Origin: Melampsora larici-populina 98AG31
Taxonomy: Eukaryota > Basidiomycota > Pucciniomycetes > Pucciniales > Melampsoraceae
Assembly (NCBI RefSeq): GCF_000204055.1
Contig: NW_006768794.1
Coordinates: forward strand, 495,752 to 559,751
DNA: 64,000 nucleotides
Direction: 5' to 3'
In this document: positions 1-64,000 of the stretch, in pieces
Layout: each line of letters opens with the position of its first letter
Position numbering within the stretch: position 1 is the first letter of the stretch
Position numbers and translations under genes: made by a program
Notes under the pieces: generated by a model
Seen by the model: only the letters and a program-made list of their open reading frames with translations
Database searches by the model: none
Told to the model about the DNA's origin: nothing

Positions 1-1288
1 GATATCTTTTCATGAGAGCAAATATGGCTTTTCTAACCTTTAGACTTTGTAAATTTTGATTTTGAGTCAAGCTTATTGGTTGAGTTAAATGTGTCTTTTC
101 TAATATGTACATTGTCATTTCTTCATCTATGCTTAATTCAATCTTGGATATCAACTTTGACCAAACATCTATCTTCCTTTGAAGCTCATTGTGTGAAAGC
201 TGATGGATCAAAAACCTGATCACACATTCATTGAACAATTCATAATCAGATGTAGATAATGAAGCTTTATTTTTAAAGTTTTCAATCAATTTTTCTTCAG
301 CAAAAGATAACTCAAAACCTGAGAGTAACTCCTCATAAATTGATACCACAAATGCTTGATTACTGAATAGAGAGAACTTGGGTAAAAAGTGTTCTTGTGA
401 TAATTTGTTCAAGGATTGCAGGGAGATGATTTTGGGTTGATCTTGGTTCCCCAAATCTTCTAGCCAAGATTTAACCCATCCACTTTCTCCCCTCTGAGTT
501 GCAATGTATCTCATCATTGAGGATTGTTTGAGTTGAGTCTCAAGTCTTCCAAGACCCTCTACAAATCCAGGAACAAGGTTTGTTTTACTAGCTAGAGAAT
601 CTTCAAAATCAGCTTGTGATTTCAGTAGTTCAGTCATGTAAGAATGAATTTTGTTCTGAAAGTGTGACAGTTCATATAAGCTAGATTGTAAGATGATTTG
701 ATAAGAAACTATTTCATTTCTCAATTCTTCTGCTTTTTTTATTGTGATATGCTCTTCTTCAACTGATTTCAATAGACCTTCAATATGATGAGCTGTTTGT
801 GTTAATAAAGTAATTCTAGCTTGTATGTCTTTAGGTCCTGGTAAATCATCTTGTTTAGATTTCAGAGCTTTACTCTTCAATGGATCAGAAAGGTTGATAG
901 AGTGATCCCATTCTTGAAACTCAGGAGATGGTGTATGAAGTTGCATTGCGTCAAGTTTTTCATGATCATCAAATGTAAGAGAAGTATGATCAGAACTCGA
1001 ACCACCTGAGGAGGTCCTAGATCTTTCAGAAGAATACCAAGACCGAGTACAAGCAACTTGATCAGGTGAAGTAGGAATTTTCCGTTCAAGGTTATAATTC
1101 ATGTATGTACTACTACTAGTATGTCTTGTTGGAGACAAAGACGATTTTCCTACAATTTTACTTGGTGATGAGATTGGCATGTATTTATGAGGTGTCAGAG
1201 CTGGTTTAGCGCTATGAACAAAGAGACATAGGTTCAAGTAAGATATAAGCCATGACTTTGGCTGGAAAACTCCAATTTTGCGCTTCAT
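1..1288 (-). CDS. Coiled-coil protein of unknown function, 3' end off the window
   Basis: An open frame runs without interruption from an ATG at 1288 down to the left edge, giving about 429 codons with no need for an intron. The N-terminus (MKRKIGVFQPKSW) leads into a Ser/Thr/Pro-rich stretch of about 130 residues with many SSS and SP pairs. From roughly residue 140 the protein becomes mostly helical and charged (for example KSVEEEHITIKKAEELRNEI), which looks like coiled coil. I see no catalytic motif and do not recognise the family. Ser-rich head plus helical body would suit a cytoskeletal or scaffold protein, but that is a guess. A later ATG at 1102 is an alternative start. The coding sense is well supported by the long open frame in AT-rich DNA; the true C-terminus is outside the window. 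Confidence 0.65.
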   Translation of the reverse strand, partial: MKRKIGVFQPKSWLISYLNLCLFVHSAKPALTPHKYMPISSPSKIVGKSSLSPTRHTSSSTYMNYNLERKIPTSPDQVACTRSWYSSERSRTSSGGSSSDHTSLTFDDHEKLDAMQLHTPSPEFQEWDHSINLSDPLKSKALKSKQDDLPGPKDIQARITLLTQTAHHIEGLLKSVEEEHITIKKAEELRNEIVSYQIILQSSLYELSHFQNKIHSYMTELLKSQADFEDSLASKTNLVPGFVEGLGRLETQLKQSSMMRYIATQRGESGWVKSWLEDLGNQDQPKIISLQSLNKLSQEHFLPKFSLFSNQAFVVSIYEELLSGFELSFAEEKLIENFKNKASLSTSDYELFNECVIRFLIHQLSHNELQRKIDVWSKLISKIELSIDEEMTMYILEKTHLTQPISLTQNQNLQSLKVRKAIFALMKRY

Positions 1289-2406
1289 TCTTGACCACGT
1301 ATGACGATGAAAATGAAGTATATATAGTCCAAGAGTTTGGCACAGTAGGTCGAAGAAAGTGCCGATGGTGTGTTTGAAGTTCAATGAATTTTTGGAAGTC
1401 GAGAAATGGGAATCAAACAGTGCGAGGGGGGAATAGACAAACGAGAGGATGAAGGGGTAGATGAAAGGAACATGCTCATATAGAAGAGCACCTATTATCG
1501 AACGCGTCTTGAAGTTTGAATGACTACGGCGTTGCTCTCGCTCTCGGCTGAGCCTTTTCGTCGAGAACGGCCCCCGTAATTTTCTTGACCCTCCTCCTTC
1601 TCGGAATTAAGCTTCGTCTTTATGATGAGTGATAAGTTTGTGTAGGCGGGTTCCAAATAAAGTTCGTGATATCAAAGTTTTACCAAATGTAAAACCCTTT
1701 CAGAATTCCGATCGCCTCACGTATGGCCTGCTCATTTTGATCACTGATACATAATTCCTCGCCTCCCACCCCCAAGAAAAAAAGTCCTGCGTTTTTGCGG
1801 GATTAAATGATTTTTGAATACTTTGAAAGTAACCTTGAATCTCAAACGCATTTACGAAGCAAGTCACAAATTTCCTTTACAAACAAACTCATTGGGCCTC
1901 GGGCCTTTGGCGAGGTGGGACTTGGTTAAACTCATCAGAGTCTCACGCTGTGCCGCTCGCGACCGAGCCCCAGGACTTGGTGAAGTTTGCTTTACGAAGC
2001 TCCGACAGGCTCCGAGCACATTTCTCCGCTCAACCTGCATTGAAATTCGTCTGAAGACTTGCTTCAGCATCCTCTGTTTCTCTTTCAAACCTTTTCTCAC
2101 TTTTCTCTTCTGAGTCTACGTACAAAGATAATTGCACGTCATGTTAGACTTGTTTGATACCAGATTTGAGTTGAACTCAAATTGAATACATAAATTGCAA
2201 AATACATTTTGTATAATGAAAAATTTAAGAATGGGCAATCATTTCAACTTTCATTTCCCACTTTTGTGTCATCCTATCACCGGTGCATCCGATATCCTTG
2301 AAGTTATTCGTACATTGGGAAACCACTCCACCCGATACATTCGGGATTGGCTTCTTCCTTACGATATTCAGCTGAGGAAATAGCGAAAGAAAAGGAAAAA
2401 ATAGAG
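1289..2406. other. Intergenic, between two divergent genes
   Basis: This spacer separates the minus-strand gene from the plus-strand acetyltransferase. A GC-richer patch at about 1890-2050 is open on both strands but has no recognisable protein or tRNA feature. Otherwise AT-rich; nothing else seen. Confidence 0.5.
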
Positions 2407-3380
2407 ATGCATAATACGGACTTATCCAATACTAAAGAAGAGGTACTTCAGCATTCTTTGATACTTGAAAGTTGTGCACACTTGGTTAAGAAATTAGAAA
2501 GTGCTCTGATATCCTTTCGTTTCAGTCTTCCATCACCTTTTTAACTTCAAAGGATGAAGAAAAGTTCGACATCTGTAAACGCATTCGATTTGAGGTAAGT
2601 TGAACATTGAATGAAAAAAGAGAGAAAAACACCCGCACAAAATCAAATGTGAAACTTACTCCATCAACTTTGTCTGTGGTGGTTTTGATTATCTTTTCCC
2701 CTCGTCATTGTATAATTTTTTATCAATCTCAATAATTTTTGTCATATCAATAGGTTTTTGTACAAGAGCAAGGGTTTAAAGCAGAAGATGAATTTGACGA
2801 GTGAGTCTCGGTGTAGTTATTCTCAATAATCGCAATTTCGATCGTCGTGCATAATCCAAAAGTCTTTCCAATCACGCACTCCGAATTCTCCTCCAGATTC
2901 CTCATATGAAGCCAAATAACTAATGCTTAAATTCAATTGGAAACCTAGTCTAGATGATCATACGACCCATGTGATCTTATCCAGCCATTCAATTCCAGTA
3001 GGCACCTTACGTTTCACAACACAACCAAAGATCAAATTATCCAGAATTGCAATCTTGAAGTCTTATAGAGGCAAAGGTTTAGGTTCAAAATTTATAAAGT
3101 TGATGGAAGATCATTTTTTAAAATCAGATTCAAATCAATTCAAAATTTCATTACATTCACAAGTCCGAGCAATCAAATTTTATGAGAAACTTGATTTTGT
3201 TGCTTTTGGTGAAACTTTCTTGGGTACGTCATCAAGCCATTCTCTTCGTTTGATTATTCAGTTCTACGCTCATTTGGTTATATTATTGTTTAATTTTATT
3301 CTCAATGTGATCCCAATTTCCAAGAGGACGGCATGCCTCATCAATTGATGATCAAAGAGTACAACACACCGCTTCAATAA
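2407..3380 (+). CDS. GNAT-family N-acetyltransferase, five exons
   Basis: Exons 2407-2442, 2526-2594, 2754-2800, 2949-3223 and 3325-3380 join in frame; every intron is GT..AG. The spliced protein is about 160 residues and reads like a small GNAT enzyme of the bacterial YitI/ElaA type: an RIRFEVFVQEQGF segment, an acidic EDEFDDLDDHTTHVI loop, the acetyl-CoA pyrophosphate-binding loop YRGKGLG (R-x-x-G-x-G), then LHSQVRAIKFYEKLDF and the closing GETFLEDGMPHQLMIK. Such enzymes transfer acetyl from acetyl-CoA to an amine; the substrate cannot be read from sequence. The last intron is decisive: reading through it destroys the conserved C-terminus, splicing restores it. The first short exon is the least certain part; the start could lie elsewhere. 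Expected soluble and cytosolic or nuclear. Confidence 0.85.
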
Positions 3381-3605
3381 TTATAGGATTACTTCTTGCA
3401 AGAATATCAACAATCCAAAGTATCAGAGAGAACCTAGCGCCATTATTATATGGTCAGGTGATTGGGCATCTCAGAGTTAAAGGTAACATGAAATGATTTT
3501 GTAGTGTACAAGTCCTTGAATTGTAACTTTAGAAGGCTTTGGTTGTTTTCTTAGTCCTTCAAGTTTTGTTGAAGAAAAATTCAAACTTCATGGGATATAT
3601 TGATG

Positions 3606-4255
3606 TCAAAGCCCTGAGATGGCATAAACAGAAGATGAAGTACATGTTACATTCCATACATGAGGACAACAGTTCTCAACAATAGGAATTTGACTGTTGT
3701 GAAGGATTGCAATGGTAATTGTCACCATGTCCATCTCCGTGTAGTACCTCAATGTGTACACACCAAGAGGTTTGAAATAGATCATGAAGAGGTCTTCTTG
3801 TGATTTCAGACTGTTAGACTGTGCTGGTAACCAGACTTCTCCTTCCAAACAACATAAGGGAACCAAGTGGTCCTCAATGCAGAGTTTGCTTGTCTCCATT
3901 CAAAAAGACAGCCTTAAAGAGTGTGTTGCCACACCTCAACAGTATGTTACTTCCACAAGATCACAAATCAATCTTGTACAAGCACTACAACTCAGAATGA
4001 TTCCTTTACAAGTCATATATATTCCACTTGAATCACCTGAACATGTGTTTGTCCAACATTAATTGTCTGTATCAGGCTTGATATAATGTGATAATGATAC
4101 AATTATCTCTTCAAAAGTTTGGAATTCTGATCACTGGAAACCGGGGCTCCAGTAATTTCACTGAAAAGCCTCAACTTCTTTGGTCCACACTCATCTTTTG
4201 GGATTGACCAAAGCAGTTTGCCAATCACTTTGCTAGTTTCACAAAATTTTCACTG
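3606..4255 (-). pseudogene. Possible remnant of an unrecognised gene
   Basis: Two minus-strand stretches look coding in composition: about 4136-4255 (reads GKLLWSIPKDECGPKKLRLF) and 3606-3899 (97 codons). Between them the frames are closed. I recognise neither. They could be exons of a decayed transposon gene or chance open frames. The rest of 3381-4781 shows nothing. Confidence 0.22.
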
Positions 4256-4781
4256 GAAATGTTTTATATGGGTTTGAAAGCATTTAAGAAATCACTTTTT
4301 GAAAGTGAAGAAGTTCACATAATTTAACTGTTCTAGGTGGATGGAAACATGATTTAGAAAATAAAGGTGAATCTAAAGGTGATTGACCGGGTATAGATAC
4401 TACCATGAGGAGTTCATCCAAAGTACACCAAAGCTTACCTACTGGTACAAACACATTGATGAAGAATGCTAACCATATGATATCAATCTTGTCTTCAATA
4501 CAGATCTTTGGATAAGGTCAAAGAACACCAAACTTCAAACTCATTGTCTATAAGTTCAGACTTCACTGCTCAATGCATGCCTTGGTTTATCACACTTCTA
4601 AGGCTACAATTCTTTGAAGCAATTCATCATGTTTTGTTTTTTTGATAAGTTTACTACTTTCATGGAAAAAAATTCCATTAATACAAATCATTAAATATCT
4701 GATTGGATATAGTTCTGCTCAGTTATCTACTTGTCTGGATAAGCAAATCACATGTAATATGTACTGTAGCTTTGTTCAGAT

Positions 4782-5156
4782 TAGGGCTGTGGCCCGGACC
4801 TGCAAACTCGGGGCCGGCCTTGCGACCAGACCCGGACCTGATGTGACCTGATGGCTCCCCAAAACAACTCAGCTCACTGAGGGCAAGGCCAGAAGTTGAG
4901 CCCCAAGGCTTGGTAGGGGCAATGGGTGATGATCAGCTGGCAGGTAAGTTGTATCACAGCTGGTTTTCATTCAAACATTGTTTATTAATAGGCTTAGTGA
5001 CAAGAAAACCAATGCTGACCTGGTGGGGTCAGGCGCCCGAGACGTCTGCAGGGCCTTTTTGGAGCATTGCCAGGCTAGGTCTTGTGGCCCTGCGACCGGC
5101 CATGTGGACCATTGAGACATGGTTGCGGTCGGGGTTGTGCCCGGGCCACAGCCCTG
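4782..5156. mobile_element. hAT-type MITE, 375 bp, with 8-bp target duplication
   Basis: The ends are inverted copies: TAGGGCTGTGGCCCGG at the left and CCGGGCCACAGCCCTG at the right. The flanks carry GTTCAGAT on both sides (4774-4781 and 5157-5164), an 8-bp direct duplication, which is the hAT signature. The interior is GC-rich and has no transposase, so movement would need an enzyme in trans. The GC content stands out sharply from the AT-rich surroundings. Confidence 0.8.
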
Positions 5157-5198
5157 GTTCAGATTGATACAAGTGTTTTAAAAAGTTGACTTGTATTT

Positions 5199-5279
5199 AC
5201 AAGTGCATTCGGAAAACATATGACACATTTACTCCGCCGGCCCCAACTAATGTGTTGTATATTTTCCAAATGCACTTGT
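5199..5279. repeat. Imperfect hairpin, 31-bp arms
   Basis: Arms 5199-5229 and 5249-5279 are inverted copies with a few mismatches around a 19-bp GC-rich loop. It lies directly beside the hAT MITE. It may be a small foldback element; no target duplication was found. Confidence 0.5.
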
Positions 5280-5459
5280 ACATACATCACAATCACTACT
5301 TGTGAAATATTCATAAAGCAGTGTAACAGGAACAGAAGGGGAATCTGGTCCCTAGGACCCATATCCCTATCTGGGAACCTCTTTAATACTGACAGTGGCT
5401 ACATTCAAAATTTGTAATGTGGGCATGATTTTTGAATGCCTGCATCCAATTTTGTGGGA

Positions 5460-5510
5460 AAAACCCATGTAGGCCCTGTTTTTGGCAGAGCCAGAGCCTA
5501 CATGGGTTTT
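5460..5510. repeat. Perfect 15-bp inverted repeat
   Basis: AAAACCCATGTAGGC at 5460-5474 is inverted at 5496-5510 around a 21-bp loop. Function unknown; it could be the core of a foldback element. Confidence 0.5.
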
Positions 5511-7249
5511 CTTTGGGCCACAAATAGTGGACTTTTTTAAAAACTTGATTTCTCAATTTTGGAACTGGTTCTTTTTGTAAATTCCTATAATATTTTGTTG
5601 TTTGATTTTCCTTTTCACTTTAACTTTATTTTACATTACATATTTAATGTTGATCAAGTAGCAAGCTTTAAATTTCTTCAAGTTTGATCAAATCAAATCA
5701 AACAAAACAAAAAATTAATCAATTTCAATCAAACTTTACTAAGTCCAAAATCATGCCAGGGTTTTACATTGCAAGGAATGATAGATCATGATTATTCCAA
5801 TTCCCATTGAAGTAAGACAGATTCAAAATTCATGCCAACACCTTCTGCTGATCTTTGTGTTAAGAATAGGAATTGAAGTTTTGAATGATTTTTAGAACTC
5901 ATCATTATTTAAGATCAATACTTATAATCTTTTACGCCACCAGAATTTAAGAAGTGAAGGTTTGCTTTGAAATCATTCTTGGGTTACTACCCCTCAGCAT
6001 GACAAGGATCCAAAGAAGAAAGATTGAGAGAATCAAAATCATTTCAGTCTGCAAGTTAGGTCTCACAAGCTTGGAGATAGAAGGAGTCATACTATAAATG
6101 TCAGATTCTATAAACTAGACCAAAAAATGTCAGACCATCAAACAGGTTATCCTTCACCGCTTGTTGAAAACGAGCCACCGATCTCATGGTGCTAAGGATG
6201 ATAATGTCTTGTGACTGCATTAGATTTACTTAAATCAAGCTTGAAGTATGTATGTAGAATCCTTTGAAAAATTGGTGAAGCTCTTACTGCAATCTTAAGT
6301 TTAATAACATGATCAAAAGAAAAATCTCAGTGAAAGATACAATTGAACGAGAAACCACACTGTCAGAACCGTTACAGAGGTTCAAAGTGACGATGTGATT
6401 CAGTGATTGCAATCAAACTCAATGCTTGAATTAAATTCAATTTCCACCCAACTAAGAAAAGTTCATTAGTTTTGAGAAGATGGTGCTAGATCGAAACTGG
6501 AAGTGGGATTGATTGAGCTGCTTGGATTTGTTTTGATGAATTCTTTGTCAAAACTTAATTCATCTTTGGAGTATGTCTAATTGTACAACAAAGCTCCTAA
6601 CTTACCTTTTCAAGACCATCTTTTTCTGGTGGTACAAACTACTTTTTTTGCAAGGGAACCCTGAACTGGAGTGTGAATGAATACATGCAACACCTGCTTG
6701 CTTGCTTTGTAACTCTTTCTAGCAAATTTTTCTATCACGGCTGGGTCAATTTGGTGATTTAAAATATCTCGAGAGGGCTTGGTATGATTCAAAAGTCAGA
6801 CACATTAGGTCTGGTGTAAATGATTGGACCGGGGGCAAAACAGCAATAGGTGTCAAAATTCAAATAGATGTTTTTATCAAATCATCCTTGCTAAGGCAAA
6901 TTCTGTTCTAGATACAACAAGTTGAGTGTCTGAGAATCCTTCAATAGTTATCAAATAGGCTTGGTGGACCGCACTGAGTCTGTGCTTGTATGGTTGTGAG
7001 GCTCTCAAAAAAATCAATGAAGTTGACTCAAAGAGTGGGAAGAGCTGCAGCCATTTGGCTAACTGACTATCCGAATTCAGCTGTTGAGAATCCTCACCAT
7101 ACTATCCTCAAACTGTTTTCATAAGTTAAAGTACCTATGTAGTCTCTGATGACAAGTAGCTCATTGAATTACCTAGCAAACACACTTAAAAATTATCCGC
7201 AACAAACAATAACAAGTTATCAATAAAGCAGACCCAAAATGAATAACAA
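5511..7249. other. Gene-free AT-rich stretch
   Basis: No open frame with coding character, no inverted ends and no tandem repeat were found. It is probably decayed repeat sequence. Confidence 0.4.
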
Positions 7250-7450
7250 AAGGATCCCACTATTTAGCGCCCCCTTGGCTGATATCCGGAGCCCCCCGGG
7301 TTTTCACCAAAACCCGTGTGACCCGCTGACACCCGACTATTTTCAGCCTATATTTTGCACAGTCGGACCTCGAGGGCTCCCTAAGAGGGCACAAACTCGC
7401 AAATGAGCCCCAATTAATCGTTAGTTGACCTATTTGGTGCCCTTCCATCC

Positions 7451-7680
7451 TTGATGGGGCTGCGAGATGAACTAACTGTTAGAGATCCAACTACTAGAGA
7501 TATGCAAATTGTTCATGATCCTCTTGTGGTCTGGAATCATCTCAAAGTTTTTCACTTCAACTCTTACAAGGCTAAAGCTCAAGCATATCGAGCTCGCTCT
7601 GCAAACCATGTCACAAATCAGATCAGACAGCTTGAAAGTTCATATCAATGAATTTTCTTCCTTACTTTGTGAATTCAATA
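7451..7680 (+). pseudogene. Weak Ty1/copia Gag-like fragment
   Basis: Across two frames the sequence reads VVWNHLKVFHFNSYKAKAQ and then SDSLKVHINEFSSLLCEFNK. This resembles the UBN2/Gag core of copia elements (a W-x-x-L block followed by a ..H-I-N-x-F.. helix). A shift near 7570 is needed to join the parts. It lies inside the inverted-repeat element and may be a second captured piece. The similarity is short and the call is weak. Confidence 0.3.
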
Positions 7681-7796
7681 AATCAGGATTGATAGTCTGT
7701 TTCTTATGTTGGACACTCTACACTTGTGGTATGTTTGTTTTTGTAGTTTGTGTCCTTTTGTTTTGTTTTGTTTTCTGCCTCTGTTATGATGAGTAA

Positions 7797-8148
7797 TGAT
7801 ATTGTCCTCTTCGACAAGATCCAATCCTTCAGGCAAGACTGGATTATCCTTGAATCGATACTTACGAACTTGAAATAAGACTTCAATCATGTATTGAACT
7901 CGTTTGCTAATGGTAGCTTCATGTAAGATTAAACGGAATCGTTCATAAACACTGTTATTGGCTTTAGGTTCAGCCTCCGAAAATAAAGCAACAACTTCTT
8001 TGGTGAAACCGACCGCAATCTGGACTGAATCATCAGTGGGGTTTTCAAGTAAAGGAATGATCATCTCAAAAGCTAGGAGATGATGAGCGACTTGTTGGTT
8101 GACTAATTGAGATATGTTTATGCAATGCATACGGTCTTGTGTGTTCAT
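7797..8148 (-). pseudogene. Captured fragment of pre-mRNA splicing factor CWC22 (MIF4G domain)
   Basis: From the ATG at 8148 the minus strand encodes about 117 residues matching the C-terminal half of the CWC22 MIF4G domain: LVNQQVAHHLLAFEMI, PTDDSVQIAVGF, KRVQYMIEVLFQVRK, then KDNPVLPEGLDLVEEDN. In a full CWC22 (spliceosome component, partner of the exon junction complex) this sits inside a protein of several hundred residues with an MA3 domain after it. Here similarity stops abruptly near 7797 and the frame runs on into unrelated residues to a stop at 7675. Upstream of 8148 the frame closes at once. Both breaks fall inside the inverted-repeat element, so the fragment was captured, not left by decay of a resident gene. 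No introns are visible within it. Confidence 0.8.
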
Positions 8149-8551
8149 CGAGCTCAGCTTGTCGCACTTTTATCGAAGTGACAATGGCTCTGTATCGACT
8201 TCGCTTACTTCAGATAGTTAGATGGGTGTTGTCTACATGTACAAAAGAGGAAACCCTTGACTGAACAAGATCAATGGAGGATAAATAGAGGAGATGAAGT
8301 AAAGATCGTGGGTGCCCCTTATGATCAAATAAGGAGCCCCTTTTTGTAGGAAGGGGCGCCAGAAAGGTTTGTAGCCTGGTGTCCGACCCGAGAAGGGGCG
8401 CCGGATACTGCTCCGAGGGCGCTAAATAGTGGGATCCTTAAAAAAGACTCTAAGATTTCCGAACAGCTACATCCACCCCGAGGTCCTAGAATTGGAAATG
8501 GAAAGAAATCAGTACACAACTCATAAGAATGAAAGGGAAGAAGTTCCCACC

Positions 8552-9243
8552 TTAATTCAATGGAACAAAGCCTAAGATGTTTTCATCTACATTCAACGCA
8601 CAAAATTGAGCTGTAATTGAAATCGAGCAAAATCAAACAAATCAGTAAATGATCAAATGAGAAGAGGAAGGGAAAGAGAAGGAGGAGGAGAAGGAGACAT
8701 ACATGGTGAAGAGGTAGTGTCTGAGAGGTCGAATAGAACAAAGGGCCTCGATAATTCGACTTCAGATGATTCAGAGACCTCGAATAATTGAATCGGGGGT
8801 ACATATTCTCTAAGACGAGGTTCATAGATAGTACGAAGAAAGTCGGGGTCCTGTTTGGGAAAAGGTGGTGGTAAGTTGGTCAAAGGAGGTTCAGTAGGAC
8901 GAGTAACGTTAATCAAAGGAGCCCATAAACAAGCGATAGGTGGAGAGATGGCGGGATAAAATCGATGGAGAGGAAGGTCGAGATCTTGGTTACGAGAGCG
9001 ACGATCCATCATCCAGGATAAGAAATCAATGAAGGAAGAGTAGAGAAAGTAGAAGAGAGGAAAGGTGAAGGTGGTAAAGATGATGTCGAAGACAAAGACG
9101 GTGAAAAAGTTGGTGACAGGATGAAGTTCGAGATGACCAAAGTTTAATAAGGCGGCGTGAAGACAGAAGGACACAACCAAATAGAATGGAAAAGCGAGAA
9201 GACTATCACGAAAGGAAATCCTTTTAAACTGGGGAAGAGGCAT
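8552..9243 (-). CDS. Small membrane protein, unknown function, two exons
   Basis: The start ATG is at 9243. Exon 1 is 9243-8703 and exon 2 is 8610-8552, joined across a 92-bp intron with GTATGT donor and TTACAG acceptor; the product is 199 residues. Without the splice the frame runs into a Pro/Ser/Leu low-complexity tail, so splicing is preferred. The N-terminal third has two or three hydrophobic segments (about residues 14-37 and 43-72, e.g. FFTVFVFDIIFTTFTFPLFY). The rest is polar, Pro-rich and acidic, probably cytosolic. I do not recognise a family. A CACGTG box lies upstream near 9414. Confidence 0.55.
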
Positions 9244-12186
9244 CTTTGAAATCGGAGGAGTTTGTTAAGTGAGATTGGAAGTGAAAGGGGGATTGGAGGA
9301 ATGGAATCGGGGGTTGGTGGTACGGATGATGAAGTGAAATTTGGATCTCTCTGAAAGATGAACGGTATTTGTATGGCTCAGATACTGAGTTGCCGGATCA
9401 GCTTCAACGCGCGTCACGTGAGTCATTATCTTTGTTTGGATCATAAAGCTTATATACGCGCGACAAAATACATATGTACTGATTGACGCAAGCTGATCAG
9501 TCTGTGTCAGATAGAAAGATAATATGATTAAGGTAATATAGTCGCCCCTTCTCTACCTCACTTGTTGATACCCACCTCCAACTTGCGTCAATCCACTCTC
9601 TTCATGAATTTTGATAATTCAAACTCTTCGAGTTCAGAGGTTGAAAAACAGGCTTTAATCGAGCGAGCGTTTTATCTGCCTCTGTCTACAGTTAGGACCT
9701 TCCTTTCTGGCAACTGTCTTGAGAAAAAGCAAAGACTCATTTCTCTCCCAGTCTCCAGATTCAACTCATGTTTTGAACATCAAAATCATCTCCGATTCTC
9801 ACAGGTCCAATAGCTTTTCATTGATTTCCCAAAGATGTAAATGAATGTCGCGTAGCTAGGCTAAAGATCTATTCTATTTCTGCTTTTTAAATGCTTCTCA
9901 TGCATATCATAGACCGCGATTTATTCAGCTTCATATTTACAAGGAGATTCGTCAAACAATTCAAAATCAGCAGATTGCGCCAAAAGCACAATGCCTTTCA
10001 CTTCAGCAAGGCTTAAGTGTCTCAGCAGTACATGGTTCCTATCCGGGAGCCGCGTCGCTTGATCACTATAACTCTCTCTACAATATTTCCAATAAAACCA
10101 ATGATGAAAACCCAACCATATAGGTGAGGAACTGTGCATGTGTTGCTCTTGGATCTGCCGACTTGGTCAGATGGCTGGCCCTCAAGCATTCCACGGTAAC
10201 GGGTAGTGGGGATTGACAGGGGCAAGGACTCATTCATTTAGTATCAAAATCAATGGCCCTCACTTTGACTGAAGTTTATTCCTTAAATTTGGTTTGTACA
10301 TGATTCTTGGTCAGACTTATCATTCAAGACCACGTTACGCAAACAACACCTGCGGAGGCAAGATGGAATTTGCTCATACATATATCTATATATGAATTTC
10401 ATATCCAAGTTACACAACACAATTGGAATCCCCACATTCATTATCTCCTCTTATCAGCCAGAGAAGCGTTTATTGTTGATTGGAATTATCGTGCAGTTTT
10501 CAGAACGGATCGATCTATCGCAGAAGTAAAGAGATAGGTAAGACGAACACAATAGATTTTTCAAGGTACGACTGTCTCGCATCCCGACTCCATCACAAAC
10601 CCATAAGAGGTAATCTCATTTATAAGAACTGAAAAGATGGAGAGGTCCATCGGAATACTTGGTTTTTCCTAGTTTTCTGTCGCGTAGTAAGTCTTTCCAT
10701 ACCGATTGATTAAATCAGATGAATGTTTTTAACAAGGAATGTTATCGATAAGATCTGTAAAATTCCTCAAGAAGAAAACAACCCATAGAGCCTTTCATGA
10801 CACCTCCAGACTTTCTGATCAAACTTCTTGGCTAAATGATACAGTATTAAAATCCTGAATCTCAGTTTTAAGGTCTACTTTGAAGCAACAACTGGGAAAA
10901 ACGTCTATGTCTCATAAGAGTTTCCCATTATTTTGGAGAAATTTAAGATTCATCGGATCTTCTAGGATCTGACTCGGAGTTTCTTGTGGCATTTTGGTGG
11001 TATAAAAAAGCGTTTATATCCTCAAAGCTAATCAACTTGAATGAATTGATTTGATCTCAGAGTCCAGTCAGCTATCTCACATTTCTACCAAACTTCCAAA
11101 CTGAGACTGGAAGAGGAAATTCTGGGGACTACTTCTGCTTCAGATTTACTTCAAGTTCAACACTTCAGTTTATTGAATACAAGCTTGATGAAGTAATGTG
11201 ATTTCTATAAGCAGTTCAGCGAGCCTAGTAACACAGAATTGATTTTTGTTGATTAGACTCACGAGTCAAGATAATTGAGATCATTGTGATCTTCTCGTCT
11301 CAAGAAATCTAAAAAGAAGCCAGGAAATTCTCTGCCTGAACCCAGAATGGTCATCTCCTGTATTTTGGTACAGCTCAGTTATGCATCAAAGAATTATAAG
11401 TCTCATCGGATTAGCAATCCTAGTGATTATTGCTCGCAGGGAATTCTTCAGTTGGAGCTCGCTGGTTTGTGAGTTTCAACTCGAATATCTTGTACTGAGT
11501 CTCTCATTCTCCAAGATCTCTGCATTCAATCTGATTCACAGATGATTCAACAAATCACAGCCCTACGCTAGATGATGTAGTACAATGATGTGTTAGTTGC
11601 CCTTTCTAATTGACAAGGTATAGACGAGTTTAAGAGGAAGCAAAGGATTTTCCGCTAAGATTTCCGATCACACGGACTCCGAATTCTGTTTGCTATTATC
11701 TCGGAGCTTTCTTCTTATTGATGCGTATTCAGGCCTAGTTATCACGTAGAAACAATCCAATATGCGATCAAGAGTAGTATGAATGCATCAAAAGTTGATT
11801 GATAGCCTTAAGCTGAACGCGTCACAGCTCTTCATCCAAATCCTTCCATCTTCTCTTGGGATGCGTTAGACGGGTACATAGGTCATTGAAGATGGGTAAT
11901 GATTTGTTTTGCTATAAACTGCATGGATTGAGTCCACTCGAGATGTTATGGATTGGTCAAATGAGAGATATAGTAAGGGGTTCGTTCAACTTGAGAAGTA
12001 AACGGTGAATCATGAATGGATCCAGATGAATGTTAAAATTTGAATGTTTGTTGATTGAGTTTTTGACCCCTTAACGTCGACTGTCGAGTAAGTACATAGT
12101 ACTTAAGCTTTTGATGACCATTCAAAAGAAATACCAGCTCAGCAGATTATCATTCAGTAGACACTTCATCAAACCAATCAAGTAAG
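9244..12186. other. Largely gene-free region
   Basis: A 69-codon plus-strand frame at 9604-9813 starts with an ATG and is Ser-rich (MNFDNSNSSSSEVEKQ); it could be a small gene divergent from the membrane protein but has no support. Overlapping minus-strand frames at 9921-10237 and a plus frame at 10307-10537 show no family signal. From 10540 to 12186 I see nothing. Confidence 0.35.
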
Positions 12187-12441
12187 ATGCCAAAATCAAA
12201 TCAAACCACCAATTCACTCAAACCAGGTTTCTCAACTGGTGGTTCATTTCAAGCTTGTAAGTTGATATCCTCCTTCAACTCATCGTCCCATAATAAATAC
12301 ACTGACCCAATCTCTTTCATGGTGAGTTTAGTGGCAGTCGAATCGATTGAATCAGATTCAGAGACTGATTCACAAACCACTCCGATCATTCCATCACATC
12401 GAACACCTTCTACTGCCATCTCATGGGATTTTTTTGGTTGA
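12187..12441 (+). CDS. Ser/Thr-rich open frame, doubtful
   Basis: This is an 84-codon frame from an ATG at 12187 (MPKSNQTTNSLKPGF). It contains a GTAAGT-like donor near 12257 and ends just before the deaminase remnant. It does not match the N-terminal half of a guanine deaminase. It may be an unrelated small gene or the 5' part of a chimeric transcript. Confidence 0.25.
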   Translation: MPKSNQTTNSLKPGFSTGGSFQACKLISSFNSSSHNKYTDPISFMVSLVAVESIESDSETDSQTTPIIPSHRTPSTAISWDFFG

Positions 12442-12466
12442 TTTGATATATTGTTTTTGGTTGTAG

Positions 12467-13406
12467 ATGGATCGGAATGAAACATTTGAACGTTATAAGC
12501 GAAATTCGGTGGAGGAACCTATAAAAGATACCATTGAATTCATTGACTATATTCGACAAGACTGCGTTCCTGAACTTGAAAAAGCTGATATGTAGGACCT
12601 CAATACCTGATCATCCACTCACAGATGGGTCGTTGGCCGATTCAGAATGTTTAGAGAGATCACTTTCCAAGAAGGAAGGTTTTTCATCAGCTCTACTTCA
12701 ACCGATCCTAACGCCTCGATTTGCAATCTCATGTACCGATAAACTCTTACGCCAACTAGGCCAACTACTCCAATCAGATCCAAGCTTACGATTACAAACT
12801 CATCTAAGTGAATCGAAATCAGAAATCTCATTTACCAAATCATTATTCCCTAACATAGAAACATATACAGAAATACATGACGAATTCGATTTATTTACAT
12901 CACCTACGATTTTAGCTCATTGTATACATTTAGAACCGAGTGAAATTGATTTGATTGAGAAATGAGAATGTGGATCAAGTCATTGTCCAAGTTTGAATTT
13001 TAATTTAAAATCGGGGATCTGTGAAGTGAAAAGTTGATTACAAGATGGAATTGAGAAGATTGGATTAGGTACAGATGTTTCGGGTGGACATGGGATTGGA
13101 ATCTTAAGGTGTATAAGAGATGAAATGATGGCTACTAAAGCTTTAGGTTTCCATCAACATCATCATGATCCTCCTCTAAAGGAGACTCATGAGATTCAAA
13201 ACAGTTTACATTCGATTAAGAATTTGTTTTATTTAGCTACTATAGGTGGTGCAAAAGTTTGTAATCTTGAAGAACGAATTGGTAACTTTATAGTTGGTAA
13301 AGAGTTTGATGGGATTATTCTACAAACTGGAGTTTCCTTTGATCCGATCGAAAAGGTTGAAGATGATGAATTGATTCGATTTGGATTTGAAGGAGTACCA
13401 GGATGA
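12467..13406 (+). pseudogene. Guanine deaminase, 5'-truncated and disrupted
   Basis: The sequence follows guanine deaminase (guanine to xanthine, amidohydrolase superfamily) from the middle of the enzyme onward: MDRNETFERYKRNS, TIEFIDYIRQD, RTSIPDHPLTDGS, ALLQPILTPRFAISCTDKL, LRLQTHLSESKSE, LAHCIHLEPSEIDLI, HCPSLNFNLKSG, KIGLGTDVSGGHGIGILR and FYLATIGGAKVC..ERIGNF.VGKEFD. The N-terminal half with the HVHA zinc ligands is absent. A frameshift near 12590 separates LEKAD from CRTSIPDHP. Two in-frame TGA codons (12963-12965 and 13048-13050) fall in the conserved core, and the C-terminus is short. The later zinc and catalytic ligands (QTH, LAHC, GTD) are still readable, so decay is fairly recent. 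Not functional as it stands. Confidence 0.85.
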
Positions 13407-14636
13407 ATGTAATCCGAATTTTTTTTATTGATGAATTTTTCAAAAAGAAATTTAATTGAATGATTTCTTTGAAAAATTCTTGTTTACGGTTTGTAACTTT
13501 TTTTGATTTTGATTTTGATTTGAATGATCTGGTTTTGTGTTTTGTGTGGTTGATTTGATTAACTTTTTTTAGGGTGATGATTGAAATATTCCAAGTGTAT
13601 TTGTTAAAGGAAAAGTAGTGGGTAGTGCAAGAAAAAGTTTGTTTTAAGAATTCTTTTTTCTCTTGGTTGTGATAGAAGTGTTTTTTTCTGTGATTTTTCA
13701 GTCCTCATTTTTTCTTGTTTTCTTGTTTTCTTTTCCTTTTTCTCTCTCTTTCTCTTTAACAATTGAGATTTGGATTGAAAATTGATTATAGATGATCATG
13801 GATTGCTTTTCTTTCTTTTATGATTATTTTGTAAGATTTCTTTATAATTTGATCAATAATTACTTGAATTTTTTTTAAACAAACATCTATCGCATCTTTT
13901 TCTTCAAGTGTGTTGTATATCATTCTAAGTAGAACAAACTGGGACCAATAGTGTAAGAATCGCTATAGATTCTCTATGAGATCTTACCAAGAACTTCCTA
14001 CAGCACAATAAAAGGTTGTACTTTGGAAACCAATCTACCAGCTTTCTTCTGGACCGAATCTGATTATTTTTTCTTGTGAGCCTCATTATGATCAATCTTT
14101 TCTTTATTTCTAATCTCTTGAAAATAATATCAATACATACTTTATATCTTTTTCTACAATTTTAGTACATGACAATTCGAATTTCAAACCAAAAAAAAAA
14201 AACAAGAAGCTTTCAACTTTGTGTTCAAGAAAAGATCTCTTCATATAAATCCTTATTGTTTGTCCGTTAAGCAATTCCAGAGCCGTAATTAAAAAGTCAT
14301 GAGTGATGAAGGTATTGATGAACGAGTCGACGGCGGACGTAGGATTCGTGTGATGCAGTAAATCCGTATGCGCAGCGAGAATGTTAAAAAGTATGTAAAG
14401 AAATCTTAATGAAGCCTTGCCTACAGGAATATTAAGTTTAAGGCCAATTTAGTGATATATCTGGCTTAACACCTTTGACTTAAATTGATCACTTTGAATT
14501 ATCTGAGTCACCAAGAATCAAAATATAAAATGAAAATTAATCCAATCAGCTTAGAAAATCAACGTTTTTTGAAACACATGTTAACTTACAAAACCAACCC
14601 CCCAAAAAATCCTCAAAAAAAAAATGAAAAAAACCT
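13407..14636. other. AT-rich spacer
   Basis: There are long T-rich runs (13470-13900) and no coding signal on either strand. It contains the 3' ends of two converging loci. Confidence 0.5.
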
Positions 14637-15600
14637 TCAAGTTCCTCTAGTTTGATCCAAAATCTTTTTAACAATTTCACCAAACTCTTCAAAAACCTTT
14701 CGATCCTCTAATCCAAACCTAATGCTTTCTTTTTGTCGATTCTTCTGATTCTGATTCTTTTGATGAATAAACGAACCTTGATCAAATTCGAATCCTACAA
14801 GTTCTTTAATTAATTCATGACGTAAATTCTCATTAGGTTCAAGATGAATTCGTTTTAAAGTTTCTTTAAATGAATCAGAAGAAGATCTTAAAAAAGTTCT
14901 AAATTCGATGCAAGTCACTAAAAAGACCACAAAAACCAAGAGAACCGTTCATAAAATCAAAATATCAGTTCGATTTTCAAGTTTTGACCGATTTCATTTT
15001 TTTGGGCGGGGAGATTGTGGTCATTTACCAATTCTTTCCCATTCGAATTTCCTCAAAGGTTTAATTTCATCTCTACGTAACGGATCATAAAAAACAGAAC
15101 ACTGTGCTTCATCTAGTTCAGGCCAACGTAAATCTTTGAGCCGTTTCAATGGTCTTTCTTCTTGCAGGATTTCTTCTTTAGGTTCTTCTATAGGTTGGGT
15201 TTCTTGTGATTTGATTCGGTTGATGGTTTCTTCATTCTTGGATCTCGTTCCTGGACAATTGGTTTGTTCTAAAATTAGAAAAAAACAGAATTCAGTATGG
15301 TTGGTTTACTTCAAGGTTCTGAAAGAAAAAGAGTAACAAACGTTTGTGTAAGTTGAAACATTTCACTGAACAACTGGAAACCAAAAAAATCAAAAAAGTC
15401 GGTTCAACTTGATTAGAAATTCTTTTTAAATAGGTTGAATGCGATTCTTTTGGTGTTGAGAAAAGAAATTAAAGAATTGGTTCGAAACTTAACTATGGAA
15501 TTTGATCAATTGGACATGAATATTTTTTACTTTGAATTTCACATATACTACATTTGATTTGATGAGTTTGTTTCTTTTTATTTTGGTTGGTTGGTTTCAT
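14637..15600 (-). CDS. HIT zinc-finger protein, Hit1/ZNHIT3-like, four exons
   Basis: Exons are 15600-15494, 15373-15342, 15268-15029 and 14917-14637; all phases agree and the product is 219 residues. The zinc finger is split over three exons: CSICEIQSKKYSCP, then PYCSVKCFNLHK, then NCPG, which gives the C-x2-C..C..YC-x3-C..H..C ligand pattern of zf-HIT. Proline-tyrosine-cysteine-serine in the middle matches ZNHIT3/Hit1 best. The C-terminal part has a Leu-rich helical block (FRTFLRSSSDSFKETLKRI) and ends FEEFGEIVKKILDQ, similar to the end of yeast Hit1. Known members help assemble box C/D snoRNPs with Rsa1/NUFIP in the nucleus. The zinc finger is firm; the Hit1 name is inferred from finger type, length and C-terminus. 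Confidence 0.75.
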
Positions 15601-15941
15601 CTTATCTTAACAATGAAAACGAAGTAAGCAAATCGTTAAATTGTGAAGAGAAAAAATGTTTATTTGATTTGAGAATACGGGATTGCTTGAAATTTCCAAA
15701 ACTTTCAACTTTTTTTGTACTTTTTCTTGGTGTGTGTGTCGGGGTCCGGAGAGTACCGAGCAGTGGTGTCAGCGGGCTCGGGTAAGTACCGTGTCGTTAA
15801 CTTTCAATCTGATCAACTTCCCGAATCCCAGGCTCAGAATTCTAAAATCCAATGCCATAGAAACTTCGAAAACCAAAAACCCAAAACTTCAACCAAGACA
15901 AGATAAATCCATACCATCGATCAAAAGCAAAACAAGTAAAG

Positions 15942-16849
15942 ATGAGTGTAAGTGATCTTGAACTCGATGAATCAACGACCGACATTCCCTAAATCAAACT
16001 GATTTAAATTCCGACCAATCTTCTTTCACACAGGATGATCGATTTACTTATATTCATCTTCCACATGAAACTTCTTTATGGTGTTATGTTGATGATCAAG
16101 TAGATTGGGCCATAGACTCTCTAGACGATCGTCAGTTTTTTTATATTCGGATTAACCATGATCCATGAAACCCAAATCGTAATCAACATGTTTTTTTCGC
16201 GGGTTGGTATATATAGGTTTTGATCAATCAGTTTGGGATCTTATTCCACCTTATCAAAATGAAGATGATGAAGGTAGATTTCAAATCTCACTTTCGTATC
16301 CATATTTCTCATTTTCCAAACCCTTAATCCTAACCTAAACCGAACCAGAAAATGAAAAAACTAATCAAAACTTCTTTCTTAGGTTTATTACCATCCAACG
16401 CCCATCCTTCATACCCCTACGGAAACCCGTACGAACAAAGCTCAAGTGTGTTATCGAATCCGATCCAATCCAGTCGTCTCTTACCCACGAATTCCTTAGT
16501 ATCGGGTACCTCTTTACTTGCCACACCAAGTTTTATGAACCTGAACCATCCATCACATTGGAACGAATTAGCCATCGATAGTTTACTGAACCAAGCTAGT
16601 AATTCATCGAACCTGAATCTTTCAACCAGTTCTGATCAACTACTTGAACCTCAAAATCCTAATACCACTGAATCTTCAAATCGGGCTCCTGTTCTTCCTA
16701 CTCCTAATCATCCGAATCCTAATCCTAATAATCTTAATCAAACTCCTCGTACACCTGTTAGGATGGGAAATGGTGATTTGATTAATCCGACGTGGGATGA
16801 AGGGGTTGGGTCTGATGATAGTGATCAAGATTTGATTCCTCAAGTTTGA
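15942..16849 (+). CDS. Low-complexity Asn/Pro/Ser-rich protein, four exons
   Basis: Exons 15942-15947, 16034-16130, 16217-16273 and 16383-16849 join in frame to 208 residues. The short N-terminal part is ordered-looking and aromatic (DDRFTYIHLPHETSLWCYVDDQVDWAIDSL). The rest is disordered, with Asn/Pro runs (PTPNHPNPNPNNLNQTP) and an acidic end (SDDSDQDLIPQV). The six-base first exon (ATG AGT) is risky; an upstream frame at 15683-15955 also enters this donor. No family recognised. It is divergent from the HIT gene, 341 bp away. Confidence 0.55.
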
Positions 16850-18063
16850 AAAAAAACTTGACAAGTTTTCTTTTCGAATACAAGGTAAAGAAAGGAATTA
16901 TCAATTTTTGTATGATTAAGTTATTAAATTAAATGATAAATAGGAAGAAGTGTACTACAGAACATAAAGAAACGTCAAAAAATGGGCAGGTGTTTGTTTT
17001 GAGTTGATAATTGAAAATCAGATTTAGACGACCAGACTATGAACGTTTGAATTTCTATTCCAATTGTCTGTTTGTAATTTTATTGATTGTGATATGTATC
17101 ATGACCAGTCTGTTCGATTTCGATACCGTTAATCATGATCATGAAACAAAACTAAGAAGATATATAAATCATCAAAACTTCAAGATAGAAGTGGAGGCTA
17201 TATTTCATTCATCGGATAAGTAAACTAGTTTGAAAATCAAAGTCAAGATAAGAAAGATTGAAGTCAAGATAAGAAAACAGATAGAAAGGATTTTCCATAG
17301 GTGTTTCGTTGAATATGCTTATGATGAACTTTGAAAGAGTTACTTATCTAGCTTATTTTAGTGTACTTTCTCAAATCACAGATTATCATTTACCCATATC
17401 TAAAAGTATAATCTTCAAAATCTCTATATGTGACTTCAACTTAATTGATCAAATTGTCCGTGAAGGGTTTTCAGAATTTGAGAAATTGATAGTTTAGTTG
17501 AACGATATGTATGCTGTGATTTATAAATTCAATTCAATCAAGGAGATCTATCAAATGAGTTTGAAGTTGGAAAGTCCAGAACCGGGTTTCGATAGAATAT
17601 CTCAGTCTCTGATTCTCTGCTTAAGCTGACTTCTAGCTGGTGGAAGTCAAGTTAAGAAGGAACTTGTTTGAGTAGACTTGATTTTTTTAAGAGATATAAT
17701 CTTTTCGAAGAGCTTGAAAAGGAAAAGAAGTTGATCAGTTCGGGTAAAGTTTAGTAAGTTGGGAATTTGATGAACAGACTCAGAGAAATTGGTTAAAGAG
17801 GAAATCGAAAGATAAGACTGGTGAATTGAGCAGATCGGTTAATCAACTTACAGATTAAAGATTCTGAATTATGACGTGGTGTTCTGTTAAACTTACGGTC
17901 GATGATGTCATTGGGTTTTCATCAAGAACTTTAAACTTCAGATTCACTATTTAATGGCCTTCATCCTCTTCACCGATTCGTAATTCCTTCATCATCTTTC
18001 CTTTCCATTTCACTTCATCTTACTATAAGAACTGTTGTAAGAAAGATTTAGATATAAAACAAA
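16850..18063. other. AT-rich spacer
   Basis: Only short frames without coding character (17011-17223, 17309-17497) were found. Nothing further seen. Confidence 0.45.
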
Positions 18064-19241
18064 ATGGGGTTATTAGATCAAGTAAGTTTAACTTATCATT
18101 TTAAATCACGACTTCTTTTTATCAAATCTTTCAATACCATTCATCATTCTTTAGACTTTGGCCTTTATTTTTTTTGTGAAGAACCGACACTTTCTTTGTT
18201 CTTCTTGGTTTCATTGCTTCATTGTTTTTTTTGTCAACAGATCTTGTTATTGTTGGATTTTGATTTGATTTGATTTCTGATTTTTATTTTCGTGTAGGCT
18301 AAAGAATTTGTTGGATCTGAAGAAGGAAAATCGATGATGAACAAAATCAGAGGACAAGGTAAAGAAATCAATCGGATTTACTTGTTTTTTTCTAAACTAA
18401 GAAGTGATTGTTGATTCATTTGTTCTGTTTTCGCTGGATTTTCTTGGAATTTGTTTTGTCAAGGTGTTGGAGGAGCTCAAGAAGATAACAGTTGAGTACA
18501 CTTTCTGAGTTGTTCTGTTTTTATCAAAAGAAATTTGATCTCATGAGTTTTGGTTCTTAGGTTATGGATCCGGTATGGGTCGTCAATCTAATCAAAGCAT
18601 GAACGATGATTCCATGATGGGTAATAACAGTTTGAGTCTTCAAGATTTTTTTCCTTCTCCCATCACCATGATTGATAACCAACAGAAACATGAAATTGTT
18701 TAACTTTTTGTTTCTTTTGGAATGAAATTTGATTAGATTATCAAAAGAACAATGATAATGATTATCAAAGTAACGATAGTTGAGTGATCCGCAGATTGAT
18801 TCAAAACAATTCTTAAGCTAGATTAGTACTTAAAGATTTCTTTCCCCATTTAGATTACAATTCCAACATGCGTCAAAACCAAAGCCAAGGAGGTCTTGGT
18901 GATATGAATTCGAATTCGAATCAAACCAGTTCAAACAATGACGATTATTCTTCTCGTTCTAATACCGGTCTCAACAATGATGAATATTCTTCTCGTTCTA
19001 ATGATGGTATGGGAACTAGATCTGGTGTTTCAAGTGGTGGAGTTAATGATAGTTATCAATGTGATTCCATTTCCTTTTCTTCATCTCATTCCTTAAACCA
19101 AACCGATCTGATCTTCTTTCTTTCTTTGTAGCGGTTGGTTCTGGTGGTTATGGTACAAATGATCAAGGAGATTCGTTTTCGAGAAACAATCAATCAGGTT
19201 TTAATAATGAAGATTTGAATTCTTCTTCTGGCACTTATTAA
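18064..19241 (+). CDS. Hydrophilic Asn/Ser/Gly-rich protein, seven exons
   Basis: Exons 18064-18081, 18298-18358, 18464-18490, 18561-18620, 18737-18778, 18854-19060 and 19132-19241 join in frame to 174 residues. It begins MGLLDQAKEFVGSEEGKSMMNKI, a short amphipathic helix. The remainder is almost entirely N, S, G, D, Q and Y, including a near-duplicate DDYSSRSNTG / DEYSSRSNDG. There is no signal peptide or membrane segment. It resembles hydrophilin or stress-type proteins of fungi in composition only. Several tiny exons in phase 1 (27-60 bp) make a modular gene that looks built by exon duplication. Function unknown. Confidence 0.7.
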
Positions 19242-20829
19242 TTCTCAAAGCTTCATTTCTTGAGCTTTTGAAGATCATGCGTTTCAAAATTGAATTGTAT
19301 CTTTTCTTCTTTGTAGCTTTATGATTAGATAAAAAGATTGAAATCAAGATCGATCAGCTTGTATTCATTACTAGTTATTATTGATTGCTGATTATTATTG
19401 AAAGTTCAAGGCTCTCAATCTGTGCTTTTTTGTCTGCTTTACTTTGAGCGTTTGGTGCATAGAAGAGATGAGCAGATCGAGTCACTAGCTTTCTAAAAAG
19501 AACCATCATGGAAAGGTTGATGTAAGGATTATAACTACTAGGCTTGATGAATCTTACCCAGTGTGTCTCTTTGATTATGCGTCCTATCCTAAGAAGTGAA
19601 CTTGGTTGAAGATTGGTAGATCTTTCTCTAGAGATCTATATGGGATGCTTGGTATGACTCTGAGTTGACTGACTGAGTTCAGATAAGAATCATGAAATTC
19701 AACTGTTTACTCAGCTAGATTGATTTCTCTTATTCAGTTGCTATTCAGTAAATATTAGCCAGATTATACGGTGTTGAGGTTGGTATTGCATATGATGAAA
19801 TTGTATGTTTCAAGAGTGAAGGACTGGATCATAAATTCGACTGATTTTCCATGGGCACTAGGAGCGCGCTTCTAGATACGAGAATAGGTCACAGGCGCCT
19901 TAAAGTGACATAGTGACAACGAACATGAGTAAGCCCCGTGCTACGATATGATTTCACACCTTCTCCTTGGGAAATGGCCTCTTTACCATCAACGCTCTTT
20001 ACCATCAAGATGATTCTTGATATATTCAGTAAAGCATTTGAACTTCAGGTTCTTCCCGGTTTTAGAATCCTTTTTACTCAAAGATTCAAGAACCGTTTCT
20101 TCAAAGTATTCTTCTGATTCTTATCATCATATTTTCTGGTTAATTCTCTCTCGTGTGAGTTTACCCGAGTCATCTCAGCGCCCAAAACCTATTCTTGGTT
20201 TAGATCGTTATCTTAACTTGAAGTGTAAGTCTGAACCCGAAAGGTGGTTTAGCTGGTGAGCATCAGGTTGTGACCTGATTCGATGCATTCTATTTTGATA
20301 AAGCCCGCGCATCCGAAACTTCTTGGTAAGCCAGGCAGCTAATTAATCGTAGGCTCTAGCTGGCTCTGGATATTCGACACGAACTGATATCGATCTTCCT
20401 TTAACTATTGACCTAGAGCCCTCAATTACATTAGTCATATATTCTTGGTCGGGCCCAGCCGGAGTTTCTTCCAAATAGAACCTCAGATGGATTCCGCGGT
20501 GATTTCTTTAATTCCAAAGACTCAATAGACGATCGTATCACGGTTGTTCCATAGTCAAGGTTTAATTTTTCCAAAGGATACCATTTTGTTCGCGCGTCTG
20601 AGTCTTTGCGGGAGAAGTCTCAGGCGGCTTGACGAGACCGTTCTCGGGCAAGAGATCCAGCACAAAATGCGATACATATAAACGCGACGTATCCTATATG
20701 CTATTCAGAATCATTGACACTCTTAATCCAGTCTTATTTTTTACTTCATTCACTTTCTACTCGGAAACGACAACTTCCTTCTTGGATATCTTTAATCCAA
20801 CCTTGGCACAACAATCATTTCGCGATCAG
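19242..20829. other. Spacer, no clear gene
   Basis: Somewhat GC-richer than its surroundings from 19850 to 20650. A frame at 20017-20259 has no family signal. The frame of the next gene is open upstream to an ATG at 20698, a possible earlier start. Confidence 0.4.
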
Positions 20830-23063
20830 ATGTCGGACAATCTCATGGGTGGTGTGGTGAGTCTGCTGAGCTCAGTCAGTAATACCACTCATCCCTACGC
20901 AAAGGTTGCGGATCATCTTGCTGCGATTGTCACAGTGAGTGAAAGACTCGAATCCAGAGATCAATCAGAGCTTCCAATTTTTAACTTTGTGATTCGATTC
21001 AAATGATCTCAGCCACCCGAGAGACCTACGTGGGCCAAAGTGATCACCGCCGCAAATATCGTAGCAAACCTTTGGTGAGTTCATTGACGCTTAAAATGAT
21101 GGTTAGTTAGCTAGTCTTGAAGGATCATAGCTTACAAATGGACTGCCCAATTTGCGTAGGATGCTTTCAGCCGCGGTGTCTACATGCGTGATGCGAAAGC
21201 GAATCGGAACGTTTTCTCTCGGAAACATCACAAATTGTATGATGGAGATCTCAGGTTAGTTTACAGCAGAATCAGGAGCTGATCATGGACCTTTCAAATA
21301 TCATAGATAATCTTGTGCGGCCCAATGCATGTGTCTGTTTTGCATTGGGTATCATAGGTCTCTCCACTTGTCAGTAGCTTCTTGAATTATAGCTTACACA
21401 CACATCTCAAGATGTTAATTGATCACCTTGGAGGATTTTTTTAGTAACGATCATTCAATTTACGTGGGATTTGGTGGCCGAGGCTAGACATACGGTATTA
21501 CCAGGACGGTTGGCATTGCCTGGAAGCAAATTTTTGTTCAAGTGGGCTGGAAGTTGGTGAGCTGCTACTGAACTCGAGTACATATGGCAAACCAATGAAA
21601 GCCTTGTTTTGATGAAGTCTGGATCTTTTTAGTTGTTTTTCTTGGAGTACTGCAGCTCATCAGATTTGCGGTAAGTGGGATCCACCTTGGCGACCGAACA
21701 TGATGGCTCAAGGATCTCCAAGCCAAGTTCCTCGTTCAGTTGTGTGGACAATCAACATCACGTTTACAGTTTTGACTGCTGTGGTCTTCACATGTGCGTC
21801 TGCAACTGAAACTCCAATGAAGGTAACTCCAAGAGAACTGTTAGCTAATGTAGAAATTGAGATTAGCCATCACGACCGTATATTCTTTGGGAGAAGTCAG
21901 TATACAAAAGGCAACGTCGTCCACGTCCAACGTCGTGGAGAAGTTCAGAGCACTAGATGCCAGTGGTGATCAGTTCAGTCTGACCGAGGCTTTGAGGCTC
22001 TTGCAGCCATTACTCGGTCTTTCAAGTGTATTGGTGAGATCATGTTTACGCTGTTTTTTTGCATCATGGAGCTGATAGGTTGGTATCTTGATTTCATTAT
22101 ACAGGAGCAAATGTCGTTTTATATGAAGCTCGGAGCACTGTTATGGATTATCTGGGATTGTCTTGATGTGGTTGTGAGTGATATCACTTCGTTACGAATC
22201 TGATACTATATGTTTTGCTAACCTTCAGTTTTCCATAGATCCAATTTTTTAATATTCAACTCACAATTCAACAAAAGCGAAAACTTGGATGTAAGATTGG
22301 TGTCTGGGATACGTTACGTCAGATCATGACAAAGAATTCCAATATATCAAGCCAAACAATCGATTATGTTCATGAACAAAATATCATGATCATCATCTCT
22401 GGCATAATATTGATTGCCTGTCTCATTCTGGTGCCCGTGTTGATCTGGACAGTGAGTAGAACAACCATTTTGGCTTCAGCCTTGAGTTCTACTTATTTTG
22501 ATTTCTGGATGTAGTATATCAATAGCTCAATAGATGAGGTATTAACAGCGAATTTCGTCCTGATAAACGACTTGGTATGAAACGTTACTTCAATTATGAC
22601 CTGTCTCCTATTGTCATTGATATCATATTGATTTTTTACGCTAGTCTATAAGCTGCCTTATAACCCTTATTGGAAATGTGTAAGCTCATTTCAATGCTTT
22701 GTCAGGATGACAGCTCAAAACAAAGAGTACCATGCACTGAGACCATACTATTTTATATATATGTCTTCTAGTCTTATGTTTAAGATACTATCACAAACAA
22801 TGCGATTTTACAGGTCCAAAAGAAACCCAGAAAAAACATTCACAACTTCAGACGAATTAAGGATGAGAAAAAGTATATTTTGTTCCAATAGACAAGTAAA
22901 ACAAGATGAACCTTCAATCTTCTTACCTCCTGAAAATTTAGAAGATCCAGAAGCTCAAATCTCTGAATCTTGTGAGTGGACGGAAACAAAGGCAGAAGAG
23001 ATTTCTATTGTAACAGCTGTAGATCCACCTACTCCAATTTCTGTCAGATCGTTTGACAAGTAA
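20830..23063 (+). CDS. Multi-pass membrane protein, unknown function, 13 exons
   Basis: Exons 20830-20934, 21013-21074, 21160-21254, 21307-21348, 21445-21556, 21633-21670, 21740-21793, 21867-22033, 22105-22173, 22239-22451, 22515-22574, 22645-22679 and 22706-23063 all join in phase to 469 residues. Hydrophobic segments include VITAANIVANLWMLSAAVST, CVVWTINITFTVLTAVVF, YMKLGALLWIIWDCLDVV, MIIISGIILIACLILVPVLI and a weaker one near SISCLITLIGNV. About five to seven spans precede a cytosolic tail of about 110 residues that is basic, then acidic (PPENLEDPEAQISESCEW). I do not recognise the family; layout resembles an orphan fungal receptor-like or transporter-like protein. The exon 6/7 junctions are the weakest. 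An alternative start lies at 20698. Confidence 0.65.
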
Positions 23064-23265
23064 AACTGAGGCTTTGCTTTGATTCAAGTAAACCTCCAGC
23101 CTTCCAATCTCTACTCAACAGTGTCTTGGGGTGGTGTTTTGTTTTTAATTATCTGTTTCTATTGTATTCATCTCACTTATCATGTATTGTAATCTAATGT
23201 GTAGACTATGTGATACTAGGTTTTTCCTAGCCAAACCTGAAGTATCTGTATATGAACACTCTAGG

Positions 23266-23886
23266 TTATTGGGGCAGGGGGCTTGTCCAGGCTTCTGGAT
23301 AGCTCCTAGTGAACATACTGAAAAAAATGTCCCAAAGTTTATTCATACCTGAATTTGAGGCTTACGAACGCCAAGAATACCTTTTTTTGCTGGTATCATT
23401 CCAGGAAGCTTTTTGATTTCCTTTTTCAAAATTTGTTCCAAGGTCCATAACATCAAGCATGAAAAACTATTGTCTTTACCCGTTTTGCAACAATAAAAAC
23501 CTCAAAACAAACAAATACGCCAGAATTTTTACACACTATAAGTGGACACAAAAGCGACTGATTTTTTTTGCCTGAATTGATAGAAGGTATGACTATTATG
23601 AAAGGAGTGGTCAAATCATCTCAGATGTTGGTAGAAGTGACATTCAATGTATACAAAATGTGATGGATGTAAAAATTGTTTTTGGCAGGGTGGTATGATC
23701 AAAAATGATGGTCAAAGACTTCTCACACTCATACCTCTGAATTTGTTATGATCCAAATGCAATGTAGGCAAAATCCCTATTTTGTTGATTACAGGACAAA
23801 GAATTCAAAGTAAAAACATACCCTTTTTGTCAGTATGTTACCTGGGAGCTATCTGGGTTCCTTCTCCTCCCCATGGGCTAGAGGAA
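23266..23886. repeat. Possible foldback MITE, imperfect ends
   Basis: A block at the left containing TGGATAGCTCC..AACATACTGA is inverted at the right (TCAGTATGTT..GGGAGCTATC). The similarity is imperfect over about 55 bp. No coding content and no clear target duplication. Confidence 0.4.
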
Positions 23887-24249
23887 GGTAGGAGTATCAA
23901 GGACCGTAGACAAGAGAGTTCTGAACAGTAGGCTACTCGCTCCCTCACTACACATTACTACATCTTACTATACTTACAACTATGCCTTAGTGTAGTGTAA
24001 GTACTATATCATTCAGACCTTACCTACTAAAATAGAAGTTATATCTGCATAACTCACTCTCATTTTGTTCCCTAAATTTTGTGGTGATCAATTCATAGGG
24101 TTCATCAAGAAAAATCAAAAAATGATCACATCAGTAGTTAATTTGGGAGTTTTAGGCCAAAAGTCCTGTTTTTCATATTTTTTTAATATATTATTTCAAT
24201 TTGATTATAAATTGTTCTTGAATAATCATCAGTTATTTAAATCATAGTT

Positions 24250-25030
24250 ATTTAATTTGAATCATAAGATCATAATTGAAAAGAAGAAAGATAATGAAAT
24301 CCATAAAGGAGTCAAAAATGTAGGTATATTAGATGGTAAATGGGGTATTAGTAATTGATTTGAAGGTTCAGGAAGTTTTAATTATGAGCAAGCATAATCA
24401 CATTATTCATCATCAACTTTTATCTTGAGGATTGATAAGAGAGGAGTGAAGTTATTCAAGAAAGACATAAATTTGAGGATGGTAAACAAGGGTACTACAG
24501 GATTTATAGATATGTAATGATGTGATTGAGGGATTTGATGGTTCCAAGAGTTTTAGAATGATTGTTTTAGAGTTATTCTTATGAAAAGATTGATCAACAA
24601 TGATCTTATGATGTAGAAGAAATCAATATCAGACGTGAAAAGAGGTGAAAAGGTGTGAAAATCATCAAAAATGATGGTTTTCAACTAATTACATATGTCA
24701 AAGCTGTTCAGATCAGTATGGATAATATCCCAGTTGATGCAAAAGGTTTCATTTAATAATGCACAGCCTTTGAACCACTAGTAACAGAAGATGTGTGAAA
24801 GTGTTATAAGGAATCAAAGAAAATGGTCTGAATTTTGACTTTTGCACTTACATACACACATGTGACAACATTTACATGACAAAACACTTATTTTATCAAT
24901 CTTTACAACTCAATAAATTATTCATCACATGTCAGAAGTGTGTCATATTTGACCAATCAATGATCCATCTTATGAGATCCAAAAGATGAGCTTTAGTAAT
25001 CAAAAATTGGAGTACTTTACAAAAAATTAG
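24250..25030 (+). repeat. Diverged fragment of the 1.6-kb TG..CA repeat
   Basis: Blocks such as GATTGATAAG.., GGTAAACAAGGGTAC and TAGTAATCAAAAATTGGAG occur in the same order in the full copy at 40838-42464. This third copy is older and lacks both ends. The rest of 23064-25566 has no gene. Confidence 0.55.
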
Positions 25031-25566
25031 AATTCTAACATTGGTTTTCAGCTATCCAATTATCAAAGGCGGGGAAAAGTTGGGCTCTTACTAGGGTAGA
25101 AGATGGTTTTGTGTCCCATCCTCTAGGATATTTCACTGGTGCTTGCCCAAACTGAGCCTTAGTGAGAAAAACCTAACTCATGATAGATTTTTGTAACCAC
25201 AATGAGCAGGTAAGGACAATACAAATAATAGTGCCAAACGTAACTACAGATGGTGGTGTGGGGTGGCTTTTTTGAGGGCAGGGGAAGTTCAAACAACTGG
25301 TATCTTCTCCAAACTACCCAAAGCTATTCAAAACCTCAAATATATTTCTAAAAAACCAGGCCTAGTTTGATATAAACAATGAGAAAACAACCCTCTCCAA
25401 TAGCATGATGAGACTGGTAGAGTATGAAGAAACTAATGAGAAAAGACAAATAAGAAAGAAAGACAACTCAAATCTAAACCTCAAATCTAAATCCTGTTGT
25501 AACTAGTCTAACCTAAAGCTGTCAAGTATGTGATTGTACATGTGACACCTTGTATAATGCCACTCC

Positions 25567-25755
25567 TCAAGCTGAAAGAATCATACCTTTATCACCGGCC
25601 AAAGATTCCAAAGTCCTCAACAAGATGTTGTAAGAGGGACTTGCCAATGGCACTCTACGCCGGTACCAGGCTGCTGCTTGTGCAGCAGCTGCGTCTTCTT
25701 CAATGTCATCTTCACAAAGGTCATTGAGAAATGCTGCAAGTTGGTCTGGATCCAT
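25567..25755 (-). CDS. Short acidic/Ala-rich frame, perhaps a transposase N-terminus
   Basis: The frame encodes 62 codons from an ATG at 25755: MDPDQLAAFLNDLCEDDIEE, then AAAAQAAAWYRRR and a short tail. This kind of start is seen in PIF/Harbinger-type transposases. A downstream block at 25940-26000 (GGGGGCTCTGTTTGG .. CCGTTGGAGATGCTCTG) looks like the end of such an element. No DDE domain is present, so at best it is a truncated remnant. Confidence 0.35.
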   Translation of the reverse strand: MDPDQLAAFLNDLCEDDIEEDAAAAQAAAWYRRRVPLASPSYNILLRTLESLAGDKGMILSA

Positions 25756-26357
25756 GATGAGTATGATTCTGAAAGGAATTGACAATTTGAAATGTATGAT
25801 GAACTATATGTGTGAAGTTGAGTAGATATGTGTTTGAGTCCAAGCATACAAGAAGACTTCAATTGGGGATTTGCGTAAATTTAAGTGCTCCGCTGTAAAG
25901 ACATGCTTTTTGACCCCCTACATTTGAGAATCATTTTGGGGGCTCTGTTTGGCAGCCCTCAAAATACAAGCTCCGTTGGAGATGCTCTGAGGGGGGGATT
26001 AGTGTTATAATAAGCCTAATACCTGATGTGTATGTTTGTATTGTAATGTCTGCGCAAATGGGTATCAGGAGTTGGAGAAGTCTATGCAGACTTCTCCCTT
26101 CCATACCTTTCCCTATCCCTCACCAAGTTCATAAAAACCTCAAGAATTCCTAATGTTGACATGACAAACCTAAGGATCCAGAATCTAACATGACTCCACT
26201 ATCCATTGATGTGGCTCAAAGAGCCCTCTTAGGCCCGAGAAAAATACACTTGATAGAGTTCCATCACTCACATGAAGGCTATCACACATTTTGGCAAAGC
26301 TCGTTTCACAACGTCGGTCATGAAATCCTTGTCAATATTTCTAGAAGACTTGCCTTC

Positions 26358-26530
26358 TCACACTTAACAAATGTCCAACCTTTGGTCAGCAATAGTTCAA
26401 TTTCTGGCACATGAATCAGAATACTCTGTACTCTATGTTTGAGTTGACTCGATCACACTTAACAAATGTCCAACCTTTGGTCAGCAATAGTTCAATTTCT
26501 GGCACATGAATCAGAATACTCTGTACTCTA
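26358..26530. repeat. Direct duplication, 95-bp period
   Basis: A block of about 77 bp beginning TCACACTTAACAAATG occurs at 26358 and again at 26453 with essentially no differences. It looks like a recent local duplication. Nothing else seen in 25756-26756. Confidence 0.8.
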
Positions 26531-26756
26531 TGTAGTTATTGAGCAGGTATAAATAAATTGTCCATTGTTCTGCGTATCCGTGTCGTTAAGGGTGACATCA
26601 GTGAGTCTTGAGTAGAGAAAGAAATGTGGTTTTATGTTTCGCCGAAGTTTAACCTAAACACCTGAAGCAGCCCTGACGACTAGCAATGACCGATGTTGGT
26701 GTTTATTGGAGTATTCTGAAGGCATGCGGCATTCATTTAGAAGTTTGAGAGAGAAA

Positions 26757-27567
26757 TCACTCCATTGTAGCATCTTTGGTTTCTACAAGGATAGTTTTGT
26801 CGCCGTCGGGAGGGTACCCGCACATGCAAGCGATGGGTTCGTCCCCAGCACTGAACACTGATCCATCAGCCCAAAACTTTACTGACATCGTACCCTTGAC
26901 ACATATGTAGTCAGTTCCGTGCGCCATGTACGAGTTCACAGTGCCGCCAGGAGCCGTCCACTAAAATACGAGGTGATCAGTGTTCAAGTCATTTTTGGTT
27001 CAAAGGAAATCTATACTTGAATGAGGAAACTTGCAAACCTGCACCGTAGACTGCCCGTTATATATAACATGAATGGTCGCTATAAACAGCCACAAGAAAT
27101 GAGCTGATGTTCATCTCGACCCGCGTGGTCTAATCTGGAATCGTGGTACTTACACCCATCATTAAGTGTGAAGTTGTGTCGTATCCGAGCTAAAGTAGGT
27201 TGCAGTGTCACGAGTTCCTCCCCCGGTCTCCTGTAAAATGCGACGACTTTAACATGCGATAAATCAAAGGAACAAGACTTGGGCTCAGCGCTGACCCTAT
27301 GCAATTTACTCCACCGAGACCGCAAACCAACGGCCTCCATTCCGAGTCCTTGTCGGATAGCTCGTCGAGATCAATATAAGCTTTCACCACGTCGTCGGTA
27401 GGCCTTGGACCGGATAAATTGCGAGCTTCGCATGGAGGAAGGGCTCTCGGCCTCAAAGGGACCATAGGTGACGTGGACCGACGGGATATGAAATTTCTTT
27501 CAGCTATCACAACAGTTTTGATAGCAGAGAGAATATAGATGGCGGTGATGATATTAGTGAAAAACAT
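26757..27567 (-). CDS. Candidate secreted protein, four exons
   Basis: The ATG at 27567 opens a signal peptide (MFFTNIITAIYILSAIKTVV, then IAERN). Exons 27567-27328, 27283-27154, 27079-27039 and 26960-26757 join in phase to 204 residues. The mature part has about six cysteines (PPCEARN, SCSFD, YICVK, IACMCGY) and no recognisable domain; the last exon reads like a compact beta-rich fold (TVNSYMAHGTDY, SVKFWADGSVFSAGDEP). Small secreted cysteine-containing proteins of rusts include effectors, but nothing here proves that role. The weak point is the first intron, only 44 bp; without it the frame stops at 27208, so an alternative splice or a frameshift is possible. The last two introns have good signals. 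Confidence 0.55.
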
Positions 27568-28472
27568 GTTGGATCCTCGAAGATGCAGAAGTCTTGACGA
27601 TAAAAAAATTGAGGAGAGGGAACGAGAGTGAGGAGAATGCAAAAAAGTATCCAAGCGTGATGCTTTATATTCCCCGTGAGGTCGTTGACTCGGAGTACAG
27701 CGATTTGCCTTGTACAAACACCCAAATCATTCGGGATGAAAAAAAAGGAACTGGTGGGCACTGGGCTGTGTACCGCCGGAACAACCTACCTCAACCTACC
27801 TCGACCTTGTGGGAATCCACCTCCCAGAGTTTCAAACCCCTATTCAAAAAGTGGTGCCACTTCACCTGTGCTCCTTCTCGTTTGGGTGTATGTTAAAAAA
27901 TACTTACCACTAAACATGTGGCGCTGCCTCGCTGGGTCGAAAGCCTTCGTGGTCAGGTGAAGGGCGCGTTTTTTGGAAGGCCGGGCGCGGCCAGGCGCGA
28001 TGACTGTTGGCTGAGGCTCGCCCAGATTGCAGGAGGCGCGGGGGCGCACCGTTCGAGTAAAAAACCGTCGGAATTTGGAGAAACTCTGATGCATTTTCCG
28101 TTATTTGATAATCCTTCCCAATATAAACGAGGAAACTGGCGTCAGAGCCGCCTTTGTACTCATCATACTTAGTCTTGTGACTAAGAATATTTGTCTCTCC
28201 TGACACTTTGTTGTTCTTCTAAGCAAAATCTATGTGGTAAACCTATCTTCCCTGCTAATTTCAGTCCTACTTTGCTGCAGGTAATGCAGTTTATACCTAC
28301 CACTTTGATTTTTCTTTCTACTCTCTTTGTATGTTTTGCTGCAAGATAAACACTGTATGGTGTCTAGGATCATATTGACTATAAGTTTGGATACCATCAT
28401 TGTGAGCCCCAATCCCTTTGCTAGTACCAAAGGGCTGTAAGATATGATAATGGATGCCAATGCAAGGACACC
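27568..28472. other. Spacer with a GC-rich patch
   Basis: 27950-28060 is strongly GC-rich (GGCCGGGCGCGGCCAGGCGC) unlike its neighbours and may be an old insertion. A minus-strand frame at 28230-28484 is hydrophobic but has no ATG start and runs into the hAT terminus; not called. Confidence 0.4.
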
Positions 28473-28494
28473 CCCTGTCAGCAACGCAGCAGCC

Positions 28495-28790
28495 GGTACT
28501 GTACTAGTACTGGTACAGTACAGTATAGTACCTAGATTTACGGGTACAGTACCTAGCAGTACAGTACCTTAGAGGCCACTACTGTACTGCAGGTCCAATT
28601 TTTTTAAAATTTTAGTGAAGGTACTGTACTCGGTATAGTACCGCAGACGTAGGTACCAGTACAGTACCGGCCTTGTAAGTATCACAATACTAGGTACAGT
28701 ACCGGGTATCTTTCCCGGTACTGTAGGTACTTTAATCTAGGTACTGTACTAGTACAGTATCGCAAAGTACCTAGTATTGAGCCTACCATG
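28495..28790. repeat. Left subterminal GTAC-motif array of the hAT element
   Basis: The stretch is packed with GGTACTGTAC, GTACAGTACC and partial copies in both orientations. The core GTAC is self-complementary, so the array can be bound on either strand. In other hAT elements subterminal motif arrays bind the transposase; that role is inferred here. Confidence 0.75.
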
Positions 28791-29245
28791 GTACTTGCCT
28801 AGCTTTCGGATTCCGGTTTTGTACATCTTCTCCAAGTACACCTCACCTCAAACGACGAAGACCAACAAATAACACGCCACGATCCTTCCACATTGGTAAG
28901 TACAATCGCCAATTCCAACAATTTTGATCTATATTGCCCCTCTGTTGCTTCCCTTACTGAACCAAAATGTGTTATTCATCTTCAGAAGCGATCTAGACAT
29001 GGACGTGCGGCAATGGCAACGTGTCAAGTTTCCCTTCGGTCACTTGAGCAGGGGCTCTTTTGTATCAAACTACTTGAGCAGGGGCTCTTTTGTGGCAAAA
29101 AAGTATGGCCACCCCTTCCCCTTTTCCTTTTTAGTTCATTCCTATTTTCAACTTTCACTTTGTTCATAATCTAATAATAATTACAATCGTCTTTACCCTC
29201 TGGACCCATATCAATAGGTTGATCCACTTCTCGCACATCACCATT

Positions 29246-32200
29246 ATGTCCTCCTCGTCTACTTCCGGGGTAGCTGATATCCCCAGAGTTCGTCGTAGCT
29301 CCCGACCTTCCCCAGCTAAGAAAGCCTCCCAAATGATCAAATTGCCTGCCGACTCCGGTCGTTCTGTCCGACGCCATGATGAAGACTCTGATACCGACAC
29401 CTCAGTTTATCAAGCACCTACAAAACGCAAGCGCGATGATCCTGCAACGGATGAAGCTTCTTCCGATCACTCAAAAGCTTCACGACCTCACCGCAAGCTC
29501 AAAAACCCACGGAAATCAACCTCGGGACAACAGTCAAAGAGTTCTCAGAAGTCGAGTTGCTCTCAACAAGCCCAAGGAAGTCAAATGGATGCAGGTACTA
29601 ATGGTAGTCAGGCCGTCACCCTCAAGATCAACTTAGTGCAAGACTCCAATGAGGAAAATGAAAAAGTTGCGAAGAAACCGAAGAAAGAACAACATTACGA
29701 TAACATCCGTGATTACTTCGATGAAATGGAAACATACATCAATGTAAGTTTCCTTTTGTTTCCTTTATATCTCTTTGTTGATTGTTTCTTCTATTTCATC
29801 TCTTCATAGTCGAAAGGTAAGACATGCACTTGCTTTCCGTGCAAGTTCTGTGGCTTCAAAGTTTCCAGTGCTCCATCTTTGGCGACAAATCTTTTAGCCC
29901 ATCGAGATGGATCCCGACAGGATGGCAAGTCGGGCAATCCTGGATGCCTGAAGAGATCAACAGCAATTGCTTCTGGCTGTAAACTACCACTCACCGTGTT
30001 TGAACAGCGAACTAAAGATGACAACTCGGCCCAAGGCCAAACCTCAATCTTGACTTTTGCTCAGGTCGTACCCAAGTTTGATCATCAAATACTCAATCAA
30101 CTCTTAGGCATGTGGGTGATAAGGACAGCTCAACCATGGCGACGAATGGAAGACCCCTATCTAAGGGCCGCGTTTAGACATGCCAATCCAAACGCCCATC
30201 TGTTTGGAAGGACATGGGTAGCTAAGTTCGCGCATGAGGCCTATTTGGACATGCGGTCTTCTGTTATTGGTGAACTTAAGGTGAGTTCCTTTTTACTTAT
30301 TTATCTTATTCCCTTTTAACTTCTCAAATTCTATAAGTGACCTGACAAATCACAACTATTCATAGTCACTCAAAAGCTTGTTTGGACTCATTCATGATGC
30401 ATGGACCACCCCGGGTAATCAATATGGATTTTTGGGTGCCAGTGTGACGTTTGTCACTCAAGATTGGACTTACATCACCAGGCACTTTGCCTTGAAACTC
30501 ATCGCGTGGCACCATAAAGGCAATTGGCTGGCTGAGCCTTTGATCAATCTCCTCACCAAGCACAACCTTCATAAAAAGATAAGTGTTTCATTATTTAACT
30601 TATTATAATTATATTCTTCAATTTTTTTCTATTCCAATCTAACTTATTTTGTTTCTTGTTTCTTTTTTTTCATCTACATGTTAGCTCAAACCCACGATTC
30701 AGGCAGCAATAACAACACCCTTGCTGAAGCCATGAATGTACGGCTCACGAAACACTGTGAAGACCATGGTGAAGTATTGAGGTGGAACCACAAAACTGAC
30801 CGAGTACAATGCGTGTGTCATAAGCTAGCGCTTATCGTGAGCAGTGGGCTCCAAGCACCACCACCGCCCCTCGTCAAATCGACGATGCTTGGTGATTTTC
30901 CCATTCCGACAACGACTCTACAATCTGTCCCCGAAGAAGAAGATGGCGATGGTGATGCTGAGGAAGAAGAGGCTCAAGAGGTCGATGACTCTGATCTTCA
31001 GCCTACGCAAGAACGTCCTGGCTGGTATGATGTGATTGATGGGCCTCACGAAGCCCCCAATCCTCCGATCGAGCCATTGCCTAGTAATTGCAATGCAGCA
31101 AACGCTGTTGACTCACTCATGACAAAGGTAAGTTTAATTCCTCTTACCTCTTTACTTTCACTTTATCTCTAAATAAAATATAGGCAATTATCTCTACTAA
31201 CTTCAAAATATGTCAGCTGGATGTCATAGGACGTAAGATCGGTGGCTCAGCAGTCATGTGCTCACTTTTTGACGCCGTCTGCCTAGCAATGCTCAAGGAA
31301 AAGCTCCCCAGGCCGATTCCAGGATACGGAATCCGTTGGAACATCAAGCTTCAATGCTGGAAAAGGTTGTACAATGCACGAGAGGTTGGTTATTTCATTA
31401 CTGACACATCATCTTGGGAATATATTGCTGAATGACAATTCCCTTTATGTCGGTAGGTTATTGATCAAATTTTGAAAGAAGATCAGATGGAGCTACCATG
31501 CACAGCAGGATCAACCCGTGTGGGCGAAACTCCATTACCTCCAGACATTTACCAACCTCGAAGGATCTTCAACAAGGTTATGATTTTGCCAGATGAGTGG
31601 CGACAAGTGAGAGATTTGATCAAGATTCTACAGGTAAGCCTCGGTTCAGATTGTTCTCATTAATTTATCACTTTTATCCAACATTAACTTCTCTTCGTAA
31701 TTTTTAGGAGTTTGAGAACTTGACTAAGTTCTTCGAGCAGAACGGACCAACTGGCTCCTTGGTCATTCGCGAGTACGTCAAGCTCAAGAAGATACTGCAG
31801 AAGAAAATCGACGCAACACAATCCCGTGCCGAGCCATTGTTCCCTATGTATCACGCGATGTTGGTTCGAGTCAAGGCTTACCTGAAGGAGTCTCTCGAAT
31901 CCCATACTCTCATTGTAGCGACTATCATGCATCCAAGCCTGCGACTTGACTACTTCAACTTTGCTTTTGGAGAATCATCTGAAGAATCAAACGTTGCTAA
32001 AGAACTAATTGAATCAGCTTACAGCAACAAGAAGGCTGAATTGGACATCGATGGCCCTTATGAGCCTATCACGTCAAATTCTAACCGGGTTGTCAATAGC
32101 AAAAGTTTAGAAGCGGCTGAAGATGATGAAGAATTCCGCAAGCACAAAGCCAAGAACCGACGCAACACAGCTAACAAACTCAGATCGTACCTGGAGATGG

Positions 32201-32593
32201 CCGAGGAGCCTTCAGCAGATGTTGTTGAGAATCCTCATCTGGCTTTGGCATGGTGGAAGGTGGGTCATTTGGCTGTTTGTGTAAATATTGCCAACAAGAT
32301 GCTGATGATATCGATTTCTTTAGTTGAACTAAGGCAAATACCCGATTTTGAGCTGCCTTGCTCGTGACTACCTAGCCATCAGCGGGACATCGTGCGCTTG
32401 TGAGAGGGGCTTCTCATGCGCAGCTGATATCTGCACCCGAGACCGGAGCTCTCTCAAGCCACGAGCAATTGAAAGACTTGTGTGTGGGCGTATGTGGTCA
32501 GTGGAGGGTGTTCAGATGAAGGGAAAGTTTGTCAAAGCGGGTGATATTATGACTCAATGCATTGCTAATGATGCTGCGTCTTGTGCTAGATAA
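29246..32593 (+). CDS. hAT transposase (BED-like zinc finger, C-terminal dimerisation domain)
   Basis: Exons 29246-29743, 29810-30280, 30366-30582, 30685-31127, 31217-31384, 31457-31633 and 31708-32259 join in phase; the eighth ends at 32593, and its start (about 32300-32350) is not resolved. The product is about 920 residues. The N-terminal 160 residues are basic and Ser-rich (nuclear localisation likely). A BED-like finger follows (CTCFPCKFCGF..LLAHRD). The central RNase-H-like core includes ASVTFVTQDWT and DSGSNNNTLAEAMN with an acidic insertion near EEEDGDGDAEEEEAQEVDD. The end carries the hallmark hAT dimerisation region: LARDYLAISGTSCACERGFS, then RSSLKPRAIERLVCGRMW. No stop or frameshift is seen in exons 1-7. 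The exon 7/8 junction is either an unusual splice or the only lesion. Confidence 0.85.
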
Positions 32594-32759
32594 TTGTGAC
32601 ACATCTTTTCTTGATTATTTCAACAATTATACAACAAATATAAATGATTTATGTTTAGTTTTTCTTTTTTTGATTGTCTTTGGTTTCCTATCTCATCTTA
32701 ATTACTAGCCTTTCAAAAAATAATCACTTTAGTTTGCTTTCTTTCTGTTTTACTTGAAA

Positions 32760-33150
32760 CGGTCCATTTGGTGTCAGGTACTTACCAGGTACTGTCAATA
32801 CCACACAGTGCCTGATCAATACTGCACAGTATCTGCTGAATACTATGCAGTATCAGGTACTATACAGTACAGTACCTGCTCTAGGTACGATACTGTACAG
32901 TACCTGCTCTAGGTATGATACAGTATAGTACCTAAGTATCGAAGCATGATACCAGTACAGTACAGTATCTTGATGTGCCAAATAATACTGTACTCTATGC
33001 TGGTTTTCACAGTACCTAAATTGTAGGTACTGTACTCAGTATAGTATCTCCGCACAGATACTGTACTGAGTACCTTGATTTCGAGTATTTTAAATATAGG
33101 TACTGTACCAGTATCTTCAATACTATACTGGTACAGTACCTGCTGCTGCG
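32760..33150. repeat. Right subterminal GTAC-motif array of the hAT element
   Basis: Same motifs as the left array (GTACTGTAC, GTACAGTACC, TATACAGTACAGTACC), ending in the inverted terminus. It is longer than the left array, so the two ends are asymmetric. Confidence 0.75.
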
Positions 33151-33402
33151 TTGCTGTCAGGGTGGCACTTACTTTGTTCCTTAAACTCCTTAAGTTTCAA
33201 CTAAAACCCTGACAAACAATCCTATTGGGTACGTAGGATTGAAGATATATCTATTTCAAGAGATATTAGTGGGGTTCAAGTCAAAAAAATTGAGCTAAGA
33301 TTATAGGCAACTCAAGCCACTTTTTAAGTCTGCTTGGTGCCTAAAAAACACAATGACAGCTTGTACAAGTGCTTATATATGAGTAAAGTTGGTCTAAAGT
33401 AA

Positions 33403-34218
33403 CACTACAAGAAATATAATATTTTCTGGGCAGAAAATTAAATTATTGATATACAAAAATATTGAGAGGCCAGGAGAAGGGCAAAAAATAAATAAAAATA
33501 TGCATCTTGTTCCCTGCATTGAGAGCTTCACTCTCCATATTTCCCCGTATTTTTACAGTCCATATTGATAAGTGTACTAACAATAAACCTTGATAATCAT
33601 CCAATTACAACCTGTAACAAGCACTGAAATTTGGCTCATTAGTGTTTAGAGAAACTTTTGAATTCTGAAAACACCCATAACTTTGTCAAATCTGCCTCAA
33701 AACACTTGATTTTAGGTGCATTAGAAAGCCCAACTCCCGTTCTCAAACTTTCACAATGACAATAACTATGTAGCTAGTATGACACACATTCTATGGATCT
33801 GTATGTACAAATGTATAAAAAAGATGATATCCTTTTTAGCAGACCAGCATGCTGTGTGGTCTTATTATGAACTATTTGGAGGACCATTCCAGCTTGCCAA
33901 TGCACTCAAAATCGAGCGTTATGGCCCGGAATTGAAAAAGTTATGAGTTTTTTCAGAAATCAAAAGTTTCTCTAAACACTAATGAGCCAAATTTCAGTGC
34001 TTGTTACAGGTTGTAATTGGATGATTACGAAGGTTTATTGTTAGTACACTTATCAATATGGACTGTAAAAATACGGAAAAATATGGAGAGTGAAGTTCTC
34101 AACGCAGGGAACAAGATGCATATTTTTATTTATTTTTTGCCCTTTGCCTGGCCTCTCAATATTTTTGTGTATCAATAATTTAATTTTCTGCCCAGAAAAT
34201 ATTATATTTCTTGTAGTG
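33403..34218. mobile_element. CACTA-type MITE with very long inverted repeats, 816 bp
   Basis: It begins CACTAC AAGAAATATAAT and ends with the exact inverse (TTCTTGTAGTG). The flanks duplicate TAA (33400-33402 and 34219-34221), the 3-bp duplication typical of CACTA/EnSpm. The inverted repeats extend about 265 bp from each end with few mismatches, leaving a 290-bp unique centre. There is no coding capacity. Confidence 0.88.
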
Positions 34219-34606
34219 TAAAAAAAGAACAGGCTCTGAAACCTTCTGAAACAAAGGTACAAGAGGCTCGCAAAGTGCATTATTTCTGCTGTTATGGATT
34301 CAACAAGAGAGAAAAAGAAAAAAATCGACCGTTGAGCACTAAAAAAAAGGCCGTTGACACACAATTCAAAGGACATTTTTTTCTTTGTGGAAAAAAAAGG
34401 TTGTCTTGCTTGAAATTATGAGGATTGACTTATAATTTATAAGTCACCCGAGCAGCTCTGAAGCTGCTCGGATGGCTTATAAACAAAACTATAATTTGGG
34501 ACTCCAGAACATTGCTTAAAATTCATTATAAGTCCAATTTGTTTTAACTTGAACCCCACTATTACTGATTAGTTTTGACTATGATCTCAAATATATAAGT
34601 GGACGT

Positions 34607-36223
34607 TGTAGTATTTAAAGCTCAACAAGAGCTTTACAACACCTAAGAAGGGATAATCTACTACGTGTAATATAGTAGAAGTTGCCTAAAAGCCTGCCTT
34701 CTTCAAAGAAATCAGCACAAGGGCACTTGCTGACCACTTTGTGATAACAGAGAAATAGATAAAGCACCAGAGAAAATAAAGCAATACTGTTGTTAAGTAT
34801 TCTTCCCAGATTTTAAGCGCAAAAAGTCACACACTATGTTTATTACTAGCAATACTGTTGTAAGTATTATTCCCAATTAGACTTGTAGTCTTTAACACAC
34901 GTAAATAAATTTCTCCTTGCTTTGAAGGGGCGGATTTAAGTGATCTTAGTACAAATATAGTAAATAAATGATGATTTATAACACTACAACAAAGGTATAA
35001 GATGCAGAAAAGGGCGCTACAATCCTAAAATCATCAAGGAGTACTTATATCCACATGTAACAACTTTTACAACAGTCAACAGCTTCAAAAACCAATCAAA
35101 TCCGCCTAAATAACCCTAAAAACCATGTAATGACGCAATGTAATGATCTTGTTACTAATGTATGATGTAATTTTCACAGCCAAAAGTGATCAATGACGCA
35201 ATGATGTAATGTACAGCACTTCTTATGATGAATACAGGTGATTTTTTCCTTGTAAACTAGCTGAAACCCAATTTTTGAGATTACGAATTTTTTCAGATGT
35301 GCTCCAATTTTTGATTACTAAAGTGCATCTTGTAGCCCACGTGTTACTGATCATTTCTGACACCTACATGACCTACTTCTGATGAGTGATGAGTAAGATA
35401 TTGAGTTGTGAAGTTAAGGTTTTTGGTGTTACATGTGACTTGTGACTGTAAATTCGAGATTCACACCAATTTCTTATTTCCCTTATAACTTTTTACATAA
35501 ACCTCCGTTACTAATGATTTAAAGGTTGTACATTATGTAATACACTCTTCTGCGTTGAATGAGCTATCTACCAACTTATTCTGACGTCATTTGACATATG
35601 TAATTAGCTGAAAACCTCCATTTTCGACGATTTTCACCTATTTTCTTCACTTTTCACAGCTGTTACTCTCTTTTTCTTGCTCATGTAATATGACATCATC
35701 TTCTATAACCTTAAAAATCCCGGAAAATCCTCTTGGCAACCTTAAATTCCATCACTACCACCATTACACAACTAAACTACACGTATAACCCTTGTTTACC
35801 AACTTCGAAAAAGTACCTTTCTGCTAATAACTTCTGTTTCCCCTTATCAAACTTGAATATGAAAATTGTTCCTGTATAATAAACTGTTGTTCTTTCATAT
35901 TCTAACCTCATGAAACCCATAACTTAATTACAAATAAGCTAAAAACCATTTTCAAACTTTTACACCTATATTTTCGAATTTTTCTTATCTTTTCTTTTTC
36001 CGTCTCTTTGCAATAACTTTGTAAGTAAACTATGTTGATCTTAATAATAATTTTGAAATAAGATGACATAATAATAAGCTAATAAGTATACATAAGCCTC
36101 TAAGAGCTTCAATTGATCTGAAAACCTGAATTTCGAATTCTCTGCTATATTGAAGTTTGCTAATAAATTGGTAAAGTAAAGATGATTAATTTTCTTGCTT
36201 GATATCATAAATAGATCACCACA
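34607..36223 (-). repeat. 1.6-kb TG..CA repeat, full copy A
   Basis: Copy A runs inverted relative to copy B at 40838-42464; the two match end to end (1617 and 1627 bp). It is flanked by ACGT on both sides (34603-34606 and 36224-36227). Ends are TGTAGT..CACCACA on the plus strand. No open frame of note. Size, TG..CA ends and short duplication fit a solo LTR of an unidentified retrotransposon, but a non-autonomous DNA element is not excluded. Confidence 0.75.
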
Positions 36224-36432
36224 ACGTTTTACAGGGATTTGGCTTATGCCACGGGTCACTGTTGGCTGACAGGTGGAACTGGTCAGGTTCTGAACCAAGG
36301 TTATTCTCGAAGACATAATCTACAAATAGCCTGGATATAAATATCACAGGGATCTTGTCAACTTTATGTTGCAAGAACAGTGGTACATGACCAAGATGGA
36401 GTGTTACTGTCTTGAAACAGGGGCAGTAAAAA

Positions 36433-37432
36433 GGAAAATACTAAACCCAGCCCGGTGCTAGTCACCCTGACTGCCCGGAATTCGAATTCCAGGCGGTTGT
36501 GAACAGCATTTCACCTGTATGGGCATCATTGCAACTGTATAGAACACTGACCACCCTGCCTGACATCTGTGCAGTCACAAACATGAATTTGCAAATTTGA
36601 CCACAATTTTACAATTTCATTGACATCTGCTAGATCTGCTATTGAATCCCTCACTTCTCAGACACGCCTGCTTCTACATACCTACAATCAAGATTTATTT
36701 AGCAGGATTGAACGACTTCAAATCAAACACTCATCTCAGATAACCTAGGACGAATCTTACACGCTGAATTATGTGCGGACAAGCAGACAGAGGACTCCAG
36801 CTTGGCTTCTGAAGGAAAATATTGATCTTGGTTGATATGTTTGCATTGATCACCATCTATGAACTTCAATCTGACTCAATCACCACCGTATGCCCCATTC
36901 CATCACTCCAATCAATGTTATAGTCTATTACAATGAATAATTGAATAAAGAACCTTGTAAAATCAATCAATTTGACGCCCAGACTTTCAATTTTTTGGTC
37001 TGAGAAAGGGAAGTACTACACCTTGCCAGAGTTTCCAACGCGGGGTGAACTCGGCCTTCCAGCAAGTAAGGTATTGAATCCCACAATTGTCATCAATGGC
37101 ACAGTTAAAGTTGAACTTGGTAGTGGCAATGTGTGAGTTACCTGACAACCAGATTTTGTGAACCAGCTATCTTGTTGTATGCATATGGGCAAGGTGCAAA
37201 AGCTTGTATGCTGTGACCTTTCACCGCTGCAACCTATCACCTATCTTTTTACAAATCATATTTTCAAAACAGGAGAGGGCGGTCACAATAAGATTTTGGA
37301 AACAAGAGGGGGCCAGTCACAACATAAAATTCACAAACTTCCCAATTGGGAGAGAGGCTTTTCGCTAGTGAAATACAGAGTTGATTCCGGGTGGTCAGGG
37401 TGAAGAGCACCAGGCTGGGTTTAGTATTTTCC
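36433..37432. mobile_element. Mutator-like MITE, 1000 bp, 9-bp target duplication
   Basis: It starts GGAAAATACTAAACCCAGCC and ends with its inverse; inverted similarity covers about 50 bp. CAGTAAAAA is duplicated perfectly on both sides (36424-36432 and 37433-37441), the 9-bp length expected for Mutator-like elements. Inside, 37008-37072 reads like a coding exon (KYYTLPEFPTRGELGLPAS before a GTAAGG donor), so it may be a Pack-MULE with a captured exon of an unknown gene. Confidence 0.8.
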
Positions 37433-37441
37433 CAGTAAAAA

Positions 37442-39128
37442 AGGGAGGATAAAAGGAGGAAATTTGATAGAATTGGGAGTATACTTACAGATTGGTGGAA
37501 ATCTAGTGGACGCTTCTTAGATCATAGAGAGTAAAACTTTTAAAGATATGAGTGGAGGTATATCTGGCGACAGATATAACTGGACTTTGGTAAAAGTTGT
37601 AGTTCCTTTTTTGGTTTGAGGTAAGAAGGTGAGTTCTTCCCGATTTTCAGGAAGGTTCCTTCCCTTTTATATCTGGTGAAGCATCTTGGCCAACCTGTGG
37701 TTCTTGTTGAATAGTAGCCATGGTGCCCTATTAGGAGGCCCCATCAGGCTAACTCGTGGTTTGGCCAGATTGGGAACTCCTTTCCTGGTTGGCCAGCTTG
37801 TAGTTGTGACTAATTGGGAAGAGACTTGCTATTATGTTTCATTCTGGGTTAACACCACCAAAAAGACCTCTGGTCTCTTATTGTTTAAGGGTTTTTTCTC
37901 CATTGAGTATTCTTTGCTGCGTGAACAGGTCTTGTCTTCTTTCTTGGAAAACAACTCCTGTATTTTACTTGAAGGTTTCTCACGGTTGCCTTTGATACTA
38001 GGAACAAGATGTCTTTTAATATTTTTTATCTTTTTGTAGTATTTGTTATTTGTAAATTATTTTGTTACCTTTGATACTAGGTACACGGTTTTCCACTTAT
38101 CATTTGTGGGATACAAAGTTAAAAGTGGGATTTTTTTCCCAGCTTCCCAGTTTTTGTTTTTGGCTGTGTTTGGAACTTTCCCATGTTCTCCCAGTTTTAA
38201 CTTTGTATCCCATAATTGTATATTGATCCAGTCTGTTGTTGTCTTTGAAACTAGACACAAGTTGTAAAAAATATATCTTGTTTTGTTCTTCTGGCATTTG
38301 CTCTGCAAATGCTTGGGGGATGACACCCCCTGGCTGTATTCTTGCTGTACGCACCCTGTGAGGGTTGGGTACCCAAAAGAGTGCTCAAGGTTCATCAAAA
38401 TGGGCAAGGAGGGTGTTATGATTTTTAAATAATTATTTTTGTATTTCAATATAAAGTAATTGCAATCAAGATTATAAAGGAAAAGAAGGAAGGGGAGGAA
38501 GGGACTGGTCTGTTTGGATAAATCCAGACAGACTTCAGGTAAATGACTCCTAAAAAGGAGATTTGAAATTGTAAGTATAGAAAGATTACAATTTTAATGA
38601 AAACTGGATCCAAGATTTTCCTTCAATCCTCAATTTGACAGAATGAAGAGCAAGGTGAAGATCACTAGATTGGTTGTTCTTAAAGTCACCAAATTTGGGT
38701 TGTTCTTAAGGTCACCAACCTGAAAGTACCTGTATGTAGGCCACTAGCCTTGGGTTTCTTGAAGGTCACCAACCTATAATTGTTTCTACTTGGGGTAAGT
38801 AGAGGACCAAGAAGAAAGATGTACTACTTACTTTTAGTCAGGAAACTTCTTAAAGTAATGAAGTGAATCACCAGTCTTGTACTTATAAGACTCTTGATTA
38901 TTTACTTCAATAATACTTTAAAGTGGTTCTTTAAAATTGCTGTGTAATAAAAGCTTGGGCCAAATCTCTGAAGGCTGAGAGAGGAGGGGTTTATATACTC
39001 TCCTCTCTAAACCAAACTGTAGTGATATTTGTTACTATCACTACATTGGTTCAGGGTTAATCATTACTAGATGTTTGATTGTTACTAGCAATGCTTAATT
39101 ACATATACATGTTGAGTATAATATGTAA
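37442..39128. other. Repeat-rich spacer without genes
   Basis: Contains a 17-bp inverted pair (GGGATACAAAGTTAAAA near 38108 and its inverse near 38199) with about 110 bp between outer ends, a small foldback candidate. At 38660-38780 there are three diverged direct repeats of a GGTTGTTCTTAAAGTCACC unit. Three repeats of a TTTGATACTAGG-like block occur at 37990-38260. No supported gene. Confidence 0.45.
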
Positions 39129-39672
39129 CACCGCGGGAATTATCATGTCCAAAACCCAATTGAGCAGAGTTGCGGTGTCCAAGTCCGCAACTTTGCTCAA
39201 TCGTGGGTTTTGTTTGCAATATGTTCACAATACGTTCACAGGTTACCCTTGAGCCGTACCATGCGCACCTGTAGACCGGGTCCTCCTGGGACCTACTTAG
39301 CTTAACACACGCCCGACATCACGTCTTGCGCAAGCCTTCCACAAAGCCTGTGCAACAGGCTCAGTACTTCAAGGGTTTAGACTAATTAGCAAGCCCTGAG
39401 CTTACCAGCTTAACTTCATCTAAGCCAACTGTTTCAGGAATTGTTAAAAGGGTCGTTTTGGTATTCAGAGATTACATACATGTATGAACATGTATATGTG
39501 CATATCTGATACATAATAATACATATGAGAATTTGAACAATGGGCAGGGCCAGCAGAGCTCAAGGGTATCTTGTGAATGTAATGTGAACAAAATCCACAA
39601 TTGAGCAAAGTTGGGGACTCAGACAGCACAACTCTGCTCAATTGGGTTTTGGACATAATAATTCCCACAGTG
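39129..39672. mobile_element. CAC..GTG foldback element, 544 bp, 3-bp duplication
   Basis: The ends are CACCGCGGGAATTATCATGT at the left and, inverted, CACTGTGGGAATTATTATGT at the right. TAA flanks both sides (39126-39128 and 39673-39675). The inverted repeats are about 115 bp and each contains its own internal hairpin (TTGAGCA.AGTTG .. CAACTTTGCTCAA). It has CACTA-like ends and target size. No coding capacity. Confidence 0.72.
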
Positions 39673-39803
39673 TAATATAAGCATTTTAACTCTTGACATT
39701 GAGTTATGAGGTGTAAATGGTGTTTTATTACATACTACATGCTGTTTTAAGTGTACATGTATATGTAATAAGTGTTTTGGTACATTGTATGACATGTTAC
39801 ATA

Positions 39804-40187
39804 TGTTAAGGTCAGGCCTGACTGGTCACTAGAGATGGCAAGGCGCTCAGACCAAACTCGCCTATCTTTGGTTTAGGCTAAGATGGAATAATTAGGAAGT
39901 TCTAGGAAGAACTGGTTTCATTAGTTATCCTGTTACGTCATATGTGTAATGCCTTGTGAAACTTGTTTTGTATAAGGTGTGTGTGCTCTCATAGAACTGT
40001 TAGACTTTTCTCTCGTCACAAGTTGTTCTTGTTTTGGTAGAATCGTACTAACGCTAGTCTTCTCGGTTAGAGCTTATTTCTCTTTTCGTCATCTTATGCA
40101 AAGTCACAAATTGTTCTTGTTTTGGTAGAATCGTACTAACGCTAGTCTTCTAGCTTCTTCCGTGTTTCATCATATTTTGTCCCAATA
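39804..40187 (+). repeat. 5' LTR of the copia element
   Basis: It runs from TGTTAAGGTCAGG to TTTTGTCCCAATA. It contains an internal direct duplication of a TTGTTCTTGTTTTGGTAGAA-led block about 80 bp apart. GGTTATGAGC immediately after the LTR sits where the primer-binding site belongs and overlaps the gag start codon. Confidence 0.9.
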
Positions 40188-40837
40188 GGTTATGAGCTTT
40201 AGCCTCCCAGACAATATTGATTTATCTTTTGAAACCACGGATTCTTCTATGCCAAACAATACTATACAAGAACTTTCAAACTCTGCTCCGAATTCAACTA
40301 CCATGGCTGATGAATCTACGCCAATGGAAGGCCAACAAATTGTTGGCTCTGAAGGAGCGCCTAATGTTGGAAATCCCCAACATGTGACCAATCATTTGCA
40401 AACCAATCAGGCAAATGTTCAAGACCAGCATAATCTTAGTCAAACTCAACAGACTTTGAATCAAACTCAACACACAATCCATCAAACGATTCAAAATATT
40501 TTCCAATCCACCAGTGACAACGTGGATTCTTGGACGACTCTTACTAAGGGCGCGTTCACTTAACCGACATTGACTCAATTAGCGTCGGATGGATCTAATT
40601 TTGATGTTTGGGATGGTGACATCCAGGAATATCTCGACATGATGCCTGGTTGTGCGGCTTATCTTCACCCGGAGGCTGTACCTACCATTCCCGGATGGTG
40701 TGACGATCTTGCTAGAGGAGTTAACGGGGTGTTTCACTGGACCGTGGACCGCCATATCAGTTTACGATTGAAAGAACACTCCCCAATCCCGTCTGCTAGA
40801 TACGCCTATCTCAAGGCTCGTTTTTCTGGTCAAACGT

Positions 40838-42464
40838 TGTGGTGATCGATTTATGGGATCAATTAAAAAATTCACAATTAGCAGCTTACCAGTTTATTAG
40901 CAGGATTCAGCAGGAAAGAAAATTCGAAATGAGGGTTTTTAGATCAATTGAAGCTCTTGTAGGCTTATGTATTGGTCATTAGGATAACATTACATCATTT
41001 TATTTCACATTATTCATTAAGATCATTATAGTTTACTTAAAAACTCATTACAAAAAGAAAGAAAGAAAAACATAAGAAAAATTCGAAATTATAGGTATAT
41101 AGGTTGGAAAATGGATTTTAGGTGAGTAAAAATAAAGTTATGGGTATTATGAGGTTAGAATATGAAAGAACAACATTATATTATACTATGACAATTTTAA
41201 TCTTGAAGGTTGATAAGGAGAAACAAAAGTTATTAGGGAAAAGGCACTTTTTCGAAGTTGGTAAACAAGAGGTACATGTGTAGTTTGGTTATGTAATAGT
41301 GGTAGTAATGGAATTTAAGGTTGCCAAGAGGATTTCCCGGGATTTTTAAGGTTATAGAGGATGATGTCATATTACATGAGCAAGAAAAAGAGAATAGCAG
41401 CTGTGAAAAGTGGAGAAAATGGGTGAATTTCGTGGAAAACGGAGGTTTTCAGCTAATTACATATGTCAAATGACGTTAGAATAGGTTGTTCGATGGCTCA
41501 TTCAACGCAGAAGAGTGGATTACATAATGTACAAACTTTAAATCAATAGTAGCGGAGGTGTATGAAAAAAGTTATAAGGCAAATAAAGAATTGGTGTGAA
41601 TCTCGAATTTACAGTCACAAGTCAACATGTAATGCTCAAAACCTTAACTTCACAACTCAATATCTTACTCATCACTCATCAGAAGTAGGTCATATAGGTG
41701 TCAGAAATGATCAGTAACACGTGGGCTACAAGATGCACTTTAGTAATCAAAAATTGGAGCACATCTGAAAAAATTCGTAATCTCAAAAATTGGTTTTCAG
41801 CTAGTTTACAAGGAAAAAATCACCTGTATTCATCATAAGAAGTGCTGTACATCAAATTATTGCGTCATTGATCACTTTTTGCTGTGAAAATTACATCATT
41901 TAGTAGTAACAAAATCATTACATTGCGTCATCATAGGGTTTTTTAGGGAATTTTGGGCGGATTTGATTGGTTTTGAGGTTGTTGACCATTGTAGAAGTTG
42001 TAGTACATTGTTATATATAATTTGAGAGGGTTGTGGGACTGTTGGTCCCCTTTTTTCTTTATCATTTACGCCATTATTATTTTGTTTATCATCATAAACT
42101 TATTTTAATAGTACCTGGTCACTTAAATACGCCCTTTATTACAGCTATAAAGAGAAATTTACTCTAGTTTTATAGTCATAAAGACTTATTGGGAATAATA
42201 TCAATCAGATATTGCTTATTTCCTTAGTTATCAATTGGGAATAACACTATAGCAGTGTTGATAGTAATACAAAGTGTGCTTTTGAAGTTAAAATACGTGT
42301 GAAGATACATTTCTCTGGTGCCTTATCAGTACTCAATACAACAGAGTCTTTCCTGATTGTGTTGTTTTAGAAGAGCAGTCCTTAGACAACTTCTACTAGT
42401 CATTATATTAGTAGATTATCCTCTTCCAGCTCTGTATAACCCTTGTTGGGTTATAAGTTCTACA
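40838..42464 (+). repeat. 1.6-kb TG..CA repeat, full copy B, nested in copia gag
   Basis: Starts TGTGGTGATCG and ends GTTCTACA. ACGT is present on both sides (40834-40837 and 42465-42468). Left and right gag frames join across one ACGT as RFSGQTFAGQM. Near-complete inverse match to copy A (34607-36223). Confidence 0.85.
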
Positions 42465-44725
42465 ACGTTCGCTGGTCAAATGTCCCTTCTTCATGAATTG
42501 ACATCCATCAAGTATGATCCTGCAACTAGTACTATGGATGCTTTTGTACACTCGGAAGCTACCCTCAAACGAAAACTCGAGCGCTCAGGCTTGATGGTCG
42601 CCGATGACATGTTTGCTGGAATTCTCATGAACAGTGTGCCCAAGGATTTCCCAAATATCAGCAACACTTTCGAGGCTGCGATAATTTCTAAACCTTCCAC
42701 TGTTATCAATTCTTTGGCCATGATTTGTGCGATGGGTGCCGCTGATGTGGCTTTCAAACGAGGACACATTGGTATTGCAGATGGCTTGTCTAAGGTCGTC
42801 TCAAAACCATCTGTCAAACGTTGTTACTTCTGCAAGAGGACAGGACATACCAAGCCTGACTGCCGAGCCCTCAAGGCCTTGAAGGACAAGGAGCGCCAGG
42901 GACCGGCAGCTTCTACTTCGGATGCTCGCACTGTGGAACCACAGTTTGCGGACATCGATCTTTCTGGGTGTGTGGATATCAATCAAATCGTCATTTCTCA
43001 AATCAACACTGATATCAACCCCTATCTCATTATTTTTGACACGGGCGCTACTCATCATGTGTTCAACAAACAATCTTATTTTACTTCAATACGCAATATA
43101 AAACCTCTTCCAGTTAGGATGGCGAACAATTCTTCTTCATCTTTCATCACTGCTGTTGGTTGTGTCCGTATTTGCAATGTAGCAAACTCTAAGGAGTTTT
43201 TGACCGTTGAGAATGTATACCTCTGTGAGACCCTTCGCCATAGCTTACTTTCAGGCATTCAACTGGAAGAAGATGGCATTGTTTTTTGAAATTCAAAGTT
43301 AGGCATTGAGCTATGGAAGAATAACTCAAGACTTATCACTGCACGGAATTCTGGACGACGCTGGATTCTTCAAGCATTTGATAATGCAGTAACTACTGCT
43401 GCTTTACTGGGTGATTTCACCCTATGGCACCGACGTTTTGGTCCTCTGAATGATTGTGCCCTTCTTAAGCTGATCAGGGATCAGGCTTGTGTTGGTTTAC
43501 CCAACAAGTTAACAAAAACAATCCCTTGTGAAGAGTGTGCAATAGCAAAATCAACAAAAACCTCGACCATTGGCCCATCTCTTATCTCATATGATTCTCC
43601 ACTTTCACTTGTAGTAGCTGACTTATGTGGTCCGTTTCCTGTTAAAACTGTTTCTGGCTCTGAGTACTCGCTAGAGATCAGAGATGTTTTTTCTACTTTC
43701 ATGCGCACTTACCTTCTTAAATCCAAACACGAAGCAGCTGCACCCATCAAAACATATATCTCAGAAGCTGAATGACGAACAGGAAAGAAGGTTATCCACT
43801 GGAGAACGGATGGAGGTGGAGAATTCATTAACAACGCTCTCAAATCTTACTTTTCAGAAAAAGGCATAAAAACTCAGACTTCTCTTCCTTATTTCCATGA
43901 ACAGAACGGATCAATCAAACGAGCTAACCAAACAGTTCAATCAGGAATGCGTGTCCTTCTCAAAGGTTCTGGTTTACCTCAACGTTTTTGGGGATTTGCT
44001 CTAATAACAGCAACAGATCTCCATAACAAAACACCAAACACCAATACTGGGTCAAAAACTCCCACAGAATTGATGTTTGGCTTCTCACCTCAGGTGGACC
44101 ACCTTCGTATCTTTGGAAGCTGGGCTTTTGTCCATATTCCTGTCAAGAAACGCAAGAAATTGGACGGTTGGGCAGTTAAGTGTTGCTTTGTTGGTTATCT
44201 TGAGGCCAGCAAAGGCTGGAGGTTTTGGAATCCAGCCACGGATGAATTCATCGACTCAGCGCATGTAAAATGGCTGGATGAAAAATCTATTCCCTCGTCA
44301 CTTATCCCGGACCCATCAAGTTCAACTGTTCCTACTTCTTCCTCTTCTCTAAATCACATTCTTACTTCCTCAGATGCTATCCAGGCTCATGATGAACTAC
44401 GTCGCCTTGTTGACTCTTTATCCATTGATTACCTGTTGGACGACAAAATATTCACTGAAACTGTTCAACAGCAAGATGAAGATATAGCTTTGCTTCAAGC
44501 CGGAGCTGCGGGAATAGCACAACGGTTGCCAAAGATTTATCAGGAGGCGATGAATTCAGAACATAGTTTGGAATGGAAGGAGGCCTGTAAGAAAGAATAT
44601 GATATGCTTGTTAGGTTGAATGTTTGGGAAGAGGTGGTGTTGCCTAAAGGTGAAAAGATGGTGTCTAGCAAATGGGTGTTTGCTGAGAAAACGGACAGCA
44701 ACGGAAATCTAAATACCAAAAAGAA

Positions 44726-46160
44726 GGACCTCCCGCATGACTCCAGGGCTTCTCATAGTCCGTCTTCCGGGTCTCATCGTTTGGTCATGACTCACTGCTT
44801 CCTTCTTTGACGACTTCCACTTTTAGTCATCCATTACCTTTCTTTTCACCTCTTCTCCATTCTCTTTTGCGATTACAATCCCAACTTTTTAAATTCTTTT
44901 CTGTTTGAATTTTTTTTTGATTCTTTTCCGTTTGCTAATTGTTGGTCCCTCTTGATTTCCTTAAAACTTATAACCTCGTCGTGCTGTTGTCCATGATTCA
45001 TGTAGCCATTGATCCAAAAGCCATTCGGCCGGTTATTGCTTTTCAATTTTCCAATTGTTGGTTTGTCTGCAACTATGTGAAATAAATAATCCCTTTGTGC
45101 TTTTGGCTATCTTGTATGGAGCTATTTCTTCCTTTTACTTGGCAAATTTTTTGTCTTTTTGTCCCCTTGTGGCATTGTCTCAATCTCTTGACGTTACAAT
45201 TGCTCTTTTATGCTGTTGCCCTTTTTATCCGAGCCACTATTGTCATAAGACGTACTAACATTATTGCTTTTGCTTTTCACTTTTTGTTTTCTTGGACTTT
45301 CAATTCCCGCTCCAGTCGTTCTGATCTTCGGTATTGTTAACACAAACAGATTATGACTCTTGCCCTGCCTCTCAACTGGCGTTAAAGTTTTACTATTTGA
45401 TGGTCACCTCTTCAATGCACATCGTACCTTTATCCAATCATCTCCCTTTCATTCATAACACTTATCTACCACTCGAAACTTTGATTATTTTCAACACTTG
45501 CCCTTCGCTCATCAATCTCTTGGCACCGCACTTTGTCTTCAGCAATTGTGATTTTCATTCCTATTCTTCTCTCCCATATTTGAACCAACTTGAAGATTAC
45601 TCGCCTTTTTATAACATCAAGCATGTCAAGCACTAATTTGTCTTTGTGCTCGACATGCTCAATGTTATAAAAAGGCAAGAAGGACAAGACTATTATTGAT
45701 TAAATGTAAGCTGAGTTATTATTGAACAAGTGGCGTACAACACCTGACAAAAATGTTATCCTATTATGGAATGATCAGGGATACATTTGTAGATTTCATT
45801 CGAGCTCGAGTCGTTTAATCATGTAGCAGTCATTTGATTCAAAAAGAAGTTTAGAGGATGCTTGTGACATAAATTTAAAGCTTGAAGTGGGGGACGTCTA
45901 CGTCATTGATTACATTCAGCATTGTGAGCGCAACAACGTGGTTTATTGGCGACAAAGGCATGACTGATACCTTTGTGGAGTGGTTTATTTGTAATTCATG
46001 ACCGGTTTAGCTTTTGTTAGTGGATTGTGTGCTACCACTACGGAACATTGATTATTCCTGGGATATTTCTCAACTGGTAAATTAGAAAATGCATGATATT
46101 AAACATGATTCACCTGTTGCGCGCATGCGCGCATAGTCTCTAGTATCTCAAAACGAAAAG
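44726..46160. mobile_element. Unidentified insertion of about 1.4 kb in the copia RT domain
   Basis: The RT frame breaks after NLNTKK near 44725 and resumes at KARYVVWGFTQREGIDF near 46157. AAAAG occurs at both junctions and may be the target duplication. The interior is pyrimidine-rich on the plus strand, has no TG..CA ends, no long inverted ends and no known coding sequence. A 14-bp palindrome GCGCGCATGCGCGC lies near 46120. Class unknown. Confidence 0.55.
45603..45676. repeat. Strong hairpin, 31-bp arms
   Basis: Arms 45603-45633 and 45646-45676 pair with three mismatches around a 12-bp loop. It sits inside the unidentified insertion. The transcript could fold like a small-RNA precursor, or it may be structural. 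Confidence 0.65.
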
Positions 46161-47203
46161 CAAGATATGTTGTTTGGGGTTTTACTCAGCGGGAAGGAAT
46201 TGATTTCTCTGATACTTTTGCTCCCACTGCTAAATTTACTTCATTAATGATTATTTTTACGATCAAGGTAAACAAAGGCTGGCACATACGTGGATTCAAT
46301 ATTGTCGCTGCATACCCACACAGTCCTATTGACGAGAAGATTTATGTCAGGCCGGCAGAAGGTTATATTATTGCTGCCTCTCCGAATCTCGTGTTGTTAC
46401 TCAAAAAGGCTCTTTATGGCACCAAGCAGGCTGCCAGATGCTGGTGGAAGCACTTCTCATCAGTGCTCGCGGGTATGGGTTGTAGGTATTGTAAAAACGA
46501 TCAGAGTTTATACGTTTTACACTATAAGGAACATATTGCAATTCTCTGGATCCACGTGATGATGGAGTTATCTGTGGATCTTCTCTTGAAATCATCTCTT
46601 ACATCCACGAATCTCTTCTTAAAACTTTCCAAATCACTTGGAATGACAATGTTGAACAAATTGTTGGAATTAAAATCACTTACAACCCGGACGGTATTTT
46701 TCTCTCACAACCCACCCTTACGCAATCTCTTTTGGAATCAACTGGTTTTTTGACATTGAAGACTTCGACACCTATGATTGCCAACTTACATCTCGACTCA
46801 TCCAATAAGGATGCTGTAGGTATAAACGCCTCATCTTTCTTATCAATTTTAGGTTCTCTTTCCTACCTAGCAATTGGTACTCGACCGGATATATCCTATA
46901 CGGTCAATTATCTCGCAAGATTTTCTTCCAAACCAAACGACGATCATTGGCTTGTTTTAAAACACTTGTTACGTTATGTTAGTGGTACGAAAAATGATGG
47001 AATCTATTTTAGGAAGGCAATTGTTGGGGAGGATTTAGTTATGTATTGTGATGCAAACTGGGGGGGGGAATTCTCGCGTTCTACGCATGGTTTTGTAGTT
47101 TTTCTTTTTGGTAATGTGATCTCTTGGGCCTCGAGGAGGCAAAGTTGCGTTGCGACTTCAACGTGTCATGCTGAATACATGGCTTTAGGTGTTTCAGCTA
47201 GGG

Positions 47204-47395
47204 TGTTAAGGCTAGGAATCGGGGTCTCACGACGGGGGTTGAGTGTCTTATCAATGAGTCTATTACGAGATTGTCGGATGAGAGAAGAAAGAGAAAGGCT
47301 GTACAAAGTGACGTGTACAAATAGCTAGTCTCTACTCATGTGACATCTCTCTCAATCCTTTCACACGTCTCTACATGTAATATGAGATCATAACA
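47204..47395 (+). mobile_element. Solo LTR, 192 bp, nested in copia RNase H
   Basis: TG..CA ends (TGTTAAGGCTAGG .. ATCATAACA) with a perfect 5-bp duplication TAGGG (47199-47203 and 47396-47400). Removing it joins HAEYMALGVSAR to ESIWIQNLLED in frame. It is not a copy of the host element's own LTR beyond the first eight bases. Confidence 0.85.
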
Positions 47396-47719
47396 TAGGG
47401 AATCTATTTGGATTCAGAATTTATTGGAAGACATTTTTAAATCAACTTTTATTACGACTTTAAAATGCGACAACACTGTGGCAATTAAAGTGGCTCAAGA
47501 TCTACATCTTACAAAACGATCACATCACGTCGCGCGCGAATTCCACTATGTCAATAAGCAAATATTTGATGGAAACTTGAAAATCGAATGGATTGACGGG
47601 CCAAATCAAAAGGCCGATATACTTACAAAATCTTTAGGAAATGTAATTTTTCAAATTCACAAGAAAAACATATGTATGGTATAGAAACACGTATAAACCT
47701 CTAAAAGGTTGAGGGGGGG

Positions 47720-48103
47720 TGTTAAGGTCAGGCCTGACTGGTCACTAGAGACGGCAAGGCGCTCAGACCAAACTCACCTATTTTTGGTTTAGGCTAAGAT
47801 GAAATAATTAGGAAGTTCGAGGAAGAAATGGTTTCATTAGTTATCCTGTTACGTCATATGTGTAATGCCTTGTGAAACTTGTTTTGTATAAGATGTGTGT
47901 GCTCTCATAGAACTGTTAGACCTTTCTCTTGTCACAAAATGTTCTTGTTTTGGTAGAATCGTACTAACGCTAGTCTTCTAGGTTAGAGCTTATTTCTCTT
48001 TTCGTCATCTTATGCAAAGTCACAAATTGTTCTTGTTTTGGTAGAATCGTACTAACACTAGTCTTCTAGCTTCTTCCGTGTTTCATCATATTTTGTCCCA
48101 ATA
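47720..48103 (+). repeat. 3' LTR of the copia element
   Basis: Same length as the 5' LTR and the same internal duplication; about 13 differences by eye. Followed by the ACATA target copy. Confidence 0.9.
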
Positions 48104-48520
48104 ACATACAGTCTAAGCATAGTATGTAGCATGTAATTAGTTTTATACATGATGTTTTTAATGTTACAAGTTAGTTGTGGTTACATGTATATGTACTCAG
48201 GGATGACACACCCAAAAACAAAGAATGAAAATAAAAATCCACCATATTTGGAATTGATCACATTTTTTAGTCTACACTTTCAACTTCTCAAATCATACTC
48301 ACCCATTATTCAAGCTTTTTGACAGAGCAGCACATCCACTTTGTCTTCAAGCTTTACAAAGAATGTCTGAAATCACTCAAATGGATCTGGTATTGTTAGG
48401 CCGTGAACAACATAAGCTACTGTACTTCTGATGCAAGGAAGCCAAAGATACTCTTCAAAGCTATGCTAATCAACAGGGTTACTTTTTGAACTGTCTGTGC
48501 TCAAAGAAAAGCAAAACTGG

Positions 48521-48930
48521 TGTAGTATTTAAAGCTAAACAATAGCTTTACAACACCTAAGAGGGATAATCTACTAATGTATGAATAGTAGAAGTGGCCT
48601 AAAGGCTGCCTTCTTCAAACAAATCAGCAAAAGGGCACTTGCTGACCACTTTGTGATAACAGAGAAATAGATAAAGACACCAAAGAAAGAACTCAATACT
48701 ATTATGAGTATTATTCCCAGTTTTCAAAACGCAAAAGTTCCCAAATATATCACTTACTAGCAATACTGTTGTAAGTATTATTCCCAAAGAAGACTTATAG
48801 TCTTTATCACACATAAATGAATTTCTCCTTAATTGAAGGGTGTGAATTAAGTGACCTTAGTACAAATATATTAATTTAATGATGATTGAAAACCCTATAA
48901 CAAAGGTATAAAATGAGAAAAAAGGGGAAC
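48521..48930 (-). repeat. Truncated copy of the 1.6-kb TG..CA repeat
   Basis: It begins TGTAGTATTTAAAGCT exactly like copy A and follows it for about 400 bp (for example GACCACTTTGTGATAACAG). It then breaks off before the minisatellite. No ACGT lies at its left edge. 48104-48520 shows no gene. Confidence 0.75.
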
Positions 48931-48989
48931 AAAGGCCGTGAAACAACCATCCATAGTAAAAAAGGATGTATTTTGAGTGACAACTATGT

Positions 48990-49740
48990 TTGTCAAGTTA
49001 TGAAAGACATATTTAGACACAACCAAGTTTTTTCAGTTAGTTACAAAAAACATATCTTGAGTTATGAGTATGTTTTTTGAGTGACAAGTATGTTTTTTTA
49101 TTTGCAACAAACATCTTGTGAGTTACAACCATGTTAGTTGAGTTACAAAAAACATCAATATATATCCAACACCATCCCATACAAAAAAATTAAACCAAAT
49201 TCAAAGCACTCCAACAGTGTAACATCACAACCAACACACTTGTAATCCAAAATACGGTTTTTGTAACTCAAAAAACATAGTTGGGACTCAAATATGTTTT
49301 TTGAGTTACAAAAAACATACTTGTTGCTCAAAATGTGTTTTTCTTTGTAACTTGCAAAACATATTTGTCACTCAAAGTATGTCTTTTGTAACTTGAAAGA
49401 CATACTTGTCACTCAGAATATTTTTTTGTAGCTCAAAAAACACAGTTCTCACTCAAAATATGTTTTTCATAACTCAAGAAACATAGTTGTAACTCAAAAT
49501 ATGTTTTTCATAACTCAGAAAACATAGCCATTGCTCAAAATGTGTTTTTTGCAACTTGAAAAACATAGGTGTAACTTCAAGGATGTTTTTTGTAACTCAA
49601 AACACATGGGTGTAACTCCCAAGATGTTTTTTGTAACTCAAAAAACATGGTCTTAGCTCCTAAGATGCTTCTTTTAACTCAAAAAACATGGTTGTAACCC
49701 AAAAGATGGTTTTTGGCACTCAAAAAACATCAGAACTGGA
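48990..49740. repeat. Minisatellite with palindromic core, about 41-bp period
   Basis: Diverged tandem units each centre on ATGTTTTTTGTAACTC followed by AAAAAACAT, so every unit can fold on itself. Copies are cleanest at 49560-49735 and decay to the left. No coding potential. Confidence 0.75.
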
Positions 49741-50870
49741 AGTAGGAACTGATTTAGGCACCATGACAGTCATATTAGAATTTAGACGCCATAATCATAG
49801 CGCCTCCATCAATACCTGACGCGCAGCGCAGTTTACCGCAATAAAAGTGCGCTGCAATGTGCACCATCACACCGGGAATGGATGGAAATAGCACTGCGCC
49901 CTGTAGCACCGCCGGGGCCTGGGCGTTTTGCAAACACTGCGCAGATTCACAGTGCAGCTAAGCACAGTGTGCGCAAACTGTGCGGCCCTGCGCTTCCCTG
50001 AGATGATACCCTACCTCCACTTTGACCAAAGCAAGGGTGGCCTTCCCCTTGCATCCAATCCTAACCAATATGACACCACCACCACCACAATTGGCTGCCA
50101 TCAATCTGGCTCTTTGACTCGATTCGTCTTTGATCAACCACATGGACATCAAATTAGTAATGTATTACTATCATCATTATCGGGAGATCCCATCCTTCCT
50201 GTCATTGTCAAACACCTGCGCCATAGTAGTTCAAGTTTGAAATCATTCAGATTACTTATTTCTCAGTCTCCAATGGTACCTATCTGGATCGTCTAACTAT
50301 CTTCAACTTTTTTACATCTTATTTGACCTGTTTGGTTCACAATATTACAAGAATTTATTTCATCAATACAATTAATACATTTACTTATTAATCAAAGCAT
50401 CTAAATCTCAATCTAATCAATTGTTGGTTTTTTATTTGTGCAAAATGACCAGAAAAACAGCCAAGTCTAGCTCTTCTAAGTCCAAGTCTAAAGCTTTGAA
50501 ACCTTCTCAATCCACATCATGATCCATTGAACAAGCTGTTGGGATCTGCCAATGGCTCAAGCAGAGGTTTTTGCCAAGTGGAGAGATAGGACAGGCGGTC
50601 GCAGCTGTAGAACGGCTTGTGGTGGGTTTAGCCAAGAAGAAAAAAAGTTGCCAAGGTTTAAGCTTCAGTGAAGGTTGTATCTTTTTTAAACATGTGTTTT
50701 GCTCAATTCTTTTCTCTGAAACGTCCACCTCCCTGTTTTTCCTGTCCTCTCTCTCACTTATGTATCTATGATACTCTCACTTGCTTATCTGTGATACTTG
50801 TTTGAGAGTATGCTTTGTCTCATTGTTGTGTAAAGTAATGGTCATTTTGTTATGGCCTGCTTCAGGGGGC
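49741..50870. other. Mixed repeat region without a clear gene
   Basis: 49790-50000 is GC-rich with imperfectly inverted GCGCAG..CAGTTT blocks at its ends, a possible small element. A plus-strand frame at about 50020-50296 (KGGLPLASNPNQYDTTTTT, then VFDQPHGHQISNV) looks coding but is unrecognised and truncated. The rest shows nothing. Confidence 0.35.
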
Positions 50871-50879
50871 CTGACGTTG

Positions 50880-51036
50880 GGGACGGAGGGAAGGAGGAGG
50901 TGGTGACTATGATGTATGTTTATTGTAGTATGAGGAAAAGCGCAATACAAAGTGAAGCGCTATCTTAGTAAGAGGTTGAGGGTGGTACATGTCACAGATC
51001 CGTGAAACCCCTGTGATCCGTGATAGGATCATAACA
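50880..51036 (-). repeat. Part of the 3' LTR of a gypsy element
   Basis: On the minus strand a purine tract (GTAAACGGGGGATAG) is followed at 51036 by TGTTATGATCC, the expected PPT/LTR boundary downstream of the integrase stop. The far end of the LTR is not determined; the left coordinate is approximate. Confidence 0.5.
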
Positions 51037-51132
51037 CTATCCCCCGTTTACGCTCAGGCTCCCTGTTCGCGGCCCTGCGTTCTTCCCCGGGGCTTGCAAT
51101 AAAAAACCCGGTGGGAAAAAGCGTCGCCCCTC

Positions 51133-52470
51133 TCACATACGCCTTGACCTTCTATGTTCTTCTGCTGCCTTCGGGTATTTTGAATTAAACTCGTCGATCA
51201 TCAATTTAGAGTTTGATACATTCCCCTCTGGCTCCCATGAGTCATCCGATCTTCCATATCCCTTCCAGCTAATCAGGTATTCAGTCTTCTTATTCCTAAT
51301 ACGTTTATCCAGGACGGCTTCGACTTCATATTCTTCTTCGCCGTCAATTTCTACGGGATACGGCGGTGCCTGTTGTCTCTCCTCAATCATATCTGGTGAA
51401 TGCTTTTTTAAGACTGATACGTGAAACACGGGATGAACTTTACTCATACTTGTTGGCAATCTTAACTTATAGGCCGATGTCGATATCTTCTTCTCAATAC
51501 TGAACGGGCCCAACCATCCATGGTCTAACTTTGCTGACGGTCTTGTTGTCGATATGTGGCGACTGCTGAGCCACACCTCGTCTCCAATGTTCCAATCTGG
51601 TGTAGGTCGAACTTTCTCATCATAATTCCGTTTCATACTATCCTGTGCTCGTAATAAGTTCTCTTTCAGCTCATTTTGAATCTCTTCGATGTTTCTTAGC
51701 CTTTCTTCCACTTCTGGTATACATCTTTCTCTCGATGGGATCCTGCCAAACAATAGGTCGTACCCCACATTCGCTTTGAACGGCGAGAATCCTGTGGACG
51801 TATGTGTGCTATTGTTGTACGCGAACTCGGCAAGCGGTAAGTGGTTAGTCCAGTCATCTTGCCTGTAACTCACAAAGTGACGCAGATAATGTTCTACGGC
51901 TTTATTAACGATCTCTGTCTGGCCGTCTGACTGTGGGTGGTATGCCGTCGAGGGATGTATGGCGATTCCTAGCTGTTGGTTCAAAGATTCAGTTAGTTTG
52001 GATACGAATACACTCCCTCTGTCCGATACGATTGACTTCGGTGCTCCGTGGAGCTTCCATACATTGGCCATCATCAAGTCAGCTAGTTCACTTGAGGACA
52101 TCTCGGTAGTGCAAGCAATAAAGTGGCTCATCTTCGTTAATCTATCGACTACGGTGAGGATACAGTTCTTTCCCTTTGAGAGCGGTAAGTCAGTTATCAA
52201 ATCATAACTAATATCCGTCCAAGGGCCTGCTGGCACAGGGAGCGGCTCGAGGGATCCGAAAGGCGATAAGCTTGAGGGTTTGACTCTTGTACACGAATCG
52301 CAGCCATCCACAAAGTCATTCACGTAAGTCTTCATCAGTTTCCACTTATACTGCCTTTGGACCAAGCTTAACGTCTTTGCCCTGCCTGGATGTCCCGCTA
52401 GGACGCTATCATGCCTACTCCGTAAGATCTCAAACTTCAAATAAAACAACTTTTTTTGCATCATAAACAT
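51133..52470 (-). CDS. Ty3/gypsy chromovirus integrase with chromodomain, 5'-truncated pol
   Basis: The frame is open for 445 codons. It contains the HHCC zinc site (H..GHPG..C-D-S-C at about residues 20-60), then the catalytic core with D-x-x-T-D (WTDISYDLITDLP), VSDRGSVF and GQTEIVN, so D, D and E are all present. A GPF/Y-like region (LDHGWLGPFSIEKKI) and HPVFHVSVLKKH follow. The end is a chromodomain (YEVEAVLDKRI..YLISWKGYGRSDDSWEPE) with its aromatic and WKG..WEP signature, which would target integration to methylated-histone chromatin. Protease, RT and RNase H are missing: homology stops near 52440-52470 and unrelated sequence begins. So it is a clean but incomplete fragment, not an autonomous element. 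Confidence 0.9.
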   Translation of the reverse strand: MFMMQKKLFYLKFEILRSRHDSVLAGHPGRAKTLSLVQRQYKWKLMKTYVNDFVDGCDSCTRVKPSSLSPFGSLEPLPVPAGPWTDISYDLITDLPLSKGKNCILTVVDRLTKMSHFIACTTEMSSSELADLMMANVWKLHGAPKSIVSDRGSVFVSKLTESLNQQLGIAIHPSTAYHPQSDGQTEIVNKAVEHYLRHFVSYRQDDWTNHLPLAEFAYNNSTHTSTGFSPFKANVGYDLLFGRIPSRERCIPEVEERLRNIEEIQNELKENLLRAQDSMKRNYDEKVRPTPDWNIGDEVWLSSRHISTTRPSAKLDHGWLGPFSIEKKISTSAYKLRLPTSMSKVHPVFHVSVLKKHSPDMIEERQQAPPYPVEIDGEEEYEVEAVLDKRIRNKKTEYLISWKGYGRSDDSWEPEGNVSNSKLMIDEFNSKYPKAAEEHRRSRRM

Positions 52471-52479
52471 GCATTAGAA

Positions 52480-53177
52480 TGTCTCTAGAGCTGATGAACT
52501 CACCTCACATCCCTAAAGTGCCTCTGAAGGTGTTAGGCAGCCCAAAAATCGAAATTTGACTCATCTGGCCAAATCTGGCCAAGTCTCAGATTCATCTGTA
52601 TGAATCTGAACCTGACTATTGTAAAGTCTTAAGATTCATCTGGCTACACAACCATCACTAAAGCCGTAGCAGATTGATCTGGCTACTCATCAGGCAGATT
52701 CATCTGTACATCACATTCACCACACTACTCTGTACAGTACATACATTACAGCTTGACTCGTTGCTCAACCACTGTACACACTGATCTACATATGTAATGA
52801 ATATGGAATTTGATTGTTGTATCCAGGAAAAGATTTGGGGGTGATCTCATCTGGCCTCATCTGACCCTCATCAGCACAAAATTGACTTGCTACACATCCG
52901 CCATCTCATAATTCTCAAGGGGAATTCTCATCTGGGCTCATCTGCCATTCTCAATATAACATTCTCACGTGCCACCAGCACAGTGGATGTCTCACTTATG
53001 TCGTGAAAATATCACACTCCATGGACTTTCCTCATCGAAATAACATAGTATTTATTCCAGACATGAAAGTCCACACAAGATCTGAAGGAAAAGGATCTTT
53101 GGGTACCTTCATGTCGACTTCTGAAGCGAAGCGTGCAAGTTAATATTGGTTGTGCAAAAGTTACATTTTTGTGAACA
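52480..53177. other. Spacer with repeated ATTCATCTG/ATCTGGC motifs
   Basis: Words such as AGATTCATCTG, CATCTGGCC and GATTGATCTGGC recur at least eight times between 52550 and 52940. This may be the subterminal zone of the KDZ element or unrelated repeat. No coding potential. Confidence 0.45.
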
Positions 53178-53515
53178 TTTCACACAGCGTATAATCTTGT
53201 GAAAAATTCACAAAATGTATAATCTTGTGAGAAATTCACAAGATGTATCATCTTGTGAAAAGTTCACAAGTTGTAAATCTTGTGAAAAATTCACAAGATG
53301 TATACTCTTGTAAAAAATTCACAAGCTGTATAATCTTGTGAAAAGTTCACAAGTTGTAAATCTTGTGAAAAATTCACAAGATGTATACTCTTGCAAAAAA
53401 TTCACAAGATGTATAATCTTGTGGAAACATCACAAAATGTATAATCTTGTGAAGCATTATATCATCTTGTGGACAGTTCACAACATATATTATCTTGTGA
53501 ACATTTCTGATTGTG
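53178..53515. repeat. Tandem palindromic repeat, about 28-bp period, 12 units
   Basis: Units follow the pattern ATCTTGTGAAAAATTCACAA, then GATGTATA. Each has an inverted CTTGTGAA / TTCACAAG pair. It ends 47 bp from the KDZ stop codon. Confidence 0.85.
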
Positions 53516-53561
53516 TTATATCAATTGCATTAAATGTTCCATGGAAAGAAAGAGTAAAATA

Positions 53562-56500
53562 TCATAATTCGAGCTTGCTCTGTAGCATATCCCTCCACTG
53601 TTCCTCCAAAACATTATCTTCAGCAATCATTGCTTCTGAATATTGGCGAGTGTTGTGCAGAAGAGAAACTAGATGAGTGTCCCATGCAAAGATCACACGT
53701 GCATGATCTAGAAATAGTCCATGATATATGGACTCCACAGTTTTGGTGCACTCTTCCCAAGTTGTCTTTGTAACAATGTGAGAAGCATGACTGCCTGTCA
53801 CCAACTGTATGGGAAGCGTATTGGCGGTTGGATCCCATCCTAAAGAATATAACATATGGAATTGAGCCTGGCTGAAATGACAAAATACAATTATATGAAT
53901 CAGAAAGTGCTTACCTGACTGGCTAAGGCCTAGTACATTTATAATCTTGGCATCTGTTGCCAGAGACCACATGAACATCTGCCGTACCTCATCAGCAATC
54001 CGCCTGAATTCTTCTTCGCAGCGGCAATATAATAGATAAGCCTGGATACCCCTCTGTGTATCCTCATCCACAGCCCAATTCTCATTTGGATGTGTTAGGT
54101 GTCCAAAGTTCCAGAAGATGTCTTCCAGTGATAAAGATTTAACTTCCTCATGTGTATAGTTTGTTATTGGTGTCTCTTCCGGATAGGAAGTATTGTACTT
54201 TACAATGAGATCATGATAGGTCTTCCATTTCTTTTGGAAGACTGTCTGTTTAGTTCTCATTAAAACCTTCATCCGTTGCTGCATCGAGGTACCTACAATC
54301 ACAGGCGGGAACCAATGAATTTCAATTCACACCAGTTTCTCTACTCACAAACCTTTCACGCAAGTTTCTCTACTCACGAACCTGCCTCCCATTTTTTTCC
54401 TAATTCGACTATGCCAACCTTTGCCTCATAGAGGTTGTTCTTGGCCACTCTTATCTGCAACAACAGAAGACCTCTCTCATCTATTGTTGCAAAGAATAGT
54501 CAACTTGTGAAACAGTGAACTACATACAGCGATAATAGTACCACACCTTCGGCTTCTGGAATGTCTCTAAATTCGTTGCCTCCAAGATCTAATAGAATTC
54601 TTTCGATTTCTTCTTCTAGGAATTCAATATTTCCTGGTAAGCTTGCCAGTGTACGGGTTTCAGTGATGGTCCTGCGTCGACGGAGGCTGCGTAGACTGGC
54701 CTCTTTTGCTCTGAACATATTAATAACAACATATAAGCTACACAGAACAACAAGATGATAACAACGGTCGTACTTGGCCTCTCTCAGTTCCTCTTCATGT
54801 TCAATCAATTCCTCAAGTGTATCTTGCAGGTTTTTCATGTTTATATCCCCCATGACTTCTCCCTGAACTAGTTTTTGACGAGCCCATTGAGCTGCAAAAT
54901 ATTCGTGGTCATACCCGCGCTTGATTTCAAGCTCAACCAGTATCTGCCGTTTCTCCTCCCGCGTCTGTTGGGTTATTTCCAGCTTGTGACGGGACGAGGC
55001 AGCTGGGATCAACCAAAACAGTCTTTAGAACTCATTAGAATTTACACATGAAATCAAATATCTTCTCACCTGAATTTGTGCGTAAGATTTCATTCTCGTG
55101 GGAGGCTTTGAGATCCACTGCATCTAATCGATGCTGCTTTGTAGCATATCGATTAGCAGCAACTAATTTGCATAGCTTACACCAACATCTTTCACATCCC
55201 TCTCCGTCCGACAGGCCACATCCTTCATTCAGTCTTGGGTTGTAATCTAGCTGGCAGCTCCAGCTGTGTACATACGCGTGGAAAACACTTGTACCAAATT
55301 TCAACTGACCTCGACGTCTTTCTTCTGTGAACAGGTTATGCTACATCCAATGTTTGCAATGTAAAGTCAGTATCAAGCTCTTGAGATGACTTTGAATAGT
55401 AATGTAGATATTCAACTCTGACTAGACCCTTCTCGATGTTGCATCCAATGTCGTAGAGAAATAACACCTTTGAATCTGCTTCGTCCAACTGCTTGAGGAG
55501 CCAGTCAGTGAGAGAATGGGCAAAATATGATCTACACATACATACATAAAGACGTCAGTTGAATCAATATATGATTATGTATCAAGAAAGTCGTTTGGGA
55601 AGGTACTTTTCACCACTTTGGACTATATTCACAAAGGCCAATGCATGGTCATGTCGACAAACCATTGCCAGTAACCCTGTGTCGTCGCAGGCACGCCACG
55701 TGGCGGCACTCCGTGAATCATTGGCAGCAGTATGCATCTGCGTGCAAGGATCCTAAAGGAATGTCTTGGGTTTCATCAGTTTTACATATGAATATCAAGG
55801 TAATATACATAATTGCAACCTAGCTTACCGGGGTGTCATCCGCAGAGCTAGGATGTACATTTTCCCACTTATTGACCTGTGTTGGATGTAGAAAGAGAGT
55901 TGGATAACGAATCTCAATCTCTTTCACCTCAACACTGGCTGACATGTGTCGTCTTTGTTGAAAGTTACCATCAACACAGACTACATAGTCTGGTTCACCA
56001 TTTTTCTTAGCATAAATATTCTCGCCAAAACAGCGTGGGCAATTGGCCCCTAGCTTTTCCTTTGGCGAAAGTTCCATTGCACGGGTACCAAGATCTTCTT
56101 TCACTTGAATCAAGCGTCGGTACGCATCTACTGCACAAGAAAACTGTCTTCCCCACCTCTGCAGCTGGTGACATCAACACCGGTATTAGTTTTCAGAATC
56201 AAGATTTGAGCACCAAGAATCATAGCACTTACCTTTTTTGTGATATCCTCTACAAATCCTAGGGCCACTCGGTGAAAAAAATCAAGTGCTTGAGCAAATG
56301 GATGTGTTCGAATACAGCAAAACCTCCAGAGGGCATCGTGTAGCCGGAGAAGTCTTAATGAGAAAGCAATTTCCGGCAGGACTGGAGATCCGCCGATGTA
56401 GCCCATTTGGATCAGCCGGACTTGGTCTGATTGGCACGTGCAGAACTCGACCGCTTGTGTAGTGTGTGCTGTCATGAAGAACAAAGATAGCTTTAATTCT

Positions 56501-57120
56501 GGGGTCATATAAAGTGATTTGAATGAACGTCCCTCACTTAAAATATCTACCAATTCAAGGTGCCTGATTCGTCTCTTCGCCGCTGAGCATCGACATTGAG
56601 TTTTTGAATCAAAATTCCAAGTTTCACCTTGACTCCAATCAACTGTGAGTAGCTTGCATTGCATGAACACCTTGAACATTGGTTCGAGTATGTTCTCCCA
56701 TTGTTGTACCTCTCGGATTCGACGTCTTCGATTATAATCACCTGCCATTGGAGTGACCACACCGCCCGGATTTGAAGCAATTGACTGCTCAGAATCATCG
56801 GATTCTGTCCCTGAATCAGTATCGTCATAAGAAGGTGTGTTGGGCTGGTCGTAATCAATTCCAAAAAAACCTTCGTTCCCGTTGTTGTGCAAGCCTTCGT
56901 CCCCGTGTAGAACATGAGGATCCTCAGTTGCAGCCGTCGGTAGAGCAGGAACTGGCGGCTGGGTGAGTGCTTGAACAAGCAGGTCGCATTGTTTTACACA
57001 ATATTCTTCTTCAGCTTCTTCCCATTCTGACAACTCCTTTGCCGATTGACTTGATTCTTGCCGAGGTTTGGATAAACGATTTACTGGAAGCAAATGATTT
57101 CCTTTTCTTCCAGGAGCCAT
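53562..57120 (-). CDS. KDZ-family transposase, 10 exons, apparently intact
   Basis: Exons 57120-56233, 56158-55829, 55752-55607, 55531-55417, 55340-55070, 55002-54774, 54710-54547, 54480-54382, 54292-53915 and 53839-53562 join in phase to 965 residues with no lesion. The KDZ (Kyakuja-Dileera-Zisupton) core is clear: CPRC zinc pair at about residues 336-339, VVCVDGNFQQRR (D359), PC..HTAAND (409-418), WRACDDTGL (425-433), CRHDHALAFVNIVQSGEK (438-455), LYDIGCNIEKG (480-490), then HAYVHSWSCQLDYNPRLNEG..LSDGEGCER (514-544). Acidic, Ser-rich residues 80-140 and a charged coiled coil (about 585-690) flank the core. In fungi these transposases are known to travel with TET/JBP genes, and one lies 836 bp upstream on the same strand. 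The last intron (53914-53840) is a multiple of three, so a retained form is also readable. Confidence 0.92.
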
Positions 57121-57539
57121 TCTGATTGGTGTGCGAAGAAAAGAATCAAATGGGATAGGTTGTGTTTTCAGGTTCTGACTAGTAATGGCTAGATCAGATG
57201 ATGCGAGAAATAGCCAGTGGTCTATATCTTTGTGATTTTCAAATCAATCACTTTTATTTACCACTTTAGGAAAATTATCTCATACTATTTGCGTAGTCTG
57301 ATCAATTCATTTCTCCTGTCCCAATTAGTACTTGAATATTGAACCAATTCAACATGTGATAAATAGGGTTCAAAATGTTTGTCACCTCACTCACACGTTT
57401 GACATACATCTATCTTTCATTCCATCTATTCAATCTTTGAGTAGGTTTCAAACCTACTGTTCCAGATGCCAAGATGAATAAAAAGGTGTTTATGAACTTT
57501 CATGACTCAGATTAAAAACACTGTTATATCTGGAGGGTG

Positions 57540-57815
57540 ATGTGAATAACGCACTGGAGCATTGTGAATATTTCTCACTATTGTGATATCTTCACAATAA
57601 TGTGAAATCTTCACACTATTGTGTGAAGATTTCACAATGATGTAAAAAAGTAGCAAATCTGTGATCTTTTCACAATGATGGATGTAAAGATCTCACAACA
57701 TTGTGATCTTTTCACCATTGCACCTGGAGGTGCTAAGCTCAGGCTGGTGTGCGGAGTTCACAATGTTGTTTGTACATATGTAGAAAATTCACAAAGTTGT
57801 GAATTTTCTCACATG
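57540..57815. repeat. Palindromic TTGTGAA/TTCACAA cluster between the KDZ and TET/JBP genes
   Basis: Inverted motif pairs such as TGTGAAGATTTCACA, CTTCACAATAATGTGAA and AATTCACAAAGTTGTGAATT recur. They use the same heptamers as the array at 53178-53515 on the other side of the transposase. It lies upstream of the transposase start, so it could be transposase-binding or promoter sequence. Confidence 0.7.
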
Positions 57816-57955
57816 CTCTTCTCAAAAAAGATGAAATTTAAGCGGAACATACTTGGAATCTCAACATTGTGTTTGTCCAAATTCAGTAAATCAAAGATGA
57901 ATCAAGGGTCATACGATAATGTACTGGAGAAAAACCCAATTATAATAAGCAATAG

Positions 57956-59441
57956 TTACACTTTTCCCCCTTTGAAAAGGGTGTTAAGCTTTGCCTTCCT
58001 TTTCATTTCAGCCTTGACCTTGCGAGCTTCCTTTCTCATGCTCTCCCTTTCAACCATTATCGCCTCACTAGCAACAGCCTTGATTTCCTTGAATTCGGTC
58101 TCTTCCTCCAATGTTCTCACCCTGGACTTATGATATGCCTCCCATTCGGTTGGTTTCATCTTGTCACGTTCTTTTTCAACTATATTAATACGTTCAACCA
58201 ACGACTTTGAAATCTGACATGATGTGCCAAAACGTGTGATTGCACACTTCGTTGGACTGATCTCATGGCCATGTTCATCATAAGTGATGGACTCAGCTGT
58301 ATAATGTTCAACCTAAAAACAGTTGATCAGTAAGTTTGATGAGGATAAATGTTTATTTGATCCTCTTGCAGATCCTTACCTGAGTATCCCAAAGAGTCTC
58401 ATAGATGCCATCACAACGATCATGGTCGACAACAATATCAAAGTCACCTAAGATAAATGAGCTGCCACATATCAAACCTTTATTCTCAGAGCCTTCCAGC
58501 TGGTAGGGTTTTCCAGTCTCGCGGTCAATGAGGCAGTTAATGCCAAATGCATAACGAGTATGGTCGTTGTCGGTGTGTGGTTCATTATAGAACCCATCAC
58601 AAGATACTACCATGTTTGATGCAAACACCTTGCCGTTTGGAGTATGTTGCCATTCTTCATTGTCAAATCCAGGAGCATTAGTTGCTAGCCCCACTTGTAA
58701 ATTCGTCTGGAAAATGGTGAATGATAAAGATCCAAAACGCTCGGCAAGAAAGTCGCGAAACCAATGGAATGTAGCCATTCGGATTTCATCGGCCAAGATA
58801 CGATCTAAATAGCGACAAGTGAAGTCGCTCAAGTGATATGGGCCTTTTGGACAGGTGGGCAGTTAGCATTGTGAGCGCATCTTAGCGGATTGATGGCACT
58901 AACCAAGCGAGATACCTGGATCCGATCCCCCTCTCCAGCCGACAACCCCCATCCAACCCCAAAATTTCCCCTCCTCTTTAGGCTTTTGCACAGCCCCATT
59001 CGTCTCACATTTCCACCTCGCTCTTGCAACCTTGAAACTAATTGAGATAGAATGATCAAACTTGGATCGTATGAGAGGATCCATATCCTTGAATCTTGTG
59101 CACCGAACCACCATCAATAGCGAAAGATCCTCCGCGTTGATAACCGCCACCGTACCAAAATAGATCATGATGGGATCTTGATCGAATAAACAATAGTCGC
59201 TCTTCTTGCTCCATCGAAAAATAAAGACAGTATCTGGCGGCAGACCCAGCTCAACAGTTAGCCTTGCCTTTGTTTCGGCGCGTTTGGTGTGCTTGCGACG
59301 GTACACCCGCCCTAAGGTAAAGTAAGCGTTCCATCTCGCCGTATTACGCTTGATGGCCGAAGGTGACGTTTTTGACTTGTAGTTATCGTTAGTTGGGATT
59401 CCCGCCTTTTTCGCTCTTCTGTGACGTTTTTGGCGAGACAT
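57956..59441 (-). CDS. TET/JBP-family 2-oxoglutarate/Fe(II) dioxygenase, three exons
   Basis: Exons 59441-58916, 58843-58380 and 58312-57956 join in phase to 448 residues. Residues 1-60 are basic (MSRQKRHRRAKKAG). The oxygenase domain opens with GKFWGWMGVVGWRGGSDPG (about 158-176), as in fungal TET/JBP proteins. The iron triad is H265-x-D267 (NEPHTDND) and probably H333 (VEHYTAES); R357 (TRFGTSCQI) should bind 2-oxoglutarate. FGINCLIDRETGKPY and SSFILGDFDIVVDH supply the strand between. The C-terminus (about 370-448) is a charged coiled coil ending in a Lys-rich tail. Family members oxidise 5-methylcytosine (TET) or thymine (JBP) in DNA in the nucleus. All key residues are present, so activity is plausible. 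The distal histidine sits at an exon junction and is the residue I am least sure of. Base specificity cannot be read from sequence. Confidence 0.88.
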
Positions 59442-61503
59442 GTTGATCGCAGATAACTATTGTTGTAAGGCAATGGATTGTAGTAAGCATTATGAACAAA
59501 TACGATTGAAATCAAACATAAAATGATTTGAAAGATGCATACATCTCTTTTATATGTCCTGTGCCCGATATATTAATCAAAGGAGGGGTAGAAGACCAAC
59601 CAATCGTTTTATTTGTTAGATAAGACAAAACTAAGTTGAAAAGAGAAGTTGAAGGAGGTTTGTATAATAAAATGTGAAAAAAGGGTCGATTGAAGTTGAT
59701 GGTAATGTTTAATGTTTATGTTGATTGATTTTAGAATCAGTTGTTGTTGAAGGGTGCTAGAATGATGGACTTGTGATCCTCCTAAGTGTTATGAATGATA
59801 TGATAATCTTTGGAGAAAGTAATCTTAAGATCAATCTGAAAAAGAGGAAATAAAAAATAATTGATTGTTTAAATGTTGTTCTACGTGAATCGACCAGACT
59901 TCGATTCACGATCGAGTAAGTTGTTGTCCTAAACTAGAACATAAACAAAACAAATACAAAAAGTGATCAGTATGAATCAAGCAAGAGGACCATCAAATGA
60001 AGGACTTACTGATGAACGCCACGTCAGGGAAATGGGTGTCCAATTGAGTTTCCAAGTAAAGACGTCCAGTTGTCCTCAAAAGGTAAGTTAGCGAGTCGGA
60101 TGACTGGGAGGTTCGTAGCGGGAGGCCTACAACACTCCAGTCAAACAACCACGACTGAACTTATAAGCTGCTGATTGATGATGTCCGAGGTGTGTTGATA
60201 GGAGGTGTCGAAAGGTGGTTGCTTGAATCTGACGATGTCCGATGTCAAGCAACGTGTGGTTTGGCGATCCAGCAGTTGAAATCAGCTGGATCGGTTTTGG
60301 CCCTGTTTGGCCCCGCTTTAGCAACAGCATGTACTGGTACTATACGTACCGGTACACGCTGTAGTGGACTAGGTCTAAGGTGGTGACAATTGGTAGTCAC
60401 GGACCTCGCTTTTAAGCCCAGGAAAACCTAACCTGGATAAGTACATACATTATGTACTTATCTGAGGGATGGGATACCCATATCCCATGATGTGGTCAAG
60501 ACGTGCTACAGGCTGAACATTGGCATCTTGTGAGGTACAAAAGTGCTATTTGTCATCCTCATTGATAACAAATAGCAGCTCATTAACATGAGCACTTGGT
60601 GATTTGGTGGGTGGTGAAAAAGAGCAGTTGCGTGAAGTGCAAGGACTTGTGTAGTGATGACTGGTTGTAATTGAAATTATTGTGATTTTGTGATTTTGTG
60701 ATTTTGTGAGATTGTGAGTTTGTGAGATTGTGAGATTGTGAGATTGCATTCTGGCAAGTCATTCACGTTATTTGACAATATGGCTTATCCACACCATTGA
60801 GATTGTGGAACCTCAAGCAACCTTCATTGAAAACAAGTGATTAATCATGTTTCCTGTCTACATCAAAAGGAAAAGTAAAACAAAGGCAGTTATGAAGAAT
60901 GTTATGAAGAATCATACCTTAACCAAAGGACTGCAGATTGGTGCCACAACTCTACCGGGACTGGTTGCAAGAACTTTGATATTTTATCAAAGTAATCAGT
61001 GGTCAGACACTGGTCAAATTACACACATATAAGGTGTTGCAGCATTGTATTCTCCCCACAGTGACAGGATATCCATGCATAGGATCCTTGTCACCGTGTT
61101 AAGTATCCTTTTCCACTAATATGTTGATCATTCATGATTAGGTCCACTTTAACATATGACAAGGAGGCATGGTGCTTCATTGTAAATAGCTAATTGAAAG
61201 TTATACCACAAGTAATACTTCAATGTAAGTTAGGTGACCACTCTGCATGAAGGTACTGGTATGACATATTGGTGACAAAATTGGGTATCCTGACCCCCAA
61301 AAAAAAAAAAAAAAAAAGTTGACCCAATGATTTCTAAATGCAATACAATCATGTGACAAGTTTGATTTTTGCATTTGAACCAAAACTGCAAAAGTTTTAT
61401 TTGGACATTTGACCGTTGTAAATAGGGTCAAATATCAGAAAATGAGCCACATTTGAAGGAAAAAAATACTCAGGTATTGCAAGTACATGAGTGTGTCATG
61501 CTG
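59442..61503. other. Long spacer upstream of the TET/JBP gene
   Basis: Contains a 17-bp inverted pair at 60324-60340 / 60346-60362 (ACAGCATGTACTGGTAC and its near inverse), a perfect palindrome at 60436-60462, a run of GATTTTGTGA / GAGATTGTGA direct repeats at 60678-60746, and a poly-A run near 61300. No supported gene. Confidence 0.5.
60436..60462. repeat. Perfect 12-bp-arm palindrome
   Basis: GATAAGTACATA is followed after three bases by its exact inverse TATGTACTTATC. It could be a binding site or cruciform; no context for a terminator role. Confidence 0.6.
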
Positions 61504-62215
61504 TTATGCAGTGCCTTTTGAAAACATGTTACACTTTACATTTTGAACCAAAACTGCAAAAGTTTTGTAAGGTCCATGTGTTCTCAAAAATGCTTGTCAC
61601 AGCATTTCTGATACCCCTAAAGGGGTCATAAGCGCAAGTAGCTATGGCGTGAGAGTGTAATATGCATAAGTATATTATACTCCTATGCAGTGCCTTTTGA
61701 AAACATGTTATACTTTACATTTTGAACCAAAACTGCAAAAGTTTTGTAAGGTCCATGTGTTCTCAGAAATGCTTGTCACAGCATGTCTGATACCCCTAAA
61801 GGGGTCATAAGCGCAAGTAGCTATGGCGTGAGAGTGTAATATGCATAAGTATATTATACTCCTATGCAGTGCCTTTTGAAAACATGTTATACTTTACATT
61901 TTGAACCAAAACTGAAAAAGTTTTGTAAGGTCCATGTGTTCTCAGAAATGCTTGTCACAGCATTTCTGATACCCCTAAAGGGGCCATAAGCGCAAGTAGC
62001 TATGGCGTGAGAGTGTAATATGCATAAGTATATTATACTCCTATGCAGTGCCTTTTGAAAACATGTTATACTTTACATTTTGAACAAAAACTGCAAAAGT
62101 TTTGTAAGGTCCATGTGTTCTCAAAAATGCTTGTCACAGCATGTCTGATACACCTAAAGGGGCCATAAGCGCAAGTAGCTATGGCGTGAGAGTGTAATGT
62201 GCAAGAGTATAGTAT
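61504..62215. repeat. Satellite-like tandem array, four units of about 180 bp
   Basis: Units start near 61504, 61684, 61863 and 62042 with TATGCAGTGCCTTTTGAAAA. They share TTTGAACCAAAACTGCAAAA and a GATACCCCTAAAGGGG inverted block and differ at a few positions each. No coding potential. 62216-62814 shows nothing else. Confidence 0.9.
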
Positions 62216-62814
62216 ACTCTCCTACGTGTTCCACTTTTAATTGGGAAACAAAACTACATATTGCTTATTAGGACAATGTGTGAAAATCCTACTACGACAT
62301 ACACAAAATCCATGTGCTGAAGGGACCATCAGTGCATGCAGCCTTGCACTGAGGGGGTACCGCGTATGTTCCTAAAAGACTGACTGGTCCTGATCTGTTT
62401 GAGCTTGAAATCAAGCTGCAAAGTGTGGCCAAATATGAGAGTTGTAAACTCTGGAAGGGGTAATCAATTCAATAAGAACTGGCTTGAAGGTACCGTGTGC
62501 GTAAATTATACTCCCATCAATGAATTCAACATGTTTTTCTTTTGAGATTGAAACAATACTGCAAACACGTAATGGCATCATGTGATTCAGTTTCCTAACT
62601 GCTATGGCACTAGGAACTCGTGATGGAGCTATATATCTGGAGTCAAAATAAGATCAAATAATGAGATAACATAAACAACATAACATTTCACTTATAAAAC
62701 ATTTCCCACTCCTTTTGTCAATTCAAAAGGAGATAACATAAATAAGATAACACTTTGATTCAACAATAATAAGATAAAATTTTGATTCAACGATCAATTG
62801 TTCACAATTTCCAT

Positions 62815-64000
62815 TCATGACTCTTCATCACTGTCACTCTCTACCTCTTCAGTAGAGGTTTCACTACCTTCTTTGTTATCGCCTTCTTTTCTCTCTCCTT
62901 TTCGGGCTCCTTTTTGTGCAGTAGAATCAGAGATAGCCAGAACATTCTCTAAATTGCAAGGGGTAGTTCCCAAGGCTGCCTTAATCTCATCCGCGTCTAA
63001 AGCTACCGGCTCGCCTATGGTTTCCTCAGTACCAACCTTGAGCTTAATCAAGCAAAACAGTCCATCCTCAATATCATTGATCCACTCGAGCCTTATTGCC
63101 AATTTCATTTTCTTGAATCCAACAATGAGTTTTTCGTTGGTTATTCTGGAACCTTCAGACATCGTAACTGCCACGGGCAAGGACATTACTCTTAATTCTG
63201 CCACAGGATCAGCAGTCTGTGGGAAACCCTGTTTGGGTAAGTAACCCAGCGTTTTAACTGAAATTGGACATAATCAGAACATTGAGAGAGATGAAAATAA
63301 AATAACAAATGGTATTTGGAAAACCTTACGAGTGAGAGCTGCCAGAAGACGTCCTAAATCAACTTTGATCTTGTCACTAGGCTGTTGCTTATCGCTTCTT
63401 TGGCGTTTTTTGGTTTTGGAGTTGGGATTGTTGACAGCAGCAATGGCCTTTGCCATTGATTCGCCTTGAGAGTATGTAGCAAAGACCGCAGCAAGACTCA
63501 TAGTTTTGTTGGCCCAAGTTGCTACCGCTGGATGAGTTGTATACTCCTCGAGCCACCCCAGATCAGTGGAGTTATTTGGAGTGACAGTGCTTGTTGCAAC
63601 CAGGTAGTAGGCAAAGTCCAACCGATTGGCTTCACAAGCAAGCTACAAACATAACAAAACATGAGTGTGCGGGATATTTCACAAGGCTAGAATCCAGTTG
63701 GAGATTCAACCGACCTGATGAGCTATCTTTTCAATAACATTCTTAGACTTGCGTTGGAGTTGTGAAGTTGAAGACCCTGATGAAGGCTTTTGTAATTCTT
63801 TCTTGACCTTCTCCAAATCAACCAAACGTTCGTATAAAGGGCGATAAAGTTCGTCTTCTTCAATAGTGAGTTTGTGAACATTTGGAACGGGTACAAATGA
63901 GTCACCACGGTCGTCTTCTTTTTCTTCTTCATCATCATCGCTGTCCTTCTCATCCGGGTCTAAAGCAATTGGGTTTGGAACACCAGATAGAGCGAAGAAG
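62815..64000 (-). CDS. Acidic protein of unknown function, 5' end off the window
   Basis: Exons (transcribed right to left) 64000-63715 (open to the edge), 63642-63330 and 63257-62815 join in phase, giving the last 347 residues. The visible N-terminal part has a strongly acidic run (DEKDSDDDEEEKEDD) followed by a helical stretch (RPLYERLVDLEKVKKELQK). A basic patch (KTKKRQRSDKQQ) could be a nuclear localisation signal. The third exon reads as an ordered domain (KLIVGFKKMKLAIRLEWIND) and ends in an acidic tail (EEVESDSDEES). No family recognised. It has the same orientation as the TET/JBP and KDZ genes but a 3.4-kb repeat-filled gap separates them. Confidence 0.6.

What the first reader, a model, noticed from the sequence alone, without database searches (positions are those of the whole stretch)
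53562..59441. Intact KDZ transposase next to an intact TET/JBP dioxygenase
Both genes reconstruct without a single stop or frameshift over 10 and 3 exons, on the same strand 836 bp apart. The dioxygenase keeps HxD, a downstream His and the TRFGTS arginine; the transposase keeps every KDZ signature block. The association of KDZ transposons with TET/JBP genes in basidiomycetes is known from comparative genomics (work of Iyer, Aravind and co-workers), but the biology is barely explored. Inference: a mobile element carries an enzyme that oxidises modified bases, which could erase host methylation silencing or mark the element's own ends. The preserved frames imply recent activity or selection.
Basis: partly seen in the sequence, partly recalled or inferred. 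Interest (0 to 1): 0.9.

Follow-up and report, generated by a model that had tools for sequence, protein, structure and literature searches.

The report
Patchwork transposon pair, conserved hairpin leader
A fungal genome carries a jumping-gene enzyme next to a DNA-base-oxidising enzyme, a pairing already described in rust fungi; here the two genes appear to come from different element lineages, and the oxidising gene has a strikingly conserved hairpin-shaped stretch in front of it.

Summary
The minus strand carries a 10-exon KDZ transposase gene (57120-53562; Pfam KDZ 186 bits) and a 3-exon Tet-like dioxygenase gene (59441-57956; PF20515 114 bits), 835 bp apart, without internal stops. The pairing recurs in this genome, and TET-carrying KDZ elements are published for rust fungi (Kojima 2025). 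"Recent activity" is not supported: the nearest KDZ copy is 79% identical, and one end is missing at 52437, where a Gypsy fragment begins. The pair is a mosaic: the window KDZ belongs to a lineage with no TET upstream in the five relatives read; the window TET is sister to TETs that ride a distant KDZ lineage, four copies of which show co-mobilisation. New here: a 68-nt noncoding block at 60090-60157, 82-89% identical to four relatives although TET synonymous sites are saturated. Of 12 genomic copies found, 11 lie 31-648 nt upstream of a TET gene or remnant on the same strand. It folds into a hairpin on the TET-sense strand, but pair-preservation tests were not significant, so an RNA role is unproven. 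Best reading: a mobile TET cassette with a conserved leader, exchanged between KDZ lineages.

The parts
51133..52436 (-). Gypsy LTR retrotransposon fragment (integrase zinc-binding, integrase core, SH3, chromodomain) abutting the cut end of the KDZ element
   Evidence: Pfam hits on ORF 51133-52473; KDZ terminal homology stops at 52437
52437..53561 (-). 3' terminal region of the KDZ-A element, lacking its outermost 168 bp
   Evidence: 79.5% inverted match to 69302-69833 over 537 columns; the sharp terminus of that copy is at 70001, and its last 168 bp were not found in the window
53169..53505 (.). array of about ten 28-bp units built on TTGTGA...TCACAA palindromes
53562..57120 (-). KDZ transposase gene, 10 exons, 957 aa, CxC1 + KDZ domains
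57561..57820 (.). second array of imperfect TGTGA...TCACA palindromes between the genes; homology to the nearest KDZ relative (C235) ends at about 57459, just before it
57956..59441 (-). Tet-like 2OG-Fe(II) dioxygenase gene, 3 exons (59441-58916, 58843-58380, 58312-57956), 448 aa
59457..60009 (-). possible 5'UTR intron (GTAAGT...ATAG) or insertion that separates the leader block from the TET ATG
   Evidence: read from sequence, unverified; a DNA search with 59460-60080 found no other copy
60090..60157 (-). 68-nt conserved noncoding block, hairpin on the TET-sense strand
61505..62219 (.). four tandem copies (97%) of a 179-bp unit
62818..63990 (-). second gene (ORF2) of KDZ-A elements, in pieces of several frames, here oriented as if it belonged to a head-to-head neighbour element; no Pfam hit for the 152-aa piece tested
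   Evidence: homology to C235, C125, C18 upstream regions

Best explanation
The locus is a mosaic of KDZ-family DNA transposons. A KDZ-A transposase gene, from a lineage without TET upstream as far as I could read, has come to lie downstream of a TET cassette (a conserved 68-bp leader block plus a 3-exon Tet-like dioxygenase gene). Relatives of that cassette travel as a unit with a distant KDZ-B lineage. How it works, inferred: the cassette's enzyme oxidises modified bases on the element's DNA and so relieves methylation-based silencing (published proposal). The leader block, transcribed as a hairpin at the 5' side of the TET mRNA, tunes or localises production of the enzyme. Shown here: the gene models, family membership, co-mobilisation of TET with KDZ-B, discordant histories at this locus, the cut left end, and strong conservation of the block and its attachment to TET genes. 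Inferred: enzyme activity, silencing escape, transcription of the block, and any RNA function.
For: Pfam scores. Trees: the window KDZ groups with C235 inside KDZ-A, and the window TET joins the C95/C17/C53/C4 TETs (support 100), lying outside those four (83). Branch lengths read from the trees give window-C17 about 0.66 for TET but about 2.1 for KDZ, while C95-C53, both TET+KDZ-B units, gives 0.67 and 0.69. No TET in the 4.3-6.1 kb fetched upstream of KDZ-A copies at C10, C125, C18, C11 and C235. Four TET+KDZ-B units with the TET start 3.8-4.5 kb from the KDZ match; KDZ parts of C53, C15 and C1 94, 94 and 88% identical to C4. Left end cut; terminus CACAGGTG at 70001 shared by C235, C10, C125, C18 and C11. 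Leader block: 12 genomic matches and 0 for the backward control; 11 of 12 upstream of TET on the same strand; window block 82-89% identical to four relatives while TET synonymous sites in the same comparisons are saturated, pS 0.77-0.83; sense-strand folding z mean -2.4 against -0.15 antisense over 12 copies.
Against: 64001-68890 is withheld (N), so the right-hand element cannot be read through. Only five KDZ-A relatives were read upstream, and only part of the way; the others were judged by absence from truncated hit lists. One of the five, C10, has a TET about 9 kb upstream on the other strand, outside the stretch read. The KDZ-B copy at C14:829730 is a fragment with no TET listed near it. 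Tree rows are fragments aligned to the window protein (coverage 0.44-0.99 for KDZ). Pair-keeping substitutions in the hairpin are not beyond chance (54 of 500 shuffles reach the observed covariation score; 9 of 14 single-step changes kept against 50% expected, P=0.22), so DNA-level conservation (a promoter) is not excluded. The 12 copies are related, so their z-scores are not independent, and two of them also fold well on the antisense strand (z -1.98 and -2.53). No RNA or methylation data.
Confidence: 0.72

Rival explanations
1. Co-inherited TET+ element: the window pair is an old, intact TET+ KDZ element that passed both genes down together, and the other KDZ-A copies lost TET.
For: Same-strand TET-then-KDZ order is the commonest arrangement of near pairs, 17 of 32; both frames are intact.
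Against: Under co-inheritance the TET distance to KDZ-B partners should match the KDZ distance; it is about a third of it, while it matches between C95 and C53. Five of five inspected KDZ-A relatives lack TET in the upstream stretch read.
Confidence: 0.15
2. Chance neighbours: a TET cassette (or a fragment of a KDZ-B or other TET+ element) inserted beside or inside a KDZ-A element and there is no functional link between the two genes here.
For: The TET homology is an island (58077-60158) with KDZ-A material on both sides; KDZ homology stops at about 57460; no target-site duplication could be shown.
Against: The TET sits upstream in the same orientation, as in KDZ-B units, and both frames stay open although the lineages are old.
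Confidence: 0.4
3. The conserved 68-bp block is a DNA element, such as a core promoter or transcription-factor site of the TET gene, and the hairpin is incidental.
For: It lies 31-188 nt before the ATG (or remnant) in 10 of the 11 TET-linked copies (648 nt in the window); TATAAG ends 2 nt upstream of the block in the window; the pair-preservation tests are not significant.
Against: Several G.U pairs are invariant or nearly so, which would be mismatches in DNA; on average the sense strand folds far better than the antisense; the conserved stretch has nearly the same limits as the stem; 68 bp is long for a core promoter.
Confidence: 0.4
4. Recently active autonomous element.
For: Open frames in both genes; KDZ dN/dS 0.25 against the nearest copy.
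Against: Nearest KDZ copy 79% DNA, no near-identical copy found; outer 168 bp of one end missing; the two terminal regions differ by about 20%.
Confidence: 0.05

Closest known systems
TET+ Dileera (KDZ) transposons of rust fungi, e.g. Zisupton-1_PGr (Kojima 2025, PMC12730594; I read the start of the text up to the heading of section 2.2, section 3.1, section 3.4, the first part of the Discussion, the legends, and the passages returned by one term search)
   Same: KDZ transposase plus Tet-like dioxygenase gene in one element; several TET copies per genome; TET genes transferred between transposons.
   Different: In the parts I read, the paper describes transfers between superfamilies; here the transfer is between two distant KDZ lineages. 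A term search of the main text finds 'hairpin', 'UTR' and 'noncoding' 0 times.
KDZ-associated TET/JBP expansions in basidiomycetes (Iyer et al. 2014; recalled and as cited in Kojima 2025, not read)
   Different: No comparison with its data was possible.
CcTET / AG-type TET of Coprinopsis cinerea (as described in Kojima 2025)
   Same: Same broad TET/JBP family with HxD...H.
   Different: The window protein has no sequence match to a solved TET structure at E<=10 by phmmer; the single row returned was an unrelated protein at E 0.45. CcTET is grouped by Kojima with AG-type enzymes of Kyakuja/Zisupton in mushrooms.

Membership tests
KDZ transposon | KDZ transposase domain (PF18758) with associated CxC cysteine cluster | tested here: met
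   186.1 bits over 2-217/217 and CxC1 81.2 bits
KDZ transposon | terminal inverted repeats | tested here: met
   Met for the family: CACCTGTGGC...GCCACAGGTG at both ends of the C125 relative (39543 and 50416). Window: terminus at 70001 on the right, left terminus missing
KDZ transposon | 8-bp target-site duplication (reported for Zisupton/Dileera in Kojima 2025) | tested here: inconclusive
   Window: left end cut. C125: the 8 bp outside the two ends differ (tctgattg / tttattta)
KDZ transposon | Dileera subgroup | not tested
   No subgroup profile or reference sequences at hand
TET/JBP dioxygenase | Tet-like 2OG-Fe(II) oxygenase domain | tested here: met
   PF20515 113.7 bits, positions 21-210/211
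TET/JBP dioxygenase | HxD...H facial triad and downstream Arg | tested here: met
   PHTD, EHYT and ITRFG present in the window protein; HxD in 12 of 12 own-genome rows, Arg in 11 of 12; HxD and His invariant in 6 of 6 outside homologues, but the Arg position is R in only 2 of the 5 that reach it
TET/JBP dioxygenase | oxidation of 5-methylcytosine or another modified base | not testable with these tools
TET+ transposon (TET carried as cargo of one element) | TET and transposase duplicated together as one unit | tested here: met
   Met for the KDZ-B units at C4, C53, C15, C1; not shown for the window pair itself
TET+ transposon (TET carried as cargo of one element) | TET lies between the two intact ends of the same element at this locus | tested here: not met
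   Left end missing at 52437; readable material right of TET looks like an oppositely oriented KDZ-A element, with 64001-68890 withheld
Known structured RNA | match to an Rfam family | tested here: not met
   No match at gathering threshold in the window, four matches far below gathering scores around the block

The most novel reading that the evidence does not exclude
Transposon-borne TET genes of this fungus carry a conserved 68-nt RNA hairpin leader that is part of the mobile TET cassette, moves with it between KDZ lineages, and regulates or localises the enzyme in cis (for example by control of translation, or by holding the nascent transcript and enzyme at the element that made it).
Probability: 0.4. 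Interest if true: 0.72.

Novelty: new variant of a known kind. Interest (0 to 1): 0.52.

Why it matters
The association of TET with KDZ transposons is known, but what keeps each TET working for its own element is open. A noncoding leader that stays recognisable where the synonymous sites of its gene are saturated, attached to the window TET and its nine closest paralogues, and found beside two unrelated transposase lineages, gives a concrete handle. It suggests that the transferable unit is leader plus gene, and it makes cis-control of a transposon-encoded DNA-demethylation enzyme testable.

Tried and rejected
Recent-activity reading: rejected by copy identity and the missing end. Palindrome arrays (53169-53505, 57561-57820) as a shared family signature: rejected. 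The strict motif occurs 7 times in the window and 3 times in 298 kb of fetched loci, one of these being a window overlap and one the right-hand neighbour; a looser motif forms an array in one TET locus, L016. Hairpin as a general feature of all TETs: rejected. In the 30 best-scoring Tet-like loci (L009-L038, flanks of 1.5 kb) the model gives only matches of 18.4, 14.4 (both L036) and 11.3 bits (L022), against 87-97 for the five true copies; only 12 places genome-wide fit the pattern. TCG-hypermutation contrast between TET-linked and other elements: looked at CpG and TCG ratios, no clear contrast, sample too small, not used. Solved-structure match by sequence: none to a TET. Rfam: none. Flank-identity comparison around the block: the gap-tolerant scoring gives random 120-mers a median of 0.70, so flank values of 0.60-0.82 are mostly background; the block's 0.82-0.91 lies above the 95% level of random 68-mers (0.79) but not all above their maximum (0.87). 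Ends of the KDZ-B units: the aligned stretch still ran to the edge of the fetched DNA on the right and broke inside KDZ on the left, so their ends are unresolved. Not obtained: structure prediction.
Full report
Observation. The window lies at G000:C30:495752-559751 in a 98.3-Mb genome of 243 contigs. It looks fungal and rust-like from its TET/KDZ content (inference; no call names the organism). The minus strand encodes a KDZ transposase and a Tet-like dioxygenase as described. My models give 957 and 448 aa without internal stops. Pfam: KDZ 186.1 bits over 2-217 of 217 positions, CxC1 81.2 bits, PF20515 113.7 bits. The borders around KDZ exons 7 and 8 are ambiguous (33 stop-free variants). The TET exon borders coincide with the borders of matches to many paralogues.

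How common the pair is. KDZ gives 207 matches in this genome, of which 150 were listed. The Tet-like family gives 150, from the 150 candidates scored out of 263. With five further TETs and after merging, 32 of 155 TET genes have one of 146 KDZ genes within 10 kb; random placement on the same contigs gives a mean of 9.9 and a maximum of 20 in 1000 trials. The lists are truncated, contig lengths were approximated by the largest coordinate seen, and transposons cluster, so this shows association, not a rate. Of the 32, 17 have KDZ downstream of TET on the same strand, 9 are divergent, 4 convergent, and 2 have KDZ upstream on the same strand.

Co-mobilisation is real, but in another lineage. The TETs closest to the window's (59-65% aa over exon 1 or 2) are at C17, C10, C3, C95, C53, C1, C12, C4 and C15 (94 of 369 candidates scored). 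C4 and C53 are copies of one unit, TET then KDZ-B on the same strand, aligned at 90-93% over several kb. The same KDZ-B recurs at 94% (C15) and 88% (C1), again with the TET start 3.8-4.5 kb away, and more distant KDZ-B matches lie beside the TETs at C17, C95 and C12 (40 of 64 candidates scored). So 7 of the 9 closest TETs have a KDZ-B nearby. For the C10 and C3 TETs no KDZ-B was listed, and KDZ-B matches at C14:829730 and C11:726931 have no TET listed beside them.

The window pair is a mosaic. The nearest full or long matches of the window KDZ (C235 79% DNA, C10 72%, C125 70%, C18, C1, C11 and C6 69%, C66 67%) form the KDZ-A clade. In the 4.3-6.1 kb fetched upstream of five of them (C10, C125, C18, C11, C235) there is no TET. 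C10 has one about 9 kb upstream on the other strand. C235, C125 and C18 carry a divergent second gene (ORF2) there; no ORF2 match was found for C10, and C11 was not tested. In trees, the window KDZ sits in KDZ-A (split from the rest supported at 100), while the window TET joins the KDZ-B-linked TETs (100) and lies outside the four of them included (83). Distances read from these trees are about 2.1 (KDZ) and 0.66 (TET) between the window and C17, but 0.69 and 0.67 between C95 and C53. The simplest account is that the TET cassette was transferred between KDZ lineages, or landed next to a KDZ-A copy.

Ends and age. KDZ-A elements end in CACCTGTGGC...GCCACAGGTG. The C125 element runs from 39543 to 50416 (10.9 kb), with no matching 8-bp duplication outside its ends. 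The left terminal region of the window KDZ is 79.5% identical to the right-hand one (69302-69833). It stops at 52437, where a Gypsy integrase-chromodomain fragment starts, and the outer 168 bp were not found in the window. A terminus lies at 70001, outside the window. ORF2 in the opposite sense (62818-63990) and a KDZ C-terminal piece (68927-69109, plus strand) suggest a second KDZ-A element head-to-head with the first, but 64001-68890 is withheld. Codon comparisons give dS 0.53 and dN/dS 0.25 with C235, and dN/dS 0.10-0.21 with six other KDZ-A copies, whose dS of 1.3-2.8 makes the ratios rough; six of the seven copies have 1-5 stops in the aligned part and C125 none. The KDZ lineage was under purifying selection, but this is not a recent burst.

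A conserved leader. A 68-bp noncoding block (60090-60157) upstream of the TET is 82-89% identical between the window and four relatives, and up to 91% among relatives. In the window-relative comparisons TET synonymous sites are saturated (pS 0.77-0.83). A degenerate pattern with up to 3 mismatches allowed found 12 places genome-wide and none for the backward control; a DNA search gave the same 12. Eleven of the 12 lie upstream of a TET gene or remnant on the same strand. Gaps to the start: 648 (window), 40 (C4), 40 (C53), 40 (C15), 31 (C1), 56 (C17), 69 (C95), 188 (C10), 141 (C3), 55 (C12), 188 (C70, a TET remnant); computed. The C15 and C70 starts are positions aligned to a relative's start, not checked as ATG. 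One copy, C1:1700904, has no TET in the hit lists. The window TET and its nine closest paralogues (10 of 10) have the block. In the 30 best-scoring Tet-like loci the model finds only weak matches (18.4, 14.4 and 11.3 bits).

Is it an RNA? RNAalifold gives one 23-24-pair hairpin. In all 12 copies the TET-sense strand folds better than the mean of shuffles (z -1.28 to -3.73, mean -2.39); the antisense mean is -0.15, although two copies also fold well on that strand (window -1.98, L087 -2.53). Several U.G pairs are invariant or nearly so. The conserved stretch and the stem have nearly the same limits. Against this: the shuffle control reaches the observed covariation score in 54 of 500 trials, and 9 of 14 distinct single-step changes keep the pair where 50% is expected (P=0.22). 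Other 68-nt windows in this palindrome-rich region fold as strongly (the block ranks 18th of 2608 overlapping windows). I therefore rate the conservation and the link to TET as firm, and the RNA structure as about even to somewhat more likely than not.

Known or new. Kojima 2025 (PMC12730594; start of the text to the heading of section 2.2, section 3.1, section 3.4, Discussion part 1, legends and term passages seen) reports TET+ Dileera elements in P. graminis, P. triticina and Melampsora larici-populina, transfers of TET genes between transposon superfamilies, and the silencing-escape idea. I found no description of a conserved leader of TET genes, but only one library search and one term search inside Kojima 2025 asked for it; searches were for the KDZ/TET literature, and I saw listings only. 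Supplements were not available. Oxidised methylcytosines in DNA and RNA of two mushrooms are reported in PMC8889193 (passages of a term search seen, part of the abstract among them). Outside this genome, six protein clusters match the TET (P0001 at 83% over 79% of the query, the others 43-47%), none with a source's name.

Mechanism, with steps marked. Shown: genes, association, co-mobilisation of TET with KDZ-B, mosaic history, cut end, conserved leader. Published inference: TET oxidises 5mC and relieves silencing of the element. My inference: the leader is transcribed and acts in cis on TET expression or on where the enzyme works. The loop holds an invariant GGCC, which could pair with another copy; this is speculation.

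Noticed in passing
61505-62219 and loci L012, L018, L035, L060, L061, L063, L064, L066, L067, L071, L078: Tandem arrays with unit lengths of 176-181 bp recur in these KDZ/TET loci, beside arrays of other lengths of 100 bp or more in some loci. The window unit shows no DNA match to the KDZ-B or KDZ-A loci compared. The common length, close to a nucleosome repeat, is unexplained.
   Followed up: partly
53169-53505 and 57561-57820: Arrays of palindromes (TTGTGA...TCACAA) flank the KDZ gene on both sides in the window but were not seen in the KDZ-A relatives fetched.
   Followed up: yes
KDZ-A termini (e.g. L068 near 5961-6001, L070 from 944): Just inside the terminal CACCTGTGGC lies a small palindrome of the type TTCGGC...GCCGAA, present with variation in the ends compared.
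   Followed up: no
C1:1700868-1700945 (L087): The most diverged hairpin copy (60.8 bits) has no TET in the hit lists.
   Followed up: partly
42357-44810: Copia-type retrotransposon pieces (gag, zinc knuckle, Pol_BBD, SH3) in the first and third of three adjacent open frames.
   Followed up: no
31708-32367: Weak hAT-like RNase-H match (23 bits, below the Pfam cut-off).
   Followed up: no
26358-26533: 95-bp unit repeated 1.9 times with 100% identity.
   Followed up: no
49233-49730: Array of a 41/82-bp unit.
   Followed up: no
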